Shown here: positions 1 through 64,000 of the stretch, in pieces | Numbering within the stretch: position 1 is the first letter of the stretch | Layout: each line of letters opens with the position of its first letter | Assembly (NCBI GenBank): GCA_017305535.1 | Contig: JAFKKN010000012.1 | Coordinates: 62,001 to 126,000 of the forward strand | Direction of reading: 5' to 3' | DNA length: 64,000 nt | Origin: Hyphomicrobiales bacterium | GTDB lineage: Bacteria; Pseudomonadota; Alphaproteobacteria; Rhizobiales; Xanthobacteraceae | The notes under the pieces: model-generated | The model's database searches: none | Seen by the model: the letters and a program-made list of their open reading frames with translations, nothing else | Told to the model about the DNA's origin: nothing | Position numbers and translations under genes: made by a program

Positions 1-106
1 ATGTAAATAAGATACGAGTCGGGGAACGATGGGCGTAACCTAGACCGGTGCTTCTGTGCATCAGGTTAAAGTCGCGGCCGGGTTTTTACACTTCAGGGGT
101 CCTTAT

Positions 107-679
107 ATGACGTTCGCTTCACGCTTGGCCGCGATCCTGCTCGCGGCGGTGACGCTCTGGGCGGTGCCAGCCTCGGCGCAACAGGGTCAGGGCCGCCACA
201 CCTATTCGCCGGACGAACTGGTCGGCGCGGGGCACAAATTCTTCGGCAACGTCTCGCGCGGGCTCGCCTCGGTGATCGAGCGCGCGGTGAGCCAATGGGG
301 CCTGCCCAACGGCTACATCCTCGGCGAGGAAGGCTCGGGCGCGTTCGTCGCCGGGCTGCGCTACGGCGAAGGCACCCTCTACACCAAGAACGCCGGCGAC
401 CTGAAGGTCTATTGGCAAGGCCCCTCGGTCGGCTTCGACTGGGGCGGCGACGGCGCCCGCACCATGACGCTGGTCTATAATCTGCCAGCCACCAACGCGA
501 TCTATCAGCGCTTCGCCGGCATCGACGGCTCCGCCTACATCATCGGCGGCTTCGGCATGACGGCCTTGACCGCGAACGACATCGTGCTGGTGCCGATCCG
601 CTCCGGGCTCGGGCTGCGGCTCGGGGCCAATATCGGCTATCTCAAGTTCACCCCGCAGGCGACCTGGAATCCGTTCTGA
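107..679 (+). CDS. eipA: EipA-family (DUF1134) envelope protein
   Basis: A 190-residue exported protein. Residues 1-24 form a signal peptide (hydrophobic LAAILLAAV core, ASA-QQ cleavage site), so it should act in the periplasm. The rest matches the DUF1134 family, whose Brucella member EipA is a small beta-barrel protein needed for envelope integrity; characteristic stretches are GEEGSGAFVAGLRYGEG and the glycine-rich segment around YWQGPSVGFDWGGD. The ATG at 107 is preferred over a GTG at 56 because it gives a clean signal peptide and has AGGGG seven bases upstream. The exact envelope role in this organism is inferred from the Brucella homologue. Confidence 0.85.
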   Translation: MTFASRLAAILLAAVTLWAVPASAQQGQGRHTYSPDELVGAGHKFFGNVSRGLASVIERAVSQWGLPNGYILGEEGSGAFVAGLRYGEGTLYTKNAGDLKVYWQGPSVGFDWGGDGARTMTLVYNLPATNAIYQRFAGIDGSAYIIGGFGMTALTANDIVLVPIRSGLGLRLGANIGYLKFTPQATWNPF

Positions 680-789
680 TCGCGGCCGGCGGCCCCTGAC
701 CGGATTCACATTATTGCAGCAAACGGCTGGTGTTCGCCCCGCCAGCCGTGGCATGGAAGGCCGCAACTTTCTGGCGCGGAGCAATTCCC

Positions 790-1929
790 ATGGTTGAGCC
801 GATCATTTACATGGCGATCGGTTTCCTGCTCTCGGCCCTGCTGGGCCTGATGCTGCTGCCGCTGGTCCACAACCGCGCCGTCCGCCTCACCACCAAGCGG
901 CTGGAAGCCTCCGCCCCGGTGTCGATGACCGAGGTTCAGGCCGACAAGGACCAGTTGCGCGCCGAGTTCGCGATGTCAGCGCGCAAGCTGGAAATGAGCA
1001 TCGACCAGCTCAAGGGCAAAGCCACAAGCCAGGCGGCGGAACTCGGCAAGAAAGCCGACGCCGTCAACCGCCTGAAGGTGGAGCTGAGCGCGCGGAACGC
1101 CGAAATCCTCTCCCTCCAGGCGCGTGAACAGTCGCTGACGAACATGCTCCGCGCCGCCACCGACGATTTGACCGCGACCACCGGCACGCTGCACGCCACC
1201 CAGCAGACCCTCGGCGAACGGCAGGCCGAGGCGGTGCGGCTGAACACCGAGCTCACCGAGCGATCGCAGACCGCCGAGAACCGTCAGGTCGAATTGACCT
1301 CGGTGCATCAGCAGATCGACCAGCTCAAGCAACGCGTCGACGAGGCCCAACGCGAATTCACCGCCACGCAGCAACGGCTGGATCAACAGCGCATCGAATC
1401 GGCGACCGCCGCCAGCGAGCTGGCGGAAGCGCGCGGCCAGGTCGAAAGCCTGAGCCGGCGCGTCGGCGATCTCGACGGCCAGTTGACCACGCAGGTCAAG
1501 GAAACCGAGACGCTCGGCAAGGAAGCCGAGACGCTGCGGGAGCAGGTGGCGAAGCAGGCGGCCATGCTCACCGAACGCGACGCGGAAGCAGCGCGGCTGC
1601 GGCAAGCGCGCGAGGAAGCCGAAACCGCCGTCAAGCAATTGCGCGACGAGGTGTTCGCGCTCGGCAACAACAAGCCATCGGCCGCGCTCGCGACCTCGCA
1701 GGCGGAGCCCACCGAGAATGCGCTGCTGCGGGAGCGGATCAACGACATCGCCGCCGAAGTGGCGCGGCTGACCATGACGCTGGAAGGCCCGGATTCGCCG
1801 ATCAACGCCATTCTGGAGGCCGAGCCGGCGCATTCTCCGTCCAACGGCAGCCCCGCCGTGGCGCTCCAGCAGACGCTGGCGGACCGGATTCGGGCGCTGC
1901 AAGCGCAGACAACCCGGCATCGGGACTAG
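790..1929 (+). CDS. Membrane-anchored coiled-coil protein, unknown function
   Basis: A 379-residue protein with one N-terminal transmembrane segment (about residues 4-25, IIYMAIGFLLSALLGLMLL). A very long heptad-rich, Gln/Glu/Ala/Arg-rich region follows (about 45-320), best read as a coiled coil projecting into the cytoplasm. A low-complexity, proline-containing tail closes it. I recognise no enzymatic motif. The ATG at 790 has GGAGC eight bases upstream. Proteins of this design occur as conserved hypotheticals in Bradyrhizobium relatives; the anchor-plus-rod shape suggests a scaffold, but no function can be read from sequence. Confidence 0.7.
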   Translation: MVEPIIYMAIGFLLSALLGLMLLPLVHNRAVRLTTKRLEASAPVSMTEVQADKDQLRAEFAMSARKLEMSIDQLKGKATSQAAELGKKADAVNRLKVELSARNAEILSLQAREQSLTNMLRAATDDLTATTGTLHATQQTLGERQAEAVRLNTELTERSQTAENRQVELTSVHQQIDQLKQRVDEAQREFTATQQRLDQQRIESATAASELAEARGQVESLSRRVGDLDGQLTTQVKETETLGKEAETLREQVAKQAAMLTERDAEAARLRQAREEAETAVKQLRDEVFALGNNKPSAALATSQAEPTENALLRERINDIAAEVARLTMTLEGPDSPINAILEAEPAHSPSNGSPAVALQQTLADRIRALQAQTTRHRD

Positions 1930-1930
1930 A

Positions 1931-2060
1931 ACGTTCTCGAGCGAGGTGGATACCGGCCTAGCCGGCTTTGGCCGGCGGCGGCCAGTCCACATCAGGAAAA
2001 CGCGTCAAAACAACCATCTAGAGCCCCGTTCCGATTTGATCGAAACGGAGCCGCCTCTAG
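1931..2060. repeat. Dispersed palindromic element, family A, copy 1
   Basis: Non-coding element starting with a variant of GTTTTCGAGCGAAGTGG, passing through GAAAACGCGTCAAAACAA and ending in a hairpin bounded by CTAGAG and CTCTAG (2018-2060, core GAGCCCCGTTCCGAT). The same order of blocks recurs at 14135-14238, and its front half at 22559-22610. It sits between the coiled-coil gene and tRNA-Val. Confidence 0.75.
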
Positions 2061-2160
2061 TTTTCGCCCCACCACGCTTGACACCGGAGCCCCGCACTTC
2101 GTAAATCGCGACGTCGAACCGGCCCCGCCACCTTGAGGCGGCCCCGCCGTCGACGATCCC

Positions 2161-2235
2161 GGGCGCATAGCTCAGCGGGAGAGCGTTCCCTTCACACGGG
2201 AGAGGTCCAAGGTTCGATCCCTTGTGCGCCCACCA
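2161..2235 (+). tRNA. tRNA-Val (anticodon CAC)
   Basis: Cloverleaf readable by eye: acceptor GGGCGCA pairs with TGCGCCC, D arm GCTC/GAGC, anticodon stem TTCCC/GGGAG with loop TTCACAC giving anticodon CAC (valine, GTG codons), T arm with GGTTCGATCC. Discriminator A at 2232 is followed by an encoded CCA (2233-2235). Confidence 0.95.
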
Positions 2236-2454
2236 TCACTTTGGTTTTTAGCAGCTTCGAAACATCCGCCGGAATGCATCCGGGCACCGGCGTAAAGAGC
2301 CACGAGTTACCCAAGGAAACTTGTGACGAGCTGGATGCAGCTATATATCGGCCACGACGCTCCGTTCTCGTCCGAGTGAAAAGGATACAGGCACCGATGG
2401 ATATCAACCCGACAGCACTGCCAGTTTGCTTTGCCATCGGGAGAAGTCATATCC

Positions 2455-4047
2455 ATGCCTGCCTCAATCACCCTCTCCAAATGTTCGTGGTCCACGCCTG
2501 ACGGTCGGGCTCTTCTTTCCGATCTTGAACTGACGTTCGGCCCCGAACGAGCGGGTCTTGTCGGCCGCAACGGCATCGGCAAAACCACACTCCTCAAGCT
2601 GATCTCGGGCGGGTTGCGCCCCTACACCGGCTCGGTCACCGTCCATGGCACCTTGGGCTTCCTTCGCCAGACCGTTCAGGTCGCCGCCAGGGAGACCGTC
2701 GCTGATCTGTTCGGTATCACGGAAGCGCTGGCTCTCCTGCGCCGCGCCGAGAATGGCGAAGCAACCGCCGGGGAGCTTGCCGATGCCGATTGGACGATCG
2801 GGACGAGAGTAGCTTCCGCACTCGCTCGCCTCGGGCTGGATGCCAGCCCCGACACCCATCTCACGACACTGTCGGGTGGACAAAGCACACGAGCGCGCCT
2901 TGCCGCGCTCATCTTCACAGAGCCCGACTTCCTGCTGCTCGACGAACCGACAAACAACCTCGACCGCGATGGACGCGCGGCGGTGATCGATTTTCTCGCC
3001 GGCTGGCGCGGCGGAGCGATCATCGTCAGCCATGACCGAGAGCTGCTTGAGGCCATGGACGCCATTGTCGAGATGACGTCGCTGGGAGCCACGCGTTACG
3101 GCGGCGGCTGGAGCCAATACCGTCAGCGCAAAGCCGTTGAGCTTGCCGCCGCCCGACGCGATCTGGCGGACGCCGAGAGGCGCGTCACGGAGATCGACCG
3201 AAAAGCGCAAGACGCCACCGAGAAGAAAGCACGGAAAGATCGCGCAGGCCAAAGAAAGCGGGCCAAGGGCGACCTGCCGCGTATTCTCACGGGAACGCGC
3301 AAGGACCGAAGCGAAGACACAGGCGGTGCGACGGCCCGCCTCGCGGACCGACGGCGCGCGCAGGCGTTCGAGGCTGCCGCCTCCGCGCGCCAGCGTGTTG
3401 AGATCCTTCAACCGCTTTCCGTCGTACTGCCGCCGACACACTTGCCGGCCAGCAAGTCGGTCCTGACGATCGATAGCGTGAGCGTCGGTTACGAGCCGGA
3501 TCGTCCGATCATCAAGAATCTTTCCTTCGCCATCACCGGACCGGGGCGCGTTGCTGTTGTCGGACCGAACGGTTCCGGCAAGACGACGTTTCTGGCGCTC
3601 GTTACCGGGCAGTTGCAACCGTGGAGCGGGACCGTGCGCGCGATGACCGACTTTGCGATGTTCGACCAACAGGTCAGTCTTCTCGATCCGTCCGCCTCGG
3701 TTCGAGACAACTTCCGACGCCTCAACCGGACGACCGACGAGAACGCCTGCCGGGCGGCGCTGGCCCGCTTCATGTTCCGAGCCGATGCCGCGCTTCAACT
3801 CGTCTCCAGTCTCAGCGGCGGACAATTGTTGCGGGCCGGTCTGGCTTGCGTGCTCGGCGGACCGGCACCGCCCTCGCTCCTGATTCTCGACGAGCCGACC
3901 AATCATCTGGACATCGATTCGATCGAAGCTGTCGAAGCAGGATTGCGCGCCTATGACGGCGCGCTGTTGATTGTCAGCCATGACGAAGCATTTCTCGATG
4001 CGATCGCCGCGTCACGCAAGCTGAACCTTCCATCGACACGAAGCTGA
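2455..4047 (+). CDS. ABC-F family ATPase (no membrane domain)
   Basis: A 530-residue soluble tandem ATPase. The first ABC domain has Walker A GRNGIGKTT (37-45), LSGGQ (139-143) and LLLDEPTNNLD (160-170). The second has GPNGSGKTT (370-378), LSGGQ (453-457) and ILDEPTNHLD (477-486). The ~100-residue linker between them (about 222-330) is highly charged, as in the P-site interaction motif of ABC-F translation factors. There are no membrane segments, so it should work on the ribosome. It could be a housekeeping ABC-F (Uup/EttA-like) or an antibiotic-protection factor; sequence alone does not decide. ATG 2455 has GGGAGAAG upstream. It directly follows tRNA-Val, a common insertion site for acquired DNA. 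Confidence 0.85.
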   Translation: MPASITLSKCSWSTPDGRALLSDLELTFGPERAGLVGRNGIGKTTLLKLISGGLRPYTGSVTVHGTLGFLRQTVQVAARETVADLFGITEALALLRRAENGEATAGELADADWTIGTRVASALARLGLDASPDTHLTTLSGGQSTRARLAALIFTEPDFLLLDEPTNNLDRDGRAAVIDFLAGWRGGAIIVSHDRELLEAMDAIVEMTSLGATRYGGGWSQYRQRKAVELAAARRDLADAERRVTEIDRKAQDATEKKARKDRAGQRKRAKGDLPRILTGTRKDRSEDTGGATARLADRRRAQAFEAAASARQRVEILQPLSVVLPPTHLPASKSVLTIDSVSVGYEPDRPIIKNLSFAITGPGRVAVVGPNGSGKTTFLALVTGQLQPWSGTVRAMTDFAMFDQQVSLLDPSASVRDNFRRLNRTTDENACRAALARFMFRADAALQLVSSLSGGQLLRAGLACVLGGPAPPSLLILDEPTNHLDIDSIEAVEAGLRAYDGALLIVSHDEAFLDAIAASRKLNLPSTRS

Positions 4048-4075
4048 TTTGTCTGCCTTGTTGCCAGACAGAAAA

Positions 4076-4099
4076 GGGGCCAGCCTCGCGGCTGACCCC
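4076..4099 (-). terminator. Rho-independent terminator of the chemoreceptor gene
   Basis: On the minus strand GGGGTCAGCC and GGCTGGCCCC form a 10-bp stem (one G-U wobble) closed by a GCGA (GNRA) tetraloop and followed by TTTTCTG. The wobble is only allowed in the minus-strand transcript, which fixes the orientation. Confidence 0.8.
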
Positions 4100-4134
4100 T
4101 TGCAACAATTTGGCTTGGCGGTCTTGGCCCCGCG

Positions 4135-5805
4135 TTACGCGGCGCGAACGCCGGCGAGGAATTTCTGCACTTCGACCTTGAGGCGGGTGCTGTCGCTCGA
4201 CAGCATCTGGGCGGCAGAGAGAACCTGCCCCGACGCCGCGCCGGTTTCGCCCGCGCCACGGCTGACGTCGCTGATGCTTTGCGCCACTTCGCCGGAACGC
4301 TCGGCCGCGAGCTGGACGTTGCGCGCGATCTCCTGCGTCGCCGCGCCCTGCTCTTCCACGGCCGCCGCAATGGTCGAGGAGATTTCCGACATCAGGTTGA
4401 TGGTCGCGTTGATCTCCTGAATGGTCGCGACCGAATCCTGCGTCGCCGCCTGCATGCCGACGATCTGCGCGCCGATCTCGTCGGTCGCCTTGGCGGTCTG
4501 CGACGCCAGCGCCTTGACCTCCGAAGCGACCACCGCGAAACCGCGCCCGGCTTCGCCGGCGCGCGCGGCCTCGATGGTGGCGTTGAGCGCCAAGAGGTTG
4601 GTCTGCTCGGCCACGGCGGTGATCAACTTGACGACATCGCCGATGCGCGCCGCCGCCTGCGACAGTTGCTGAATGCTGGCGTCGGTCTTCTGCGCCTGCG
4701 CTACCGCTGTCTGCGCGACGCGGCTGGCCTCCTGCACCTGACGGCTGATCTCGTTGACCGACGAGGTGATTTCCTCGGTAGCGGCTGCGGTCGACTGCAC
4801 GTTGTTGGACACGTCCTGCGACGCGCCGGCGGCAACGGCCGAGGTCTTGCCGGTATTCTCGGCGGTGAAGGTCAGCGTATTGGCGGAGGCCTCGAGTTCG
4901 GTCGAGGACGACGACAGCGAACCGACCAGTTCGCCGATCAGTTGCTCGAACTCGTGGATCAGGCGATCGACTTCCTGCTGGCGACGCTCGCGCTCCGCCT
5001 GCGTCTGGCTGCGCTCCGCCTGCATCCGCTCGTTGGCGATGCCGTTTTCCCTGAAGACGAGAACGGCGCGCGCCATGTCGCCGATTTCGTCCTGACGTTC
5101 CCGATGCGGAACCTCGATGCCGTATTCCGCATTGGCGAGGCGCGTGACCACACCCTGCATCTCGACGATCGGAGCGACGGTGCGCCGACTGAAAACGAAA
5201 TAGAGGATGGAGATGAAGCTCGCCGCGGTCAGCAGCAGCATGATGTCCACCAACACCATCAACGTCGAAGCGGCATTGCGCGCGGCGGTAACTTCGGCGG
5301 TCGCGCGGCTATTCATCTTGTTCTGAAAGGATTGGATCAGGTTCGAAATCTTCGCCTTGCCGGTCGCGTAGTCTTTTCCGTAGACGTGCGCGCGCGCCTG
5401 ATCGAGTTTGCCATCGGTGACGGCCTGCATCGCCGCTTCTTCAAGCTTGATCAGCGCATCCGAACTCGCCTTGGCTTGATCGATCAGGCTGAGTTCGTCG
5501 GCCGTCGCCCCTAATTCCTTCAACCGCGACAACACACGATCGCGGCTCTTGGTTTCCTTCACCTCGCGCCAGTAGTTATCGAGATGCGCCTTGTCGCCGG
5601 TCACCGTATAGAAGCGGACTTCGTCGGTGAGGTAGTCGGAAGCCTTGGCGAGATCCAGACCGAGTTGCTTGAACTCAGCAGCCCGCGCGGTGGCCACACG
5701 CTCCGTTTCGACATTGGCTTGTTCGCGCCAGATGAATATGCCTGTCAAAACGGCCAGAACTGCTGTGGCGCCGAGGGATAGCTTGGTGATCGTCGCGAGA
5801 CGCAT
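4135..5805 (-). CDS. Methyl-accepting chemotaxis protein, membrane-bound
   Basis: A 556-residue chemoreceptor. Transmembrane helix 1 is at about 7-25, a mostly helical periplasmic sensor domain spans about 26-180, helix 2 is at 181-205, then HAMP (about 205-258). The cytoplasmic signalling hairpin carries the conserved tip [20 protein letters not shown] (401-420) followed by [10 protein letters not shown]. It would signal through CheA/CheW, which are not in this window. Start ATG 5805 is chosen because it begins directly before the first membrane helix and has AGAAAGG upstream; an in-frame upstream extension has no support. The ligand cannot be predicted. A terminator lies 35 bases past the stop. 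Confidence 0.92.
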
Positions 5806-5939
5806 TGGAAATGCCTTTCTGGCATTCAGGATGTGATGAGGAGCAACGCCTGCCTGACCGGGCGTAGGGGGATCGCGACGAGACTTACTGAGTTGCATTT
5901 AATTAAAATTGAAGAATGCAACCGCGCGCGCAAAGAAAA

Positions 5940-5963
5940 AGGGCCAGCCTTGCGGCTGACCCT
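5940..5963 (-). terminator. Rho-independent terminator of the Omp25-like gene
   Basis: Minus-strand stem AGGGTCAGCC / GGCTGGCCCT with a GCAA (GNRA) loop, followed by TTTTTCTTTG. It lies 30 bases beyond the porin stop codon and is nearly the same sequence as the terminator at 4076-4099. Confidence 0.8.
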
Positions 5964-5992
5964 GTGCAGTTTGCTCTTGGTGTAAATGATGA

Positions 5993-6697
5993 TCAGTAAC
6001 GGGCGACCGGACCGCCCCAACCGAAGTGATAGTTCACGCCGACCTTGACGGTGTGCACCGACGCACCGAGATCCAGAGCCCCGGCGTAACGTTCCTTGCT
6101 GAAGTCGGCATACATATATTCGGCCTTGGCCGACCACGCCGGTGCAAACATCCACTCGACACCGCCGCCTACGGTCCAGCCGGAATGCGTCTTCGATTCC
6201 GAACCCGACAGCCCGCCGCCCGAGACCGAGAGCTTGTTGTTCGCCCAGGCATAGCCGCCCTTGGCATAGAGCATCACGTTGTCGAACGCGACGCCGGCGC
6301 GGCCGGTGACGCTGCCCATCGCGTTGATGCGGTCGCGCACGGTCACGCCCAATCCGGAGGCCGACGCACCGATGCTGCCGCCGGCCGCATCCACCTCGAG
6401 GCCCCAGACGAACTGGCTGCCCGGCGCCTGCCAGTTGTAGCCGATGGTGCCGCCGCCGAAGCCGCCCTTCAGCGCGTCGGTGTTGACGGTGCCGCCGCCG
6501 ACGCCCGGAACGCTGGCGCTGACCGAATTCGACCAGCCGTAGCCACCCATGACACCGGCATAGAAACCGGACCAGTTGGTCGCCGGGGTGACGACCGGAG
6601 CCGGCGCCTTGGTGTAGGGCCGCGCCGCGAGATCGGCGGCGAAGGAAGGTGCGCTCATCGCAACAACAGCGACGGAAGCGAGGAGAATTTTCTTCAT
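5993..6697 (-). CDS. Omp25/Omp31-family outer-membrane beta-barrel protein
   Basis: A 234-residue outer-membrane protein. A signal peptide with cleavage at SFA-ADL (about residue 21) is followed by a short Pro/Ala linker and an eight-strand barrel. Family hallmarks are NWSGFYAGVMGGYGW near the start of the barrel, repeated alternating Gly/aromatic strands, and a closing AEYMYADF...VGVNYHFG segment ending in an aromatic residue. Members are abundant surface proteins of Rhizobiales (Omp25/Omp31 in Brucella). Start ATG 6697 (MKKILLASVAVVAMS) gives a typical signal peptide. It is monocistronic with its own terminator. Confidence 0.9.
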   Translation of the reverse strand: MKKILLASVAVVAMSAPSFAADLAARPYTKAPAPVVTPATNWSGFYAGVMGGYGWSNSVSASVPGVGGGTVNTDALKGGFGGGTIGYNWQAPGSQFVWGLEVDAAGGSIGASASGLGVTVRDRINAMGSVTGRAGVAFDNVMLYAKGGYAWANNKLSVSGGGLSGSESKTHSGWTVGGGVEWMFAPAWSAKAEYMYADFSKERYAGALDLGASVHTVKVGVNYHFGWGGPVARY

Positions 6698-6916
6698 GAT
6701 TTAAGTCCCAGCAGGTTGGAAGTTCCTGGGGAACCCAATAGGCGATGGAACTCGATCTATACAACCTTAATTTGCATTAACTATTGTATTCGCGCCACAG
6801 CGTGGCATTTCTGCAACGCAACAATCGATTAACCTTTTCATTTCGTTAATGATTTCGCCTTCGGCGGGGAAAGGAGACCACCACTCCCGATCCGCCATCG
6901 ATCATGAAGGATCGCC

Positions 6917-8617
6917 TTAAAGCCGCGGCTCGAACTTGTAGGACGCCTGCACGAACAGGCCGTAGCGCTCCTGCCGCATCGGCAGGGTCGGACACGGGCA
7001 CGACATGCCGAACGCATTGGTGTAGGCGTCGTCGATTGCCCAGACTGCCCAGTAGCGGCCGCCGACGCCGATATCGAAGTTCGGCGTCAGCGCGTAGGAC
7101 AGGATCGCCTCCAGCTGCACGCCGCGGCCGTTGGCGAACTCCGGCGACCAAATGTTCTTCGTATCGGTCCGCAGCAAGTGACCGTCGAGGCCGGTCAGCC
7201 GCACATAAGGCAGATATGCCGCTTCCGCGCTCAGCTTGAGATTGGGCGCCAGCGCCACCTGCCCGGCGACGCCGAGGCGAACCGCATGCAGCGTGTTGTC
7301 CTCACTGATGACATTCGTGGACAACGACGCGGAGAACGGACCCCCGCAGGGCCCATAGGGATGCGCAAGCTGGATGCAGCCCCGCGCCATCTTCTCATCG
7401 CGGTTGTAGTGATAGCCAATGAAGCCGCCGAACCGGTAGCTATCGGTGTGCAGCACATCATAGCCGACATCGAGCGTGGCGTAGCCGATGCGGCCGGGCA
7501 CGTAACCGGACAGCGTGTTCGAATACGGAACGTTCTCCTTGTGGTGCGAGAGCCAGTCCTCGTCGTGCATCTTGCCGTCGCCGAGCACGCCGCCGCCGGC
7601 AAAGCCCTTGACGAAGATACGGCTCGGGCTGTCGATGCGGCCAAAAATTTCGCCGGAGTGACCGGTGGTGTCGTAGGTCAGGCGCGACACCAGCACGTTC
7701 TGCTGCGCGGGATTGTTGGTGAAGCCGAGATCCTTCTGGAAGCGGCCGCTGGAGTACCAGTAGCGGCCGCCGACCTCGACCTGCCAGCCCGGCTCAAGCG
7801 CCGGCGCTTTCGTCGCGTGGCGCGGCTCGGGCCAGTTCGCGCGCGAATCAGCGCCGAAGCGATAATTCAGACCGAGGCGCACAAGATTGAGGCTGTGATC
7901 GATCCCGGTGCGTCCGCCGGGCACATCGAGATAGATCAAGGAGCCCGGCGCGGCTTGCGCGAACGCCATCGGTGACGTCACGCTGCCGCCACCGAAGCGC
8001 GCGTGATTGTATTCGAAGCGCAGCGACCACGCCGGCGTCAGCGCCTGTTCGAAACCGACGCCCGCGGTCCAGCCCCATCGGGTGCCGTAGGTTTCCGCCG
8101 GCGCGACGTTCTCGAATGCGTTCAGCGCCACGTCGGAACGCGAGGTCAACCACGCCGCGCCGCCCTTCAGATAAACGAGCGAGCGGCCATCGACACCGCC
8201 GACAACGCCGACGCGGCCGGTGATGCTGCCGAACGCGTCATGACGCGCACGGCAATTGAACGAGGTGAGCGCGCCCGACGGCGCGAGGCAGGTGTCGGCC
8301 CCGTTCGCGTCCATCAGGCTGACATCGGCCTCGATACCGAGCACGAGATGGCGCGAGGTCTGCCAGTTGTAGCCGGCCTGCACACCCGCGAACACCGCCG
8401 GCGTGCGGATGGAATCGCCATACATGGAAGGACCATACGGACTCGCAATCGACGTGGTACCAAGCCCGCCGCCGAGATGACCACCGAGATAGAAGCCGCT
8501 CCAGTCGAATGCCGCAGGCACCGCCCTCGTCTTCACCGGAAGATCCGCTGCAACAGCGGAACCAGCCGCACTCCCGATCAACACCGCAACAGCAACCGCA
8601 CGCGTCGACAACGCCAT
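6917..8617 (-). CDS. Two-barrel outer-membrane protein: Omp25-like plus omptin-like
   Basis: A 566-residue exported protein, about twice the usual Omp25 length. Signal peptide ends at VAA-ADLPVK (about residue 25). Numbering from the first of two adjacent ATGs (8620), residues 38-256 form a complete Omp25-like barrel (DWSGFYLGGHLGGG to LGLNYRFG). Residues 278-567 form a second barrel opening with GWQVEVGGRYWYSSG and closing with LFVQASYKFEPRL. This half carries GKMHDEDW (349-356), whose D353-x-D355 matches the Asp83-x-Asp85 pair of OmpT-type omptin proteases; I see no counterpart of the omptin Asp-x-His pair. GAGGG six bases before ATG 8617 favours that start. Protease activity is therefore doubtful; a surface structural or adhesive role is possible. 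Confidence 0.75.
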   Translation of the reverse strand: MALSTRAVAVAVLIGSAAGSAVAADLPVKTRAVPAAFDWSGFYLGGHLGGGLGTTSIASPYGPSMYGDSIRTPAVFAGVQAGYNWQTSRHLVLGIEADVSLMDANGADTCLAPSGALTSFNCRARHDAFGSITGRVGVVGGVDGRSLVYLKGGAAWLTSRSDVALNAFENVAPAETYGTRWGWTAGVGFEQALTPAWSLRFEYNHARFGGGSVTSPMAFAQAAPGSLIYLDVPGGRTGIDHSLNLVRLGLNYRFGADSRANWPEPRHATKAPALEPGWQVEVGGRYWYSSGRFQKDLGFTNNPAQQNVLVSRLTYDTTGHSGEIFGRIDSPSRIFVKGFAGGGVLGDGKMHDEDWLSHHKENVPYSNTLSGYVPGRIGYATLDVGYDVLHTDSYRFGGFIGYHYNRDEKMARGCIQLAHPYGPCGGPFSASLSTNVISEDNTLHAVRLGVAGQVALAPNLKLSAEAAYLPYVRLTGLDGHLLRTDTKNIWSPEFANGRGVQLEAILSYALTPNFDIGVGGRYWAVWAIDDAYTNAFGMSCPCPTLPMRQERYGLFVQASYKFEPRL

Positions 8618-8830
8618 CATGCACCCTCACCCACACATTCGCCCGTGGGTAAGGAAACACCGACACGCTTGAAGAAATTGTTAAGGCTAATGAATCGTAA
8701 CCAGCACGCGCGCGATCGGGCCCTTGTGTCGCAACATTGGTTCGGATGTGACAGGCCCGCTTGCGCGATGGCATCATCCTGAGTGTGTCATCGACAGTCG
8801 TGTTCCGCACAAACGCACAACACAAAAATC

Positions 8831-8957
8831 GTCGTCCCCGCGCAGGCGGGGACCCAGAATCCCTAGTGGTCATGGTTAGAGCGATGGTGCGCCAAAAATG
8901 AGCGCTACCCTCATCATGAGCGACACGCCGTATAGATCCCGCCTGCGCGGGGACGAC
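8831..8957. repeat. REP/BIME-like element (family B), copy 1
   Basis: Bounded by a perfect 20-bp inverted repeat: GTCGTCCCCGCGCAGGCGGG at 8831-8850 and its complement at 8938-8957. Each arm is itself palindromic (CCCGC GCAG GCGGG). It occupies much of the gap between the two-barrel protein and the TPP enzyme; I see no gene in 8618-8976. Confidence 0.85.
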
Positions 8958-8976
8958 ACGAAAATTCAGTGCATCC

Positions 8977-10521
8977 TTACATCCGCACTTCGATCAGCCT
9001 TGGCCCCTTCTCCGCGTTGGCTTCCGCAAGCGCCTTGTTGAATTCGTCGGCGGTCTCCACCGCGCGGCCGGGAACGCCCATGCCTTTCGCCAGCGACACC
9101 CAGTCCAGCGTCGGGCGGTCGATGCTCAGCATGTCCTGCGCACGGCGGCCGGGTTCGCCGGCGCCGACGCCGTCGAACTCGCCGCGCAGGATCTGATACA
9201 TGCGATTGGCGAACACGATGGTGACGACGTCGAGATTTTCGCGCGCCTGCGTCCACAGCGATTGCAGCGTGTACATCGCGCTGCCGTCGCCCACCATGCA
9301 GATCACCTTGCGGTCGGGACAGGCGACCGCCGCGCCCGTCGCCACCGGCGTCGAGAAGCCGATCGAGCCGCCCATGTTCTGCAGCCAGTCATGCGGCGCG
9401 GCCGCCGCCGTCGGTGGAAAGAAGCCGCGCCCGGTGGTGATCGATTCATCGACCACGATGGCGTTCTCCGGAATAGCCATTGCGATGGCCATCGCGATCG
9501 CGTCGTGCGTCAGCGCGCCGGTCGGCTTCGCCAGTTCGACGGTTCGCTGCGGCTTGGCATCGCCCGGCTTGGCGCCGACCGCTGACGCCAAGGCTTCCAG
9601 CGCCGCGACGGAATTGTCGCCTCCCTCGGTCATGCGATGCACCTCGCAGCCTTCGGGTTTTAACAGGCTGGGCTTGTCCGGATAGGCGAAGAACGCCACC
9701 GGATCGTTGGCCTCGACCAGAACGATGTGGCGAAACTCCTTCAGCACCGGCAACGCCTGCGCCACCACATAAGGCACGCGCTCGATGGCGTAGCGGCCAC
9801 GCCCGCGCGCCATCCGCGCGTTGTAGGTCTGCCCCATCACCGCGCAGCCGGTCTTGCCGGCGATCTGCGCCGCCAGCGCCAGCCCCTTTTCGGTGAGCGC
9901 ATTGCCGGTCATCAGCAGCAGCGTCCGCTCGCCGCCCCGCAACACGCGCGCGGCGGCATCGACGGCTTCGGTGGAATAGCCGGCGCGCTGCGACGATGCC
10001 GGCACTTCCGCGATGCCATCGGCTTCGTTCCACGCGGTATCGGCGGGCAGGATCAGCGTCGCGATCTGCGGCGGCGCGCCGCCGGCGGCGGCGATCGCGG
10101 CGGCACCGTCCCGCGCCACGGACTTCGCATCCGGCGAGGTGCGCACCCAGCTCGACATCGGCCGCGCCAGCCCCTCGATATCGGAAGTAAGCGGCGCGTT
10201 GTATTCGATGTGATAGCCGGCGTGCTGGCCGACGATGTTGACGATACCCGACGCCGCCTTTTTGGCGTTGTGCAGATTGGCGAGGCCGTTGGCGAGACCC
10301 GGCCCGAGATGCAGCAAGGTCGAGGCCGGCGTGCCCTTCATGCGGAAGTAACCGTCCGCCGCGCCGGTCACCACGCCTTCAAACAGGCCGAGCACGCAAC
10401 GCATGCCCTCGACCCGATCCAGCGCCGCGACGAAGTGCATTTCCGAAGTGCCTGGATTGGTGAAGCAGACATTGACGCCGCCCGCCACCAGCGTTCGCAC
10501 CAGGCTTTCCGCACCGTTCAT
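8977..10521 (-). CDS. TPP-dependent acetolactate-synthase-like enzyme
   Basis: A 514-residue thiamine-diphosphate enzyme of the acetolactate synthase / benzoylformate decarboxylase fold. The N-terminal Pyr domain has NPGTSEMHF and the catalytic glutamate in GLFEGVV. The C-terminal PP domain has the ThDP/Mg motif GDGSAMYTLQSLW ending in VFANRMYQIL, so Asn is followed by Arg rather than the usual small residue. No regulatory (ilvN) subunit is adjacent, so a role in branched-chain amino-acid synthesis is unlikely and the 2-oxo-acid substrate is unknown. ATG 10521 (MNGAESLVRTL) is preferred over an upstream in-frame ATG because AGGGAG lies seven bases before it. It is divergent from the L,D-transpeptidase. 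Confidence 0.82.
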   Translation of the reverse strand: MNGAESLVRTLVAGGVNVCFTNPGTSEMHFVAALDRVEGMRCVLGLFEGVVTGAADGYFRMKGTPASTLLHLGPGLANGLANLHNAKKAASGIVNIVGQHAGYHIEYNAPLTSDIEGLARPMSSWVRTSPDAKSVARDGAAAIAAAGGAPPQIATLILPADTAWNEADGIAEVPASSQRAGYSTEAVDAAARVLRGGERTLLLMTGNALTEKGLALAAQIAGKTGCAVMGQTYNARMARGRGRYAIERVPYVVAQALPVLKEFRHIVLVEANDPVAFFAYPDKPSLLKPEGCEVHRMTEGGDNSVAALEALASAVGAKPGDAKPQRTVELAKPTGALTHDAIAMAIAMAIPENAIVVDESITTGRGFFPPTAAAAPHDWLQNMGGSIGFSTPVATGAAVACPDRKVICMVGDGSAMYTLQSLWTQARENLDVVTIVFANRMYQILRGEFDGVGAGEPGRRAQDMLSIDRPTLDWVSLAKGMGVPGRAVETADEFNKALAEANAEKGPRLIEVRM

Positions 10522-10776
10522 CGTCGCACTCCCTTCATGCATTTTGTTTCCTTCAAGATGAACCATTGTTGGCGGGTTGCGTCAAAGGGTTATGGGCGGC
10601 TGCAATGCAGCCATCCGGGAAGGCGCCGTTACAGCGGATCGGACATCCGCCACCGACAGCGCGACTTTTCGGTCACGCCGGATTCGGAAATCCCGTTTTC
10701 ACAAGGCTGTGGGTTGCGAAAAGCCGCGAAGTGTGGCCTTCCTCATCGCAATAAATTGAACATCGAAGGGGCGAAA

Positions 10777-11355
10777 ATGAAACGAGGGTTTGCTGTCCTG
10801 CTGGCTGCGGCGACGTTGGGACTGATGACGACCGGAAACGCCTCGGCACAGGATGTCGACAGCCGGATGATAATGAATCCCAATTTCATATTTCCGTTCG
10901 GCAGAGGTGCGAGCCCGATCCCGCGCACGACGGTCAATTTCAACGAAAGCTACGCCCCCGGCACCATCGTCATCAACACCAGGGAACGCCGCCTTTATCT
11001 GGTGCAGTCCAACGGCACCGCGCTCCGCTACGGCATCGGCGTCGGCCGCGACGGCTTCCGCTGGTCCGGCACCCACCGCATCACCGCCAAGAAGGAATGG
11101 CCAGATTGGACACCACCCTCGCAGATGCTGCGACGTCGGCCCGATCTGCCGCGTCACATGAAGGGCGGCATCGAAAATCCACTCGGCGCGCGCGCGATGT
11201 ATCTCGGCTCGACGCTGTATCGCATTCACGGCTCCAACGAGCCGGAGACGATCGGCCAGGCGGTATCATCCGGCTGCTTCCGCATGACCAATGACGATGT
11301 CACCGATCTCTACAGTCGCGTCCCGGTCGGCACCACGGTAGTGGTGAAGAACTGA
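10777..11355 (+). CDS. L,D-transpeptidase (YkuD domain)
   Basis: A 192-residue periplasmic enzyme that would form 3-3 peptidoglycan cross-links or attach proteins to peptidoglycan. The signal peptide ends at ASA-QD (residue 24). The YkuD catalytic signature is present: His151 in YRIHGSN and the nucleophile Cys167 in SSGCFRM. The family's early segment IVINTRERRLYLV is at 64-76. No LysM or other wall-binding module is attached. ATG 10777 begins the signal peptide and has GAAGGGG upstream. Confidence 0.9.
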   Translation: MKRGFAVLLAAATLGLMTTGNASAQDVDSRMIMNPNFIFPFGRGASPIPRTTVNFNESYAPGTIVINTRERRLYLVQSNGTALRYGIGVGRDGFRWSGTHRITAKKEWPDWTPPSQMLRRRPDLPRHMKGGIENPLGARAMYLGSTLYRIHGSNEPETIGQAVSSGCFRMTNDDVTDLYSRVPVGTTVVVKN

Positions 11356-11440
11356 TCCGGCACGAGGTGGACCGGATTGAAGGCCGTCGTCTTGAGAGAT
11401 TGAATTGAAATGCGGCTCGTAGCATCAAACAGTCTCAGTG

Positions 11441-11607
11441 GTCGTCCCCGCCAACGGGCCGGCGCAAGGCGCCGCCCGATGACAGGCTTCGGCGGGGACC
11501 CGTACGCCGTATCGCTCATGATACGGGGAGCGATTGTGGCCTTTAACTGATATTCCCGCTGACTATGCGGTTAGCGGGTTATGGGTCCCCGGCTGCGCGG
11601 GGACGAC
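11441..11607. repeat. REP/BIME-like element (family B), copy 2
   Basis: Opens with GTCGTCCCCG (11441-11450) and ends with its complement CGGGGACGAC (11598-11607). The right end reads GGGTTATGGGTCCCCGGC and is shared with copy 3. Translated in one frame the right arm gives MGPRLRGDDG, a false N-terminal extension for the next gene. Confidence 0.75.
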
Positions 11608-11616
11608 GGTTTTCGT

Positions 11617-12414
11617 ATGGCACATTCGTCAAGCATTCGCGCTGGATTGATCGTCCTGATCGCGCTATCTGCGGTGCCGCTCCCCGCATTCGCCGCCAGC
11701 AGCGCCACCATCGCCGCGCGCCAGCGTCAGCAGCGCACCACCTTTTCCGATCAGGAAATCATCGACGGTTTTCTGAAGACGACATTCGGCGCGGAGTTTC
11801 ATCTCGCCGGCCGAGTCGACCGCATTCGCAAATACGAGACGCCGGTGCGGGTTGCCGTCAACGGCACGCACGGCAAGCGGCAGAAGCAGATCGCGGGCAT
11901 CGTCGCCGATATCGCAAAACATATCCGCCATCTCGACCTGGCGATGACCACGAACGTCGAAGCCGCCAGCGTCAACGTTCACCTGATCCATGATCGCGAC
12001 TTCGACAGCACGCTCGCGACGTTCTACGGCGAGGAGCGGGCGCGGGAGATTCGCACCTCGCTCGACCCGCAATGCCTGTCCGGCTTTCGCAAGAACGAAG
12101 CATTCGCCATTCAACACTCCGATGTGTTCCTGACCGTCGACAACGGCGACTTCACCTTCCTCGATTGCGCCTACGAGGAGCTGCTGCAATCGCTGGGACC
12201 GATCAACGACACCGACGCAGTGCCGTGGACCATGTTCAACGACGACGTACGGATGGGTTACTTCGACATCTACGATCAGTACGTCCTCAACATCCTCTAC
12301 GACCCGCGCATCAAGGCGGGCATGACCATGGCCGAGGTGGAAGCGGTACTCCCGCAGGTGCTGACGGACGTGCGCGCGTGGGTGACGAAGGTCAACGGAC
12401 TGCCGGCGGAGTGA
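11617..12414 (+). CDS. Secreted DUF2927 protein
   Basis: A 265-residue exported protein. A signal peptide (RAGLIVLIALSAVPLPAFA) ends near residue 24. The mature part matches DUF2927: it starts with TFSDQEIIDGFLKTTFGAEF, contains VNVHLIHDRDF, a conserved cysteine region DPQCLSGFR, and the block LDCAYEELLQSLGPIND. The fold has been likened to zincin-like secreted proteins, but no biochemical role is established. ATG 11617 is chosen because residues upstream in the same frame are encoded by the repeat element. Confidence 0.8.
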   Translation: MAHSSSIRAGLIVLIALSAVPLPAFAASSATIAARQRQQRTTFSDQEIIDGFLKTTFGAEFHLAGRVDRIRKYETPVRVAVNGTHGKRQKQIAGIVADIAKHIRHLDLAMTTNVEAASVNVHLIHDRDFDSTLATFYGEERAREIRTSLDPQCLSGFRKNEAFAIQHSDVFLTVDNGDFTFLDCAYEELLQSLGPINDTDAVPWTMFNDDVRMGYFDIYDQYVLNILYDPRIKAGMTMAEVEAVLPQVLTDVRAWVTKVNGLPAE

Positions 12415-12449
12415 TGCGGATTATCGCCAGGTCATCACTTATCAATTGT

Positions 12450-12522
12450 GTCGTCCCCTTGTCAGCTCTTACGACAACAATCAATGCCAGGGGTTATGGG
12501 TCCCCGCCTGCGCGGGGACGAC
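12450..12522. repeat. REP/BIME-like element (family B), copy 3
   Basis: Short version of the element: left end GTCGTCCCC at about 12450-12458, right end GGGTTATGGGTCCCCGCC followed by GCGGGGACGAC ending at 12522. Confidence 0.7.
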
Positions 12523-12566
12523 TCATCCCGCGAGGCGAACGAAGACAACCGACATGCCTCACCACC

Positions 12567-12649
12567 GTCATTGCGAGCGAAGCGAAGCAATCCAGAAAGT
12601 GACAAAGCGAGAGTTGGATTGCTTCGTCGCTGACGCTCCTCGCAATGAC
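12567..12649. repeat. Palindromic element family C (CATTGCGAGCGAAGCGAAGC), copy 1
   Basis: Terminal inverted repeat GTCATTGCGAG (12567-12577) and CTCGCAATGAC (12639-12649), with internal matching blocks AAGCAATCCAG and TTGGATTGCTTCG. The whole element can fold into one long imperfect hairpin. A second copy is at 35962-36033. Confidence 0.8.
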
Positions 12650-12677
12650 AGTGTCGAGGCAACCATCAACCTCTCAT

Positions 12678-12767
12678 CCGTCATGGCCGGATTTATTCCG
12701 GCCATCCACGTCTTCCTGATTGTCGCACTAAAAACGTAGATGGCCGGGACAAGCCCGGCCATGACGG
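12678..12767. repeat. Palindromic element family D (TCATGGCCGG), copy 1
   Basis: Perfect 13-bp terminal inverted repeat CCGTCATGGCCGG / CCGGCCATGACGG. Each end is itself a small hairpin (GGCCGG ATTTATT CCGGCC on the left, GGCCGGG ACAAG CCCGGCC on the right). Together with the two elements before it, it fills the 427-base gap 12415-12841, in which I see no gene. Confidence 0.8.
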
Positions 12768-12841
12768 AAGAACGTCCTATTTTTTCGTAAGCGCCACCAA
12801 GCGTCCGGCGCCTTCGCAGGGAGGACTATTCACGCCGTCGC

Positions 12842-14014
12842 TTACGTTGTCTTCTCAAACAGTTCACGGCCGATCAGCATGCGGCGGATTTCGCTGGTGC
12901 CGGCACCGATCTCGTAGAGTTTGGCGTCGCGCAGCAGGCGACCGGTGGGATAGTCGTTGATGTAACCATTGCCGCCCAACAGCTGGATGGCATCGAGCGC
13001 GCATTGCGTTGCTTTCTCGGCGGCGTAGAGGATCGCGCCGGCGGCGTCTTCGCGCGTGGTCTCGCCGCGATCGCACGCCTTCGCCACCGAATAGACGTAG
13101 GCGCGGCAGGCGTTCATGGTCACGTACATATCCGCGACCTTGCCCTGCACGAGCTGGAAGGTGCCGATGGGCTGGCCGAACTGCTTGCGCTCGTGCACGT
13201 AAGGCACCGCGACATCGAGGCACGCCTGCATGATGCCGAGCGGCCCCGCCGCCAGCACCGTGCGCTCGTAGTCGAGGCCGGACATCAGCACGTTGACGCC
13301 ACGACCGACCGTACCGAGCACATTCTCCTCCGGCACCTCGCAATCCTCGAACACCAGCTCGCCGGTGTCGGAGCCCCGCATCCCGAGCTTGTCGAGTTTT
13401 TGCGCGGTCGAAAAGCCTTTCATCCCTTTCTCGATGAGAAACGCGGTGATGCCGCGCGGTCCCGCGTTCGGATCGGTCTTGGCATAGACCACCAAGGTTT
13501 CGGCGATCGGGCCGTTGGTGATCCACATCTTGTTGCCGTTGAGAACATAGCGGTCGCCCTTCTTCTCGGCGCGGGTCTTCATCGACACCACGTCCGAACC
13601 GGCGCCCGGCTCCGACATCGCCAGCGCGCCGACATGCTCGCCGGAGATCAGCTTCGGCAGGTACTTGCGCTTCTGCGCCTCGTTGCCGTTGCGCCGAATC
13701 TGGTTGACGCAAAGGTTGGAATGCGCGCCGTAAGACAAGCCCACCGACGCGGAAGCGCGCGAAATTTCCTCCATCGCGAGGCAATGCTCAAGATACCCGA
13801 GGCCGGCGCCGCCATATTCTTCCTCGACCGTGATGCCGAGCAGGCCGAGGCCGCCGATCTTCGGCCACAGGTCGCGCGGGAACTGATTGGTCTTGTCGAT
13901 CTCGTCGGCGCGCGGCGCGATCTCGTTGGCCGAAAAATCACGAACCGTTTCGCGGATCGCGTCTGCGGTTTCGCCAAGATCGAAATTAAACGTCGGTAGC
14001 GCATTCGGTATCAT
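12842..14014 (-). CDS. ivd: Isovaleryl-CoA dehydrogenase
   Basis: A 390-residue FAD flavoenzyme oxidising isovaleryl-CoA to 3-methylcrotonyl-CoA in leucine breakdown, passing electrons to ETF. The catalytic base is Glu250 in [15 protein letters not shown]; this helix-G position is diagnostic of isovaleryl-CoA dehydrogenase, since most acyl-CoA dehydrogenases carry the base near the C-terminus. Flavin and substrate motifs include [19 protein letters not shown] and [14 protein letters not shown] 14014 has GGAGGAG upstream. Methylcrotonyl-CoA carboxylase, the usual neighbour, is absent, so the gene stands alone here. Confidence 0.92.
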
Positions 14015-14134
14015 CGTCGACCATCTCCTCCGCCGGGCCGAGGCCGCAACCGCGCGACCGCTGGCCCACTGTCCCGGCAACCATGCCACGGGTCGCACGG
14101 CCGGAGAAGTGGCTTGAGGTCGTATGCGCCCACC

Positions 14135-14238
14135 AGAGCGTTTTCGAGCGAAGTGGACACCGGTTCGCGTCAAGAAAACGCGTTAAAACAAAAATCTGGA
14201 GCCCCGTTCCGATTCAATCGGAACGGAAACGGCTCTAG
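14135..14238. repeat. Dispersed palindromic element, family A, copy 2
   Basis: Carries GTTTTCGAGCGAAGTGGA, GGTTCGCGT, AAGAAAACGCGTTAAAACA and the closing hairpin GAGCCCCGTTCCGATTC / GGAACGGAAACGGCTC, in the same order as copy 1. It lies upstream of ivd and overlaps the last codons of the next minus-strand gene. Confidence 0.8.
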
Positions 14239-15716
14239 GCCAGCGAGCGCGAGGCCTCCTTGACCTTGCGGGTAGCCTCGTCGACCGACCGCGCGGATTC
14301 CGCGATGTCGCTGAGGCTGTCGTTGACTTCGTTGACCCCCTTCGCCGCCACCTGCATGTTGGACGAGATGCTTTGCGTCACCGACGCCTGTTCCTCGACC
14401 GATGCCGCGATCGCGGCGGAAATCTCGTTGATGCGCGAAATCGTTTGCGAGATCGCCTCGATGACGCCGACGGCGTTGCCGGTTGCGCCCTGAACCTCGG
14501 CAATCTGGGAACTGATGTCGTCGGTTGCCTTCGCCGTTTGCGCCGCGAGGCTCTTGACCTCGGAGGCCACCACCGCGAAACCGCGTCCCGCCTCGCCGGC
14601 CCGCGCCGCCTCGATGGTGGCGTTGAGCGCCAGAAGGTTTGTCTGGTCGGCAATGTTGTTGATCAACTTGACGACGTCGCCGATCCGCTCCGCCGCTTCG
14701 GCAAGACCGGAGACGATGGTGCTGGTCTCGTTGGCCTGTGTCACCGCCTGCCGCGAGATATTGAGGGCGTCGGCCGCCTGCCGACTGATTTCGCCCACCG
14801 AGGCCGCCAGTTCCTCGGCGCCGGCCGCCACCGCCTGCACGTTGGATGACGTCTGCGTCGATGCGCCCGCCGCCGACGACACCTGACCGGTCGCTTTCGC
14901 CATCGCCTCGGTGATGAGCCCGAGATCGGCGTCGATCACCTGCTGTACCTTGGCACGTCGTAAGCGATCCTCGACCTGCGCGGTGATATCGGTCGCGAAC
15001 TTCACCACCTTGACGATGCGCCCGTTGCCGTCGCTGATCGGGTTGTAGGTCGCCTGAATCCAAACCGCTTTGCCGCCCTTGCCGTATCGCTTGTATTCGT
15101 CGGCCTGATATTCGCCGCGCCGGAGCGACTCCCAGAACGCGCGATAGCTCGGCTGGTCGCGCTCGGCGGGATCGACGAACATGCTGTGGTGCTTGCCACG
15201 GATTTCCGCGAGCCCGTAGCCGAGCGCCTTGAGGAAATTCTCGTTGGCATCGAGAATGGTCCCGTCCGGCGTGAAGCGGATGACAGCCTGCGATTTCTCG
15301 ATGGCCTTGATCTGCTCTTCGTACTCGACGTTGTTGAGTTTTTGCGCGGTGATATCGGTTGCGAACTTCACCACCTTGAACGGCTTGCCCTTGCTGTTGA
15401 GCAAGGGATTGTAGGACGCCTGAATCCAGACCTCGCGTCCGCCCTTGGCGATGCGTTTGAATTCGCGCGACTGAAACTCACCGCGCTTCAACGCCGCCCA
15501 GAATTCGCGATACGCGCCACTGTCGCGTTCGGCCGGATCGACGAACATGCTGTGATGCTTGGCCCGGATTTCATCGAGGCGGTAGCCGATCACGCTGAGG
15601 AAGTTTTCGTTTGCACCGAGGATCGTCCCTTCCGGATCGAACTCGATGATGGCCTGAGACTTATCAAGAGCGGCAAACTTGCTGGCCAGGTCGTTTGGTC
15701 GTCGAAGGAAATGCAT
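14235..15716 (-). CDS. Soluble PAS-PAS chemoreceptor (MCP)
   Basis: A 493-residue methyl-accepting chemotaxis protein with no membrane segment. Two tandem PAS domains (about 10-125 and 130-250) are recent duplicates: both contain [22 protein letters not shown] and [11 protein letters not shown]. The signalling domain follows, with tip [20 protein letters not shown] and [16 protein letters not shown]. It probably senses an internal cue (redox, oxygen, or a small ligand bound to PAS) and signals to CheA. ATG 15716 has AGGGGA upstream. No dedicated che genes are nearby. Confidence 0.92.
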
Positions 15717-15985
15717 TCTGTATCCCCTAATCCGCAACCGCAAACTGGAAAAGATTGTTTCAAGTCAGTTAATCAACTATTACGCGTAAGGTAAAATATG
15801 CAGATTTCCCGATCTCCATACCTAAATACCGCATGAGACTCGGCGCAAACCGGCCGCAATCCGGCCGGCGTATGGACGCAAGAATCCCTCTAGGAATTTG
15901 CCCAGACTGTGAAAGATTTGTCTCGACCGATGCCGCTTCGTCGTGACGGCGCCGTCGTCATGACCACACAGGGAGCCGTCAGGCC

Positions 15986-17257
15986 ATGAACATCCATCGC
16001 ACCATCGAGCCGGGCAAGGCAGCGCTGCAACAGGCCGCGCGCGAAGAAGCCTACGCGATGCCGATCGAGGACTTCCACCCCGGCGCACCGCGCCTGTTCC
16101 GCAACGATACGCTGTGGCCTTACTTCGAACGGCTGCGCAACGAAGCGCCGGTGCACTACTGCACCAAGGCGCCGATCGAACCCTATTGGTCGGTGACCAA
16201 GTACAACGACATCATGCACGTTGACACCACCCACGGCATCTTCTCATCCGATGTGAAGAACGGCGGCATTTCCATCCGCGACGTCGCGGAAGGCTATGAC
16301 TGGCCGAGTTTCATCGCCATGGATGAACCGCGCCACATGCCGCAGCGGAAAACCGTGATGCCGATGTTCACGCCGACGCATCTCGACGAGATGGCGAAGC
16401 TGATCCGCAAGCGCACCCAGAAGGTACTCGACGAATTGCCGCGCAACGAACCGTTCGACTTCGTCGAGCGCGTCTCCATCAACCTCACCACGCAGATGCT
16501 GGCGACGCTGTTCGATTTCCCGTGGGAAGATCGCCACAAGCTGACGCGCTGGTCGGACGTCTCCACCGCGCTGCCCAAGAGTATGATCGTCGAATCCGAG
16601 GAACAGCGCCGCGACGAACTGAACGAGTGCGCGACCTATTTCGGCAAGCTCTGGAACGAGCGCGTCAATTCCGAGCCGCGCAACGACCTGCTGTCGATGA
16701 TGGCGCACAGCGACGCGACGCGCCACATGGACCCCGACAACCTGATGGGCAATCTTATCCTGCTGATCGTCGGCGGCAACGACACCACGCGCAATTCGAT
16801 GAGCGGCTCGGTGCTGGCGCTCAACGAATTCCCCGACGAATATGCCAAGCTGCGCGCCAATCCGGCCTTGATCGAATCCATGGTGCCGGAAGTGATCCGC
16901 TGGCAGACGCCGCTCGCGCACATGCGGCGCACCGCGCTCCAGGACACCGAGATCGGCGGCAAGGCCATCCGCAAGGGCGACCGTGTGGTGATGTGGTACG
17001 TCTCCGGCAACCGCGACGATGAAGTGATCGAGCGGCCCAACGATTTCATCATCGACCGCGCGCGGCCGAAGACGCACATGTCGTTCGGCTTCGGCATCCA
17101 TCGCTGCGTCGGCATGCGGCTCGCGGAGTTGCAACTGCGCATCCTCTGGGAGGAGATGCTGCAACGGTTCGACAACGTCGAAGTGGTCGGCGCACCGAAG
17201 CGGATCTATTCGAGCTTCGTGAAGGGCTACGAGTCCCTGCCCGTCCGACTGTCCTGA
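15986..17257 (+). CDS. Cytochrome P450, CYP153-like alkane/fatty-acid hydroxylase
   Basis: A 423-residue soluble class I P450. Heme-binding loop FGFGIHRCVG (367-376) with thiolate Cys374; I-helix oxygen-activation motif GGNDTT (263-268); ExxR pair Glu302/Arg305. The sequence after the heme loop (RLAELQLRILWEE, then VEVVGAPKR and FVKGYESLPVRL) is typical of CYP153 enzymes, which hydroxylate alkanes or fatty acids at the terminal carbon. The partner ferredoxin and reductase are not adjacent, so electrons must come from elsewhere. CYP153 membership is inferred from motif resemblance. A strong terminator follows. Confidence 0.88.
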   Translation: MNIHRTIEPGKAALQQAAREEAYAMPIEDFHPGAPRLFRNDTLWPYFERLRNEAPVHYCTKAPIEPYWSVTKYNDIMHVDTTHGIFSSDVKNGGISIRDVAEGYDWPSFIAMDEPRHMPQRKTVMPMFTPTHLDEMAKLIRKRTQKVLDELPRNEPFDFVERVSINLTTQMLATLFDFPWEDRHKLTRWSDVSTALPKSMIVESEEQRRDELNECATYFGKLWNERVNSEPRNDLLSMMAHSDATRHMDPDNLMGNLILLIVGGNDTTRNSMSGSVLALNEFPDEYAKLRANPALIESMVPEVIRWQTPLAHMRRTALQDTEIGGKAIRKGDRVVMWYVSGNRDDEVIERPNDFIIDRARPKTHMSFGFGIHRCVGMRLAELQLRILWEEMLQRFDNVEVVGAPKRIYSSFVKGYESLPVRLS

Positions 17258-17278
17258 TCTTCGATATTGCACGACAAC

Positions 17279-17310
17279 ATGACCGGCGACGCCCCAGCGT
17301 CGCCGGTCAT
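17279..17310 (+). terminator. Rho-independent terminator of the P450 gene
   Basis: Perfect 14-bp stem ATGACCGGCGACGC / GCGTCGCCGGTCAT with a CCCA loop, followed by CGTTTTT. It lies 22 bases past the P450 stop. Confidence 0.85.
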
Positions 17311-17471
17311 CGTTTTTCGATCTATCGCCCCAGCATAAATGTATTGGCGCACCACCACCAAAGCCGCTAGCTGCATACAGCGCGCGACAAGCGCCCGAGG
17401 CTGGACTTTTGGAGTCTGGATTTATCGCCGGGGATGCCGCACATTGCGGCCACTAGCCAATCGAGGAAACC

Positions 17472-18626
17472 GTGAGCACCGAAGATTACGCAGATATCCG
17501 TGAGGCCGTCGCCAAGCTTTGCGCACAATTCCCTGGCGAATACTGGCGTAAACTCGACCGCGAGATGGCTTATCCCAAGGCCTTCGTCGATGCGCTGACG
17601 GAAGCCGGTTATCTTTCGGTACTGGTGCCTGAGGAATACGGCGGCTCCGGCCTCAAGCTGTCAGCGGCCGCTGCCGTGCTCGAGGAAATCCAGCGCGCCG
17701 GCTGCAACGGCGGCGGCTGCCACGCCCAGATGTACACTATGGGTACCGTGCTGCGTCACGGCTCGGACGAACAGAAAGCCAAATGGCTACCAAAGATCGC
17801 CAGCGGCGAGCTGCGCTTGCAGGCCTTCGGCGTCACCGAACCGACCAGCGGCACCGACACCACGTCGCTAAAAACCACCGCGCGTCGCGAGGGCGACCAT
17901 TACGTCGTCAACGGCCAGAAGATCTGGACCAGCCGCGCCGAACATTCCGACCTGATGATCCTGCTCGCGCGCACCACGCCGAAGGATCAGGTGAAGAAGC
18001 GCACCGAGGGCCTTTCGGTCTTCATTGTCGACATGCGCGCGGCCAAGGGCAACGGCCTCACCATCCGCCCGATCCGCACCATGATGAACCACGCCACCAC
18101 CGAAGTGTTCTTCGACAACATGAAAGTGCCGGCGGAAAATCTCATCGGCGAGGAAGGCAAGGGCTTCCGTTATATTTTGTCCGGCATGAACGCCGAACGC
18201 ATCCTGATCGCCGCCGAATGCATCGGCGACGCCAAGTGGTTCATCAACAAGGCCACCAACTACGCCAAAGACCGTGTGGTGTTCGGCCGCCCGATCGGCC
18301 AGAACCAGGGCATCCAGTTCCCGATCGCCAAGGCCTATGCATCAATGCGCGCTGCCGAACTGATGGTGCGCGAAGCCACCCGCCGCTACGAAGCAGGAAT
18401 GGACTGCGGCGCCGAGGCCAACATGGCCAAGATGCTCGCGGCGGACGCGTCGTTCGAAGCGGCCAACGCCGCGATCCAGACACACGGCGGCTTCGGCTTC
18501 GCCGAGGAATACGATATCGAGCGTAAATTCCGCGAGACACGGCTTTATTCGGTTGCGCCGATCTCCACCAACCTGATCCTGTCGCATCTCGCCGAGCACG
18601 TGCTCGGCATGCCGCGTTCGTATTGA
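17472..18626 (+). CDS. Acyl-CoA dehydrogenase family protein
   Basis: A 384-residue flavoenzyme that would introduce a 2,3-double bond into an acyl-CoA and pass electrons to ETF. Visible family blocks are LVPEEYGGSGL, the FAD-binding AFGVTEPTSGTDTTSL, KIWTSRAEHSDL, and the C-terminal THGGFGFAEEYDIERKFRE. The substrate is unknown. The start is a GTG at 17472 preceded by GAGGAAA. It opens an operon with a CoA transferase (start nine bases after the stop) and a MaoC-like hydratase, consistent with activation, oxidation and hydration of an organic acid. Confidence 0.85.
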   Translation: MSTEDYADIREAVAKLCAQFPGEYWRKLDREMAYPKAFVDALTEAGYLSVLVPEEYGGSGLKLSAAAAVLEEIQRAGCNGGGCHAQMYTMGTVLRHGSDEQKAKWLPKIASGELRLQAFGVTEPTSGTDTTSLKTTARREGDHYVVNGQKIWTSRAEHSDLMILLARTTPKDQVKKRTEGLSVFIVDMRAAKGNGLTIRPIRTMMNHATTEVFFDNMKVPAENLIGEEGKGFRYILSGMNAERILIAAECIGDAKWFINKATNYAKDRVVFGRPIGQNQGIQFPIAKAYASMRAAELMVREATRRYEAGMDCGAEANMAKMLAADASFEAANAAIQTHGGFGFAEEYDIERKFRETRLYSVAPISTNLILSHLAEHVLGMPRSY

Positions 18627-18634
18627 GTCGCGTC

Positions 18635-19753
18635 ATGACGCTTCCGCTGGAAGGCATCACCGTCGTCGCCGTCGAACAGGCGGTGGCGGCGCCGTTCTGT
18701 AGCTCGCGCCTCGCCGACGCCGGCGCGCACGTCATCAAGATCGAACGCCCCGAAGGCGACTTCGCACGTGGCTACGACGCCTTCGCCAAAGGCCAGAGCA
18801 GCTACTTCGTCTGGCTCAATCGTGGCAAGGAGTCCGTCGTCGTTGATCTCGCGACAGAAGCCGGACGCAAGGAACTGGAGGCGCTGATCGCCGGCGCCGA
18901 CGTGCTGTTGCAAAACCTCAAGCCCGGCGCGATGGACAAGCTCGGTTTCGCACGCGAGCGGCTGCGCAAGGATTATCCGCGCCTCATCATCTGCACCATC
19001 TCAGGCTACGGCGACGATGGTCCCTATGCCAATCGCAAGGCCTACGATCTGCTGATCCAGGCGGAGAGCGGCCTCGCCTCGATCACCGGCGGACCGGAAA
19101 GCGCCTCGCGCGTCGGTCTCTCCATCGTCGATATCGGCACCGGCGCCACCGCGCATGCCGCGATCCTCGAAGCGTTGATCGGCCGTTCTGTTTCAGGCAA
19201 GGGCGCCGATATCCGTATCTCGATGTTCGATGTGATGGCGGATTGGCTCACAGTGCCGCTGCTCGCGGCCGAGGCCGGCAAACCGCCGCAGCGCATCGGC
19301 CTCGCGCATCCGTCGATCGCGCCCTACGGCGTCTTCACCTCGAAGGACGGCAAGGACATCCTGATCTCGATCCAGAACGAGCGCGAGTGGAAAAAGCTGT
19401 GCGCCGAGGTGATGGAGCAGCCGGCGCTGCCTGATGATCCGCGCCTCGCCAACATGGTGGAACGCGTTCGCAATCGCCCGCTGACCGACCGTATCGTCAG
19501 CGACGCCTTCGCATCGATGTCGCGCGACACGCTGCTGCAGCGGCTCGACAAGGCGGATATCGCATTTGCCGAGGTCAACTCCATGGACGATCTGGCCAAG
19601 CATCCGCACCTGCGGCGGATCGAGGTGGATACGCCGAACGGCAAGGTCACCTACCCGGCCCCCGCCGCCATCGTGATGGAGGAGCCGCGCCACTATGGCG
19701 TCGTGCCCGCCATCGGCCAGCACACCAATGCCCGCGCGGAGAAAAAGGCATGA
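18635..19753 (+). CDS. CaiB/BaiF (family III) CoA-transferase
   Basis: A 372-residue family III CoA-transferase, which moves CoA between carboxylic acids through an aspartyl-CoA anhydride. The expected catalytic aspartate is Asp138 (KAYDLLIQAESG). The N-terminal CoA-binding region has LADAGAHVIKIERPEGD. It is the second gene of the operon and its last four bases (ATGA) overlap the start of the hydratase, pointing to translational coupling. The acid substrate is unknown; a branched or dicarboxylic C5 acid is suggested only by the neighbouring hydratase. Confidence 0.87.
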   Translation: MTLPLEGITVVAVEQAVAAPFCSSRLADAGAHVIKIERPEGDFARGYDAFAKGQSSYFVWLNRGKESVVVDLATEAGRKELEALIAGADVLLQNLKPGAMDKLGFARERLRKDYPRLIICTISGYGDDGPYANRKAYDLLIQAESGLASITGGPESASRVGLSIVDIGTGATAHAAILEALIGRSVSGKGADIRISMFDVMADWLTVPLLAAEAGKPPQRIGLAHPSIAPYGVFTSKDGKDILISIQNEREWKKLCAEVMEQPALPDDPRLANMVERVRNRPLTDRIVSDAFASMSRDTLLQRLDKADIAFAEVNSMDDLAKHPHLRRIEVDTPNGKVTYPAPAAIVMEEPRHYGVVPAIGQHTNARAEKKA

Positions 19754-20607
19754 CCGGTACGCTCGATCTCGATCATCTGCGGCAATGGATCGGCCGCACC
19801 GAGGAAGCCAGCGACATCGTCACCACGCAACTGGTGAAGGGCCTGCGCGCGACGCTGTTTCTCGACATCGGTGAACCGAAGGCCGGCGATGCCGCGCCGT
19901 TCACCACGCATTGGTGCCTCGCGCAGCCGGTCTATCCGATGTCGATGCTGGGACCGGACGGTCACCCGACGCGCGGCGGCTTCCTGCCGCCGGTGCCGTT
20001 GCCGCGCCGCATGTGGGCCGGCGGCGAACTGCAATTCATAGAGCCGCTACGCGTCGGCGACGAAGCCAAGCGCGCCTCGCGCATCGCCGACGTCACAGTG
20101 AAGAGCGGCAGCACCGGCACACTGTGCTTCGTCTCGGTCGAGCACACCATCAGCACACCACGTGGCGTCGCAATTCGCGAGCGCCAGGACATCGTCTATC
20201 GCGACATGCCGACCGGCGGCAAGAACGCCGCGCCGGCGAAGCCTACTGCCGCGCCGCCGATGGCGAAGCATCGCCAGACCCACGTATCCGATCCGGTGCT
20301 GCTGTTCCGCTACTCGGCGCTGACCTTCAACGGCCACCGCATCCACTACGATCGCGACTACGTCACCAAGGTCGAAGGCTATCCGGGCCTGGTCTTCCAC
20401 GGCCCGATGCAGGCCGCGCTGCTGGTGGAGTTCGCCGCGCATCTGCGTGGCGATACCGCGCCGAAGAAATTCAACTATCGCGGCTTGCAGCCGTTGTTCG
20501 AGGGCGGTGAGTTCAGCGTCAACGCCAACGAAATCGCGGAAGGCCTCGACATCTGGGTCGCCAACGCGGACGGCGCACCGACCATGCGCGGCACCGCAAG
20601 CTGGTGA
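19750..20607 (+). CDS. MaoC/FAS1-like dehydratase (mesaconyl-/itaconyl-CoA hydratase type)
   Basis: A 285-residue double-hotdog protein. The N-terminal half (about 1-150) is the FAS1-like degenerate hotdog. The C-terminal half has the hydratase-2 type active-site loop FRYSALTFNGHRIHYD (186-201), where His199/Asp201 fill the catalytic positions. The architecture matches mesaconyl-C4-CoA and itaconyl-CoA hydratases, which commonly pair with family III CoA-transferases, as here. The reaction is inferred from that resemblance. It overlaps the CoA-transferase by four bases and is the last gene of the operon. Confidence 0.78.
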   Translation: MTGTLDLDHLRQWIGRTEEASDIVTTQLVKGLRATLFLDIGEPKAGDAAPFTTHWCLAQPVYPMSMLGPDGHPTRGGFLPPVPLPRRMWAGGELQFIEPLRVGDEAKRASRIADVTVKSGSTGTLCFVSVEHTISTPRGVAIRERQDIVYRDMPTGGKNAAPAKPTAAPPMAKHRQTHVSDPVLLFRYSALTFNGHRIHYDRDYVTKVEGYPGLVFHGPMQAALLVEFAAHLRGDTAPKKFNYRGLQPLFEGGEFSVNANEIAEGLDIWVANADGAPTMRGTASW

Positions 20608-20619
20608 ATTAGCCGGAAA

Positions 20620-20668
20620 AAATTGCACTTTCGCGCGCCGTTAACGGCGCGTATTGCGAAAGCAATTT
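20620..20668. repeat. Long inverted repeat at the operon end
   Basis: Nested complementary arms: AAATTG/CAATTT, CTTTCGC/GCGAAAG and an 18-bp perfect palindrome CGCGCCGTTAACGGCGCG at 20634-20651. It begins 13 bases past the hydratase stop and could act as a transcript-end hairpin, though there is no long T run. Confidence 0.6.
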
Positions 20669-20796
20669 GTTCGCATATCAATTCGCAGCGATTGCTGCGG
20701 ATTTGATGCGCGTTATCAGCACGAAGCGGTATTCACGGCGCGCGAAAACGCGATAGATTGGCGGACCATCGACCCGATGCCGTCAAGGATCGTCAC

Positions 20797-22422
20797 GTGC
20801 CCCACAAGAAATCTGACAACAACCGCGCCGCCACGACCGTCAAGCAAGCCACTTTCGAATTGCTCCGCGCCTTCGGCATCAAGCGCGTGTTCGGCAATCC
20901 CGGCTCCACAGAACTGCCGTTCCTAAGCGATTGGCCCGACGATATCGATTACGTGCTCGGCCTTCAGGAAGCCTCGGTGGTCGGCATGGCCGACGGATAT
21001 GCGCAAGCGACGCGCAACGCGGCCTTCGTCAACCTGCATTCGGCCGCCGGCGTCGGCAACGCACTCGGCAACATCTACACGGCGCATCGCAACCAGACGC
21101 CGATGGTGATCACCGCCGGTCAGCAGGCCCGCAGCATCCTGCCACTGCACGCGTTCCTCTACGCCGAGCGCGCTTCGGAATTTCCGCGTCCTTACGTGAA
21201 ATACAGCGTCGAGCCGGCGCGCGCCGAGGATGTGCCGGCGGCGATCGCCCGCGCTTATTACGTCGCGATGCAGCCGCCGTGCGGACCGACTTTCGTTTCA
21301 ATTCCGATTGACGACTGGACTCAGCCGACACAGCCTGTCGCCGCGCGCCACATCACCCGCGAGATTGGTCCGGACAAGGCTGATATTCAGTCGCTCGCGG
21401 ATGCACTGACCAAGAGCAAACGTCCCGCGTTGGTGGTCGGGCCTGCGGTCGATCGCGCCGGCACCGTCGATCTGATGGTTGAGGTCGCGGAGAAAAGCCG
21501 GGCCGCGATCTGGGTCAGTCCGTTCTCGGCGCGGTGCAGTTTTCCGGAGCGGCATCCGCAATTCGCGGGTTTCCTGCACGCCTCGCCGGCACAACTCTCC
21601 GACGCGCTGCGCGATCACGATCTCGTCGTGGTGATCGGCGCGCCGGTGTTCACCTTTCACGTCGAAGGTCACGCCGCGATCTTCGATGGCGATACCACGA
21701 TTGTCCAGATCACCGACGATCCGACCGCGGCCTCGGTCGCGCCGCTCGGCACCAGCATCATCGCCACGATGCGCCCCGCGCTGACGGCGCTGCGCAATGC
21801 TTTGCCAACCAGCAAGCGAACGCTTCCCGCCGGCCGCGTGCTGCCGCCTGCTCCCAAGACCGCCGATCCGATCCCAGTCGAGTATCTGATGCATGCACTG
21901 TCGGTGACGATGCCAAAGGGCGCGGCCCTGGCCGAGGAAGTGCCGTCGCATCGACCGACGATGCAGAAGTTTTTGCCGATGCCGGGACAGGACAGCTTCT
22001 ACACGATGTCGAGCGGCGGACTGGGACATGCATTGCCCGCCTCCGTCGGCATGGCGTTTGGTCGGCCTGATCGTCGCACGGTTTGCCTGATCGGCGACGG
22101 CTCGGCGATGTATTCGCTGCAGGCGCTATGGACGGCGGCGCAACGCAAGCTGCCGCTTACCGTCGTCATCATCAACAATGCAGGCTATGGCGCCATGCGC
22201 TCGTTCAGCCAGGTGATGCAGGTGCGCAAGGTGCCGGGACTCGACCTGCCCGGCCTCGATTTCGTCAGGCTCGCCGAGGGCATGGGCTGTGCGGCGGTGC
22301 GCGTCGAGACATCCGCGGAACTGATGCCGGCGCTCAAACATGCCTTCACGGAGTCTGGAACAAATCTGATCGAAGTGATCGTGGATTCCGCGGTCCCGAT
22401 CCTGTATGGACAGAAGCATTGA
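20797..22422 (+). CDS. mdlC: Benzoylformate decarboxylase
   Basis: A 541-residue thiamine-diphosphate decarboxylase converting benzoylformate to benzaldehyde (mandelate pathway) or acting on a related 2-oxo acid. All four catalytic positions of the Pseudomonas putida enzyme are visible: Ser37 in FGNPGSTELPF, Glu58 in GLQEASV, His81 in NLHSAAG and His288 in GAPVFTFHVEG. The ThDP motif GDGSAMYSLQALW is near the C-terminus. GTG 20797 with AAGGA upstream is chosen; an upstream in-frame TTG is also possible. No mandelate dehydrogenase or benzaldehyde dehydrogenase is adjacent, so the physiological substrate stays open. Confidence 0.85.
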   Translation: MPHKKSDNNRAATTVKQATFELLRAFGIKRVFGNPGSTELPFLSDWPDDIDYVLGLQEASVVGMADGYAQATRNAAFVNLHSAAGVGNALGNIYTAHRNQTPMVITAGQQARSILPLHAFLYAERASEFPRPYVKYSVEPARAEDVPAAIARAYYVAMQPPCGPTFVSIPIDDWTQPTQPVAARHITREIGPDKADIQSLADALTKSKRPALVVGPAVDRAGTVDLMVEVAEKSRAAIWVSPFSARCSFPERHPQFAGFLHASPAQLSDALRDHDLVVVIGAPVFTFHVEGHAAIFDGDTTIVQITDDPTAASVAPLGTSIIATMRPALTALRNALPTSKRTLPAGRVLPPAPKTADPIPVEYLMHALSVTMPKGAALAEEVPSHRPTMQKFLPMPGQDSFYTMSSGGLGHALPASVGMAFGRPDRRTVCLIGDGSAMYSLQALWTAAQRKLPLTVVIINNAGYGAMRSFSQVMQVRKVPGLDLPGLDFVRLAEGMGCAAVRVETSAELMPALKHAFTESGTNLIEVIVDSAVPILYGQKH

Positions 22423-22558
22423 TGCTCAGTCCGGAACGGCGTCCTGCCGTTCCGCGCCTTCCGCCCCGCGCAGATCACAGGTGATCGACGAGGCCAGACG
22501 TGGGCCCGATCCGACGCGATTGGATCGATGCCCGGATGATGCAACTGGATGATCGGCA

Positions 22559-22657
22559 GCGTTTTCGAGCGAAGTGGGAACCGGTTCGCGTGAAGAAAAC
22601 GCGTCAAATTAAAGACGGGAGACTTTTGCCGTTTTCATGAAACGGCAAAGACTCCCC
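22559..22657. repeat. Family A element front half plus hairpin
   Basis: 22559-22610 repeats the family A front blocks (GTTTTCGAGCGAAGTGG, GGTTCGCGTGAAGAAAACGC). Instead of the usual end it carries a different hairpin, GGGAGACTTTTGCCGTTT / AAACGGCAAAGACTCCC (22617-22657), lying just ahead of the bisC ribosome-binding site. Confidence 0.7.
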
Positions 22658-22670
22658 ATTCCGGGAGCAC

Positions 22671-24998
22671 ATGATGACGGCAAACACCTTGAAATCCGCG
22701 ACGCCGCGTTCGCACAGCTCGCATTACGGCGTGTTCTCGACCAAATGGGTGGACGACAAGCTGGTCATCACGCCGCATCCGCAAGACCCGCATCCCAATC
22801 GCATCATCCAGAATTTCTCCGATGCGCTGCGCCACAAGGCGCGCGTCGCACGACCGATGGTCCGTCGCGGCTGGCTGGAGAACGGCCCCGGCAAGGACAA
22901 GCGGCGCGGGCGCGACGAGTTCGTGGCGCTGCCGTGGGACGAGGTGCTGGACCGCCTCGCCACCGAACTGGTGCGGGTGCGCGATACCCACGGCCCCAAG
23001 GCGATCTACGGCGGCTCCTACGGCTGGGCCAGCGCCGGGCGTTTCCATCACGCCCAGAGCCAGATGCATCGTTTCCTCAATATCGCGATGGGCGGCTACA
23101 TCCGCTCGGTGAACACCTACAGTTCCGGCGCGGCGTCGGTGATCCTGCCGCACGTGCTCGGCCGCTACGACGACATGTCCCGTCGCAACGTGAGTTGGGA
23201 AGACATTGCCGCTCACACCGATGTGTTGCTCGCCTTCGGCGGCATGGCGTTGAAGAATTCCGCCATTGCCTCCGGTGGCGTCAGTCGCCACAGCGAGCGT
23301 GACCACATGCGGGCGGCGCATGCGCGCGGCGCACGTTTCGTTCTCGTCAGCCCGATCAACGACGATCTCCCCGAGGAGATCAAGGCGGAGTGGCTGGCGC
23401 TGCGTCCCGGCACCGATACCGCGCTGATGCTCGGCATCGCGCACACGCTGGTGGTCAACGGCTGGCACGATCGCGCGTTTCTCGCGAGCCACTGTACCGG
23501 TTGGTCGAAATTTGAAGACTATCTGCTGGGACGCAGCGACGGTGTTCCCAAGGATGCGACGTGGGCCGCCGCGATCAGCGGTATTCCGGCGAGCGAGATC
23601 GAACAGCAAGCCAAGCTGTTACCGGGCAAGCGTGTGCTGGTGGTGGTATCGCATTCGCTACAACGCGCGGAGCACGGCGAGCAGCCGGTGTGGATGGCGG
23701 CGGTGCTGGGCGCGATGCTCGGCCAGCTCGGTCTGCCCGGCGGCGGCTACAACTACGCGCTCGGCGCCATCGCCAACTACGGGCGCACCTTCAACGCGGT
23801 GCCCGTCGCCGCCTTCCCGCAAGGCACCAACCCGGTGAAGGAATTCATCCCGGTCGCGCGCATTTCCGACATGCTGCTCAATCCCGGCGCGCCGTTCGAC
23901 TATGACGGCCAGCGCCTGACCTATCCGGATATCAAGCTGGTCTATTGGGCGGGCGGCAATCCGTTCCATCACCATCAGGATATCAACCGGCTGCGGCAGG
24001 CCGTCGCCAACATCGAAACCTTCGTGGTGCACGAGATCGGCTGGACTGCCACCGCGCGCCACGCCGATATCGTGCTGCCTTCGACGATGACGCTGGAACG
24101 CAACGACATCGGCGCAACGCAAGTCGATCCGTTGATGGTCGCGATGAAGCAGGCGGCCGAGCCCTACGGCGAAGCACGCGACGACTACGCGATCTTCTCG
24201 GCGCTGGCCGAGCGCGCTGGTCACGGCGAAGCCTTCACCGAAGGGCGCACGCCCGATCAGTGGCTGCGCCATCTCTATCGCACCACGCAGGATGCGCTGG
24301 CGGCGGAGGGACTTGATGCGCCTGACTTCGATACGTTCTGGGAGCGCGGCGAGCTGATGCTGCCGCAACTCGTCCACGACGGCGGCCCGTTGCGCGCATT
24401 CCGCGACGATCCCGACGGCAAGCCGCTGCCGACGCCATCCGGCAAGGTCGAGATTTTCTCCGCGACCATCGCCGGCTTCAACTACGCCGACTGCCTCGGC
24501 CATCCCGCATGGATTCCGCCGCGCGATGTCGTCGACGACAAACACCCGTTGCAACTCGTCGCCAACCAGCCTTCGACGCGGCTGCACAGCCAGTTCGATT
24601 TCGGCGGTCACTCGACCGAGATGAAGCATCGCGGCCGCGAAGTGGCGCGGATGCATCCGAACGACGCGGCGCCGCGCGGCATCGAGGATGGTGACATCAT
24701 CAAGCTGTCGAACGAGCGCGGTGCTTGCCTCGCGGCGGTGCGGCTCAGCGATCAACTCCGCGAGGGCGTCGTGCAACTCCCGACCGGCGCGTGGTACGAC
24801 CCGCAGGACGCGGCTGACGACAAGCCGCTCTGCGTCCACGGCAATCCCAACGTGCTGACGCGCGACGTCGGCACTTCAAGCCTGGCGCAAGGCTGCTGCG
24901 GACAACTGACGACGGTGCAGGTGGAACGCTTCACCGGCAATCTGCCGCCGATCCAGGCGTTCGATCCGCCGATAGCGGCGGAACGGCCGCGCAAATAG
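22671..24998 (+). CDS. bisC: BisC-type molybdopterin oxidoreductase
   Basis: A 775-residue bis-MGD enzyme of the DMSO/TMAO/biotin sulfoxide reductase family. The signature region YGGSYGWASAGRFHHAQS (113-130) is followed by TYSSGAAS, where Ser151 is the expected molybdenum ligand of this family. There is no twin-arginine signal and no N-terminal FeS cysteines, so the enzyme should be cytoplasmic, like BisC, which repairs oxidised biotin or methionine sulfoxide. Two adjacent ATGs (22671, 22674) follow GGGAG; the second has better spacing. The upstream hairpin may affect translation. Confidence 0.87.
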   Translation: MMTANTLKSATPRSHSSHYGVFSTKWVDDKLVITPHPQDPHPNRIIQNFSDALRHKARVARPMVRRGWLENGPGKDKRRGRDEFVALPWDEVLDRLATELVRVRDTHGPKAIYGGSYGWASAGRFHHAQSQMHRFLNIAMGGYIRSVNTYSSGAASVILPHVLGRYDDMSRRNVSWEDIAAHTDVLLAFGGMALKNSAIASGGVSRHSERDHMRAAHARGARFVLVSPINDDLPEEIKAEWLALRPGTDTALMLGIAHTLVVNGWHDRAFLASHCTGWSKFEDYLLGRSDGVPKDATWAAAISGIPASEIEQQAKLLPGKRVLVVVSHSLQRAEHGEQPVWMAAVLGAMLGQLGLPGGGYNYALGAIANYGRTFNAVPVAAFPQGTNPVKEFIPVARISDMLLNPGAPFDYDGQRLTYPDIKLVYWAGGNPFHHHQDINRLRQAVANIETFVVHEIGWTATARHADIVLPSTMTLERNDIGATQVDPLMVAMKQAAEPYGEARDDYAIFSALAERAGHGEAFTEGRTPDQWLRHLYRTTQDALAAEGLDAPDFDTFWERGELMLPQLVHDGGPLRAFRDDPDGKPLPTPSGKVEIFSATIAGFNYADCLGHPAWIPPRDVVDDKHPLQLVANQPSTRLHSQFDFGGHSTEMKHRGREVARMHPNDAAPRGIEDGDIIKLSNERGACLAAVRLSDQLREGVVQLPTGAWYDPQDAADDKPLCVHGNPNVLTRDVGTSSLAQGCCGQLTTVQVERFTGNLPPIQAFDPPIAAERPRK

Positions 24999-25017
24999 TC
25001 GGCACTACAGAGGATCT

Positions 25018-25046
25018 GTCATGGCCGGATTTATTCCGGCCATGAC
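25018..25046. repeat. Palindromic element family D, copy 2 (single hairpin)
   Basis: Perfect 11-bp stem GTCATGGCCGG / CCGGCCATGAC around loop ATTTATT, identical to the left half of the element at 12678. It lies between the convergent bisC and SDR genes. Confidence 0.8.
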
Positions 25047-25115
25047 GAATAGAGAAGCAGTACGGCGTTAGCCGCCGATGTGGTTGGCGACGAAGTTACG
25101 TTAGAACCGAAATCG

Positions 25116-25913
25116 TCAGGACTTCCCGAGATCCTCGCGCATCTTCGCCTGGATCTTCGCCATGCCGCCGATCCAGCGATCGTAATTGTCGGCCTTCTTG
25201 CGCATGTAGCCCAGCACCTGCGCGTGCGGCAGGATCAGGAACGTTTCCTGCTGAATGCCGTTCAGCGCGTCCTGCGCCACCTGCTCCGCGCTCAGGTTGC
25301 CATCGCCGGATTGCGGTCCCTTCGGCAGCCCGCGCAACATGTTGGTCTCGACGCCCTGCGGACAGAGAATCGAGACGCGGATGCCATGCGCCTTGTGCGC
25401 GATGGCGAGGCTTTCTGCGAAACCGACCGCGGCGTGCTTCGTCGTCGAATACGGCGCGCTGCCCACCTGCGACAGCAATCCCGCCGCCGAGATGGTGTTG
25501 AGGAAATAACCGCCGCCCCGTGCACGCATGCGCGGAACCAGATGCCGGGCGGCGTAGACATGTGCCATCACATGGATCGCCCAACTCCGCGCCCATGGCT
25601 CGTCCGAGCTACCCCCGACATTCTCCATCATCGGATCGAAGCCGCCGCCGATACCGGCGTTGGAGCAGAACAGGCCGATCGGCCCGAACAACTTCTCGGT
25701 CTCCTCGATGAGGTGACGGATATCTTTCTCCTGCGCAACGTCGCACTTGAACGCCGCACCGCCGACGCCCTTGGCAACAGTCTCCGCGCGGGCGTGATCG
25801 AGATCGGCCACCACCACCTTGGCGGCACCGGCGCGATGAAAGGTTTCACAGAGGGCCTGGCCGATGCCGTTGGCTCCTCCCGTCACGACAACGACTTTAC
25901 CGGCGACATCCAT
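25116..25913 (-). CDS. Short-chain dehydrogenase/reductase
   Basis: A 265-residue classical SDR. NAD(P)-binding TGGANGIG (11-18), NAG (85-87), and the catalytic set Ser142, Tyr155 and Lys159 in ISAAG and PYSTTKH. Asp at the end of strand 2 (VVVADLD) favours NAD over NADP. The substrate is unknown; relatives act on hydroxyacyl-CoAs, alcohols or ketones. It stands alone; the upstream hemolysin-III gene is on the same strand with a 21-base gap, so the two may be co-transcribed. Confidence 0.88.
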   Translation of the reverse strand: MDVAGKVVVVTGGANGIGQALCETFHRAGAAKVVVADLDHARAETVAKGVGGAAFKCDVAQEKDIRHLIEETEKLFGPIGLFCSNAGIGGGFDPMMENVGGSSDEPWARSWAIHVMAHVYAARHLVPRMRARGGGYFLNTISAAGLLSQVGSAPYSTTKHAAVGFAESLAIAHKAHGIRVSILCPQGVETNMLRGLPKGPQSGDGNLSAEQVAQDALNGIQQETFLILPHAQVLGYMRKKADNYDRWIGGMAKIQAKMREDLGKS

Positions 25914-25934
25914 GGCGGCGCTCCATTACAACGG

Positions 25935-26630
25935 TCAGGTCAGGACAAGGTCCAACACAGCCGTATAGTGACACGCCGCTCCAAGCAAGACGAAGCCGTG
26001 CCAGATCGCGTTCTGGAAGCGCAACCGCCGCCATGTGTGGAAAATCACGCCGAGCGTATAAAGTGCCCCCCCGGCGACCACGAACCAGAGAGTAAATTTC
26101 GGCAACGACGTGAACACGGCATCATAGGCCGCGAGCCCGCTCCACCCCATCGCCAGATACAGCATGATCGACAACCGGTCGAAGCGACCCGGCAGGAACA
26201 GCTTGAGCGCGATGCCGACGATGGCAACGCCCCATACGCCGCCGAGCAGCAGCATCGCCAGCAGGCGGTCGTTCATCTGCATCATGAATGGCGTGTAGGT
26301 CGCGGCGATCAGCACATAGATCGCCGAGTGATCGAACCGCCGCAGCCACCACTTGCGCGGCGACACCGGCCACATGTTGTAGGCCGCGGAGAATCCCAGC
26401 ATCGTGAGCAGCCCCGCCGCATAGATCGAGACCGAAACGATTTCGGGCGTTGAGGCGAACACGCCGGTCAGCACGATCAGGGCAGTTGCCGCGATCAGAC
26501 CGAAGCCTACACCGAGACCATGAACGATCCCATCGGCGATGATTTCGGCGCGGTCGTAATTCCAGCGCACGGCCCCCACGGCGGCGGCAGCAGAGTGCGA
26601 GGCGAATTGCTTCAACTGAAAGACCGTCAT
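25935..26630 (-). CDS. trhA: Hemolysin III / TrhA-family membrane protein
   Basis: A 231-residue integral membrane protein with seven predicted helices, of the HlyIII/AdipoR-like (PAQR) superfamily. The three conserved metal-binding neighbourhoods are visible: EIIADGIVHGLG near the N-terminus, RFDHSAIYVLIAATYTP in the middle, and FHTWRRLRFQNAIWHGFVLLGAACHY near the C-terminus. Bacterial members have been linked to membrane energetics and lipid homeostasis rather than haemolysis. ATG 26630 is preferred over an upstream TTG. It may be the first gene of a two-gene unit with the SDR. Confidence 0.88.
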   Translation of the reverse strand: MTVFQLKQFASHSAAAAVGAVRWNYDRAEIIADGIVHGLGVGFGLIAATALIVLTGVFASTPEIVSVSIYAAGLLTMLGFSAAYNMWPVSPRKWWLRRFDHSAIYVLIAATYTPFMMQMNDRLLAMLLLGGVWGVAIVGIALKLFLPGRFDRLSIMLYLAMGWSGLAAYDAVFTSLPKFTLWFVVAGGALYTLGVIFHTWRRLRFQNAIWHGFVLLGAACHYTAVLDLVLT

Positions 26631-26900
26631 CCGAAACTCGACATCCGTGACGCTACAATGCCTTCGATACAATCAAACATAGCCGTCGCAGCTTAACCAA
26701 CGATGACGCCCTGCTTGACCGGAAAATGGGTCAGAAACATGGACCCGCAACCAAACATGACCTGCAACCGACGCTTGATTTTGCCGCTGCAATCGCCATC
26801 TTCGCAAGCAGCGTCGTCCGCGATTATGAAGTAACCCTGCCTACCTCCGATCGGATCATTCGATCCGCGCAAGGCTTCAAGTTTTAGGGCTTCCGGCTTT

Positions 26901-28370
26901 ATGGCTTCCGGTTTTTCCGACATCATCGAGGAAGCCCGCCTGTCCGCACAGGCGTTGCTGGAATACGGCAGCAATCTGTTCAATCCGACAATCCGGCTCG
27001 GCGTCACCGGCCTGTCACGCGCCGGCAAGACCGTTTTCATCACTGCGCTGATTCACGGCCTGCTACGCGGCGGGCGCTTTCCAGTGTTTGAGCCATTGTC
27101 AGGTGGGCGCATCGCCCGCACCGAACTCGAGCCGCAGCCCGACGACGCGGTACCGCGCTTCAACTACGAGGGCCACGTCCATACCCTGATCGACGAACGG
27201 CGCTGGCCGGAGTCGACCTCCGACATCAGCGAGTTGCGGCTGGCGCTCTCTTATCAGCGACAGAACGGCGCGGAGCGAAAGCTCACCATCGACATCGTCG
27301 ATTATCCCGGCGAATGGCTGTTGGATCTGCCGCTGCTCGACAAAAGCTACGAGCAATGGTCGGCGGAAAGCCTCGCGCTGTCACGGCAAGGCCCGCGTGC
27401 GACGCTGGCGGCGGCGTGGCACGCACATCTTGCCACGCTCGATCCCAACGGCCGCGAAGACGAACAGGCGACCCTGACCGCAGCGAAACTATTCACCGAC
27501 TACTTGCGTGCCTGTCGCGACGAACGCTTCGCCATGAGCCTGTTGCCGCCGGGCCGCTTCCTGATGCCGGGTAGCCTCGCCGGCTCACCGGCGCTGACCT
27601 TCGCGCCACTCGACGTGCCGGCGGACGGCATCGCGCCGGATCGCTCGCTGTGGGCGATGATGCGGCGGCGCTACGAGGCCTACAAATCCATCGTGGTGCG
27701 GCCGTTCTTCCGTGATCACTTCGCGCGGCTGGATCGCCAGATCGTGCTGGTCGATGCACTGGCCGCGTTCAACGCCGGCCCCGCCGCGTTGCGCGATCTC
27801 GAAGCCGCACTCGCCGGCATTCTCGATTGTTTCAACGTCGGTCGCGACACGTTGTGGAGCGCGCTGTTCCGGCCGCGCATCGACCGCATCCTGTTCGCCG
27901 CCACCAAGGCCGATCACCTGCATCGCACCAGCCACGACCGCCTGGAGGCCATCCTGCGGCGAATGCTGGACCGCGCCGCAACCCGCGCACAAGTCGCGGG
28001 CGCGACCATCGACGTGGTGGCGCTGGCGGCGGTGCGCGCCACGCGAGAGGCCGAAGTGCAACGCGGCCGCGACAGGCTGCCCTCGATCCTCGGCACACCG
28101 ATCAAGGGCGAGCAGGCCGGCGGCGAAATCTTTGATGGCGAAACCGAAGTCGCGACTTTTCCCGGTGACCTGCCGACCGACCTCGACAACCTGTTCACGG
28201 ACGCGCCGTCGTTCCGCGGCCTCACCGCCACATCGCCCGAAGAAACCGACTATCGCTTCCTGCGCTTTCGGCCGCCGTTCCTGCAACATGCCTCTGGCGA
28301 AACGCCCGCCCTGCCCCATATCCGCCTCGACCGCGCCCTCCAATTCCTGATCGGAGACAGGCTGCAATGA
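26901..28370 (+). CDS. ycjX: YcjX-family P-loop protein
   Basis: A 489-residue DUF463/YcjX protein. The P-loop is in GVTGLSRAGKTVFITALIHG (about 34-53) and a Walker-B-like DIVDYPGEW follows at about 133. YcjX is a stress-related NTP-binding protein that is almost always encoded with YcjF, as here. Its biochemical role is unsettled. ATG 26901 starts MASGFSDIIEEA. The stop codon overlaps the next ATG (ATGA), showing translational coupling. Confidence 0.9.
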   Translation: MASGFSDIIEEARLSAQALLEYGSNLFNPTIRLGVTGLSRAGKTVFITALIHGLLRGGRFPVFEPLSGGRIARTELEPQPDDAVPRFNYEGHVHTLIDERRWPESTSDISELRLALSYQRQNGAERKLTIDIVDYPGEWLLDLPLLDKSYEQWSAESLALSRQGPRATLAAAWHAHLATLDPNGREDEQATLTAAKLFTDYLRACRDERFAMSLLPPGRFLMPGSLAGSPALTFAPLDVPADGIAPDRSLWAMMRRRYEAYKSIVVRPFFRDHFARLDRQIVLVDALAAFNAGPAALRDLEAALAGILDCFNVGRDTLWSALFRPRIDRILFAATKADHLHRTSHDRLEAILRRMLDRAATRAQVAGATIDVVALAAVRATREAEVQRGRDRLPSILGTPIKGEQAGGEIFDGETEVATFPGDLPTDLDNLFTDAPSFRGLTATSPEETDYRFLRFRPPFLQHASGETPALPHIRLDRALQFLIGDRLQ

Positions 28371-29431
28371 GCGAACGAACACAACGCCGTCCCGCCGCGT
28401 TCCGGCTCGACGACCCGCGCGTCGTCGTCAAGGACGGCGACGGCGACAGCGGCCTGTTCACGCGCGGTGCAATCGAGATCACGCCGGACCCGGACCCCTC
28501 CCTGCTGCCGGTGGCGCTGGACGCCCCCCCCTTGCCACCGAAGCGCCGCTCGTGGTGGGGAACCGTGTTCTGGAGCGCGGTCGGCGGACTGGTACTGCTC
28601 GGCACCGGGCTCGGCGTCACCAATCTGATTGAGGACCTGTTCGTTCGCAGCCAAGGGCTCGGCTGGTTTGGCGCCGCGCTCGCCGTTGCCGCACTGTTGG
28701 CGTTGATCGTCATTGTCGCGCGCGAGGCGTTCGGGCTGGCACGGCTCGCGACCATCGAGAAGCTGCACGAGCGCGCCGCCGCCACCATCGTCAGCGACAG
28801 CCGTCCGGAGGCGGATGCCATTGTCAGCGATCTGCTCAAGCTGACGCACAGCAATCCGTCGCTGGCGCGCGCCCGTGCCACACTGGCGAGCCATCGCGGA
28901 GACATCATCGACGGCGCCGACATGCTGAAACTCGCCGAGCGCGAGTTGATGATGCCGCTCGACCGCGAGGCGCGGAGGCTGGTCTCGGTGGCCGCGCAGC
29001 GCGTGTCCATCGTCACCGCGATCAGCCCTCGCGCACTGATCGACGTCGCGTTCGTGCTCGCCGCCGCGCTACGGCTGGTGCGTCAACTGGCGCTGCTTTA
29101 CGGCGGGCGACCGGGTACACTCGGCATGATCCGCCTGATGCGCCACACAATCTCGCATCTCGCGATCACTGGCGGCATGGCCGCGAGCGACAGCCTGATC
29201 CAGCAGATGCTTGGTCACGGCGTCGCGGCAAAGCTTTCGCAGCGATTGGGCGAAGGCATCCTCAACGGCCTGCTCACCGCGCGGCTCGGACTTGCCGCCA
29301 TCGACGTGACGCGGCCACTGCCGTTCAACGAACTGCCGCGGCCGGCGCTCAGCGATCTCGCCAAGGATTTGCTGTCGAAGCGTGAGGGCGACACGCCGAC
29401 GACCGAGCCTGCGCGGATCAGCGAGCGTTGA
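28367..29431 (+). CDS. ycjF: YcjF-family (DUF697) membrane protein
   Basis: A 354-residue inner-membrane protein of the YcjF/TIGR01620 family. A charged Pro-rich N-terminus is followed by two helices (about 65-90 and 100-122), a cytoplasmic helical region, then the DUF697 domain containing RALIDVAFVLAAALRLVRQLALLYGGRPG and further helical segments. It overlaps ycjX by four bases and presumably forms a membrane partner for it. The function is unknown beyond that association. Confidence 0.9.
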   Translation: MSERTQRRPAAFRLDDPRVVVKDGDGDSGLFTRGAIEITPDPDPSLLPVALDAPPLPPKRRSWWGTVFWSAVGGLVLLGTGLGVTNLIEDLFVRSQGLGWFGAALAVAALLALIVIVAREAFGLARLATIEKLHERAAATIVSDSRPEADAIVSDLLKLTHSNPSLARARATLASHRGDIIDGADMLKLAERELMMPLDREARRLVSVAAQRVSIVTAISPRALIDVAFVLAAALRLVRQLALLYGGRPGTLGMIRLMRHTISHLAITGGMAASDSLIQQMLGHGVAAKLSQRLGEGILNGLLTARLGLAAIDVTRPLPFNELPRPALSDLAKDLLSKREGDTPTTEPARISER

Positions 29432-31037
29432 ATTTTTCGTTGGTGTCCCTGACGGCTGACGGCCGAGCGCCTTCGTCCGCCAGCAGATGCCAGCGGTAGA
29501 ACGGCGTATCCGGCGGCGGCGACAGCTCAGGCGTCCATCCGCTCAGTTTGCCGACGGCATAGGTTTCCATCGCAATGCCGCGCCAGCTTCGGACCACATC
29601 CGCCAGCGGTTCGCGTCGGGCCGAAGTCAAAGCCCATAGCGGATTGTTCACATCCGATTGGCGTACGACGTACAAGCCAGTGCGGCCCCGAATGCGATCC
29701 ATGCCGGGGTCCTTGAAACCAATGAAACGCGCGCGCTCGTTGATTTCGATCACCGGGACGCGATCCTTCAATTCCCAGCGCAGCATCGCATAGGTGCGAT
29801 AATCGGTGGTCGCGATCCACGTCGCGCCAACCGTCTTCATCTCCGCCTCGACACGCACGGCAACCTGCTCGTAACCGGCTTCCGATCCACCGGGATCGAG
29901 GCGGCCGAGCCACGGCTTGTCGCTGACCACGTAGTAGAAAAACGTCGCAACTACGATCGCGATGCCGGATACCACGGCAGCCGTGGCCCATGCCGCGGTA
30001 GATTTCGCCAGCCGCGATTTGTGCACACGCAGCCACCAGACATTGATAGCTGTCGCGGCGAATCCGATCGGCCACATGAACATCGGCCAGGTATCGCCGA
30101 TGCGCAGCGTCAGCGAGCGCCACAGGAAATAGCCGAACGGCAACGCCACGGCGGTCGACAACAGAATGGCCACGCCGTCGCGCCGTCGATAGCCGCGCCA
30201 CAACGTGAAGCCGACCCCGGACAGCGCCACCGGAAACAATACCGGACCGACCAGACTGAACTGCAAGCCGAGAAATTCACCGAACCGCGCCAGCGACAGT
30301 GGCGGCGCGACGGTGGCGCGAACAAACTGGAACTTGAACGATGCCCAGTCATGCATGGCATTCCAGATCAGCACCGGCGAGAACAGCGCCAGCGCGATGA
30401 GTATGGCGAGCCACGGGTAAGGACTGAGCAACCAGCGTCGCCGCCAATCCGGCACCACGACGAAGGCGGCGACCGCAGGCAGCAGCATCAACGCGGTGAG
30501 TTTCGACAGCAGGGCCAGCCCGCCGAACGCACCAGCCAGCAGCCACCAGCGCCCGTCATCGGTTTCCGCCACGCGAACCAGCGACCATATCATCGCCATT
30601 GCGAATACGATCAGCGCGGTGTCCGGCGCGACCTTCGCCATCAACAATCCGTAATAGACGGCGGCCTCTGGCAGCAACACCGCCAGCACCACGGCCCGCC
30701 AGTCGCGCGTGATCCGCCGCACGATGTCGGCGAGCAATAGCTGGGTGGCAAACATCGCGACGATGCCGCCCAAGCGAACGCCGAGCGTGGTGTCGCCGAA
30801 GATCGCGGTGCCGAAGCGAATGAACCACGCGATCATCGGCGGATGATCGAGGAACGACAGCACGCTCTCTTTCGACCATGTCCAGTAGTAGGCCTCGTCC
30901 GTGCGCAGGTCGATGGTGCCGGCGTAGATCACCCGCAACGCCGTCATCAGCACGATCAACAGCAGCACGCCGCCAAGCTGACGGCCACTGATGCCGGATG
31001 CAGATCGGCGATCCCGATCGGAGGAAGCGGTGGTCAT
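29418..31037 (-). CDS. GT39-family (ArnT/PMT-like) membrane glycosyltransferase
   Basis: A 539-residue multi-helix membrane protein. Early catalytic-loop signature of GT-C enzymes, TDEAYYWTWSKE (with the acidic DE pair), followed by LDHPPMIAWFIRFGT. About eleven hydrophobic helices come next, then a soluble C-terminal domain. It would transfer a sugar from a polyprenyl-phosphate donor to an outer-envelope acceptor (lipid A, glycan or protein); the acceptor is unknown. ATG 31037 precedes a short basic segment and the first helix; a clear Shine-Dalgarno is lacking. Its 3' end overlaps the end of ycjF by 14 bases, tail to tail. Confidence 0.85.
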   Translation of the reverse strand: MTTASSDRDRRSASGISGRQLGGVLLLIVLMTALRVIYAGTIDLRTDEAYYWTWSKESVLSFLDHPPMIAWFIRFGTAIFGDTTLGVRLGGIVAMFATQLLLADIVRRITRDWRAVVLAVLLPEAAVYYGLLMAKVAPDTALIVFAMAMIWSLVRVAETDDGRWWLLAGAFGGLALLSKLTALMLLPAVAAFVVVPDWRRRWLLSPYPWLAILIALALFSPVLIWNAMHDWASFKFQFVRATVAPPLSLARFGEFLGLQFSLVGPVLFPVALSGVGFTLWRGYRRRDGVAILLSTAVALPFGYFLWRSLTLRIGDTWPMFMWPIGFAATAINVWWLRVHKSRLAKSTAAWATAAVVSGIAIVVATFFYYVVSDKPWLGRLDPGGSEAGYEQVAVRVEAEMKTVGATWIATTDYRTYAMLRWELKDRVPVIEINERARFIGFKDPGMDRIRGRTGLYVVRQSDVNNPLWALTSARREPLADVVRSWRGIAMETYAVGKLSGWTPELSPPPDTPFYRWHLLADEGARPSAVRDTNEKFNAR

Positions 31038-31244
31038 CGGAGGGCTGTTCCGGCACACATTCTGTCCGGCCTTTTCAGAGCTAGCCTGGGCCGCTTTGTT
31101 TCCGACTCCGATAGCGGAGTCAATCGCACCGCGTCGGTCCTGCTCAGGGCCGGTAGTCCCCAGCGGAACACCCCATGGCGCATGAACGCGAGGACAACTA
31201 ATATCGTGACGTCTTCCGGCATTTTCCGCCAACCTTCGGATTGC

Positions 31245-32999
31245 ATGTCCACCTCCGCCATCGCCCCTTTCGCAAAATTCGGCCGCGGCATCGGCGTGCG
31301 TCAGGTCCGCCTGACCTGCGGCGTGATCCTGTTCGCTTATCTCGTGAGCCACTTTCTCAATCACGCGCTCGGCATCATCTCATCCGAAGCGCTCGCCGCC
31401 GGCGTGCTCTATCACACCGCCTTCTGGCAATATCCGCCGGTTACGCTGGCCTTCTATTCCGCCGCCATCCTTCACATGAGCCTCGGCATCTGGTCTCTCT
31501 ACGAACGGCGGGAATTCCGCTGGCGCAGCGTCGAACCATTGCAACTGGTGTTGGGCCTGAGCATTCCAGTGATGATCATTTCGCACATCATCGGAATCCG
31601 CCTGAGCCAAACCCTGTTCGATACCGAAAAGCTCTATCCGCAGGTTCTGTACAGTTACTGGGTTGCCTCGTCGGGCCGGCTCTGGCTGATGTTGGGAGTT
31701 CTCAACGTCGCTTGGATTCACGGTTGTATCGGCCTGTATCTCTGGCTGCGGGCAAAACCGTTGTTCAAAGCGAGCAAATCGGTCTGGTTCGCCTGCGCGG
31801 TGCTGCTGCCGACGCTCGCCATGCTCGGCTTCTATCAGGGCGGACGCACCGTCGAGCAACAAAGCCAGTCGCAGCAATGGCGGGCCGACAACCTGAGGCC
31901 GCCACACGCCGATACGGCTCCCCACCAGGAATTCCTCGATCAGGTCGTTACCTATTTCCTGGCCGGATATCTCGGTCTGCTCGGCCTGATGATCGTCGGC
32001 CGGGGCGCGCGGCGGCTGAACGAGCGGCGCGGCGGCCTGATCGCCTTGTCGTATGACGACGGCAGGACGATCCGCGTGCCGAAGGGATTGACCGTTCTCG
32101 AAGCCAGCATCCGTAACAAGGTGCCGCACGCCAGCGTCTGCGGCGGCCGCGCGCGTTGCTCGACCTGCCGCATTCGCATCACCAACGATCTCGAGGTACT
32201 CCCGCCGCCCTCGAAACGCGAAGCGTTCGTGCTTGACCGCGTTGGCGCCGCCGACGATCCGGCGATCCGCCTGGCCTGCCAGTTGCGACCGACTTCGGAT
32301 GTCTCGTTCGTCCGCATGTTCGTCCCGCACGTCTCGGCGACCGATCCGCGTCGCGCCAATCCGCTGCGAACCGGTCAGGAGCGTTACCTCGTCAGCATGT
32401 TCATCGATATGCGCGGCTCGACCAAGCTCGCCGAAAAGCTGTTGCCGTTCGACACGGTGTACATTGTCAACCAGTTTCTCAACGTGGTGTCGCAGGCGGT
32501 GACCGTCTCCGGCGGGCAGCCCAATCAACTCTATGGCGACGGCCAGCTGGCGCTGTTCGGACTCACAACCGACCCGCAGACCGCTTGCCGTCAGGCGCTG
32601 CGGGCGGCTGCGCGCCTCGCCGCCAATGTCGACGACCTCAACCAGGTGCTGGTGCACGACGGCCGCGAACCGATCCGGTTCGGCGTCGGTATCCACGGCG
32701 GTGTGGTGATCGTCGGCGATATCGGGAACAGCGACCATATGGTCTTTACGGCGCTGGGTGATGCGGTGAACGTCGCCGCTCGCTTGCAGGACATGACCAA
32801 GGTGCTCGGCTGCGAAACCATCCTGTCCGAGGAGGTCTATCTGCGGGCCGCGCTGCCACCCGCCGCCCTGCCGGCGCAGGACGCCATCATTCGCGGCCGG
32901 GCCGAAACGATGCGGATTCACACCGTAACCAAATCAGCAGTGCTGGCGCGACTCCTGGATGGCAAAGCAGCCCCGGCCACACCGGAGATTGGGACGTGA
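31245..32999 (+). CDS. cyaC: CyaC-type adenylate cyclase: diheme anchor, 2Fe-2S ferredoxin, class III cyclase
   Basis: A 584-residue three-part sensor enzyme. Residues about 20-255 form a six-helix domain with the tetra-histidine pattern of diheme-b succinate dehydrogenase anchors: His36 or His40, His77, His114 and His159. Residues about 263-362 are a 2Fe-2S ferredoxin domain with Cys299, Cys305, Cys308 and Cys345. Residues about 380-565 are a class III cyclase with metal-binding Asp388 (FIDMRGSTKL) and Asp432 (YGDGQLALFG), and the NVAAR motif (509-513). This is the layout of Sinorhizobium meliloti CyaC, a quinone/redox-responsive adenylate cyclase. The likely role is to make cAMP according to quinone-pool redox state. 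It is divergent from the GT39 gene. Confidence 0.9.
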   Translation: MSTSAIAPFAKFGRGIGVRQVRLTCGVILFAYLVSHFLNHALGIISSEALAAGVLYHTAFWQYPPVTLAFYSAAILHMSLGIWSLYERREFRWRSVEPLQLVLGLSIPVMIISHIIGIRLSQTLFDTEKLYPQVLYSYWVASSGRLWLMLGVLNVAWIHGCIGLYLWLRAKPLFKASKSVWFACAVLLPTLAMLGFYQGGRTVEQQSQSQQWRADNLRPPHADTAPHQEFLDQVVTYFLAGYLGLLGLMIVGRGARRLNERRGGLIALSYDDGRTIRVPKGLTVLEASIRNKVPHASVCGGRARCSTCRIRITNDLEVLPPPSKREAFVLDRVGAADDPAIRLACQLRPTSDVSFVRMFVPHVSATDPRRANPLRTGQERYLVSMFIDMRGSTKLAEKLLPFDTVYIVNQFLNVVSQAVTVSGGQPNQLYGDGQLALFGLTTDPQTACRQALRAAARLAANVDDLNQVLVHDGREPIRFGVGIHGGVVIVGDIGNSDHMVFTALGDAVNVAARLQDMTKVLGCETILSEEVYLRAALPPAALPAQDAIIRGRAETMRIHTVTKSAVLARLLDGKAAPATPEIGT

Positions 33000-33331
33000 C
33001 ATCAGGGTTATCTTTTTGTTCGAGCATGATGTTTCCCCGATCTGGTACTCCATGGAAACTAATGTCGCGCAAAGGCCCGATCGAGAGATTCCACGGCTTC
33101 AGCCTCGGCCCCGAGAGGCTTTCCTATCAACCAGTCACCCGCGCCGATCGGCGGATCGCACACCGATAACAGCACGCGCCTTGTGGTTTGGCCGGCCCCA
33201 ACCACCAAAAAGGCCCGGGTGCGTTTGGGGCTATCAAGATCGCGATATTCCGCGTATCCTCCCCGCCGTCGGAAAAGCCGGTTTCCGGGGACCGACTGTT
33301 TGTGATCGTTTTATCCTGCGGAGACGACGTA
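33000..33331 (+). other. Gene-free leader region ahead of cspA
   Basis: 332 bases with no convincing gene on either strand. Cold-shock genes usually have a long structured 5' leader, so much of this is probably the cspA promoter and untranslated leader. A GC-rich stretch at 33190-33235 could fold. I can place no promoter with confidence. Confidence 0.4.
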
Positions 33332-33532
33332 ATGGCTAAAGGCACTGTTAAGTGGTTCAACCCGACCAAGGGCTACGGATTCATTCAGCCCAGCTCTGGC
33401 GGGAAGGACGTGTTCGTTCATATTTCGGCGGTTGAGAAGGCTGGGCTGTCGACGCTCAATGAAGGCCAGACTGTCGAATACGAAGAGGTTGCCAATCGCG
33501 GCAAGACCTCGGCGGAAAATCTGAAGGTCTGA
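33332..33532 (+). CDS. cspA: Cold-shock protein (CspA family)
   Basis: A 66-residue single-stranded nucleic-acid-binding protein. RNP1 is KGYGFIQ (13-19) and RNP2 is VFVHIS (27-32), in the usual five-strand OB fold; the start is [14 protein letters not shown]. It acts as an RNA chaperone and antiterminator in cold or stationary phase. ATG 33332 follows GCGGAGACGACGTA. It is monocistronic with a strong terminator downstream. Confidence 0.97.
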
Positions 33533-33636
33533 TCCTCGCGCGTCTCCGTGTTGCATCGCGCGCCTCATGGCCGCCGATCAAAGCAACGCAAGGCGAGACG
33601 CAAATCAACCTGGAGCTGATGCTCTTTCCCATCCGG

Positions 33637-33676
33637 AAAAGGGTCTGGTTCAATTGCTGTTGAACCAGACCCTTTT
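33637..33676. terminator. Bidirectional terminator between cspA and the convergent gene
   Basis: Perfect 17-bp inverted repeat AAAAGGGTCTGGTTCAA / TTGAACCAGACCCTTTT with a six-base loop. The A and T runs at its two ends let it serve transcripts from both strands. Confidence 0.9.
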
Positions 33677-33739
33677 CTGCATCTGCATCAATTTCTCACG
33701 TCACGCGACGTAAGTGATTTGCCGCGAAACAATTCGCGT

Positions 33740-34438
33740 TCAGTCGTCCTTCACCCAAACCGCGACCGGCATCACATCCGGCTTCTGGCCGTAGCCACGC
33801 GGCCATAGATCGACCACCCACTCGGCGCGGGTCGCCCGGTCGACCAGCACCGCCGTGTTGTGCGGCGTCTGCAATGCCACCACGTTGCCGCGATAATGTG
33901 GATCGCCAACGGTGTGGAATTTCAACAAATTCCAACCCTGCAAGATCAGCAGAAGGCTGGTGGTATTGCGGGTGGTGTCCCAGCAGTCGAAATTGTGGGC
34001 GTCGTCGCGCGCCCTAAAATCGGCGCGGGCAACCCGCTTGTCGGTGCCGAGCACGGGGCCGACGCGACGGTCGAACCACACGACCGCCCGTTGCACCGCC
34101 GCTCGCTCCGCGGTTGCCGACGAACGCCCGGCGGCCAGGATGCGTGTCAGCGTCCCGCGGTCGGCGGCCGTGAAGCTGAACGTCTCGCGGCGGCGGCAGA
34201 CAAAACCGTAACACACCGTCATGCTATTGGCCGACGGCGGGAAGATCGACACGGAACTGTAGAGCTGCGCCACCGGCGCGCTGAGCGATGCGGCGTGCGA
34301 CGGAGCGCCGAAACATGCCGGTACACCGACAACGACCGCGCAGCATCGCACCCACCGGCCAAGCCCTGCCAATCGCAGCTGCCAATGGCCTTGACGATCC
34401 GCCGTCATGCTCGAACCGATTTTTCGAATAGCTTTCAT
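33740..34438 (-). CDS. Secreted protein of unknown function, possible cysteine-peptidase-like fold
   Basis: A 232-residue exported protein: hydrophobic segment VRCCAVVVGVPACFGAPSHA (about 30-49) then a mature domain. I do not recognise a named family. The arrangement DAHNFDCWDTTRNTTSLL, then QTPHNTAVLVD, then EWVVDLWPRGYG places a Cys, a His and a Trp/Asp in the order seen in transglutaminase-like or papain-like hydrolases, which is suggestive only. The start is uncertain between ATG 34438 and ATG 34408; neither has a strong ribosome-binding site. Convergent with cspA. Confidence 0.65.
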   Translation of the reverse strand: MKAIRKIGSSMTADRQGHWQLRLAGLGRWVRCCAVVVGVPACFGAPSHAASLSAPVAQLYSSVSIFPPSANSMTVCYGFVCRRRETFSFTAADRGTLTRILAAGRSSATAERAAVQRAVVWFDRRVGPVLGTDKRVARADFRARDDAHNFDCWDTTRNTTSLLLILQGWNLLKFHTVGDPHYRGNVVALQTPHNTAVLVDRATRAEWVVDLWPRGYGQKPDVMPVAVWVKDD

Positions 34439-34715
34439 GATCGAACGCTAGCGAAAGGCATCTCGTCTGCCAATACAGCCGCTATCATTGCGCTTCACTC
34501 GGATCGAAAGCGTGGCAGGACTGCAATAGCCAATCATCTCGATCAACCACGCGCAGCGCATCGCAACCCAATTTCCGGGACGCGAACAATGTCACCGCCT
34601 CCATCAGAATAGTTGCACGAGCGGCGCAACGCGGATCAAATGCCACTTCGAATCCGCCGCGATCAGCGGAGCCACCGGATCTGATCCGGCATAAAAACAA
34701 CGGTGAAGCGCAACC

Positions 34716-35921
34716 ATGGAAAACGGTATTTTCGACGGCCTCAAGGTTCTGGATTGCGCAAGCTTCATCGCGGCGCCAGCGGCCGCAACGGTGCTGTCGG
34801 ACTTCGGTGCCGACGTCATCAAGATTGAACCGCCCGGAGCTGGCGATCCCTATCGCAACCTGCCGAACCTCCCCGGCTATCCCATCAGCAACCACAACTA
34901 TGCCTGGATGCTGGAGGGACGAAACAAAAAGAGCCTCGCGCTTGACCTCTCAAAGCCCGACGGCCGCGCCGTGCTGCATCGCCTGGTGAAGGAAGCCGAT
35001 GTCTTCATCACCAACTTTCCCCCGGCGGTCCGCAAACGCCTCGGCGTCACCTATGACGATATCGCGCCACTGAACTCACGGCTGATCTATGCATCCTTCA
35101 CCGGTTATGGCGAGATCGGCGAAGAGGCCAACAAGCCCGGCTTCGACAGCAACGCATGGTGGGCACGCTCCGGTCTGATGGACCTGGTACGGGCCGACGA
35201 GGAGACGACCCCGGCCCGCTCGGTTGCGGGCATGGGCGACCATCCCTGCGCCATGGCGCTGTACAGCGGCATCGTCACCGCGCTCTATAAGCGCGAGCGA
35301 ACCGGCAAGGGATCGCACGTCAAATCCAACCTGATGGCCAACGGCGTCTGGGCCAGCGGCGTGCTGGCGCAGGCCAAATTGTGCGGCGCACAGTTCCAGC
35401 CGCGACGCCCGCGCGAACATGCGCTCAACGCCGTCACCAATCACTACCGATGCCGCGACGGCCGCTGGCTGATCCTCTCGCTCTTGAACGAGGACAAGCA
35501 ATGGCCCGCGCTGGCCCGGTGCCTCGGCCGTGAGGATCTTGTCACCGATCCGCGCTTCGCGACCAAAGCCGATCGCCACGCCCGCTCGCTGGAACTGATC
35601 AAGATTTTCGACGGCATCTTCGCCACGCGCGACCTCGCCGAATGGCGCGCCGCGCTTGACGGCACCGGCTTGGTCTTCGGCGTGGTCGGCATCCTCGATG
35701 ACATCCCGCAGGATCGGCAGATGCGTGAGAACGACGTGCTGATCCCGTTCGCGGGCGAGACCATGCTGACCATCAACAGCCCGATCTGGATCGACGGCAG
35801 CAACAAGCGACAACCTCAATTGCCTCCGAAAGTCGGAGAGCACAGCGATGAAGTCCTGCGACAGGCGGGCTACGCAGAAGACGACATCCGCAACCTTCGC
35901 GGCTCCGGCGTCATCGGGTAG
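34716..35921 (+). CDS. CaiB/BaiF (family III) CoA-transferase
   Basis: A 401-residue family III CoA-transferase. The N-terminal region LSDFGADVIKIEPPGAGDP binds CoA; the catalytic aspartate is expected at Asp144 in PGFDSNAWWARSG. The middle has GTGKGSHVKSNL-type sequence (ERTGKGSHV) and a C-terminal small domain. The substrate is unknown. It is only distantly similar to the CoA-transferase at 18635 and stands alone with no CoA-dependent partner next to it. Confidence 0.87.
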   Translation: MENGIFDGLKVLDCASFIAAPAAATVLSDFGADVIKIEPPGAGDPYRNLPNLPGYPISNHNYAWMLEGRNKKSLALDLSKPDGRAVLHRLVKEADVFITNFPPAVRKRLGVTYDDIAPLNSRLIYASFTGYGEIGEEANKPGFDSNAWWARSGLMDLVRADEETTPARSVAGMGDHPCAMALYSGIVTALYKRERTGKGSHVKSNLMANGVWASGVLAQAKLCGAQFQPRRPREHALNAVTNHYRCRDGRWLILSLLNEDKQWPALARCLGREDLVTDPRFATKADRHARSLELIKIFDGIFATRDLAEWRAALDGTGLVFGVVGILDDIPQDRQMRENDVLIPFAGETMLTINSPIWIDGSNKRQPQLPPKVGEHSDEVLRQAGYAEDDIRNLRGSGVIG

Positions 35922-35961
35922 ATCGTTCTGGATCGAGCTTTTAAGCGCGAACATTCTCCGC

Positions 35962-36033
35962 CATTGCGAGGAGCGTAGGCGACGAAGGAATCCAGAATTG
36001 TCTTCAAGACTGGATTGCTTCGCTCGCGATGAC
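35962..36033. repeat. Palindromic element family C, copy 2
   Basis: Starts CATTGCGAGGAGCG, contains GGAATCCAGAATTG and CAAGACTGGATTGCTTCG, and ends CTCGCGATGAC. Same layout as the copy at 12567-12649. It lies between the convergent CoA-transferase and small membrane-protein genes. Confidence 0.8.
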
Positions 36034-36049
36034 AGATCTGATCTGTCTG

Positions 36050-36205
36050 TTACTGACGCATCCACAGCCAACCCAGCAGGATGACGACGGCCGCCGCGAT
36101 TATCGCCCAGACGCTGAGGCGAATGTTGCTCCGGGTCTGTCGCGCATCTTCATTGCGCGCGATCTGACGGTCGCGCCGCCTTGAGTCCCGCTCGACGTCG
36201 TTCAT
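36050..36205 (-). CDS. Small single-pass membrane protein
   Basis: A 51-residue protein: charged N-terminal half (MNDVERDSRRRDRQIARNED) then one C-terminal transmembrane helix (SVWAIIAAAVVILLGWLW). ATG 36205 has GGGAG eight bases upstream. It overlaps the last 56 bases of the upstream monoheme-protein gene in another frame, so translation may be coupled. Short proteins of this pattern occur in Bradyrhizobium relatives. Function unknown. Confidence 0.6.
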   Translation of the reverse strand: MNDVERDSRRRDRQIARNEDARQTRSNIRLSVWAIIAAAVVILLGWLWMRQ

Positions 36206-37823
36206 CACTGTTTCTCCCAGCGGATGAACCAACGAAGCACATGCCCATGCGTTCCGAGCGGCCAGCCTCGCCCGTCACCTGACACGACAACCCCTTCGCG
36301 CACGTCCATGACATGAAACTACGGTCATTGGAGCCATCGGCACGAACGTCGTAACAATGCGCTCCCCAACCGTCATCGTACTCGGTTCCCCGTAACGCCG
36401 TGTCGCCGCGCAGTTGCGGCCGGCTGGAGAAGCCGCGCGAAAAATCCGGTACGCGCCCGTGACGGAAAGCCTCCAGAATATCGCGACGGCGCGGTTGGTC
36501 GCCAATAAAGTGCGGCGAAGCTGGTACATTCGCAACGTGACCTGACGTGGGTGACATCCAATCGGCGCCAGGAAAATGAAACCCGCCGATCCCGCGCGTC
36601 TGATGGCAACCCGCGCAAGTGATATCATTCAATCGCCGCTCAAATCCGGCAACCGAGCGAATGTTCTCGAGCGCGACACCGTTATCCGCCGCCTTCTTCA
36701 GCGCGGCGACGATATCACGGGTACTGAATGCAGCCTCCTGCTCGTCGCCTTCCGAGGATCGAACCAATCCGAATTCCGGCTGCATGTTGGATTTCGTAAA
36801 ACCCGCCGGGGTCGAAGTGATCACCGAGCGGGCAAGGAATTTCTCCGGCACAAGAAGCGTGCCACGATCGAATGCACGCAGATGCTCTGGCTGCAACAGC
36901 CATTCTGCCAATTCGGCCTTGAGATGAGCATCCGCGACCAGACGATCGCGATCGATCTGGTTCTCAAGTGGCGCCTCGTCGAATCTTCGCGCAGTCCGGT
37001 CATACCGGAAAACCTTCATCAGATAATCGGTTCGGAATGCCCGCGTCTCCGACTTCGGCTGATGTCCGACCTGCAAGTTCAGTTCGACCCGGATCAGTTG
37101 CGACGGGTGAAGCAACGCGAGCGGCCCACCTGGTTCGGTCAGGCGGCGGGCAAGTGCAACTCCGGTCTGCGTGTCATTTCGCATCCCGAGCCATCGCCGC
37201 GCAATATCGGCACAGGCGGCATCACGCGATGTAACAGCATCAGCTGAATTCGTCGCGGCCAGCACGACGTTCATCGTCATCGGAAGGCGTACCGCTTCGT
37301 CGGCACGCGGCGCGACCCTCACCAGTCGATAGATCAACCTTATCTCGCCGCACGTCGCCGGCGAGACGAAGGCGCGATCCATCCGATTGGCGATTCCCAC
37401 TAACGCGAAGCGCGTTCGCCCTGAGTAGAGCAGATCGAGATCGAACAATCGCAAATGAGTTCGATCATCGTCATCGTGCCGACGATCCGACAATTCTGCC
37501 CGATGATGCATGGCATACGCAGCGACGTCGCGACCGATGGCCTGCCGCACCGGCAGCATTGCCGGCAACACAAAGAGTTTGTCGTTCAGCAATACAGCTT
37601 CGGTCGTTTCATCCGCACCAAGCATTCGACGTACGCCGAATCCACGAGCGGCACTCGGATCGCCAGCCGCATGTGGCGCATCCAATTCACGCAATGCAAT
37701 GGGATCGGTGATGGCGGTGCCACCAGTCAGGGAGTCCGCGGAGACGGATTGCAGAGCGCCGCTCAGGCAAAGCGCCGCGGCGGCAAACCTGATGCCACTC
37801 AGCAGATTTCGCGGTGACCACAT
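36150..37823 (-). CDS. Secreted protein with one c-type heme motif
   Basis: A 557-residue exported protein with a signal peptide (RFAAAALCLSGALQSVSA, cleavage near 29). A single covalent-heme motif CAGCH is at 403-407 in a context RRLNDITCAGCHQTRGIGGFHF. A C-terminal cysteine-containing segment follows (GAHCYDV, SWTCAKGLSC, GMCF). The N-terminal 400 residues match nothing I can name. A lone CxxCH far into a long polypeptide, with downstream Cys pairs, suggests a periplasmic redox or peroxidase-like protein, but that is inference. The far C-terminus overlaps the small membrane protein gene. Confidence 0.72.
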   Translation of the reverse strand: MWSPRNLLSGIRFAAAALCLSGALQSVSADSLTGGTAITDPIALRELDAPHAAGDPSAARGFGVRRMLGADETTEAVLLNDKLFVLPAMLPVRQAIGRDVAAYAMHHRAELSDRRHDDDDRTHLRLFDLDLLYSGRTRFALVGIANRMDRAFVSPATCGEIRLIYRLVRVAPRADEAVRLPMTMNVVLAATNSADAVTSRDAACADIARRWLGMRNDTQTGVALARRLTEPGGPLALLHPSQLIRVELNLQVGHQPKSETRAFRTDYLMKVFRYDRTARRFDEAPLENQIDRDRLVADAHLKAELAEWLLQPEHLRAFDRGTLLVPEKFLARSVITSTPAGFTKSNMQPEFGLVRSSEGDEQEAAFSTRDIVAALKKAADNGVALENIRSVAGFERRLNDITCAGCHQTRGIGGFHFPGADWMSPTSGHVANVPASPHFIGDQPRRRDILEAFRHGRVPDFSRGFSSRPQLRGDTALRGTEYDDGWGAHCYDVRADGSNDRSFMSWTCAKGLSCQVTGEAGRSERMGMCFVGSSAGRNSDERRRAGLKAARPSDRAQ

Positions 37824-37933
37824 CGCGCGGCGCCTTCGGCGACAGCATCGGAAGGCAAATCCTAGAGCGTTTCCAATTCCAATGGAATCGGAACTGGTCC
37901 ACTACGCCTCTGATCGGATGCGTCGCGTCCAGC

Positions 37934-38893
37934 TCAGCGCGCGACGATCAAGCCCTTGCTGGTCACCACCACCCAGCGCCCATCCTGCTTGCGAATGGCG
38001 TCGACACGACCCAGGCCCGGTAGCGGATCGCCGGCATACACTTCGTAGAGACCTTCACGTCCTTCGATCAACGCGCCGCCGTTGCCGATGTTGCGAATGC
38101 GCCAGCCGACGACGGTCGGAAGCCGGTTGCCTTCCGGAGCCCTGTTGGGCGCGGCTACCGGCGTCGGAATCGAGGCCGTGGTCTCCTTCGCAGTTTCTTT
38201 GGCGGCTGGAGCCGGCGCGGCCGGCGTCGCGGCGCTCACGCGCAGCTTTTCCACCGTTTCGCTCAGCCTGGCGAGTTTCGCGGCGGGCTCGGCCTGCGCT
38301 TTCTCGACCTTCTCAACACGATCCGTGATTTTCGCGAGTTGCGATGCATCCGCCTTGGCGGAGCGCTCGGCGCTCGTCTTCAACGCAGCGACTTCCGCGT
38401 TCAGCTTGGTAATCGTCTCGTTCAGCGCCTGCACCTGCTGCGCGGCGGTTGAATTGGCCCTGTCACCGAACTTGTGCCCGAGTGCAGCGGATGCCAGCGA
38501 TCCACCGACCACACCCGCGATCGCCGCCAACGCGAACACCGCAGCCATCGCGCCGAGCCGACGCTTGCCGAACAGGCCGGACTTTGCCGCGCCCTGAGCG
38601 GCGGCGGCTTCCTCGCCACGCGCATTCCAGTCGCCATCGCGCACCGGCGGCAGCACCATGATGTGGCTGCCGGTCGTTTTCGCCGTAGGCTGCTCGGCAG
38701 CGGCATGCTTGGCCTCGCCCTTGGCTTGACCTTCGGCAGCCACCGACTTGTCCTGTCCCGTGGTTACGTCCGACGATCCCGCAACGGGCTCGACAGACTT
38801 GGCATCGACAGACTTGGCATCGCCGGACTCGGAATTGGCGGTAACGTCATTGATGGTGGGCTCAATGCGATCGTCTCGATTCTGATCGGCCAT
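37934..38893 (-). CDS. Membrane protein with coiled coil and C-terminal beta domain, unknown function
   Basis: A 319-residue protein. A polar, Ser/Thr/Ala-rich cytoplasmic N-terminus (about 1-105) leads into one membrane helix (LGAMAAVFALAAIAGVVGG). A heptad-rich segment (about 145-225) follows, then a Pro/Ala linker, and a C-terminal domain starting VVGWRIRNIGNGGALIEG and ending DGRWVVVTSKGLIVAR. That last domain resembles the compact beta domains of secretion or pilus accessory proteins, but I cannot assign it. ATG 38893 is chosen; a GTG four codons upstream (38905) is also possible. Confidence 0.65.
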   Translation of the reverse strand: MADQNRDDRIEPTINDVTANSESGDAKSVDAKSVEPVAGSSDVTTGQDKSVAAEGQAKGEAKHAAAEQPTAKTTGSHIMVLPPVRDGDWNARGEEAAAAQGAAKSGLFGKRRLGAMAAVFALAAIAGVVGGSLASAALGHKFGDRANSTAAQQVQALNETITKLNAEVAALKTSAERSAKADASQLAKITDRVEKVEKAQAEPAAKLARLSETVEKLRVSAATPAAPAPAAKETAKETTASIPTPVAAPNRAPEGNRLPTVVGWRIRNIGNGGALIEGREGLYEVYAGDPLPGLGRVDAIRKQDGRWVVVTSKGLIVAR

Positions 38894-38905
38894 ATGTTCG
38901 CTCAC

Positions 38906-39250
38906 GGGTCTGAAATCCTCGACAGATTGACAATTTGGTAACCATGATTGCTTGCCAAATGGTTACGAACGACTGTGCCGTAATTATGAATGGCGTCACC
39001 TGACTGCGAGCTGAACAACCGTCCGTTACATCCCGCCGCATCCGCCCCACCAACTAAGCCATTCATTTGACGGGTTTTCTTTGCCCAACCCTGTTTCCTC
39101 ATTGCCTGAAAACGCTATAACATGACCCGGGAAGCGGCATGAATGAACGGGAGGCAATTGCCATTGCGCCCGGCCGGACGGGGCCGCCGAACCAAATCAC
39201 GAGCCACGGCATCGGCGCAGACATCGTCTGGCGGGCCGTCAGGGGGGAGC
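38906..39250. other. Divergent intergenic region, no gene seen
   Basis: 345 bases between the divergent coiled-coil protein and GST genes. It must hold both promoters. An in-frame upstream extension of the GST gene is present but lacks family sequence, so I treat it as non-coding. No repeat or clear operator found. Confidence 0.4.
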
Positions 39251-39862
39251 ATGAAACTCTACGATTCCATCGGACCCAATCCGCGCCTCGTGCGCATGTT
39301 CATCGCCGAAAAGGGTCTGAGCATTCCGATCCAGACGGTCGATCTGCGCGGCGGCGAGAATCGCCAACCGCCGCATCTGGCGCGCAACCCGCACGGACAG
39401 ATGCCGACGCTCGAACTCGACAACGGCGGCTACCTCGCGGAAGTCACCGTGATCTGCGAATACCTCGAGGAAAAGCATCCCGCTCCCGCGATGATCGGGA
39501 CCACGGCCGAGGAGCGCGCCGAGTGCCGGATGTGGACGCGGCGCATCGATCTCAACATTTGCGAACCGCTCACCAACGGCTTCCGCTTCAGCGAAGGCTT
39601 GAAGCTGTTCCAGAACCGCATCGTCTGCGTGCCGGAAGCCGCGCCGGGCCTGAAGAAGATCGCTGCCGACCGTCTCCGCTGGCTCGATGACCAGATGAAA
39701 GGCAAGGAATATGTCTGCGGCTCGCGCTTCACGCTCGCGGACATGATGCTGTATTGCTGGCTCGACTTCGGCGGGCAAGTGGGCCAGCCTCTCGATGAGG
39801 CCAACACCAATATTGCCGCGTGGTTCAAGCGCGTCGCCGAGCGGCCGTCCACCAAGGCGTAG
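39251..39862 (+). CDS. Glutathione S-transferase family protein
   Basis: A 203-residue GST. The N-terminal thioredoxin-like domain has NPRLVRMFIAEKGL and the cis-Pro/glutathione-binding segments GQMPTLELDNGGYLAEVTVI. The helical C-terminal domain contains the folding motif GSRFTLADMML. The expected catalytic Ser/Cys/Tyr near the N-terminus lies around Tyr4-Ser6 (KLYDSIGPNPR). Likely a cytosolic detoxification enzyme; substrate unknown. ATG 39251 follows GGGGGGAG. Confidence 0.87.
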   Translation: MKLYDSIGPNPRLVRMFIAEKGLSIPIQTVDLRGGENRQPPHLARNPHGQMPTLELDNGGYLAEVTVICEYLEEKHPAPAMIGTTAEERAECRMWTRRIDLNICEPLTNGFRFSEGLKLFQNRIVCVPEAAPGLKKIAADRLRWLDDQMKGKEYVCGSRFTLADMMLYCWLDFGGQVGQPLDEANTNIAAWFKRVAERPSTKA

Positions 39863-39920
39863 CACCATCACGACGTGATCTTGCGCGGGGGAATTCCGCG
39901 CGAGATCGCGCGACGAAACA

Positions 39921-40427
39921 CTACAGCACCAGCGGCGTGTCCGGCAGTTCGTTGCGGCCGCCGCGGTCCTTTGGGAAATGCGTCACGAGATGCTTCGTGA
40001 CTGCCTGAATGCCGGCGACCACGGCCTGTTCGAAATGGCCTTTGCCGAATTCGACCTCCATCGCCGTGCAGATTTGTTGCCACACGGCATGGCCCACCAC
40101 CGCGTCAATGCCACGATCGGCGACGATCTCGACGTTTCGGTCCGCGAGCAGCACGTAGATCAACACGCCGCTGTTGTGCGCGGTATCCCATATGCGCAGG
40201 CTCGAAAATAGATCGAGCGCCCGCTCGCGTGGTGACTGATCGCGAAACAACGGACGGCCATCCAGCGCGCCCTCGACGACAAATCGGATTTGGCCAGCGT
40301 GGGTCGCCTCGCTCGCCTTGATGGCCTGCTCGATCGCATCCAGAGACGCCTTCGGAAATGCCCGGTTGACGCGCGAGCGATTGGCGAGGAGATGCTTGCT
40401 GATCCGTGCGATGCCCATCGTCACCAT
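39921..40427 (-). CDS. TPM-domain protein (cytoplasmic/soluble)
   Basis: A 168-residue protein with a TPM domain (about 30-150): IRFVVEGALDGRP, ALDLFSSLRIWDTAHNSGVLIYVLLADRNVEIVADRGID. It has no signal peptide. The gene overlaps the end of the preceding TPM gene (start ATG 40427 inside its stop region); a second ATG at 40418 has better spacing from GGGGAG. It is the last gene of a LemA-TPM-TPM operon. TPM proteins are linked to membrane-protein turnover and cell-wall stress; the exact role is not known. Confidence 0.85.
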   Translation of the reverse strand: MVTMGIARISKHLLANRSRVNRAFPKASLDAIEQAIKASEATHAGQIRFVVEGALDGRPLFRDQSPRERALDLFSSLRIWDTAHNSGVLIYVLLADRNVEIVADRGIDAVVGHAVWQQICTAMEVEFGKGHFEQAVVAGIQAVTKHLVTHFPKDRGGRNELPDTPLVL

Positions 40428-41290
40428 CTCCCCGATGCACCACCGCCACCGAAGCTGCCGCCTCCGCCGCTGAAGCCGCCGCCGCTCGATCCGCCGGACC
40501 AGCCGCCGCCGCCTGACCAGCCGCCACGCCCGCCACCGCCGGACGATACAACGCTATCGCCGACCAATGTGAAGACGAAGGCGATCAGGCCGATGATCGC
40601 CGCGATCGCCAGCGTTCCCGCAAGAAACCAGATCACCAGACCGACCAGACCACCAGTGACGACAGCCCCGAGCAATCGGCCGAAAATGCTGCGGAAGATG
40701 CCGCCAAATACCAGCACAGCAAAGAATGCTACCGGCCCGACCGATCCGAGACTGTCGAGAAAATCCGCACTGTTCTGCTGGTGCTTCGGCTCCGGCAGCG
40801 GCTCGCCATTGATCACGCCGATTATCCGGTCGACGCCCGCCGAAATACCGCCGGCAAAGTCGCCCTGCCGGAACTTCGGTGTGATGATCTCATCGATGAT
40901 GCGCTTCGATGTTACGTCGGTCAGCGCGCCCTCAAGACCATAACCGACCTCGATGCGCAGCCGGCGATCGTCCTTGGCGATCACCAGGATCGCACCGTCG
41001 TCGATCTTCTTGCGCCCGATCTTCCACGCGTCCGCGACCCGGATCGAAAACTGCTCGATGGTTTCCGGCTCCGTGGTCGGCACGATCAGCACGGCGATCT
41101 GGCTGCCCTTGCGCTGCTCGAACGATTGCAGCGTGCCGTCGAGCGTCGCGATCTGCTCCGATGTCAGCGTGCCGGTCTGATCCACGACGCGGCCGGTAAG
41201 TGGCGGAACGGCGACATCGGCCACAGCGACGACGGCCCAGCACAGCATCCATGCCAGCAAAGCCGCCGCGACGGTTTTGATCGCTGTCAT
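40421..41290 (-). CDS. TPM-domain membrane protein (YgcG-like) with Gly-rich tail
   Basis: A 289-residue exported membrane protein. A signal peptide (to about 25) precedes a TPM domain (about 35-160; LTGRVVDQTGTLTSEQIATL, GSQIAVLIVPTTEPE, LRIEVGYGLEGALTD). Two membrane helices (about 182-250) follow, and the tail after about 257 is built from repeated Gly/Ser/Trp. This is the standard YgcG layout and partner of LemA. It lies 15 bases downstream of lemA and overlaps the next TPM gene. Confidence 0.88.
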   Translation of the reverse strand: MTAIKTVAAALLAWMLCWAVVAVADVAVPPLTGRVVDQTGTLTSEQIATLDGTLQSFEQRKGSQIAVLIVPTTEPETIEQFSIRVADAWKIGRKKIDDGAILVIAKDDRRLRIEVGYGLEGALTDVTSKRIIDEIITPKFRQGDFAGGISAGVDRIIGVINGEPLPEPKHQQNSADFLDSLGSVGPVAFFAVLVFGGIFRSIFGRLLGAVVTGGLVGLVIWFLAGTLAIAAIIGLIAFVFTLVGDSVVSSGGGGRGGWSGGGGWSGGSSGGGFSGGGGSFGGGGASGRW

Positions 41291-41305
41291 GCGCGATCCG
41301 CCGGC

Positions 41306-41941
41306 TTATTTGGCCGGCGCAGGTGCCGGTGCGGGAGCGGGCGCTGGCGCCGGGTTGAAGTCGACTTTCGGCGCGGTCGAGATCGCCTTCTCGTTGTCGA
41401 CCGTGAAGTTCGGCTTCTCCTTGTAACCGAACATCATCGCCGTCAGGTTGGACGGGAACGAGCGGACCGTGACGTTATATTCCTGTACGGACTTGATGTA
41501 GCGATTGCGCGCTACGGTGATCCGGTTCTCGGTGCCCTCGAGTTGCGACATCAGATCGCGAAACAGCGCATCCGATTTCAATTGCGGATAGTTCTCCGTC
41601 ACCACCAGCAAGCGCGATAATGCGCTCGATAGCTCGCCCTGCGCCTGCTGGAACTTGTTGAAGGCGGCCGGATCGTTGAGCGTCTCAGGCGACGCCTGAA
41701 TGCTGCCGACCTTGGCGCGCGCGTTGGTGACGCCGAGAAGCACGTCCTTCTCCTGTTGCGCGAAGCCCTTCACCGAATTGACGAGGTTGGGAACAAGATC
41801 GGCACGGCGCTGATATTGATTCACGACCTCCGACCAGCTCGATTTGATCTGCTCGTCCTGACTCTGGATCGCGTTGTAACCGCAATTGGTCAGGCTCAGG
41901 GTCGCCAAAGCCGCCAGGACGGTGAGAAGCCGACGCATCAA
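41306..41941 (-). CDS. lemA: LemA family protein
   Basis: A 211-residue protein with an N-terminal hydrophobic export segment containing a lipoprotein-like LTNC (Cys20), then the helical LemA domain (SSWSEVVNQYQRRADLVPNLVNSVKGFA, then YNVTVRSFPSNL, MMFGYKEKPNF). The C-terminus ends in a Pro-Ala repeat. LemA proteins sit at the membrane and co-occur with TPM-domain proteins, as in this operon. Asn at the -1 position of the lipobox is unusual, so lipidation is uncertain. Two start ATGs are adjacent (41941/41938). Confidence 0.9.
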   Translation of the reverse strand: MMRRLLTVLAALATLSLTNCGYNAIQSQDEQIKSSWSEVVNQYQRRADLVPNLVNSVKGFAQQEKDVLLGVTNARAKVGSIQASPETLNDPAAFNKFQQAQGELSSALSRLLVVTENYPQLKSDALFRDLMSQLEGTENRITVARNRYIKSVQEYNVTVRSFPSNLTAMMFGYKEKPNFTVDNEKAISTAPKVDFNPAPAPAPAPAPAPAK

Positions 41942-42074
41942 TGTCTCCTGTCATGTCGCCATAAAAAAGCGCCAAGCTGGCGTGTCCATGGGACACGCAG
42001 CAAGCACCGCGAGCATACCTGAAATGGCAGCGAACGCCACGCTTGGCGGATTGCGGTGAAGTTCTACCGCTCTC

Positions 42075-44408
42075 TTAGGCGTTCTTGGCACGCTTCTCCG
42101 CATCCCGGATCGCCTGCCAGATCTTGACCGGCGACAGCGGCGTGTCGAGCGTCTTGATGCCGAGCGGCGCCAGCGCATCCATCACGCCATTGGTGATGCA
42201 GGGCGGCCCCCCGATCGCGCCGGATTCGCCGCATCCCTTGGCGCCGAGCGGATTGGTCCGGCACGGCGCGGAACCGTCAAGCGTCACCTCGATCGCCGGA
42301 ATATCGCTGGCACGCGGGATGCAATAATCCTGATAGCTCGCGGTGAGAAGCTGCCCCTCATCATCGTAGGCCACGGTTTCATACAGCGCCTGTCCGATGC
42401 CCTGCGCCACGCCGCCATGCACCTGACCGGCGACCAGCATCGGGTTCACCGCGACGCCGACGTCGTCGACCGTCGAATAGCGCGCCACGCGGGTGATGCC
42501 GGTTTCGGGATCGATCTCGACTTCGCAGATGTGCACCCCATTGGGCCAGCTCGGTCCGTCAACCTCGCCGGTGCTGTCGACGCTGAGCCGCGCATTCTGT
42601 TCCGCCTTCGCGATGTCGAACAATCCGATGCGACGGTCGGTGCCCACGACGGTGAGCCAGCCGTCGCCGTATTCGATGTCCTCGACCGCGGCTTCCAGCA
42701 GGTGCGATGCCTTCTCGCGCGCCTTGGCGATGAGATCGGCGGAAGACACCGCGACCGCAGTGCCGCCAACGAACAATGAGCGCGAGCCGACGCTGCCGAT
42801 CCCGTTCGCCAGATCGGTGTCGCCTTGCACGACGTCAATCTTGTCGATCGGAATGCCGAGCGACGATGCGATCATCTGGGAGTAACTGGTCTCCAACCCC
42901 TGCCCCATCGCCTGCGTACCGGAATGCAGCACGACGCGCCCCTCGGCGGTCGCATGCAGACTGACCTTCTCGCTGTGCGCGCGCCCACCGGTCCATTCGA
43001 TGTAGCTGGTCAGGCCACGGCCATAGAGCAGCCCCTTCTTCTTCGCGGCTTTCTTGCGCGCGGCAAAGCCATCCCAATCCGCTTGCTCCGATGCACGCTC
43101 GAGCATATGCGCGAACGCGCCGCTGTCGTACACTTGGCCTGCGGCGTTGGTGTAGGGCAACTGATCCGGCTGGATGAAGTTGACCTTGCGGATCTGGCGC
43201 GGGTCGATGTTCAGTTGCCGGGCGGCCGCGTCCATCAACCGCTCGACCACAAACACCGCTTCCGGGCGACCCGCACCACGATAGGCGCCGACCGGAGCGG
43301 TGTTCGTCATCACCGCCTTGACGTCGAAATGCACCAGCGGAAGATCGTAGACACCGGTGGCGACAAACGGGCCCAACACCAGCGGAATGATCACGCCGGC
43401 ACCGGCGAGATACGCGCCGGTGCCGCCAAGCGAGCGCACGCGATAGGCCAGCACGCGCCCTTTCGCGTTCAGTGCGAACTCGGCCGTCGAGGTGAGATCG
43501 CGACCGTGGGTGCCGCCGACGAATTCGTCGGTGCGGTCGCCGCGCCAGCGCACCTTGCGATTGAGCTTCACGGCCGCATAGGCGACGAGTCCGTCTTCAG
43601 GGTAAAGGCCGGTCTTCTGTCCGAAGCCACCGCCCATGTCGCCGACCTTGACGTGAATGCTCTCCTTAGGCCGCTTCAGGATCGCGTCCGCGAGAATATC
43701 GCGGGTCGAGGTCGGCGTCTGCGATTGCACGTGGACGATCAGGCGGCCGGATGATTTTTCAATCTCGGCAATGGTGGCACGCGGTTCCATCGCGGCCGGC
43801 ACCAGGCGCTGGCTGGCGACATCGAGCGTCACGACGTGCTTCGCCGTTGCAAATACCTTCTCGACCTTGGCGGCATCGCCGTAGCTCATTGCCGCAACAA
43901 TATTGTCCGGCGCCTCCTGCCACGCGCGCGGTGCGTCGGGCGCAATCGCCGCGACCGGATCGACCACCGACGGCAGCACGTCGTAGTCAACCGCAATGGC
44001 TTCCATCGCGAGACGCGCCGCATCCGGCGTCGTCGCGATCACCGCAGCAACCGGCTCGCCGGTGAAGCGCACCATCTCATGCGCCAGCAGGCGCCGCGGC
44101 GGCAGCAGCATCTCGGAGCCATCGGGCCGCTTGAAGATCGACAACGTCGGAATACTGCCGACATTGTCGGCGACCAGGTCCGCACCGGTGAAGACAGCTT
44201 CAACGCCCGGCATCGTTCGCGCGGTCGCGCTGTCGACCGACACGATGCGGGCATGGGCGTGCGGCGAGCGAAGCAACACCAGCCACAGCGCGCCGTCGGC
44301 CGGCTTGTCGTCGAGATACTTGCCGTGCCCCGTCAGCAGCCGGCGATCTTCCAGACGTTTGACAGGCTGGCCCGCGCCGAAGCGCATGTTGGCTGGCAGA
44401 ATGTTCAT
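42075..44408 (-). CDS. Xanthine dehydrogenase family molybdopterin subunit (CoxL form II-like)
   Basis: A 777-residue molybdenum hydroxylase large subunit. MCD-cofactor motif GGGFGQK (259-265); substrate loop AYRGAGRPE (375-383), which is the form II/aldehyde-oxidase-like type and not the AYRCSFR of true CO dehydrogenase; and the catalytic glutamate Glu728 in GCGESGAIGG. It would oxidise an aldehyde, purine or other heterocycle with water as oxygen donor. The FAD (CoxM) and 2Fe-2S (CoxS) subunits are not encoded beside it, which is unusual. ATG 44408 (MNILPANMRFG) is chosen. The substrate is unknown. Confidence 0.88.
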   Translation of the reverse strand: MNILPANMRFGAGQPVKRLEDRRLLTGHGKYLDDKPADGALWLVLLRSPHAHARIVSVDSATARTMPGVEAVFTGADLVADNVGSIPTLSIFKRPDGSEMLLPPRRLLAHEMVRFTGEPVAAVIATTPDAARLAMEAIAVDYDVLPSVVDPVAAIAPDAPRAWQEAPDNIVAAMSYGDAAKVEKVFATAKHVVTLDVASQRLVPAAMEPRATIAEIEKSSGRLIVHVQSQTPTSTRDILADAILKRPKESIHVKVGDMGGGFGQKTGLYPEDGLVAYAAVKLNRKVRWRGDRTDEFVGGTHGRDLTSTAEFALNAKGRVLAYRVRSLGGTGAYLAGAGVIIPLVLGPFVATGVYDLPLVHFDVKAVMTNTAPVGAYRGAGRPEAVFVVERLMDAAARQLNIDPRQIRKVNFIQPDQLPYTNAAGQVYDSGAFAHMLERASEQADWDGFAARKKAAKKKGLLYGRGLTSYIEWTGGRAHSEKVSLHATAEGRVVLHSGTQAMGQGLETSYSQMIASSLGIPIDKIDVVQGDTDLANGIGSVGSRSLFVGGTAVAVSSADLIAKAREKASHLLEAAVEDIEYGDGWLTVVGTDRRIGLFDIAKAEQNARLSVDSTGEVDGPSWPNGVHICEVEIDPETGITRVARYSTVDDVGVAVNPMLVAGQVHGGVAQGIGQALYETVAYDDEGQLLTASYQDYCIPRASDIPAIEVTLDGSAPCRTNPLGAKGCGESGAIGGPPCITNGVMDALAPLGIKTLDTPLSPVKIWQAIRDAEKRAKNA

Positions 44409-44497
44409 GCGAGAAACCTTATCGATGAGAGCGCGGAACGCGCGACTGGTTCGCGACAACGAACCGACCGCGATACGTGGCCGGTTCGCTGCAACGG

Positions 44498-45385
44498 CTA
44501 TGCGATGTCGGACAGCACGGCTTCGATGACCTTGCGCTCGTCCGCCGTCAGCGGAGATTGCGGCGGGATGGGATCGCCGACGTCATAGCCCTGAACGGTC
44601 AACCCAGCCTTGATGCAGGCAGCGAGATTGTATTTCGCGAACGCTTCATTCAGCCGCCACATCCGCCGTTGCAGCACCAGCGCCTCGTCCCAACGTTCGG
44701 CCTTGCAAAGCTCGTAGAGCTTGACGCTGTCGCGCGGCGCGACGCACGCCGGCCCCGCCATCCAGCCATGCCCGCCGATCAGCATCACCGCCGCCGGAAT
44801 ATGCGCCGACGCGGCGAACACATGAATCTTGTCGCCGCAACGATTCATGATCGACAACAGGCGGCCAGTGTTCGTGGAGGCATCCTTGATCCCGACGATG
44901 CGCGGGTGCTCGGCCAGGCGCGCGATGACGTCGAGTGTGAGATCGGAGCGCTGAAAATTCGGATTGGTGTAGATCACCACCGGAATATCGACCGCGTCGG
45001 CAATGGCGCGGAAATAGGCCTCGACCTGCGCATCCTTGAGCGGAAAGTAGGCTTCGAGAATGGCGAGGATGCCGTCGGCACCCATCGCCTGATAGGCACG
45101 CGCTTGCGCCACGGCATCCGCGATCGCTGTCGAGGCGACACCGACGATCACCGGCACCCGGCGCTGCGCGGCCTCAATGGTGGTCCGCGCCACGGTGGCG
45201 CGCTGCTTGCCGTCGAGATAGGCGAATTCGCCGGTCGAGCCGAGCGGTGTCAGCCCATGGACGCCCGCCTTGATCAGGTCGTCGCACAGCCGCCCGAGCA
45301 CATCGGTACGGATGCTGCCCGCCCCATCGATGGGCGAAACGAGATAGGGGAAAACGCCGTGAAAATCGGAATGCAGATGTGTCAT
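44498..45385 (-). CDS. DapA-family (dihydrodipicolinate synthase/NAL) aldolase
   Basis: A 295-residue class I aldolase of the DHDPS/N-acetylneuraminate lyase family. GSTGE motif (49-53), catalytic Tyr139 in VIYTNP and Schiff-base Lys167 in GIKDAS. It cleaves or forms a 2-oxo acid bond, normally with pyruvate. It is unlikely to be the housekeeping DapA because of the genomic context and the divergent residues around the pocket. It lies 89 bases upstream of the molybdenum hydroxylase gene on the same strand, so the two could form an oxo-acid/aldehyde catabolic unit. Confidence 0.85.
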
Positions 45386-45453
45386 GGTGAGTGTTTTTGC
45401 GGGGAACATGCGTCCCTCGTCAAGCACCGCAGCGGAATGGGTGGTCCCCGTCG

Positions 45454-46614
45454 TTATCCCTTGATCGCCGCGAAACCTGCTTCCAGCCCGGCAATCAGAT
45501 CGGCCTCGGCTTCCATGCCCACCGACAGCCGCAGCAGGCTATCGCTGATGCCGGCGATACGCCGCGCCTCCGCACCCATCTTCACATGGGTCATGGTGGC
45601 GGGGTGCGCGATCAGGCTTTCGACGCCGCCCAGCGATTCCGCCAGCGTGAACACCTCAATGGCCTCGACGAAGGACCGCACTGCATCAGTGCCGCCGGTC
45701 AGTTCGAAGCTCAGCATCGCGCCGAAACCGGCTTGCTGCACTTTCGCCAATGCATACCCCGGGTGCGACGGCAGACCCGGATAATATACCGCGCGCACCA
45801 GCGGATGGTTGTCCAGGAACGCGGCGATGGCGCCCGCATTGGCCTGCTGCCGCTCGACACGCGCAAACAGCGTCCGCACGCCGCGCAAGGTCAGATAGGA
45901 ATCGAACGGCGCGCCAGTAACGCCGACGATGTTGACCCACTCCGCCAGCGCCTCGACATCCTCCTTGGCAGCGGCGATCACCGCACCGCCAACCACGTCG
46001 GAATGGCCGTTGATGAACTTGGTGGTGGAGTGAACGACATAGTCCGCGCCGAACGCGATCGGCCGTTGCAGTGCCGGCGACAGGAAGGTGTTGTCGACCA
46101 CCACCTTGGCACCGACCGCCCGCGCCTGCGCCACAATGGCCTTGATATCGGTCACCCGCATCAGGGGATTGCTCGGCGTCTCGATCAGGATCAGCGCCGG
46201 GCGGCGAGCCATCGCCGCCGCCAGTGCCGCCGGGTCGCCAAGATCGACCAGCGCCAGTTCGATCTGCCCGCATTGCTGGCGGGTCCCGAGCAACCGATGA
46301 GTGCCGCCGTAGCAATCATGCGGCGCGATCACCAGCCCGCCGCGGGGGGCGCGCGACAGCACCACGTCGATGGCCGCCATACCGGAACATACCACCACGG
46401 CCCCCGCCCCGCCCTCTAGCTTGGCGATGGTATCCGCCAGCAGGTCGCGGCTCGGATTGGCGGTGCGCGTGTAGTCGTACGGGCCGGCCTTCTCGTAGGC
46501 CGGGAACGCGAAGGTGCTCGACAGGTAGATCGGCGGCGTCACGGACCGGAACGCCGGGTCGGTCGCAATGCCGTTAGCGACAGCCACGGTGTGAGGGTCC
46601 CTGGGGTTCGGCAT
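45454..46614 (-). CDS. metB: Cystathionine gamma-synthase (or related Cys/Met PLP enzyme)
   Basis: A 386-residue PLP enzyme of the Cys/Met metabolism family. Lys199 in [12 protein letters not shown] binds PLP; the early [10 protein letters not shown] and the phosphate-binding SGMAAID are typical. The family includes cystathionine gamma-synthase, gamma-lyase and O-acetyl/succinylhomoserine sulfhydrylase, which cannot be fully separated by eye; synthase is preferred. The gene follows cysJ-cysI on the same strand, so it may receive the sulfide or cysteine they produce. ATG 46614 is chosen; the upstream extension is not conserved-looking. Confidence 0.82.
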
Positions 46615-46723
46615 CGTCTTCGGTCCTGATTGTGTCGTCACGAGCGCGAAAGCGGCCGATCCAGAGGCCCGGCCCGCGCCGTTTGCGCCGCTTGTGTAAA
46701 GGCTTTCGGAGACAAAAGAAACC

Positions 46724-46754
46724 GGGCGGCACGGACATTGAAATCCGGCCGCCC
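46724..46754 (-). terminator. Terminator after cysI
   Basis: Minus-strand hairpin GGGCGGC...GCCGCCC with an adjoining CCG/CGG pairing and one bulge, followed by GGTTTCTTTTG. It separates cysI from metB and suggests metB has its own promoter. Confidence 0.65.
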
Positions 46755-46788
46755 CCACCTGCTTTCTGTCCGGTTCCGGGTGCTCCGC

Positions 46789-48519
46789 TCAGTCGTTGAA
46801 GTGGCGGCCTTCCGTCACCCTCGTGACATAACCGGCGCGGATGGCGAAATCGCCGAAATGCTCCTTGGGCCGCCGCGCCTTGGCGTAGTGGCCGAGCACC
46901 TTCTCCAGCGCTTCGAGGATAACCGGCTCGCCGACATTTTCGAGGTACATCTTGTTCAGCCGCTCGCCGTGGAAGCCGCCGCCGAAATAGAGATTGTACT
47001 TGCCCGGCGCACGGCCGGTCAGCGCGATTTCCGCGATGTAGGGCCGTGCGCAGCCGTTCGGGCATCCGGTCATGCGGATGGTGATCGGCTCGTCACGCAG
47101 GCCGTGCGCGTCGAGGATCGGTTCGATCTTCGACAGCAGCGTCGGCAGGTAGCGCTCGCTTTCCGCCATGGCGAGACCGCAGGTCGGCAACGCCACGCAG
47201 GCCATCGAGTTGAGCCGCAGCGCACTGCCGACATTCAAGCCGGCCAGACCATACTCATCGAGCAGCTTGGCGATGGTCAGCCGGTCTTCCGGCGCGATCT
47301 CCGCGATGGTCAGGCTCTGGTTCGGGGTGACGCGGAAGGTGCCCTTGTGAACCTGCGCAATGGCGCGCAGGCCATCCATCAATCGCAACTCCGGCGTGTT
47401 GATGACGCGGCCGTTCTCGATGAACACCGTGTAGTGATGACGTCCGTCATCCCCCTGCACCCACCCCAATACATCGCCATTCGAAGTGAATTCGAACGGC
47501 TTCGCGGCGGCGAACGGCTGACCCAGCCGGCGCTCGATCTCGGCCTTGATCCAGTCCAGCCCCTTGTCGTCGATTGTGTACTTGAAGCGGGCGTGAGGCC
47601 GGCTGACCCGATCGCCGTAGTCGCGCTGCACCGACATCACCGCGTCGATGGCCGGAATCAACTGATCGACCGGAATGAAACCGATCACGTCGGCAAGGCG
47701 CGGATAGGTTTCGGGCGCCTGATCGGTGCGACCCATACCTCCGCCAATGGCGACGTTGAAGCCCTTCAGCTTGCCGCGCGAGACGATGGCAATGAAGCCC
47801 AAATCCTGCGCATAGACGTCGATATCGTTGCTCGGCGGAATCACGAATCCGATCTTGAATTTGCGCGGCATGTAGGTACGCCCGTAGAACGGCTCCTCGG
47901 GCTCCTTCACCTCACCGGCTTCCTGCTGATACCAGATCTCGTTGTAGGCGCCGGTCTTCGGGATCGCATGATCGCTGGCCTGCTTTGCCAGCGCATAGAC
48001 CTCCGTGTGAATTTCCGACAGATGCGGATTGATCGAGGCCATCACGCCACGGGTATCGTCGCCGCACGCCGCGCGCGTATCCAGCAGCACGTCGCGCAAG
48101 CCCTGCATCAAAGCGCGCAGATCGGTCTTCAGAACATGATGGAATTGAAAGGTCTGCCGCGTCGTCAGCCGCAGCGTATTGCCGGCATAGTCGCGCGCCA
48201 GCGCATCGAGCTTGAGCCATTGGCTCGCGCTCAGCACGCCGCCCGGCAGCCGCACCCGCGCCATGAAGCTGAAAGCGGCTTCCAGCTTCTGGCGCCGCCG
48301 CTCGTCGCGAATGTCGCGATCATCCTGCTGATAGATGCCGTGAAACTTCATCAGCTTAGTATCGCTGGTGGTCACCGCGCCGGTGATCGGATCGAACAGG
48401 CTTTCATTGATCGTGCCGCGCAGTTGCCGGCTGTTCGCCTTCAGCGTCTCGTCCGGGCCGAGCTTGTCCAATGGTTGCGAGAGGTCGCGGCTGCGATCCA
48501 ACGCCGGTGTGTCGGTCAT
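46789..48519 (-). CDS. cysI: Sulfite reductase hemoprotein (beta subunit)
   Basis: A 576-residue siroheme/4Fe-4S enzyme reducing sulfite to sulfide with six electrons. The four cluster/siroheme cysteines are Cys441, Cys447 (ACVALPTCGLA) and Cys486, Cys490 (TGCPNGCARPY). Both ferredoxin-like repeats of the nitrite/sulfite reductase family are present (LRLTTRQTFQFHHV and FRVTPNQSLTI). It starts ten bases after the cysJ stop, so CysJ is the electron donor. ATG 48519 gives MTDTPALDRSRD. Confidence 0.95.
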   Translation of the reverse strand: MTDTPALDRSRDLSQPLDKLGPDETLKANSRQLRGTINESLFDPITGAVTTSDTKLMKFHGIYQQDDRDIRDERRRQKLEAAFSFMARVRLPGGVLSASQWLKLDALARDYAGNTLRLTTRQTFQFHHVLKTDLRALMQGLRDVLLDTRAACGDDTRGVMASINPHLSEIHTEVYALAKQASDHAIPKTGAYNEIWYQQEAGEVKEPEEPFYGRTYMPRKFKIGFVIPPSNDIDVYAQDLGFIAIVSRGKLKGFNVAIGGGMGRTDQAPETYPRLADVIGFIPVDQLIPAIDAVMSVQRDYGDRVSRPHARFKYTIDDKGLDWIKAEIERRLGQPFAAAKPFEFTSNGDVLGWVQGDDGRHHYTVFIENGRVINTPELRLMDGLRAIAQVHKGTFRVTPNQSLTIAEIAPEDRLTIAKLLDEYGLAGLNVGSALRLNSMACVALPTCGLAMAESERYLPTLLSKIEPILDAHGLRDEPITIRMTGCPNGCARPYIAEIALTGRAPGKYNLYFGGGFHGERLNKMYLENVGEPVILEALEKVLGHYAKARRPKEHFGDFAIRAGYVTRVTEGRHFND

Positions 48520-48528
48520 ATCGGAACC

Positions 48529-50370
48529 TCAGTAAACGTCGCGCTGGTAGCGGTGGTCGCGCTGCAATGCCGCGAGATAATCGGCAGCAGCGGCGGCGTC
48601 GCGGCCGCTTTCCTGCACAATGATGTCGAGCAAGGTCGCATGCACGTCCGGCGCGAGATGCGCGGCATCGCCGCAGACATAGATGTGTGCGCCTTCTTCC
48701 AGCCACGCATAGACATCGCGACTGTTCTGGCGCAACCGGTCCTGCACATAGGCTTTCGGCGTGCGGTCGCGCGAGAAGGCCACGTCCATCCGCGTCAGCA
48801 CCTTGTCCTTCAGCAGGCCCTGCCATTCGGTCTGATAGAGGAAGTCGCTGCGGAAGTTGCGCTCGCCGAACACCAGCCACGAGCGCCCGGATGCACCGCG
48901 TACCTCGCGCTCCTGCATGAAGGCGCGATAAGGCGCAACGCCGGTACCGGCACCGATCATCAAGATCGGCGCATCGTCCTGTGGCAGGCGGAAATGCGGA
49001 TTGCTCTGGATGTAGACCGGAACGACGGCGTCCGGGGCGGCGTGCTGCGCCAGATAGCTGGAGGCAACACCGGCGCGCGGCTGCCCATCGAGATCGTAGC
49101 GCACCGTTCCGACCGTGAGATGTGCCTCATCAGGAACAGCGGCGAGGCTCGACGAAATTGAATAGAGACGCGGCTGCAACGGCCGCAGCCCGCGCAGCAG
49201 CGCATCGGCGTCAATGCCCTTCACCGGAAACTGGCGAATAATATCGAGGACGTGGTGCTCGCGCATGAATGCCGAACGCGCCTCGGCCTGCTCCGGCCCG
49301 CGCAAACGCGCCAACGCCGCCGCACCGCTCAATTCCGCCCAATGATCGATGAAGCGCGGCGTCACCGCGCTGACCTCGAACGCCGATGACAACGCCTCGC
49401 CAAGCGATAATTGCTTTTGCTTGACGCTGACCGATGCATCGGGCGCAAGCCCCAGGCAGTTCAGCACGGTCTCGACCACCGCCGGGTCGTTGCGTGGGAC
49501 AACGCCGAGCGCATCACCCGGCTCATACACCAATCCCGAGCCTTCCAGCGACAGCTCGATGTGGCGGGTTTCCTTGCTGGAGCCCCGCCCGGTCAACACG
49601 ATGTTGTCAATGACAGTCGCCGCAAACGGATTCTGTTTGTCAAATGTGGAGGTCGCAGCCGGCGCGATAGCGGATACGCGCACGGCCGCCGGCGCAAGCG
49701 TGACTGCCGAATCTTGCGGCGCGAGTTTCGCGACGACGGCCTTGATCCATCCCGGCGCGGCTTCGTCGAAATCGACATCGCAATCGACACGCGCTTCAAG
49801 CCGGGTCGCGCCAAGTTCTTCGAGGCGACGGTCGATCCGCTTGCCGCCCTCGCAATACTTTTCATAAGTCGAATCACCCAGAGCGAGCACTGCGAAGCGC
49901 AGGTCGGGCAGCTTCGGCGCCTTGCGGCCTTCGAGGAACTCGAAAAACGCGACGGCGGATTGCGGCGGGTCACCCTCGCCGTGCGTGCTGGTGATCACCA
50001 GCAGATCCTGCTCGTCCTTCAGCTTGCGCGTCTTGTAATCGGCCATGTCCGACACGGTCGCGACGATGCCCTGTTGCTTGGCGACTTCGGCGACGGTCTT
50101 GGCAAGGCCGCGGCTGTTGCCGGTCTCGGTGCCGTAGAGAACCGTCAGCGTTCGCGTTTCGATTGCCGGAGCCAACGGCTGGTCCGGCTTCGCGCGTTCG
50201 AGCACCGCGACCTGATCGAAGCCACCCGGCGCACGCGCGGCGGACCCGACACCTGCGAAGTAACCGCTGAGCCACAGCGCCTGCGCCGGCTGCAACGAGA
50301 CCGCGAGGTCGTTAATCCGTTCCCATTGATCGCTGCTCAGGCCAGGGCCCGAGAATTCCATCTTGGTCAT
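48529..50370 (-). CDS. cysJ: Sulfite reductase flavoprotein (alpha subunit)
   Basis: A 613-residue diflavin reductase passing electrons from NADPH via FAD and FMN to CysI. Flavodoxin domain with FMN loop YGTETGNSRGL (79-89) and STHGEGDPP, FAD-binding domain with RLYSISSS, and NADPH-binding domain with MIGAGTGVAPYRAF and the C-terminal RDVY. ATG 50370 begins MTKMEFSGPG; the long upstream open frame has no family sequence. First gene of the cysJ-cysI operon. Confidence 0.94.
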   Translation of the reverse strand: MTKMEFSGPGLSSDQWERINDLAVSLQPAQALWLSGYFAGVGSAARAPGGFDQVAVLERAKPDQPLAPAIETRTLTVLYGTETGNSRGLAKTVAEVAKQQGIVATVSDMADYKTRKLKDEQDLLVITSTHGEGDPPQSAVAFFEFLEGRKAPKLPDLRFAVLALGDSTYEKYCEGGKRIDRRLEELGATRLEARVDCDVDFDEAAPGWIKAVVAKLAPQDSAVTLAPAAVRVSAIAPAATSTFDKQNPFAATVIDNIVLTGRGSSKETRHIELSLEGSGLVYEPGDALGVVPRNDPAVVETVLNCLGLAPDASVSVKQKQLSLGEALSSAFEVSAVTPRFIDHWAELSGAAALARLRGPEQAEARSAFMREHHVLDIIRQFPVKGIDADALLRGLRPLQPRLYSISSSLAAVPDEAHLTVGTVRYDLDGQPRAGVASSYLAQHAAPDAVVPVYIQSNPHFRLPQDDAPILMIGAGTGVAPYRAFMQEREVRGASGRSWLVFGERNFRSDFLYQTEWQGLLKDKVLTRMDVAFSRDRTPKAYVQDRLRQNSRDVYAWLEEGAHIYVCGDAAHLAPDVHATLLDIIVQESGRDAAAAADYLAALQRDHRYQRDVY

Positions 50371-50735
50371 CGCACTCAATCCCGGTGCCGTTCGGCGCTG
50401 TTCGATCCGCTTTGACGCGGTGCGGATCATCGGAAGCGCACCACCATCGAAAACGAAATGACCGCATTCACCGTTTTCGCGCGTGAATGGGCCGCCACTT
50501 AAAATCGGAATTTTCCTGAGCAAAATCAATGAGATTGATATTTTCTCAATCGCCGATGCGACGTTCGAGTTGTTCTCATCCGGCACGCGCAGAGAGCAGG
50601 AATCTTGCGCGCACCACCGAAACCGGTTCCGAACGACGCGGCTCTGCACGCAACACGGGAACGCAGGAGACAAAAAAACGGCTGACCGAATCGGGCCAGC
50701 CGCTTCCACCACGAACGCGAGAAACCGATCGCGTC
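50371..50735. other. Intergenic region between the binding protein and cysJ
   Basis: 365 bases without a convincing gene. The right end holds the binding-protein terminator (50679-50702). The remainder must contain the minus-strand cysJ promoter and leader; I could not identify a CysB-type or other operator with confidence. Confidence 0.4.
50679..50702 (-). terminator. Terminator of the binding-protein gene
   Basis: Minus-strand stem CGGCTGGCC / GGTCAGCCG (one G-U wobble) around CGATTC, followed by seven T residues. It shares the GGTCAGCC / GGCTGGCC core with the terminators at 4076 and 5940. Confidence 0.85.
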
Positions 50736-51953
50736 TTATTTCTTGATCATCGGGCAGTTGCCGTCCTTGAGCGGACGGAACGCTTCGGCGGCAGGAATGG
50801 TCTGCACCAGCTTGTAGTAGTCCCACGGCCCCTTGGACTCGGCCGGCGACTTCACCTGGAACAGATACATGTTGTGGATGTGACGTCCGTCCTCGCGCAC
50901 CGTGCCCTTGCCGAATAGCGGGTCGTCCGACGGCATCTCCTTCATCTTCGCGATGACTGTCGGACCGTCCGACGTATTGGCGGCCGCTGCCGCACGCAGA
51001 TAATGCAATGTGCCCGCATAGACGCCAGCCTGAATCATGGTCGGCCGCTTGCCGCCCATGATCGCCGCGAAGCGATCGGAAAACTTGCGGGTGCCGTCGT
51101 TCATGTCCCAGTAGAACGCCTCGGTGAGATAAAGACCCTTGGCTGTATTGAGCCCGATGGCGTTAACGTCGGTCACCTGCATCAGCAACGCCGCCAATTC
51201 CTGACCGCCAGCCTGCAATCCGAACTCCGACGCCTGCTTCACCGAGTTGATGGTGTCGCCGACCGCGTTGGCGAGCGCGACCACCTTCGCTTTACTGGCC
51301 TGTGCTTGCAACAGGAACGAGGAGAAGTCCGCCGTGCCAGTCGGATGGCGCACGCTGCCGAGCACCTTGCCGCCTTCCGCCTTCACCACGGCGGCCGCGT
51401 CATTCTCCAGCGAATGCCCGAATGCATAATCAGCCGTGACGAAGAACCAGGTGTCCTTCTTGGCGCGCAGCAGCGCCAGGGCCGTGCCATGCGCGAGCGA
51501 CCATGTGTCGTAGCTCCACTGCACGGTGTTGGGCGAACATTTCTCCCCGGTGAGAAGCGAGGTACCCGGGCCGGACGCGATGAACGCCGCCTTGCTGCCG
51601 CGCACCACTTCCTGCACGGCCAGCGCGACAGAGGAGAACGGAACGTCGAGGATCGCATCGACCTTGTCGACGTCGACCCAGCGGCGCGCCAGCGTGCCGC
51701 CGATATCGGCCTTGTTCTGATGATCGCCCTGGATCAACTCGATCTTGATATCCGGCTTTTCCTTATGGAAATCCTCGATCGCGAGTTTGGCCGCGGCGAC
51801 CGAACCCGGCCCGGTCGAGTCCGCCGCGAAGCCGCTCAGGTCGGTCAACACGCCGAGCTTCAGCGTGTTGTTAGGGATCTCCGCATTCGCGGCCCCCATC
51901 GCCAGCATCAGGGCAGCAGCGCCCGCCAGAAAACCAGTCGTCGATCTCAGCAT
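50736..51953 (-). CDS. Periplasmic branched-chain-amino-acid-type substrate-binding protein
   Basis: A 405-residue periplasmic binding protein of the LivK-like (Peripla_BP_6) class. Signal peptide MLRSTTGFLAGAAALMLAMGAANA then KLGVLTDLSGFAADSTGPGS and the pocket-forming AFIASGPGTSLLTGEKCSPN and WFFVTADYAFGHSLE. Two lobes are complete. No LivHMGF permease or ATPase genes are beside it. It lies 57 bases downstream of the HMG-CoA reductase gene on the same strand, so it is probably part of that transcript and may bind the substrate or precursor of that pathway (mevalonate or 3-hydroxy-3-methylglutarate are guesses). Confidence 0.88.
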   Translation of the reverse strand: MLRSTTGFLAGAAALMLAMGAANAEIPNNTLKLGVLTDLSGFAADSTGPGSVAAAKLAIEDFHKEKPDIKIELIQGDHQNKADIGGTLARRWVDVDKVDAILDVPFSSVALAVQEVVRGSKAAFIASGPGTSLLTGEKCSPNTVQWSYDTWSLAHGTALALLRAKKDTWFFVTADYAFGHSLENDAAAVVKAEGGKVLGSVRHPTGTADFSSFLLQAQASKAKVVALANAVGDTINSVKQASEFGLQAGGQELAALLMQVTDVNAIGLNTAKGLYLTEAFYWDMNDGTRKFSDRFAAIMGGKRPTMIQAGVYAGTLHYLRAAAAANTSDGPTVIAKMKEMPSDDPLFGKGTVREDGRHIHNMYLFQVKSPAESKGPWDYYKLVQTIPAAEAFRPLKDGNCPMIKK

Positions 51954-52009
51954 TCCATCTCACTCCCGTTTTTGATCTTGTTGAATTCCAGTCGGACGAA
52001 CGGCTTCGC

Positions 52010-53293
52010 CTAGCAACGAAGACCGCTCAACACCTCTTGCGCGACATCGATACGGACGGTGCCACGCTCCACCAGCGCCTTCGCCACCGCATCGATCTCG
52101 TCTCCAACCGCACCGGCCATCATCGCAATGTTTTGCGCGTGCAATCCCATGTGCCCCGCCTGAATGCCGGTGGTGGCAAGCGCCTTCAGCGCCGAGAAAT
52201 TCTGCGCGAGGCCGACCGCCGCGATGATACGGGCCAGCCGCTCCGCCGTAGTGACGCCGAGGATTCTCAGGCACGCCTGCGCGGTCGGATGAATCTTGGT
52301 GGCACCGCCGATCAGGCCAATCGCCAGCGGCAGCTCAATCGAACCTGAGAGATTGCCGTCAGCGTCGATTTCGTAACGCGTCAGGCTGGTATAGCGGCCA
52401 CTGCGCGCCGCGAAGGCATGTGCGCCGGCTTCCACCGCGCGGGTATCGTTGCCAGTGGCCAGCACCACCGCGCTGATGCCGTTCATGATACCTTTGTTAT
52501 GTGTCGCGGCGCGATAGGGATCGGCCTCGGCGAACTGATAGGCGCTGATGATGCCGTCGCGCACATTTGGACCGCCGATCTCGTCGAGCGTCCACGTCGC
52601 ATGGGCCCGCGCCAACCGCCGGTCCGCCAGATTGGAGAGGATGCGCAGAAACACCTTGCCGCCGCTCCACGCCGCAATGTGCGGCGCGATCTTTTCCGCC
52701 ATGGTGTTGACCGCATTGGCCCCCATCGCGTCGCGGGTATCGACGATCAGATGCGTGATCAGCATGACGCCGCCGAGCGTATCGAGAATCCGCACCTCGA
52801 GGTCACGGAAGCCGCCGCCGAGCTTGACCAGCAGCGGGTCGCAGTCATCGCAGACGCGCTTGATCTCGTCGCGCTTCTCCAGCAGCCGTAGCCGCGCCGC
52901 GTGCGGATCGGACACGCCGACCGCCTGCACCTGCGCAATCATCAAGGTGCCGGACACCGATGTGGTGAAACCGCTGGCGTAATTCTGTCGCGCGGCGTTG
53001 CAGACTGCCGCGACTACCGAGGATTCCTCGGTCGCCATCGGCACCAGAACATCCTCGCCATCGATCCGCAGGTTGGTGGCGATACCGACCGGCACGTTCA
53101 TCGTAGCGATGACGTTCTCGATCATTTTGTCGGCCAGTTGCACCGGGAGGTTACCCATGTCGGCGAGATGATCGACGGTCGCCTGATCGAGCCCGGCGAA
53201 CGCCGCCACCAGATCAAGCCGCTCGGCCGGGGTCTTGCGATGAAAGCCGGCGATACGCGCGCTGCGATTGCGGCCATGTCCCGGGATCGTCAT
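52010..53293 (-). CDS. mvaA: Class II (degradative-type) HMG-CoA reductase
   Basis: A 427-residue enzyme, almost the same length as the Pseudomonas mevalonii enzyme (428), which oxidises mevalonate to HMG-CoA. Catalytic residues fall at Lys267 (HNKGIMNG), Asp283 (GNDTR) and His381 (GHMGLH), the same numbers as in that enzyme, and the catalytic Glu lies in ATEESSVVAA (87-96). No other mevalonate gene (HMG-CoA lyase, permease) is adjacent. Class II enzymes serve mevalonate catabolism or, in some Gram-positives, synthesis. ATG 53293 has a strong site, GGAAGGTGAGGA. It is divergent from a MocR-type regulator, which presumably controls it. Confidence 0.92.
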   Translation of the reverse strand: MTIPGHGRNRSARIAGFHRKTPAERLDLVAAFAGLDQATVDHLADMGNLPVQLADKMIENVIATMNVPVGIATNLRIDGEDVLVPMATEESSVVAAVCNAARQNYASGFTTSVSGTLMIAQVQAVGVSDPHAARLRLLEKRDEIKRVCDDCDPLLVKLGGGFRDLEVRILDTLGGVMLITHLIVDTRDAMGANAVNTMAEKIAPHIAAWSGGKVFLRILSNLADRRLARAHATWTLDEIGGPNVRDGIISAYQFAEADPYRAATHNKGIMNGISAVVLATGNDTRAVEAGAHAFAARSGRYTSLTRYEIDADGNLSGSIELPLAIGLIGGATKIHPTAQACLRILGVTTAERLARIIAAVGLAQNFSALKALATTGIQAGHMGLHAQNIAMMAGAVGDEIDAVAKALVERGTVRIDVAQEVLSGLRC

Positions 53294-53334
53294 TCCTCAC
53301 CTTCCCTGTCGTCAGGCCTGTCGGCCTCTGTTGG

Positions 53335-53366
53335 TTGAACCGTACGCACGGATGGGTACAGTGCAA
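53335..53366. promoter_or_regulatory. Overlapping divergent promoters of mvaA and its MocR regulator
   Basis: Plus strand: -35 TTGAAC (53335-53340), 16-bp spacer, -10 TACAGT (53357-53362). Minus strand: -35 TTGCAC (53366-53361), 16-bp spacer, -10 TACGGT (53344-53339). The two promoters occupy the same 32 bp, so their polymerases should exclude each other. Promoter calls are by eye. Confidence 0.5.
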
Positions 53367-53421
53367 GGAACGCTTTGCGCATTTTGCGGGACACCCGTAC
53401 CGGCAGACCGATGGGTACAGT
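53351..53421. promoter_or_regulatory. Direct-repeat operator candidate for the MocR regulator
   Basis: The 12-mer GATGGGTACAGT occurs twice in direct orientation, at 53351-53362 and 53410-53421, 59 bp apart start to start. The first copy covers the regulator's -10 element and the second its start codon. MocR/GabR-type regulators bind direct repeats, so this is a plausible autoregulatory operator. Confidence 0.55.
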
Positions 53422-54835
53422 TGAGCAACCAGCAGATATCCGCGGTTCGCGATCCCGCGTCCAAGGCATCTTCGATGCCATCGTCGGCCGGATCGAACGC
53501 GGCCTGATCCGGCCGGGCGAGCGGTTGCCGTCGATCCGCGTCGCTGCGAAGACCTTCGGTGTCTCGAAAAACACCACCGTCGATGCCTATGAACGCCTCG
53601 TTGCCTCCGGGCAGGTGGAGAGCCGGCCCGGCTCCGGCTTTTACGTCTCGCCGCACCGGCCCAAACATGCGGAACAAAAGTCACCCGACAAGATCGAAGC
53701 GGTCGACATCGTCTGGCTGCTGCGTGAACAACTCGACAAACGCTACGAAGTGCGGATCGGCGACGGCAGGCCGCCGGCGGCCTGGATGGAGGGCTCCGAG
53801 GTCGGCGCCCATCTGCGGCCGGTGACACGGCCTGGCAAGCGCCAACTGCCGGAAAGCTACGGCAGCCCCTATGGTCTGCTGCCTCTGCGCCAGCGCATCG
53901 CGCTGATGCTGGCGGAGCGCTCCATCAACGTCGATCCAACGCAAGTGTTGCTGACGCAAGGCGCCAACGACGCACTCGACATGATCGTGCGGCATTTCAT
54001 TGAACCGGGCGATCCGGTCCTCGTCGATAATCCCGGCTACTATCCGCTATTTGGCAAGCTGCGGCTGGCCAAGGCGAAACTGATCGGCGTGCGGCGCAAT
54101 GCCGACGGCCCCGATCCGGAGGATCTTGCGCACCTCGCCGCCGCCACCGGCGCCAAGCTGTTTTTCACCCAGTCGCTGGCGCACAATCCGACCGGCTGCT
54201 CGATCACGTTGCCGGTCGCGTATCGGCTGATGCAGGTCGCGACCCAGCATCGCTTGCGGATCGTCGACACCGATCCTTTCGCCGATATCCTGCCGCCTGG
54301 CAGTCCACGACTGGCGGCGCTCGATCAACTCGACCGCGTGATCTACGTCGGCACCTTCGCCAAGACGCTGTCCGCCAGCCTGCGTTCCGGTTACATCGCC
54401 GCCGATGCGGACACGATCGGCGCGCTCGCTGATCTCAAGATGATCACCCGCGCCAATAGCTCCGGCTACGTCGAGCAGATCATCTACGACCTGATCACCA
54501 GCGGGCGTTATCGCGGTCATCTGAAACGCCTCGGCGGACGTGTCGAAGTTGCCACCGCCGCAGCTCACCACAGCCTCGCGAAGCTTGGCCTGCCGGTGTT
54601 CGGCCACCCCGGCGGCGGTTTTTATATGTGGTGCGAACTGCCGCCCCATATCGACGACAAGCATCTGTCGAAGATCGCCGCCGCACAGAGCATTCTGTTG
54701 GCGCCGGGCTCCGCTTTCAATCCGGAAGCGACACCGAAGTCTCCGGCGATGCGGGTCAACATCGCCTATGCCGGCGATGCGCGTTTTGCCCACTTCATGC
54801 GCGAGAACGACGTGACCTTCGCACGCTTTAAATAG
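53411..54835 (+). CDS. MocR-type regulator (GntR HTH fused to PLP aminotransferase domain)
   Basis: A 474-residue regulator. Residues about 13-80 are a GntR winged helix (IERGLIRPGERLPSIRVAAK, then FGVSKNTTVDAYERL and the wing PGSGFYVS). Residues about 115-474 are a class I aminotransferase fold with HNPTG (258-262), Asp in IVDTDPF and PLP-binding Lys318 in GTFAKTLSASLRSGY. Such proteins use PLP-bound ligands to switch transcription. It is divergent from mvaA and the binding protein, which makes them its likely targets; an amino-group effector would then be expected. ATG 53411 is in the second operator repeat and lacks a strong Shine-Dalgarno. Confidence 0.9.
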   Translation: MGTVEQPADIRGSRSRVQGIFDAIVGRIERGLIRPGERLPSIRVAAKTFGVSKNTTVDAYERLVASGQVESRPGSGFYVSPHRPKHAEQKSPDKIEAVDIVWLLREQLDKRYEVRIGDGRPPAAWMEGSEVGAHLRPVTRPGKRQLPESYGSPYGLLPLRQRIALMLAERSINVDPTQVLLTQGANDALDMIVRHFIEPGDPVLVDNPGYYPLFGKLRLAKAKLIGVRRNADGPDPEDLAHLAAATGAKLFFTQSLAHNPTGCSITLPVAYRLMQVATQHRLRIVDTDPFADILPPGSPRLAALDQLDRVIYVGTFAKTLSASLRSGYIAADADTIGALADLKMITRANSSGYVEQIIYDLITSGRYRGHLKRLGGRVEVATAAAHHSLAKLGLPVFGHPGGGFYMWCELPPHIDDKHLSKIAAAQSILLAPGSAFNPEATPKSPAMRVNIAYAGDARFAHFMRENDVTFARFK

Positions 54836-55387
54836 CTATTCCGCCGCCTCGCGCACCGTAACGCCCTGCTCAATATCCAGTTGCAGAATGTCGTTGAGGC
54901 GATTGAACGCGCCGCACAGCGCAATGCGCCACGTCAGCTCGACGATCTGTGCCTCGCTGAAATGCTGCTTGAGGCGATCGAAGATTTCATCACGGGTACG
55001 ATTCCAGTTGGTGGTCACCGCGATCGAATATTCGACGATCAGCTTGTCGAGCTCATCGAGTTCAGGATGGTCCTTGTAGTCGAGCAACCGCGCCGCGCCC
55101 TCTTCGGAAACGCCCTGCACCGCCAGCTTCGGCGCGTGATGGGAAACGCAGTAGGTGCACTGATTGAGCAACGAAACGGTGACCAGCGCCAGTTCAAGGT
55201 GACGTTTCTTGATCACGCCTTCATCGGCCAATGCCACCAGCATCGACCAGGTGTGATCGAAGATCGGCGGCCGGTGCGCCATCACGCCGGCCTGATTCTC
55301 GAACGGACCATAGGTTGTCATACGGTCCCACAGCGGCTGCAAGGCAGCCGGCAGATCGGCTTTGGTCTTGATCGAAATACGGCTCAT
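54836..55387 (-). CDS. Carboxymuconolactone decarboxylase/AhpD-like protein
   Basis: A 183-residue all-helical AhpD-like protein. The redox-active CTYCVSHH motif (Cys77 and Cys80) is typical of alkylhydroperoxidase-type CMD proteins. The flanking LALVTVSLLNQCTYCVSHHAPK block supports the fold. It would reduce peroxides or act as a disulfide reductase; the substrate is unknown. Stop abuts the convergent MocR gene. It lies 48 bases downstream of the amidohydrolase on the opposite side (its start faces 55436), so the two minus-strand genes may be co-transcribed. Confidence 0.87.
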   Translation of the reverse strand: MSRISIKTKADLPAALQPLWDRMTTYGPFENQAGVMAHRPPIFDHTWSMLVALADEGVIKKRHLELALVTVSLLNQCTYCVSHHAPKLAVQGVSEEGAARLLDYKDHPELDELDKLIVEYSIAVTTNWNRTRDEIFDRLKQHFSEAQIVELTWRIALCGAFNRLNDILQLDIEQGVTVREAAE

Positions 55388-55435
55388 TGCAGCACTCCAC
55401 GCTCGCTGTTCGCATGTTTCAGTTTTAAAGGCCGA

Positions 55436-56461
55436 TCAGCAGTTCTGCTCGAAACCACCTAATACGGCAGTGAGATTGGCACCGAGGATATCCGACAGAT
55501 AGCCGCCTTCCTGGACGAAGACGGTCGGCAGGCCGATTGATGCAAGCGCCGCGCCGATGCGATGAAAGCCATCGGTGGTCACGGCAAGGCCTGCCAGCGG
55601 ATCGTGTTCGGACGCGTCGAGCCCGAGCGCCACCACCAATGCGCCGGGCGCGAACGCCGCCAGCGTCGCTTTCGCGCGCGCCAGTGCGGCGATGAAACCA
55701 TCGTCACCAGTGCCGAGCGGCAACGGAATGTTGAGATTGGCGCCGAGCCCCGCGCCAGCGCCGCGCTCATGCGCGTGTCCCCAGACGAACGGATAGAACC
55801 GCGCCGGATCGGCATGGATCGAGATGGTCAGCACATCGCCGCGCTCATAGAAAATACCTTGCGTGCCGTTGCCATGATGCACGTCGACATCGAGAATCGC
55901 CACGCGCTCGTGCGCCTGTCGTAAATGCGCGGCGGCGATCGCCGAGTTGTTGAGGAAGCAGAAACCACCGGCCATATCGGCAAAGGCATGATGGCCCGGC
56001 GGCCGGCACAGCGCGTAGCTCGCCCGCTCGCCGTCCATCACCAGTTGCGCAGCTGTGACGGCGACATCGGTTGCCGCACAAGCGCCTTTCCAGGTGCCAG
56101 GGCCAATCGGGCACGCGGTATCCGCCGTGTGCCAGCCCAGTCTGCCGGTGATATGCGTCGGGTAGCTCGCCGCGTGGCGTACGGGATGAATATTGGCGAT
56201 CATTTCCGGACCGGAGTCGCCCAACGCCACCCATTCATCCCAGGCCTCGGCAAGAAAGGCGAGATAGTCCGCGCTATGCACCCGCGCCCGTGGCCCCTGC
56301 CCAAAGTCCTGCGGCGCGATCAGCGTATGCCCGCCAGCCTTGACGCCGACGAGAAGACGATCGGCGCGCTCTGGCTGTTCGGTGGTGCGCTTGACGACGC
56401 CGCGCACCAGAAAGAACTGCGGATCGTGGCTGCGGTGAAATTCGCTGTAAACGGCTTTCAA
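55436..56461 (-). CDS. Acetylpolyamine amidohydrolase (histone-deacetylase family)
   Basis: A 341-residue zinc deacetylase, the same length as the Mycoplana ramosa acetylpolyamine amidohydrolase. Active-site features: PPGHHA (His157, His158), zinc ligands Asp193 and His195 in LDVDVHHGNGT and Asp282 in GLDASEHDPL, and Tyr321 in EGGYLSD. It removes acetyl groups from polyamines or other acetylamines. A TTG start at 56461 (KAVYSEFHR) is chosen because it gives the family's usual N-terminus and has GGAAGA upstream; an ATG 12 codons earlier is the alternative. It probably heads a unit with the AhpD-like gene. Confidence 0.87.
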   Translation of the reverse strand: MKAVYSEFHRSHDPQFFLVRGVVKRTTEQPERADRLLVGVKAGGHTLIAPQDFGQGPRARVHSADYLAFLAEAWDEWVALGDSGPEMIANIHPVRHAASYPTHITGRLGWHTADTACPIGPGTWKGACAATDVAVTAAQLVMDGERASYALCRPPGHHAFADMAGGFCFLNNSAIAAAHLRQAHERVAILDVDVHHGNGTQGIFYERGDVLTISIHADPARFYPFVWGHAHERGAGAGLGANLNIPLPLGTGDDGFIAALARAKATLAAFAPGALVVALGLDASEHDPLAGLAVTTDGFHRIGAALASIGLPTVFVQEGGYLSDILGANLTAVLGGFEQNC

Positions 56462-56654
56462 AGGCGTCTTCCAATGCGGAGCAGTGGCAATCAGCAAACC
56501 TACAGCGCGTCACGGCAAGGATGCCAGAACAGTTTACGCCAAAACCGCATCCGAGATTATCATGCGCTGCAATAGCGAGCACCGCGTTTCGAATGCGGGG
56601 AAGTTCATCGCATGCGCTCGTCTTGCAGTCAGCGCGGCGCGTCGGACCTTCGCG

Positions 56655-56984
56655 TCAGGCGCCGGATTTCCGCTCGGTTTGCAACACCTCGAATCCCTCG
56701 AACTTGGGATGTCCGAGATAGAGGCTCTCGCCGGTCTTGTTGCCGGCACGGACATGGGCTCGACGGAACGCCTCGGACTTCGTCCATGCCTCGAAGGCGG
56801 CGCGATCCGCCCAAATGGTATGTGACGCGTAGAGCGTATGGTCCTCGGCGACCGGCCCCTTGACGAGATGAAATTCAACGAAGCCGGGGGTATCGCCAAG
56901 ATAGGATTCACGGTTGGCCCACAGCGTCTCGAACGCCTGCTCGGACCCCGGCTTGACCTGAAACCGGTTCATCGCGATGAACAT
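56655..56984 (-). CDS. IsdG-family heme-degrading monooxygenase (HmuQ/HmuD-like)
   Basis: A 109-residue dimeric ABM-fold protein. The three residues essential in Staphylococcus aureus IsdG are present at nearly identical positions: Asn6 (IAMNRF), Trp67 (FEAWTKS) and His77 (RRAHVRA). Bradyrhizobium japonicum HmuQ and HmuD are known members that release iron from heme. Here the gene is not next to heme-uptake (hmu) genes. I saw no clear iron-control (ICE-type) element upstream. ATG 56984 has GGAGGAC upstream. Confidence 0.85.
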   Translation of the reverse strand: MFIAMNRFQVKPGSEQAFETLWANRESYLGDTPGFVEFHLVKGPVAEDHTLYASHTIWADRAAFEAWTKSEAFRRAHVRAGNKTGESLYLGHPKFEGFEVLQTERKSGA

Positions 56985-57301
56985 GCGAACGTCCTCCTGC
57001 TGGAAAATGCGGTCACGGTGTGATGGCGACCATCATAGGGACCACCGTGCGCCAAGGCGAGCGCGCGCGACATACCACGCGTGGTTGCAAACCGCAGGAT
57101 TCGGAGCCCCGCCCGACTTTTACCGGAATGGAAATGGTTCAAAGCGGCGGAATTCCGGTCCCAGCGCGAAAGGCCGCCCCACAGGTCAGATTTTTCGTCG
57201 ATAAACGGCGGATTATCGTCGGAAAATCGTCCGAACCTTGCTGGACATCGTCAGTTCGCTTTGCTAAACGACGCCCACCCGAGAGGGTCCGGATGGACCT
57301 T
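56985..57301. other. Intergenic region before tRNA-Lys
   Basis: 317 bases with no convincing gene on either strand. It must carry the minus-strand promoter of the heme oxygenase gene and the plus-strand tRNA promoter. No repeat family member or operator recognised. Confidence 0.4.
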
Positions 57302-57377
<76 letters not shown>

Positions 57378-57527
57378 TTTCGGATCAATAACTTAGCAAA
57401 TCCAGAACGTGAACAAACGGTGTTGTGCGGGTACCCGTGCGACATGGTTTGACACGTGCTCTTTACGCGGACCGGCCGCCGCCGACCGAAGCCGGCGACG
57501 GCCGTATTCCCTTCGCGCGAAAACGCT

Positions 57528-58094
57528 CTAGAGACGGCCACCCTCCTCACCGCGGTCCATGCCAGGCCGGTCGCCACGATTCCGCTCGAGCATGCGATCG
57601 CGGTCCTGACCGCGTCGGCGGTGTCGCCAGCCCTCCTGCCCCATCCGCCGCTCCATCCGGGTCAGCACCGCCAGGCGGCGTTTCTGGCCCTCGTCGAGCG
57701 TCTTGTAGAGCGGATCGGCGGCATCGGCGATCTTCTTCAGGGCCGCTGCGGTGGCCGCCATGCGGTCGGCCCGCTCGCTCAGTCGCGCCACCGGATCGGG
57801 CTTGGCAGCCTGCGCCTCACCACCTTGCCGCGCCTGCATCCGCGCATTGGCGCGATCGATCCTGAGCTTGGTGAAATCGCGCACCGCGGATTCCACTGGC
57901 GGCCACAGCTTCTCCTGGTCGGGCGTGAGTTTCAGCCCCGCCTTGACGGCGGCGATCCGCGCGTCGGCCATGGCCGCGCGATCCTCTGGATTGACGCGCG
58001 TCTCGTGATGCGACCACGGACGCTGATGGGCATAAACGGCAGTGGAACCGGCAACCGTCAGCGCTGCCAGACCGGCAAGAACAAGCTTCTTCAT
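57528..58094 (-). CDS. Spy/CpxP-like LTxxQ-motif periplasmic protein
   Basis: A 188-residue periplasmic protein: signal peptide MKKLVLAGLAALTVAGSTAVYA, then a helical, Arg/Asp/Gln-rich domain. The family LTxxQ motif is present as LKLTPDQEKLW (54-64), with a second, weaker block DEGQKRRLAVL. CpxP/Spy proteins are envelope-stress chaperones or sensors of envelope signalling. The C-terminus is an Arg/Asp/Gly-rich tail that looks disordered. ATG 58094 has GGAGG upstream. Confidence 0.87.
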   Translation of the reverse strand: MKKLVLAGLAALTVAGSTAVYAHQRPWSHHETRVNPEDRAAMADARIAAVKAGLKLTPDQEKLWPPVESAVRDFTKLRIDRANARMQARQGGEAQAAKPDPVARLSERADRMAATAAALKKIADAADPLYKTLDEGQKRRLAVLTRMERRMGQEGWRHRRRGQDRDRMLERNRGDRPGMDRGEEGGRL

Positions 58095-58158
58095 CGCAAC
58101 CTCCTTGATAAGGTGCTGCGAGGATGAATTCAGGACGGCGTTCGATCAACTTAAAGGT

Positions 58159-58196
58159 CGGACACGTTGATGAAGGACCATTCATCAACGTGTCCG
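58159..58196 (-). terminator. Terminator of the TRAP operon
   Basis: Perfect 16-bp inverted repeat CGGACACGTTGATGAA / TTCATCAACGTGTCCG with loop GGACCA, followed on the minus strand by ACCTTTAAG. It lies just past the dctM stop codon. Confidence 0.8.
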
Positions 58197-58209
58197 CTAT
58201 CGTTCTCCG

Positions 58210-59535
58210 CTACAGCATGCCCAGCATGCGCGGCAGCCACAGCGATATCTCGGGAATGTAAGTCACCAAGCCGAGGAAGATCAGCATCGTCATCAGCCAC
58301 GGCCACACCGCGATGGTCAGTTCGGTGATGCCCATCTTGGCGATGCCCGACGCCACATAGAGGTTCAGGCCCACCGGTGGATGGCACATGCCGACCTCCA
58401 TGTTCACCACCATCAGGATGCCGAGATGCACCGGATGAATGCCGAGACTCACGGCAACCGGGAACAGGATTGGCGCCATGATCAGGACGATCGAGGACGC
58501 TTCCATGAAGTTGCCGGCCGCCAGCAGCACGATGTTGACGATCAACAGGAACATCACCCAATTGACGCCGATCGAGGTGATCCAGTTGGTGATCTGCTGC
58601 GGGATATTTTCGTTCGCCATCAGGAACGAGAACAACACGGCATTGGTGATGATGTAGAGGATCATCGCGCTCATGTTGGCCGAGCCGAGCAGTACGCGCG
58701 GCACGTCCTTGAGCGACATATCGCGATAGACAAACACCGCGATGACGAAAGCATAAACCGCGCTGACGGCGGCCGCTTCCGTCGGCGTGAACAGGCCCGC
58801 ATAGATACCGCCAAGCACGATGACGATCAGTAACAGGCCCCATACGCATTTGCGGAAGGCTTGAAATCGCTCGGCAAAGGTCGCCTTGGGCATACGTGGA
58901 TAGTCATTCTTCCACGCACGGTAGAAAGTCGTGACGCCGAGCAAGGTCGCCAGCATCAGGCCGGGAATGACGCCGGCCATGAACATCTGGCCGACCGACG
59001 CCGACGAGACACGATGCCCGGCGGGATCGAGCGCGATACTGCCGCCGGTCGCCACGCAATAGATCACCATCACGATCGATGGCGGGATCAGGATGCCGAG
59101 CGCGCCCGACGTGGTGATGACGCCGGCGCCGAACCGCTTCGGAAAACCCTGATTGACCATCGCCGGCAGCATGATCGCGCCGATCGCGATCACGGTCGCC
59201 GGCGACGAGCCGGAGATCGCCGCGAACAGCGCGCAGGCCATGACGCCAGCGAGCCCAAGGCCGCCGTACCAGTGCCCGACCATCGATGTGGCGAAGTTGA
59301 TCATGCGTCTCGCCACGCCGCCATGGGTGAGGAAGTTGCCCGCCAGGATGAAGAACGGGATCGCCATGATCTCGAAATTATCGATGCCAGTGAACAGCTT
59401 CAGCGCCACCGATTCCGTCGGCACTTGCGTCATCGTGAAGATGAAGGTGAGCACGGTGAGGCCGAGCGCGATCGAGATCGGCATGCCCGTCAGCATGAAG
59501 ACGACGAGCAGCCCGAAGATAATCATGCTGCTCAT
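58210..59535 (-). CDS. dctM: TRAP transporter large permease subunit
   Basis: A 441-residue inner-membrane protein with about twelve helices, the sodium-coupled core of a TRAP transporter. Recognisable DctM blocks: IPFFILAGNFLTHGG, ALFAAISGSSPATVIAIG, LGILIPPSIVMVIY, GLFTPTEAAAVSAVYA and HPPVGLNLYV. Its ATG overlaps the dctQ stop by four bases, so the two are translated together. The transported acid is set by the binding protein. Confidence 0.95.
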   Translation of the reverse strand: MSSMIIFGLLVVFMLTGMPISIALGLTVLTFIFTMTQVPTESVALKLFTGIDNFEIMAIPFFILAGNFLTHGGVARRMINFATSMVGHWYGGLGLAGVMACALFAAISGSSPATVIAIGAIMLPAMVNQGFPKRFGAGVITTSGALGILIPPSIVMVIYCVATGGSIALDPAGHRVSSASVGQMFMAGVIPGLMLATLLGVTTFYRAWKNDYPRMPKATFAERFQAFRKCVWGLLLIVIVLGGIYAGLFTPTEAAAVSAVYAFVIAVFVYRDMSLKDVPRVLLGSANMSAMILYIITNAVLFSFLMANENIPQQITNWITSIGVNWVMFLLIVNIVLLAAGNFMEASSIVLIMAPILFPVAVSLGIHPVHLGILMVVNMEVGMCHPPVGLNLYVASGIAKMGITELTIAVWPWLMTMLIFLGLVTYIPEISLWLPRMLGML

Positions 59536-60107
59536 CGCGTGACCTCCGCGGCGCCGACGCCGGGTTCAGTGACTTCAATGCCCTCGACCTGTGCGTGATC
59601 GTGATGCGGCAGTTCGCCGGTCCGCCAATACGCATAGGCGACCTGGAGGAAGCGGAAGCACATCAGATATGAGCCCAGCGGAATGCAGAGATAGACGAAC
59701 CAACTCGGGATTTCGAGATCGGGCGTGACCTGGTCAGTACCCATCAGGCCATAGACGAACTTCGCACCCATCGTGCCGATCACGAACGTGAAGAACGCGC
59801 CGCACAGCAGTCCAAAAGTGATGACGATGTTGCGCCACGGCGATTTGAGCTGGTTGACCACGACGTCGACGCCGACGTGAATGCCGGTTCGCACGCCATA
59901 AGCAGCGCCGAACTTCGCCACCCACACGAACATGAAAATGCAAAGTTCCTGTGCCCAGGACAGGTTGATCGGGAACAGGATCGGATAGAGCCAGGACACA
60001 CCCAGCAGATAGCGATGGGCGACGGCGATGAAGATGATCAAGGTCGCAAGCGCCATCAGCGTCGCGATCAGGATCTCCTCGAGCCGATCGAGGATCTTAA
60101 GAAACAT
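59532..60107 (-). CDS. dctQ: TRAP transporter small permease subunit
   Basis: A 191-residue protein with four membrane helices, of the DctQ family. Conserved features: the RLEE motif after the N-terminus (LDRLEEILIATLMALATLIIF), RYLLGVSW, WAQELCIFMFVWVAKFGAAYGVRTG, and HVGVDVVV. It complexes with DctM. It is separated from dctP by about 265 bases that hold a strong hairpin. Confidence 0.95.
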   Translation of the reverse strand: MFLKILDRLEEILIATLMALATLIIFIAVAHRYLLGVSWLYPILFPINLSWAQELCIFMFVWVAKFGAAYGVRTGIHVGVDVVVNQLKSPWRNIVITFGLLCGAFFTFVIGTMGAKFVYGLMGTDQVTPDLEIPSWFVYLCIPLGSYLMCFRFLQVAYAYWRTGELPHHDHAQVEGIEVTEPGVGAAEVTR

Positions 60108-60255
60108 GGATGTCCCCCCGTGGCGTTGGACGGTTTCCGTTACCGGCGACCTACGCGCAACGTGGCCTGAACGGCCGCGCCTTCCCCTTGATGGAAAATT
60201 CGGAAGAGCGAATGCTGTTTCCGAATCTTGTCGTACTCAGTTGATGAGACAAATA

Positions 60256-60290
60256 ACGAGTCTGATTCAAAGTCATCGAATCAGACTCGT
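60256..60290 (-). terminator. Intra-operon hairpin between dctP and dctQM
   Basis: Perfect 13-bp stem ACGAGTCTGATTC / GAATCAGACTCGT with a nine-base loop, followed on the minus strand by TTATTTG. Positioned after dctP it could partially terminate or protect the dctP transcript so that binding protein exceeds permease, as is common in TRAP operons. Confidence 0.65.
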
Positions 60291-60372
60291 GTCTCTATGC
60301 ACAACGATTGCAGGTCACGATCCGGCACCGCGAGCCATGGCCTCTTCCATAGCTCGCAACACCGGACAACCC

Positions 60373-61377
60373 TCAATCGATCGGCGGACGCCCCTCTTCC
60401 TTCAGGAACTCATTGATGAGGTCCTTGCCGACGCGCGAGCCGACTTCCTTGTAGACCGGCAGCATCGCCTTGCGCATCGCCTCATCCTGCTCCTTGGTCA
60501 GCGTGATCAGCTCGGTCTTGCCGGACTTACGCATTTCATCGAGCGCTTCGTTGTTTTCCTTCGCCGACTGACCGTTGCCGTACTCGGTGGCTTCCTTCAT
60601 CGCCTTTTCAAGTTGGCCACGGATATCGGCCGGCAGACCGTCCCAGAACTTCTTGTTGGCGATCACCGCATAGCCGATGTAGCCGTGGTTGGTGAGCGTC
60701 GTGTACTTCTGCACTTCGTGCATCTTCTGGGTGTACATATTCGACGGCGTGTTTTCCTGACCGTCGACCACGCCTGTCTGCAGCGCCTGATAGACTTCAG
60801 AGAACGCCATCACCTGCGGGATCGCACCAAGCGCGCGGAACTGCGCTTCCAGCACCTTGGACGACTGGATGCGGAATTTGAGGCCCTTGTAGTCTTCCGG
60901 CGCGATGAGCTTCTTGTTGGCGCTCATTTCCTTGAAGCCGTTGTCCCAATAGGCCAGTCCGGTGATCCCCTTCTTGTCGAGCAGACCGAAGAGCTTCTTG
61001 CCTAGCGGACCGTCGGTCACTTTCCGGAGCGATGCGAGATCCGGCAGAATGTACGGCAGATCGAAAACCTCGAATTCCTTGACGCCGATAGGGCCGAACT
61101 TGGAGAGCGACGGCGCCAGCATCTGCACCGCGCCGAGTTGCAGCGCTTCGAGCTCTTCCTTGTCCTTGTAGAGCTGCGAGTTCGGGTAAACCTCCACCTT
61201 CACCTTGTTGTCGGTGTATTTCGCCGCGAGTTCGGCGAATTTCTGCGAAGCTAGCCCCTTCGGGGTGTTCGGCGCGACAACGTGGCTGAATTTGATGATG
61301 ATCGGCTGCTGCGCGGCAGCCGGCACGATGAAGCCGAGCGCCGCGATCGCAGCTCCCAGAAACATGATCTTACGCAT
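60373..61377 (-). CDS. dctP: TRAP transporter periplasmic binding protein
   Basis: A 334-residue periplasmic DctP. Signal peptide MRKIMFLGAAIAALGFIVPAAA, then KFSHVVAPNTPKG, and the substrate carboxylate-binding arginine in LKFRIQSS. Further family residues are in SEVYQALQTGVVDGQENTPSN. The ligand is a carboxylic acid (C4-dicarboxylate, 2-oxo acid or sugar acid); sequence alone does not decide. First gene of dctP-dctQ-dctM. Confidence 0.94.
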   Translation of the reverse strand: MRKIMFLGAAIAALGFIVPAAAQQPIIIKFSHVVAPNTPKGLASQKFAELAAKYTDNKVKVEVYPNSQLYKDKEELEALQLGAVQMLAPSLSKFGPIGVKEFEVFDLPYILPDLASLRKVTDGPLGKKLFGLLDKKGITGLAYWDNGFKEMSANKKLIAPEDYKGLKFRIQSSKVLEAQFRALGAIPQVMAFSEVYQALQTGVVDGQENTPSNMYTQKMHEVQKYTTLTNHGYIGYAVIANKKFWDGLPADIRGQLEKAMKEATEYGNGQSAKENNEALDEMRKSGKTELITLTKEQDEAMRKAMLPVYKEVGSRVGKDLINEFLKEEGRPPID

Positions 61378-61528
61378 TCTTCCTCCCGGACTCGATTGAG
61401 ATGTCGGATCGATCGTTCGACTGAGCCGATACCATCCTTGAAAAGGATAAAGGCCGTCAATACCGGTTTGTCTCCGTCGCGGCTATGCTCCCTTTGTCTG
61501 GAGCAAAACAAACCTGTGCTGCAATGCA

Positions 61529-61557
61529 AAACGCGGCGCCGATGAAGCGCCGCGTTT
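61529..61557 (-). terminator. Terminator of leuA
   Basis: Perfect 11-bp inverted repeat AAACGCGGCGC / GCGCCGCGTTT with a seven-base loop, followed on the minus strand by TTGCATTG. It lies 40 bases past the leuA stop. Confidence 0.8.
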
Positions 61558-61596
61558 CTTATGCCGCAGGGAAAAGACGTGGGACGTTGCGCCAGA

Positions 61597-63156
61597 TCAA
61601 CTTGCCGCGGCGGCCGGCACGTCGCGCTGACGCTTCATGACGATCTTGTTGAGTGCGCCGAGATAGGCCTTGGCCGATGCCACCAGCGTATCGGGGTCCG
61701 CCGCACGCGACGTCATCGAACGACCTTCATGCCCGAGCCGCACCGACACCTCGGCCTGCGCATCGGTGCCTTCGGTGACCGCATGCACCTGATACAGTTC
61801 CAGCTTGGCCTCATGCGGCACCAGCGCCTTGATGCAGTTGAACACCGCATCCACCGGGCCGTTACCCTCGGCTTCCTCGATCTTCACCTGACCGTCGATA
61901 TCGAGCTTCATGGTGGCGCGCTGCGGCCCATGAGTTCCGGCGATCACCGTCAGCGAGGTCAGCTTGATGCGGTCGTGCGACGCCGCCATTTCCTGATCGA
62001 CCAGCGCCTCGATATCCTCATCGTAGATGTCCTTCTTGCGGTCGGCCAAAGCCTTCATCCGCGCGAACGCATCCTCGAGTTGGTTGTCACCCAGCTTATA
62101 GCCCATCTCCTCCAGCTTGTGGACGAAGGCGTGGCGACCCGAATGCTTGCCGAGCACCAGCGACGACTGCTTCAAGCCGACCATTTCCGGCCGCATGATC
62201 TCGTAGGTCGAAGCATCCTTCAGCACGCCGTCCTGATGAATACCGCTCTCGTGCGCGAAGGCGTTCCGGCCGACGATCGCCTTGTTGTATTGCACCGGGA
62301 ACGAGGTCGCCGCCGAAACCACCTTCGAGGCACGGGTCAGCATCGTGGTGTCGATCTTGTTCCAGAACGGGAACTTGTCGTTACGCACGTTGATCGCCAT
62401 CACGATTTCCTCGAGCGCGGCATTACCTGCCCGCTCGCCGATGCCGTTGATGGTACATTCGACCTGACGCGCGCCGCCGGCAATGCCGGCCAGCGAATTG
62501 GCGACCGCCATACCGAGGTCGTTATGACAATGAACCGAGAACACCGCCTTGTCGGAGTTCGGCACGCGCTCGATCAGCGTACGCATGAAGTGGGTGTATT
62601 CCTCCGGCACGGTGTAGCCGACGGTGTCGGGAATGTTCACCGTGGTGGCGCCGGCCTTGATCACCGCCTCGACGATGCGGCAGAGGAAATCCATCTCGCT
62701 GCGGGTGCCGTCCTCGGCCGACCATTCGACGTCGTCGATCTGATTGCGGGCGCGCTCGACCATGGCCACCGAGGTTTCGATCACCTGCTCGGGCGTCTTG
62801 TTCAGCTTCACCCGCATATGCAGCGGCGACGTGGCGATCACGGTATGGACGCGGCCTCGCCGGGCGAACTTCACCGCCTCGGCGCAGCGGTCGATATCAG
62901 CCGGATGGGCACGGGACAGGCCGGCGATCACCGCATTCTTGGAGCGGCGGGCGATCTCGCTCACCGCCTCGAAGTCGCCTTGCGATGTGATCGGGAAGCC
63001 GGCCTCGATGACATCGACACCCATATTGTCGAGCAGCTCGGCGACCTCGAGCTTTTCCTCGAAGGTCATGGTGGCGCCGGGGCACTGCTCGCCGTCACGC
63101 AAGGTGGTGTCGAAAATTACAACGCGGTCCTTGTCGGACTTGTTGGCGGTCGTCAT
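61597..63156 (-). CDS. leuA: 2-isopropylmalate synthase
   Basis: A 519-residue enzyme condensing 2-oxoisovalerate and acetyl-CoA, the first committed leucine step. Catalytic domain: FDTTLRDGEQCPGATM with the metal-binding Asp, and HCHNDLGMAVAN (metal-binding His pair). A linker and the C-terminal leucine-binding regulatory domain complete it (about 390-510), so feedback inhibition by leucine is expected. ATG 63156 has AAAGGA upstream. A leucine-rich leader peptide and terminator precede the gene. Confidence 0.96.
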   Translation of the reverse strand: MTTANKSDKDRVVIFDTTLRDGEQCPGATMTFEEKLEVAELLDNMGVDVIEAGFPITSQGDFEAVSEIARRSKNAVIAGLSRAHPADIDRCAEAVKFARRGRVHTVIATSPLHMRVKLNKTPEQVIETSVAMVERARNQIDDVEWSAEDGTRSEMDFLCRIVEAVIKAGATTVNIPDTVGYTVPEEYTHFMRTLIERVPNSDKAVFSVHCHNDLGMAVANSLAGIAGGARQVECTINGIGERAGNAALEEIVMAINVRNDKFPFWNKIDTTMLTRASKVVSAATSFPVQYNKAIVGRNAFAHESGIHQDGVLKDASTYEIMRPEMVGLKQSSLVLGKHSGRHAFVHKLEEMGYKLGDNQLEDAFARMKALADRKKDIYDEDIEALVDQEMAASHDRIKLTSLTVIAGTHGPQRATMKLDIDGQVKIEEAEGNGPVDAVFNCIKALVPHEAKLELYQVHAVTEGTDAQAEVSVRLGHEGRSMTSRAADPDTLVASAKAYLGALNKIVMKRQRDVPAAAAS

Positions 63157-63219
63157 TAGAAAATTCCTTTGGTCAGGTGCGCCGCGTCAAAAGGGCGCTC
63201 GGGTGGCGGATGAACTCGC

Positions 63220-63266
63220 AAAACCCCTGAGTGCCCAGGCACAACCGCCCAGACGGCCCTCAGGGG
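63220..63266 (-). terminator. leuA transcription attenuator
   Basis: Minus-strand arms CCCCTGAG (63266-63259) and CTCAGGGG (63231-63224), followed by TTTT: a Rho-independent terminator between the leader peptide and leuA. Its first arm overlaps the leader stop codon and also takes part in the competing hairpin CGGCCC CTGA GGGCCG (63254-63269), so the structures are mutually exclusive. Confidence 0.75.
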
Positions 63267-63394
63267 CCGATAAGAAGCAGTCCGCCAATAAGCAGGGACG
63301 ACGCCAGAACAGCCTGAAAGGCAGCCGGAATCGCGACGGGTCGGCCAGCGGCGGCGCCCCCGTGAATTCCATCGATATCGCTGCGAATCGGCAT
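63260..63394 (-). CDS. leuL: leuA leader peptide
   Basis: A 44-residue short reading frame, 103 bases upstream of leuA, ending LLIGGLLLIGP: five leucine codons (CTG, CTT, CTG, CTT, CTT) plus two isoleucines in the last eleven codons, just before the stop and terminator. AAAGGGACC lies shortly before its ATG. Leucine-rich leader peptides in front of leuA are the hallmark of ribosome-mediated attenuation and have been predicted in Rhizobiales. The peptide itself probably has no function beyond sensing charged tRNA-Leu. Confidence 0.75.
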   Translation of the reverse strand: MPIRSDIDGIHGGAAAGRPVAIPAAFQAVLASSLLIGGLLLIGP

Positions 63395-63662
63395 TGCTGG
63401 TCCCTTTGGGCGGTAGTCTTGGCGCAAACCCTTGACGGATCGTTGCCAAAATACCTGCCTGCAGCGATTTTAGACGACAAACGCCGGGTCCCGCAATGCA
63501 AAAATACCCGGCGGACGGGGAAGCCAATCCGGCCCCCCTTTTTGCCAGCCGCCGCGCCCCCTGCCCTCGTCGATGGCACGCACCTCTGATATCATCATCG
63601 ATAGCGGCAAGCGGCCTAACGGGATCAGGTCCGCCAAGCGTCCAGGGAGCTTGAGAGGTCTC

Positions 63663-64000
63663 ATGGCGCTGCATCAAGCAAAAATCTGCATGGGCTGCTG
63701 GGAGCACATGCACCTCCCGGTGCCGCTGCGCGGCGTGGCATCAGTGCCGTTCCGCGCGTTCGGCATCCGGCCAAGCCGGATGAATCCCAATACCTGCACG
63801 ATCTGCGAAATGATGTTCACCAAAATCATGAAGGCGCGTCACGTGACCATCGACGCAACGGTCATGTTCGCCGATCTGCGCGGCTATACCAGTCTGTCGC
63901 AATCCCGCTCCGCCGACGAGGTCTCGACGTTGCTCGATATCTTCTACGATGAATGCGCCAATGCGATCTGGGAACACGACGGGATTCTCAACAAGACGAT
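63663..64000 (+). CDS. Class III cyclase domain protein, N-terminal double-CxxC module (truncated by window end)
   Basis: Partial gene; the first 112 residues are visible. Residues 1-60 contain two CxxC motifs, CMGC (9-12) and CTIC (45-48), spaced like a zinc or metal-binding module. From about residue 66 a class III nucleotide cyclase domain begins: TVMFADLRGYTSLSQ, where the Asp is the first metal ligand. The rest of the cyclase lies beyond base 64000. ATG 63663 has GAGAGG upstream. No membrane segment is seen so far. Divergent from leuA. Whether it is catalytically active cannot be judged from the part present. Confidence 0.8.
   Translation, partial: MALHQAKICMGCWEHMHLPVPLRGVASVPFRAFGIRPSRMNPNTCTICEMMFTKIMKARHVTIDATVMFADLRGYTSLSQSRSADEVSTLLDIFYDECANAIWEHDGILNKT

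Follow-up and report, generated by a model that had tools for sequence, protein, structure and literature searches.

A conserved MocR-mvaA-livK locus in a Hyphomicrobiales bacterium as a probable entry point of mevalonate catabolism

What might a MocR-type regulator control beside an HMG-CoA reductase (HMGR)? Mevalonate catabolism is known from the mvaA/mvaB pathway of Pseudomonas mevalonii, and the MocR inducers described besides PLP carry a primary amine, whereas mevalonate has none. A PLP-type MocR sensor serving an amine-less pathway is thus the sharp question posed by a locus of a Hyphomicrobiales bacterium (GCA_017305535.1, contig JAFKKN010000012.1, positions 62,001-126,000 of the forward strand). 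Coordinates are positions in the window, that is, the whole 64-kb stretch analysed (64,000 nt), in which the studied locus spans 50736-54835 and holds three genes:

50736..51953, minus strand: livK-type periplasmic binding protein, 405 aa, downstream of mvaA (PF13458)
52010..53293, minus strand: mvaA, class II degradative-type HMG-CoA reductase, 427 aa (TIGR00532, PF00368, alignment to 1qax and 6dio)
53411..54835, plus strand: MocR-type regulator, 474 aa, divergent from mvaA (PF00392, GntR; PF00155, Aminotran_1_2)

The fold families of the locus proteins are clear from sequence. A first-pass annotation had described a complete class II reductase, a LivK-type binding protein behind it and a MocR-type regulator facing away, all of which held; the mvaA-livK gap measured 56 bp, rather than the 57 bases given there. 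The locus is probably the entry point of MocR-controlled (R)-mevalonate catabolism, with HMG-CoA feeding into leucine degradation.

MvaA scored 465 bits against the 'degradative' model TIGR00532 (cut-off 260) and also matched PF00368. Aligned to 1qax (451 bits), it has Glu90, Lys267, Asp283 and His381 at the P. mevalonii numbers, which we take to be the catalytic residues of that enzyme; the last three had been named in the first-pass annotation. All four were kept in 80/80 named loci and, among the 48 family HMGR rows tallied (L168 and L169, the second copies of two genomes, included), in every row covering these positions. The top solved match of MvaA was 6dio, presumably the Delftia HMG-CoA reductase. 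Asp152 matches Asp146 of P. mevalonii, which we take to be the residue tied to NAD preference, and this NAD-favouring Asp was equally present in 54 of the 58 HMGRs of MocR-less loci, archaea included. The counterpart in rpHMGR is Asp154, according to an excerpt of PMC12292504. As archaeal HMGRs have the same Asp, we rejected it as proof of a degradative role. In the oxidative direction, MvaA would convert (R)-mevalonate, CoA and 2 NAD+ to HMG-CoA and 2 NADH.

The reverse, in which the reductase makes mevalonate for isoprenoids or export, would fit a reversible HMGR reaction and is compatible with the NAD-type Asp. We regard it as highly improbable: the TIGR00532 score lies far above its cut-off, relatives' loci contain HMG-CoA lyase and transporter genes, and the genome has one full-length Dxr (454 bits), while TIGR00549, the model for mevalonate kinase, had no match there; that kinase was the one mevalonate-pathway enzyme searched besides HMGR. 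The high TIGR00532 score, the lack of a TIGR00549 match and the relatives' lyase and transporter genes likewise favour the first-pass suggestion of mevalonate- or HMG-type catabolism. Its alternative of an aminated substrate had nothing in its favour besides the regulator class.

Catabolism of HMG-CoA would be completed by an HMG-CoA lyase encoded elsewhere on the chromosome, yielding acetyl-CoA and acetoacetate. No lyase gene lies beside mvaA at this locus, and the only lyase over the cut-off in the genome (418 bits) is on another contig (C14), unlinked to mvaA. It stands directly behind carboxyltransferase and biotin carboxylase genes, in a cluster that looks like a leucine-degradation operon. 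The biotin carboxylase gene weakly matched a methylcrotonyl-CoA-carboxylase domain (29.9 bits, just under the cut-off of 31). From the 30 best trio loci we picked 14 genomes and searched them for the lyase; one (G072) had none over the cut-off.

Is the gene set more than a chance assembly? We searched 391 family genomes for both HMGR and MocR, scoring at most four candidates per genome in each search; 47 had an HMGR match, and 46 remained after G100 was dropped (34% over 92 query residues, E = 8e-4). A divergent MocR was present at 41 of these 46 HMGR loci, a same-strand LivK at 38 and both at 37; G159 is a 42nd genome with a divergent MocR, on a split contig. Conservation of the trio had been named beforehand as the point on which the first-pass idea might fail, and it held at these 37 loci. 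Conversely, the MocR subfamily (E <= 1e-105) occurred in 43/391 genomes, 42 of which also carry HMGR, leaving one genome with MocR only and four with HMGR only. Bradyrhizobium/Afipia relatives keep a small, tightly conserved trio gene set. Three family loci (L157-L159; 3/46) have HMGR without MocR and, directly upstream in the HMGR's orientation, a GAF/PucR-type regulator gene, so loci of this kind can do without MocR. Three pairs of loci (L035/L017, L106/L162 and L079/L159) each apparently represent one contig and were counted once per tally.

A MocR relative was found near HMGR in 22 of the 80 named loci; the remaining 58 lacked it, 21 of these being bacterial with flanks. Other alpha-, beta- and gammaproteobacteria also have related MocR genes together with mvaA; transporters of the TRAP or TctA type are present there as well, and in many cases HMG-CoA lyase. 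At 39 loci hand-chosen from the 80, mostly proteobacterial, the recurring neighbours were HMG-CoA lyase (13), TRAP subunits (13, 13 and 11) and a TctA-type permease (9), the gene clusters being named from one or two members each. At three other Pseudomonas loci (L100, L102, L103), a 39%-identical MocR is divergent from mvaA and a lyase-cluster gene lies behind mvaA. A tree of 50 chosen rows needed two label changes, and one in 39% of bootstrap trees; a single origin may be compatible with this tree.

Some relatives carry further genes that might suit a different substrate. A CaiB-type CoA transferase and a crotonase join HMGR and LivK at L106, L155, L157-L159, L161-L163, L165 and L166, as would be expected if MvaA were part of a wider funnel for another HMG-CoA-node compound (3-hydroxy-3-methylglutarate, 3-methylglutaconate or dehydromevalonate). 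The L106 transferase matches the succinate-hydroxymethylglutarate CoA-transferase 9br6 (213 bits) and the crotonase the SidH mevalonyl-CoA hydratase 7oeq (115 bits), but neither is the best match, which is 4hl6 (245 bits) for the former and 3rsi (150 bits, well above 7oeq) for the latter. Moreover, no CaiB or crotonase gene was seen beside mvaA in the trio loci L154, L168 and L169, inspected with wider flanks, and HMGR acts directly on mevalonate. We consider such a funnel unlikely, and (R)-mevalonate the more probable substrate.

How mevalonate would enter the cell bears on the role of LivK, which matched PF13458 (Peripla_BP_6) at 353 bits and has 3i09 as its closest solved relative (366 bits). 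The genome encodes 22 LivK paralogs at 41-61% identity, and with LivK in such an expanded family its ligand is unreadable from sequence. By the same measure, the 47-54% identity of LivK proteins at CaiB/crotonase-type HMGR loci, which at first suggested orthology, is no evidence for it. At the locus LivK is an orphan: no permease gene was found adjoining mvaA or livK, and no LivHM-type (BPD_transp_2) permease lay on the locus contig (C13) among the 93 genome matches listed from 100 candidates. A TRAP transporter in the window (58210-61377, 4.9 kb beyond mvaA) was considered as the missing uptake system and rejected: in L035 and L036, two close trio relatives inspected with flanks of 10 kb, no such system lies near HMGR. 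The compact uptake-and-conversion module proposed in the first-pass annotation survives as a trio with a shared operator, while 'module' is generous for genes whose lyase is on another contig and which have no permease found beside mvaA.

An orphan with many paralogs could also have another job, for instance uptake of the MocR effector, which would then be an amine or an amino acid, with the trio a real operon in which mvaA handles a downstream product only. MocR regulators usually sense PLP or amines, according to excerpts of PMC5320631 and PMC8739950. The named recurrent partners, however, are transporters, HMG-CoA lyase, CaiB and crotonase, with no amine enzyme among them, itself a weak point of argument, and we judge a separate role for LivK to be quite unlikely. 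Under mevalonate catabolism, the probable role of LivK is to bind mevalonate, or a compound close to it, in the periplasm; the ligand would then pass to one of many LivHM-type permeases.

We next consider the mvaA-mocR intergenic region. ATG 53411 is the most likely start of mocR, since the alignments of almost all close relatives run from this position (nATGGGTAC; GTG in L016); the alternative is a TTG at 53375. With this start, the region reads as follows:

53339..53366, minus strand: presumed mvaA promoter TTGCAC-N16-TACGGT, read from anchored relatives
53351..53362, plus strand: putative operator box A, GATGGGTACAGT, between the presumed -35 and -10 of mvaA
53364..53378, strand not assigned: almost invariant 15-bp core CAAGGAACGCTTTGC, conserved in trio-type loci
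53375..53403, plus strand: presumed mocR promoter TTGCGC-N17-TACCGG, read from anchored relatives
53396..53401, minus strand: putative operator box B, inverted, CGTACC, on the presumed mocR -10
53410..53421, plus strand: putative operator box C, GATGGGTACAGT, overlapping the mocR start codon

The 12-mer GATGGGTACAGT, already reported as a repeat, occurs exactly twice in the 64 kb (53351-53362 and 53410-53421), and a repeated 12-mer arose in 22/20000 Markov-shuffled copies of the 128-bp region. As the window has 14 exact 12-mer pairs spaced 12-70 bp, the repeat by itself is weak evidence. We accepted the operator reading because the boxes and core are conserved across trio-type loci: the core occurs as CAAGGAAC[AG]CTTTGC in 34/34, the inner boxes B and C keep a 17-bp spacing in 34/34, and the outer box A lies 40-42 bp from box B in 30/34. 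The B-C spacing also recurs in 6 of 19 other MocR-bearing named loci. In the genome, the B+C site was the sole match at <=1 mismatch, compared with three matches for a reversed control pattern. The repeated 12-mer thus appears to form two boxes of a conserved three-box putative operator, whose inverted third box (53396-53401) and core (53364-53378) go beyond the earlier observation. Alternating three-box operator sites have been described for MocR regulators in an excerpt of PMC5320631.

The core probably holds two back-to-back -35 elements. The first-pass annotation had packed both promoters into 32 bp, which is plausible: -35/-10-like pairs with readable spacing could be picked out by eye on the anchored sequences, although a strict promoter scan of the mvaA-mocR region found no promoter. 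Judged by eye, the core does not suit sigma-54, its motif being GG-N8-GC instead of N10, and this reading was rejected. The divergent MocR would be the dedicated local regulator, binding a three-box site that extends over the spacer of the mvaA promoter as well as the -10 element and start codon of mocR. From box position, repression is favoured over activation; MocR most likely represses both transcripts, and a pathway-derived effector would then release it.

What could that effector be? The MocR inducers described so far in an excerpt of PMC8739950, PLP apart, bear a primary amine, and in the abstract of PMC5320631 no role is assigned to 48 of the 86 MocR groups. Here every mvaA-linked MocR row that spans the PLP-binding lysine K318 retains it. 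Trio-clade MocRs have Thr or Ser at what we take to be the pyridine-nitrogen Asp position, set by alignment to LysN-type enzymes and their residue roles, whereas Asp or Asn occupies it in the remaining mvaA-linked MocRs that we examined; the change to Thr or Ser is the only one specific to the trio clade among the MocR rows examined. Phe in place of the PLP-contacting Tyr was rejected as a mark of mvaA-linked MocRs, as the 35-41% paralog group also has Phe; Thalassospira and Pseudomonas MocRs have Leu or Met there. A sister MocR gene near HMG-CoA lyase in G095 looks accidental, the lyase there following carboxylase genes as in our genome, and no lyase was found near the sister MocR genes of four genomes (our own, G060, G112 and G013).

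It is possible, if on balance doubtful, that the MocR branch that spread with mvaA through alpha-, beta- and gammaproteobacteria departed from the amine rule to sense mevalonate or mevaldate, neither of which has an amine. Mevalonate itself might be held by the conserved carboxylate-binding Arg of MocR; alternatively, the pathway aldehyde mevaldate might react with pyridoxamine phosphate, in chemical terms the reverse image of GabR reading GABA. That the trio clade has lost the pyridine-nitrogen Asp would be in keeping with a site past the need for aminotransferase-like chemistry. Were the effector amine-free, a stated rule of the MocR family would fall, and the regulator and operator would become a candidate mevalonate biosensor for isoprenoid engineering.

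The first-pass annotation had called this a regulator class not usually linked to mevalonate or HMG catabolism, and our literature search agrees, finding no report of a MocR tied to mevalonate or HMGR; the supplements of PMC5320631, outside that search, might list an HMGR-linked group. The chemistry is already known from P. mevalonii. Outside that species, bacterial mevalonate catabolism now has a candidate regulator and a candidate operator, both conserved, as well as candidate uptake genes for mevalonate (LivK, TRAP and TctA-type).

Set beside known systems, the regulator resembles MocR/GabR proteins such as EnuR, the ectoine repressor, in its GntR and aminotransferase-like domains, its PLP lysine K318 and its repeat-type putative operator, and differs in that the pathway linked to it has no amine. 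MvaA is a class II reductase like those of Burkholderia cenocepacia and Delftia acidovorans, which use or prefer NADH according to an excerpt of PMC13370337. As in P. mevalonii, the reductase is of class II, has identically numbered catalytic residues and is predicted to catalyse NAD-dependent oxidation of mevalonate to HMG-CoA. Unlike in the P. mevalonii operon, no lyase or permease gene was found beside mvaA and the lyase is unlinked; here the reductase is accompanied by a LivK binding protein and a divergent MocR.

Three adjoining genes in the window have clear domain assignments:

50736-51953, minus strand: LivK-type binding protein gene (PF13458), 56 bp downstream of mvaA
52010-53293, minus strand: mvaA, class II HMG-CoA reductase (HMGR; TIGR00532 'hydroxymethylglutaryl-CoA reductase, degradative', 465 bits)
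53411-54835, plus strand: MocR-type regulator (PF00392 and PF00155), divergent from mvaA

Alignments to the P. mevalonii reductase (1qax, 451 bits) and to 6dio (453 bits) covered most of MvaA. The protein has Glu90, Lys267, Asp283 and His381, bearing out the first-pass annotation of a complete class II enzyme. The trio is flanked downstream of livK by genes for a Cys/Met-metabolism PLP enzyme, a nitrite/sulphite reductase hemoprotein and a CysJ-like flavoprotein (45454-50415, minus strand), the latter two also adjoining livK in a same-genus locus (L170). Adjoining mocR are genes for a CMD-family protein, a histone-deacetylase-like protein and a HmuQ-type heme-degrading protein (NF053649; 54836-56984). 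L036 and L168 likewise have a relative of the heme-degrading protein no more than about 1.5 kb from their MocR gene. A tRNA-Lys(ctt) lies within a spurious ORF at 57302-57377 (plus strand).

The trio, whose conservation had been an early question, is a true, conserved gene set. Searching 391 genomes of the family (GTDB grouping) with the reductase gave 47 matches, of which 46 were kept (G100, left out, matched at 34% across 92 residues). Order and orientation were the same in all of the best 30 loci, some truncated by contig ends; of the 46, 41 had MocR divergent from HMGR, 38 had a LivK in the orientation of HMGR, and 37 combined the two. Three of the five loci without MocR (L157-L159) carry another regulator gene in its stead; in L167, the fourth, HMGR is partial and a contig end lies about 1.3 kb away. 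In the fifth, G159 (L170), the MocR gene adjoins an HMGR piece on a different contig. The replacement genes are of GAF/PucR type and lie directly upstream of HMGR, giving this reductase a further class of regulator, at these loci:

L157, 1799-3838
L158, 3762-5819
L079 (apparently the same contig as L159), 7635-9869

At E <= 1e-105, the MocR protein matched 43/391 family genomes, 42 of which have HMGR, a tally that does not count independent events because the genomes are kin. Only G147 had a MocR match (42% identity) without HMGR; G048, G077, G098 and G173 had HMGR without a MocR match at this threshold. The second-closest MocR in the source genome is 40% identical to the trio protein, and four HMGR-free genomes (G006, G013, G040 and G129) had no MocR match above 37% across most of the protein. 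At L022 and L024, an in-frame TAG interrupts one trio HMGR (G228) and the coding sequence of one trio MocR (G236) is divided between two frames, reflecting either decay or assembly errors.

The repeated 12-mer first noticed between mvaA and mocR is real, but aligned intergenic regions showed it to comprise only two boxes of three: the regions contain a forward box A, a core, an inverted box B (GTACC) and a forward box C that overlaps the mocR start codon. We compared 34 trio-type loci (32 from the family set, Bradyrhizobium sp. U87765 and Methylobacterium terricola), including L171, whose contig stops within HMGR, leaving LivK out of view. The 15-bp core CAAGGAAC[AG]CTTTGC (53364-53378 in the window) was present in 34/34 and almost invariant, while the rest of the region diverged. 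Boxes B and C were exactly 17 bp apart in 34/34 (box C reads GGATAC in M. terricola), and box A lay 40-42 bp ahead of box B in 30. Alternating three-box sites are a known MocR operator type, as described in PMC5320631. A B+C site at up to one mismatch occurred once in the whole source genome, versus three matches for a reversed control pattern; this MocR therefore looks dedicated to the mvaA-mocR region.

Promoter-like pairs were readable on anchored sequences (mvaA, TTGCAC-N16-TACGGT; mocR, TTGCGC-N17-TACCGG); a strict scan returned no promoter for either gene, and the trio subgroup L027-L034 and L154 lacks a good mvaA -10 at N16 spacing. On these presumed promoters, box A would fall between the mvaA -35 and -10, and box B would lie over the mocR -10, positions which suggest that MocR represses both genes. 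As the conserved core is longer than two -35 hexamers require, a second factor may bind it.

Beyond the family, we took the best 80 of at least 586 relatives in a collection that represents each species by a single genome. MocR relatives lay in the flanks of 22 of these HMGR loci, including Acidovorax, Bordetella, Allopusillimonas, Comamonas, Marinobacter, Halomonas, Vreelandella, Thalassospira, Rhizobium, Sphingosinicella, Tropicimonas and three Pseudomonas; Pseudoroseomonas (L046) departs from the divergent layout, its MocR gene facing the far end of HMGR. The remaining 58 comprised 35 with archaeal titles, two bacterial contigs too short to judge, and 21 bacterial loci with flanks but no MocR match. 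The 17-bp B-C pair recurred near the mocR start in 6/19 other MocR-bearing loci (L038, L039, L040, L045, L049 and L051). In 16 further MocR-HMGR loci, related boxes of the form ACTGT(N)CC / GG(N)ACAGT numbered 31 (overlapping matches counted) versus 0.7 expected from shuffles, with two loci lacking any. A MocR tree (36 mvaA-linked and 14 other proteins) required two label changes, compatible with one origin.

Among 39 chosen loci, where one or two members gave each cluster its name, recurrent HMGR neighbours were HMG-CoA lyase (13 loci), three TRAP subunits (13, 13 and 11), a TctA-family permease (9), CaiB-type CoA transferase (8), crotonase (8) and ABC-transporter ATPases (6). Family locus L155 unites MocR, HMGR, TctA, lyase, CaiB, crotonase and the start of LivK. 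HMGR stands with CaiB-type CoA transferase and crotonase at:

L106, 11399-14740
L155; L161-L163; L165; L166

Such loci possibly form a wider funnel into HMG-CoA, from HMG, methylglutaconate or dehydromevalonate. In Clostridium bovifaecis (L086, 6882-13129), HMGR accompanies an HMGL-like (lyase-cluster) gene, a TctA-type permease-cluster gene and a sigma-54 activator; mevalonate-type catabolism may thus occur in Firmicutes with another regulator in charge.

The source genome had no match to a mevalonate kinase model, the one further enzyme of the mevalonate pathway searched for, and encodes full-length Dxr; the MEP pathway is therefore the most likely source of its isoprenoids, with no synthetic role for MvaA to fill. 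Its one over-cut-off HMG-CoA lyase (418 bits), on a contig other than mvaA's, is encoded right after genes for a carboxyltransferase (PF01039, 515 bits) and for a biotin carboxylase whose methylcrotonyl-CoA-carboxylase domain match falls slightly below cut-off, the usual setting of leucine degradation. Since class II HMGR, as a single enzyme, converts mevalonate, CoA and NAD+ to HMG-CoA, MvaA could by itself feed mevalonate into the pathway of this unlinked operon. Over-cut-off lyases occurred in 13/14 chosen trio genomes, the exception being G072.

For uptake, we found no permease gene adjoining livK. At least 93 LivHM permease-family matches occur in the genome, none of those listed lying on the mvaA contig, together with 22 LivK paralogs (41-61% identity); the nearest solved relative, 3i09, is named merely as a branched-chain-type binding protein. 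That LivK binds mevalonate is therefore guessed from its place in the operon, and is about as likely to be right as wrong. Elsewhere, TRAP systems fill the uptake role at HMGR loci; the L038 binding protein is nearest to 2zzv (207 bits), then 7e9y (176 bits), a lactate-binding TTHA0766 construct, in keeping with a hydroxy-acid substrate. The window also holds a complete TRAP transporter (DctM, DctQ, DctP; 58210-61377, minus strand), adjoining a LeuA-type 2-isopropylmalate synthase (61597-63156).

The mvaA-linked MocR proteins retain the PLP lysine K318 and the C-terminal Arg (R448), a residue that binds a carboxylate in aminotransferases. At the position aligned to the pyridine-nitrogen Asp, the trio clade has Thr or Ser, Thalassospira and Pseudomonas have Asn, and the other mvaA-linked proteins examined have Asp. 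According to PMC8739950, MocR induction requires PLP itself or a primary-amine inducer; mevalonate has no primary amine. The effector is either some amine, the PLP level or an amine-free ligand, and this question, posed for an amine-free pathway, is the most interesting part of the finding.

Our search of the accessible literature found no account of an mvaA-linked MocR, its operator or its spread with mvaA, nor did a word search of the main text of PMC5320631 return an mvaA-linked MocR. The enzyme chemistry is already known; within the papers covered, the regulator, its operator and its spread with mvaA would be new.
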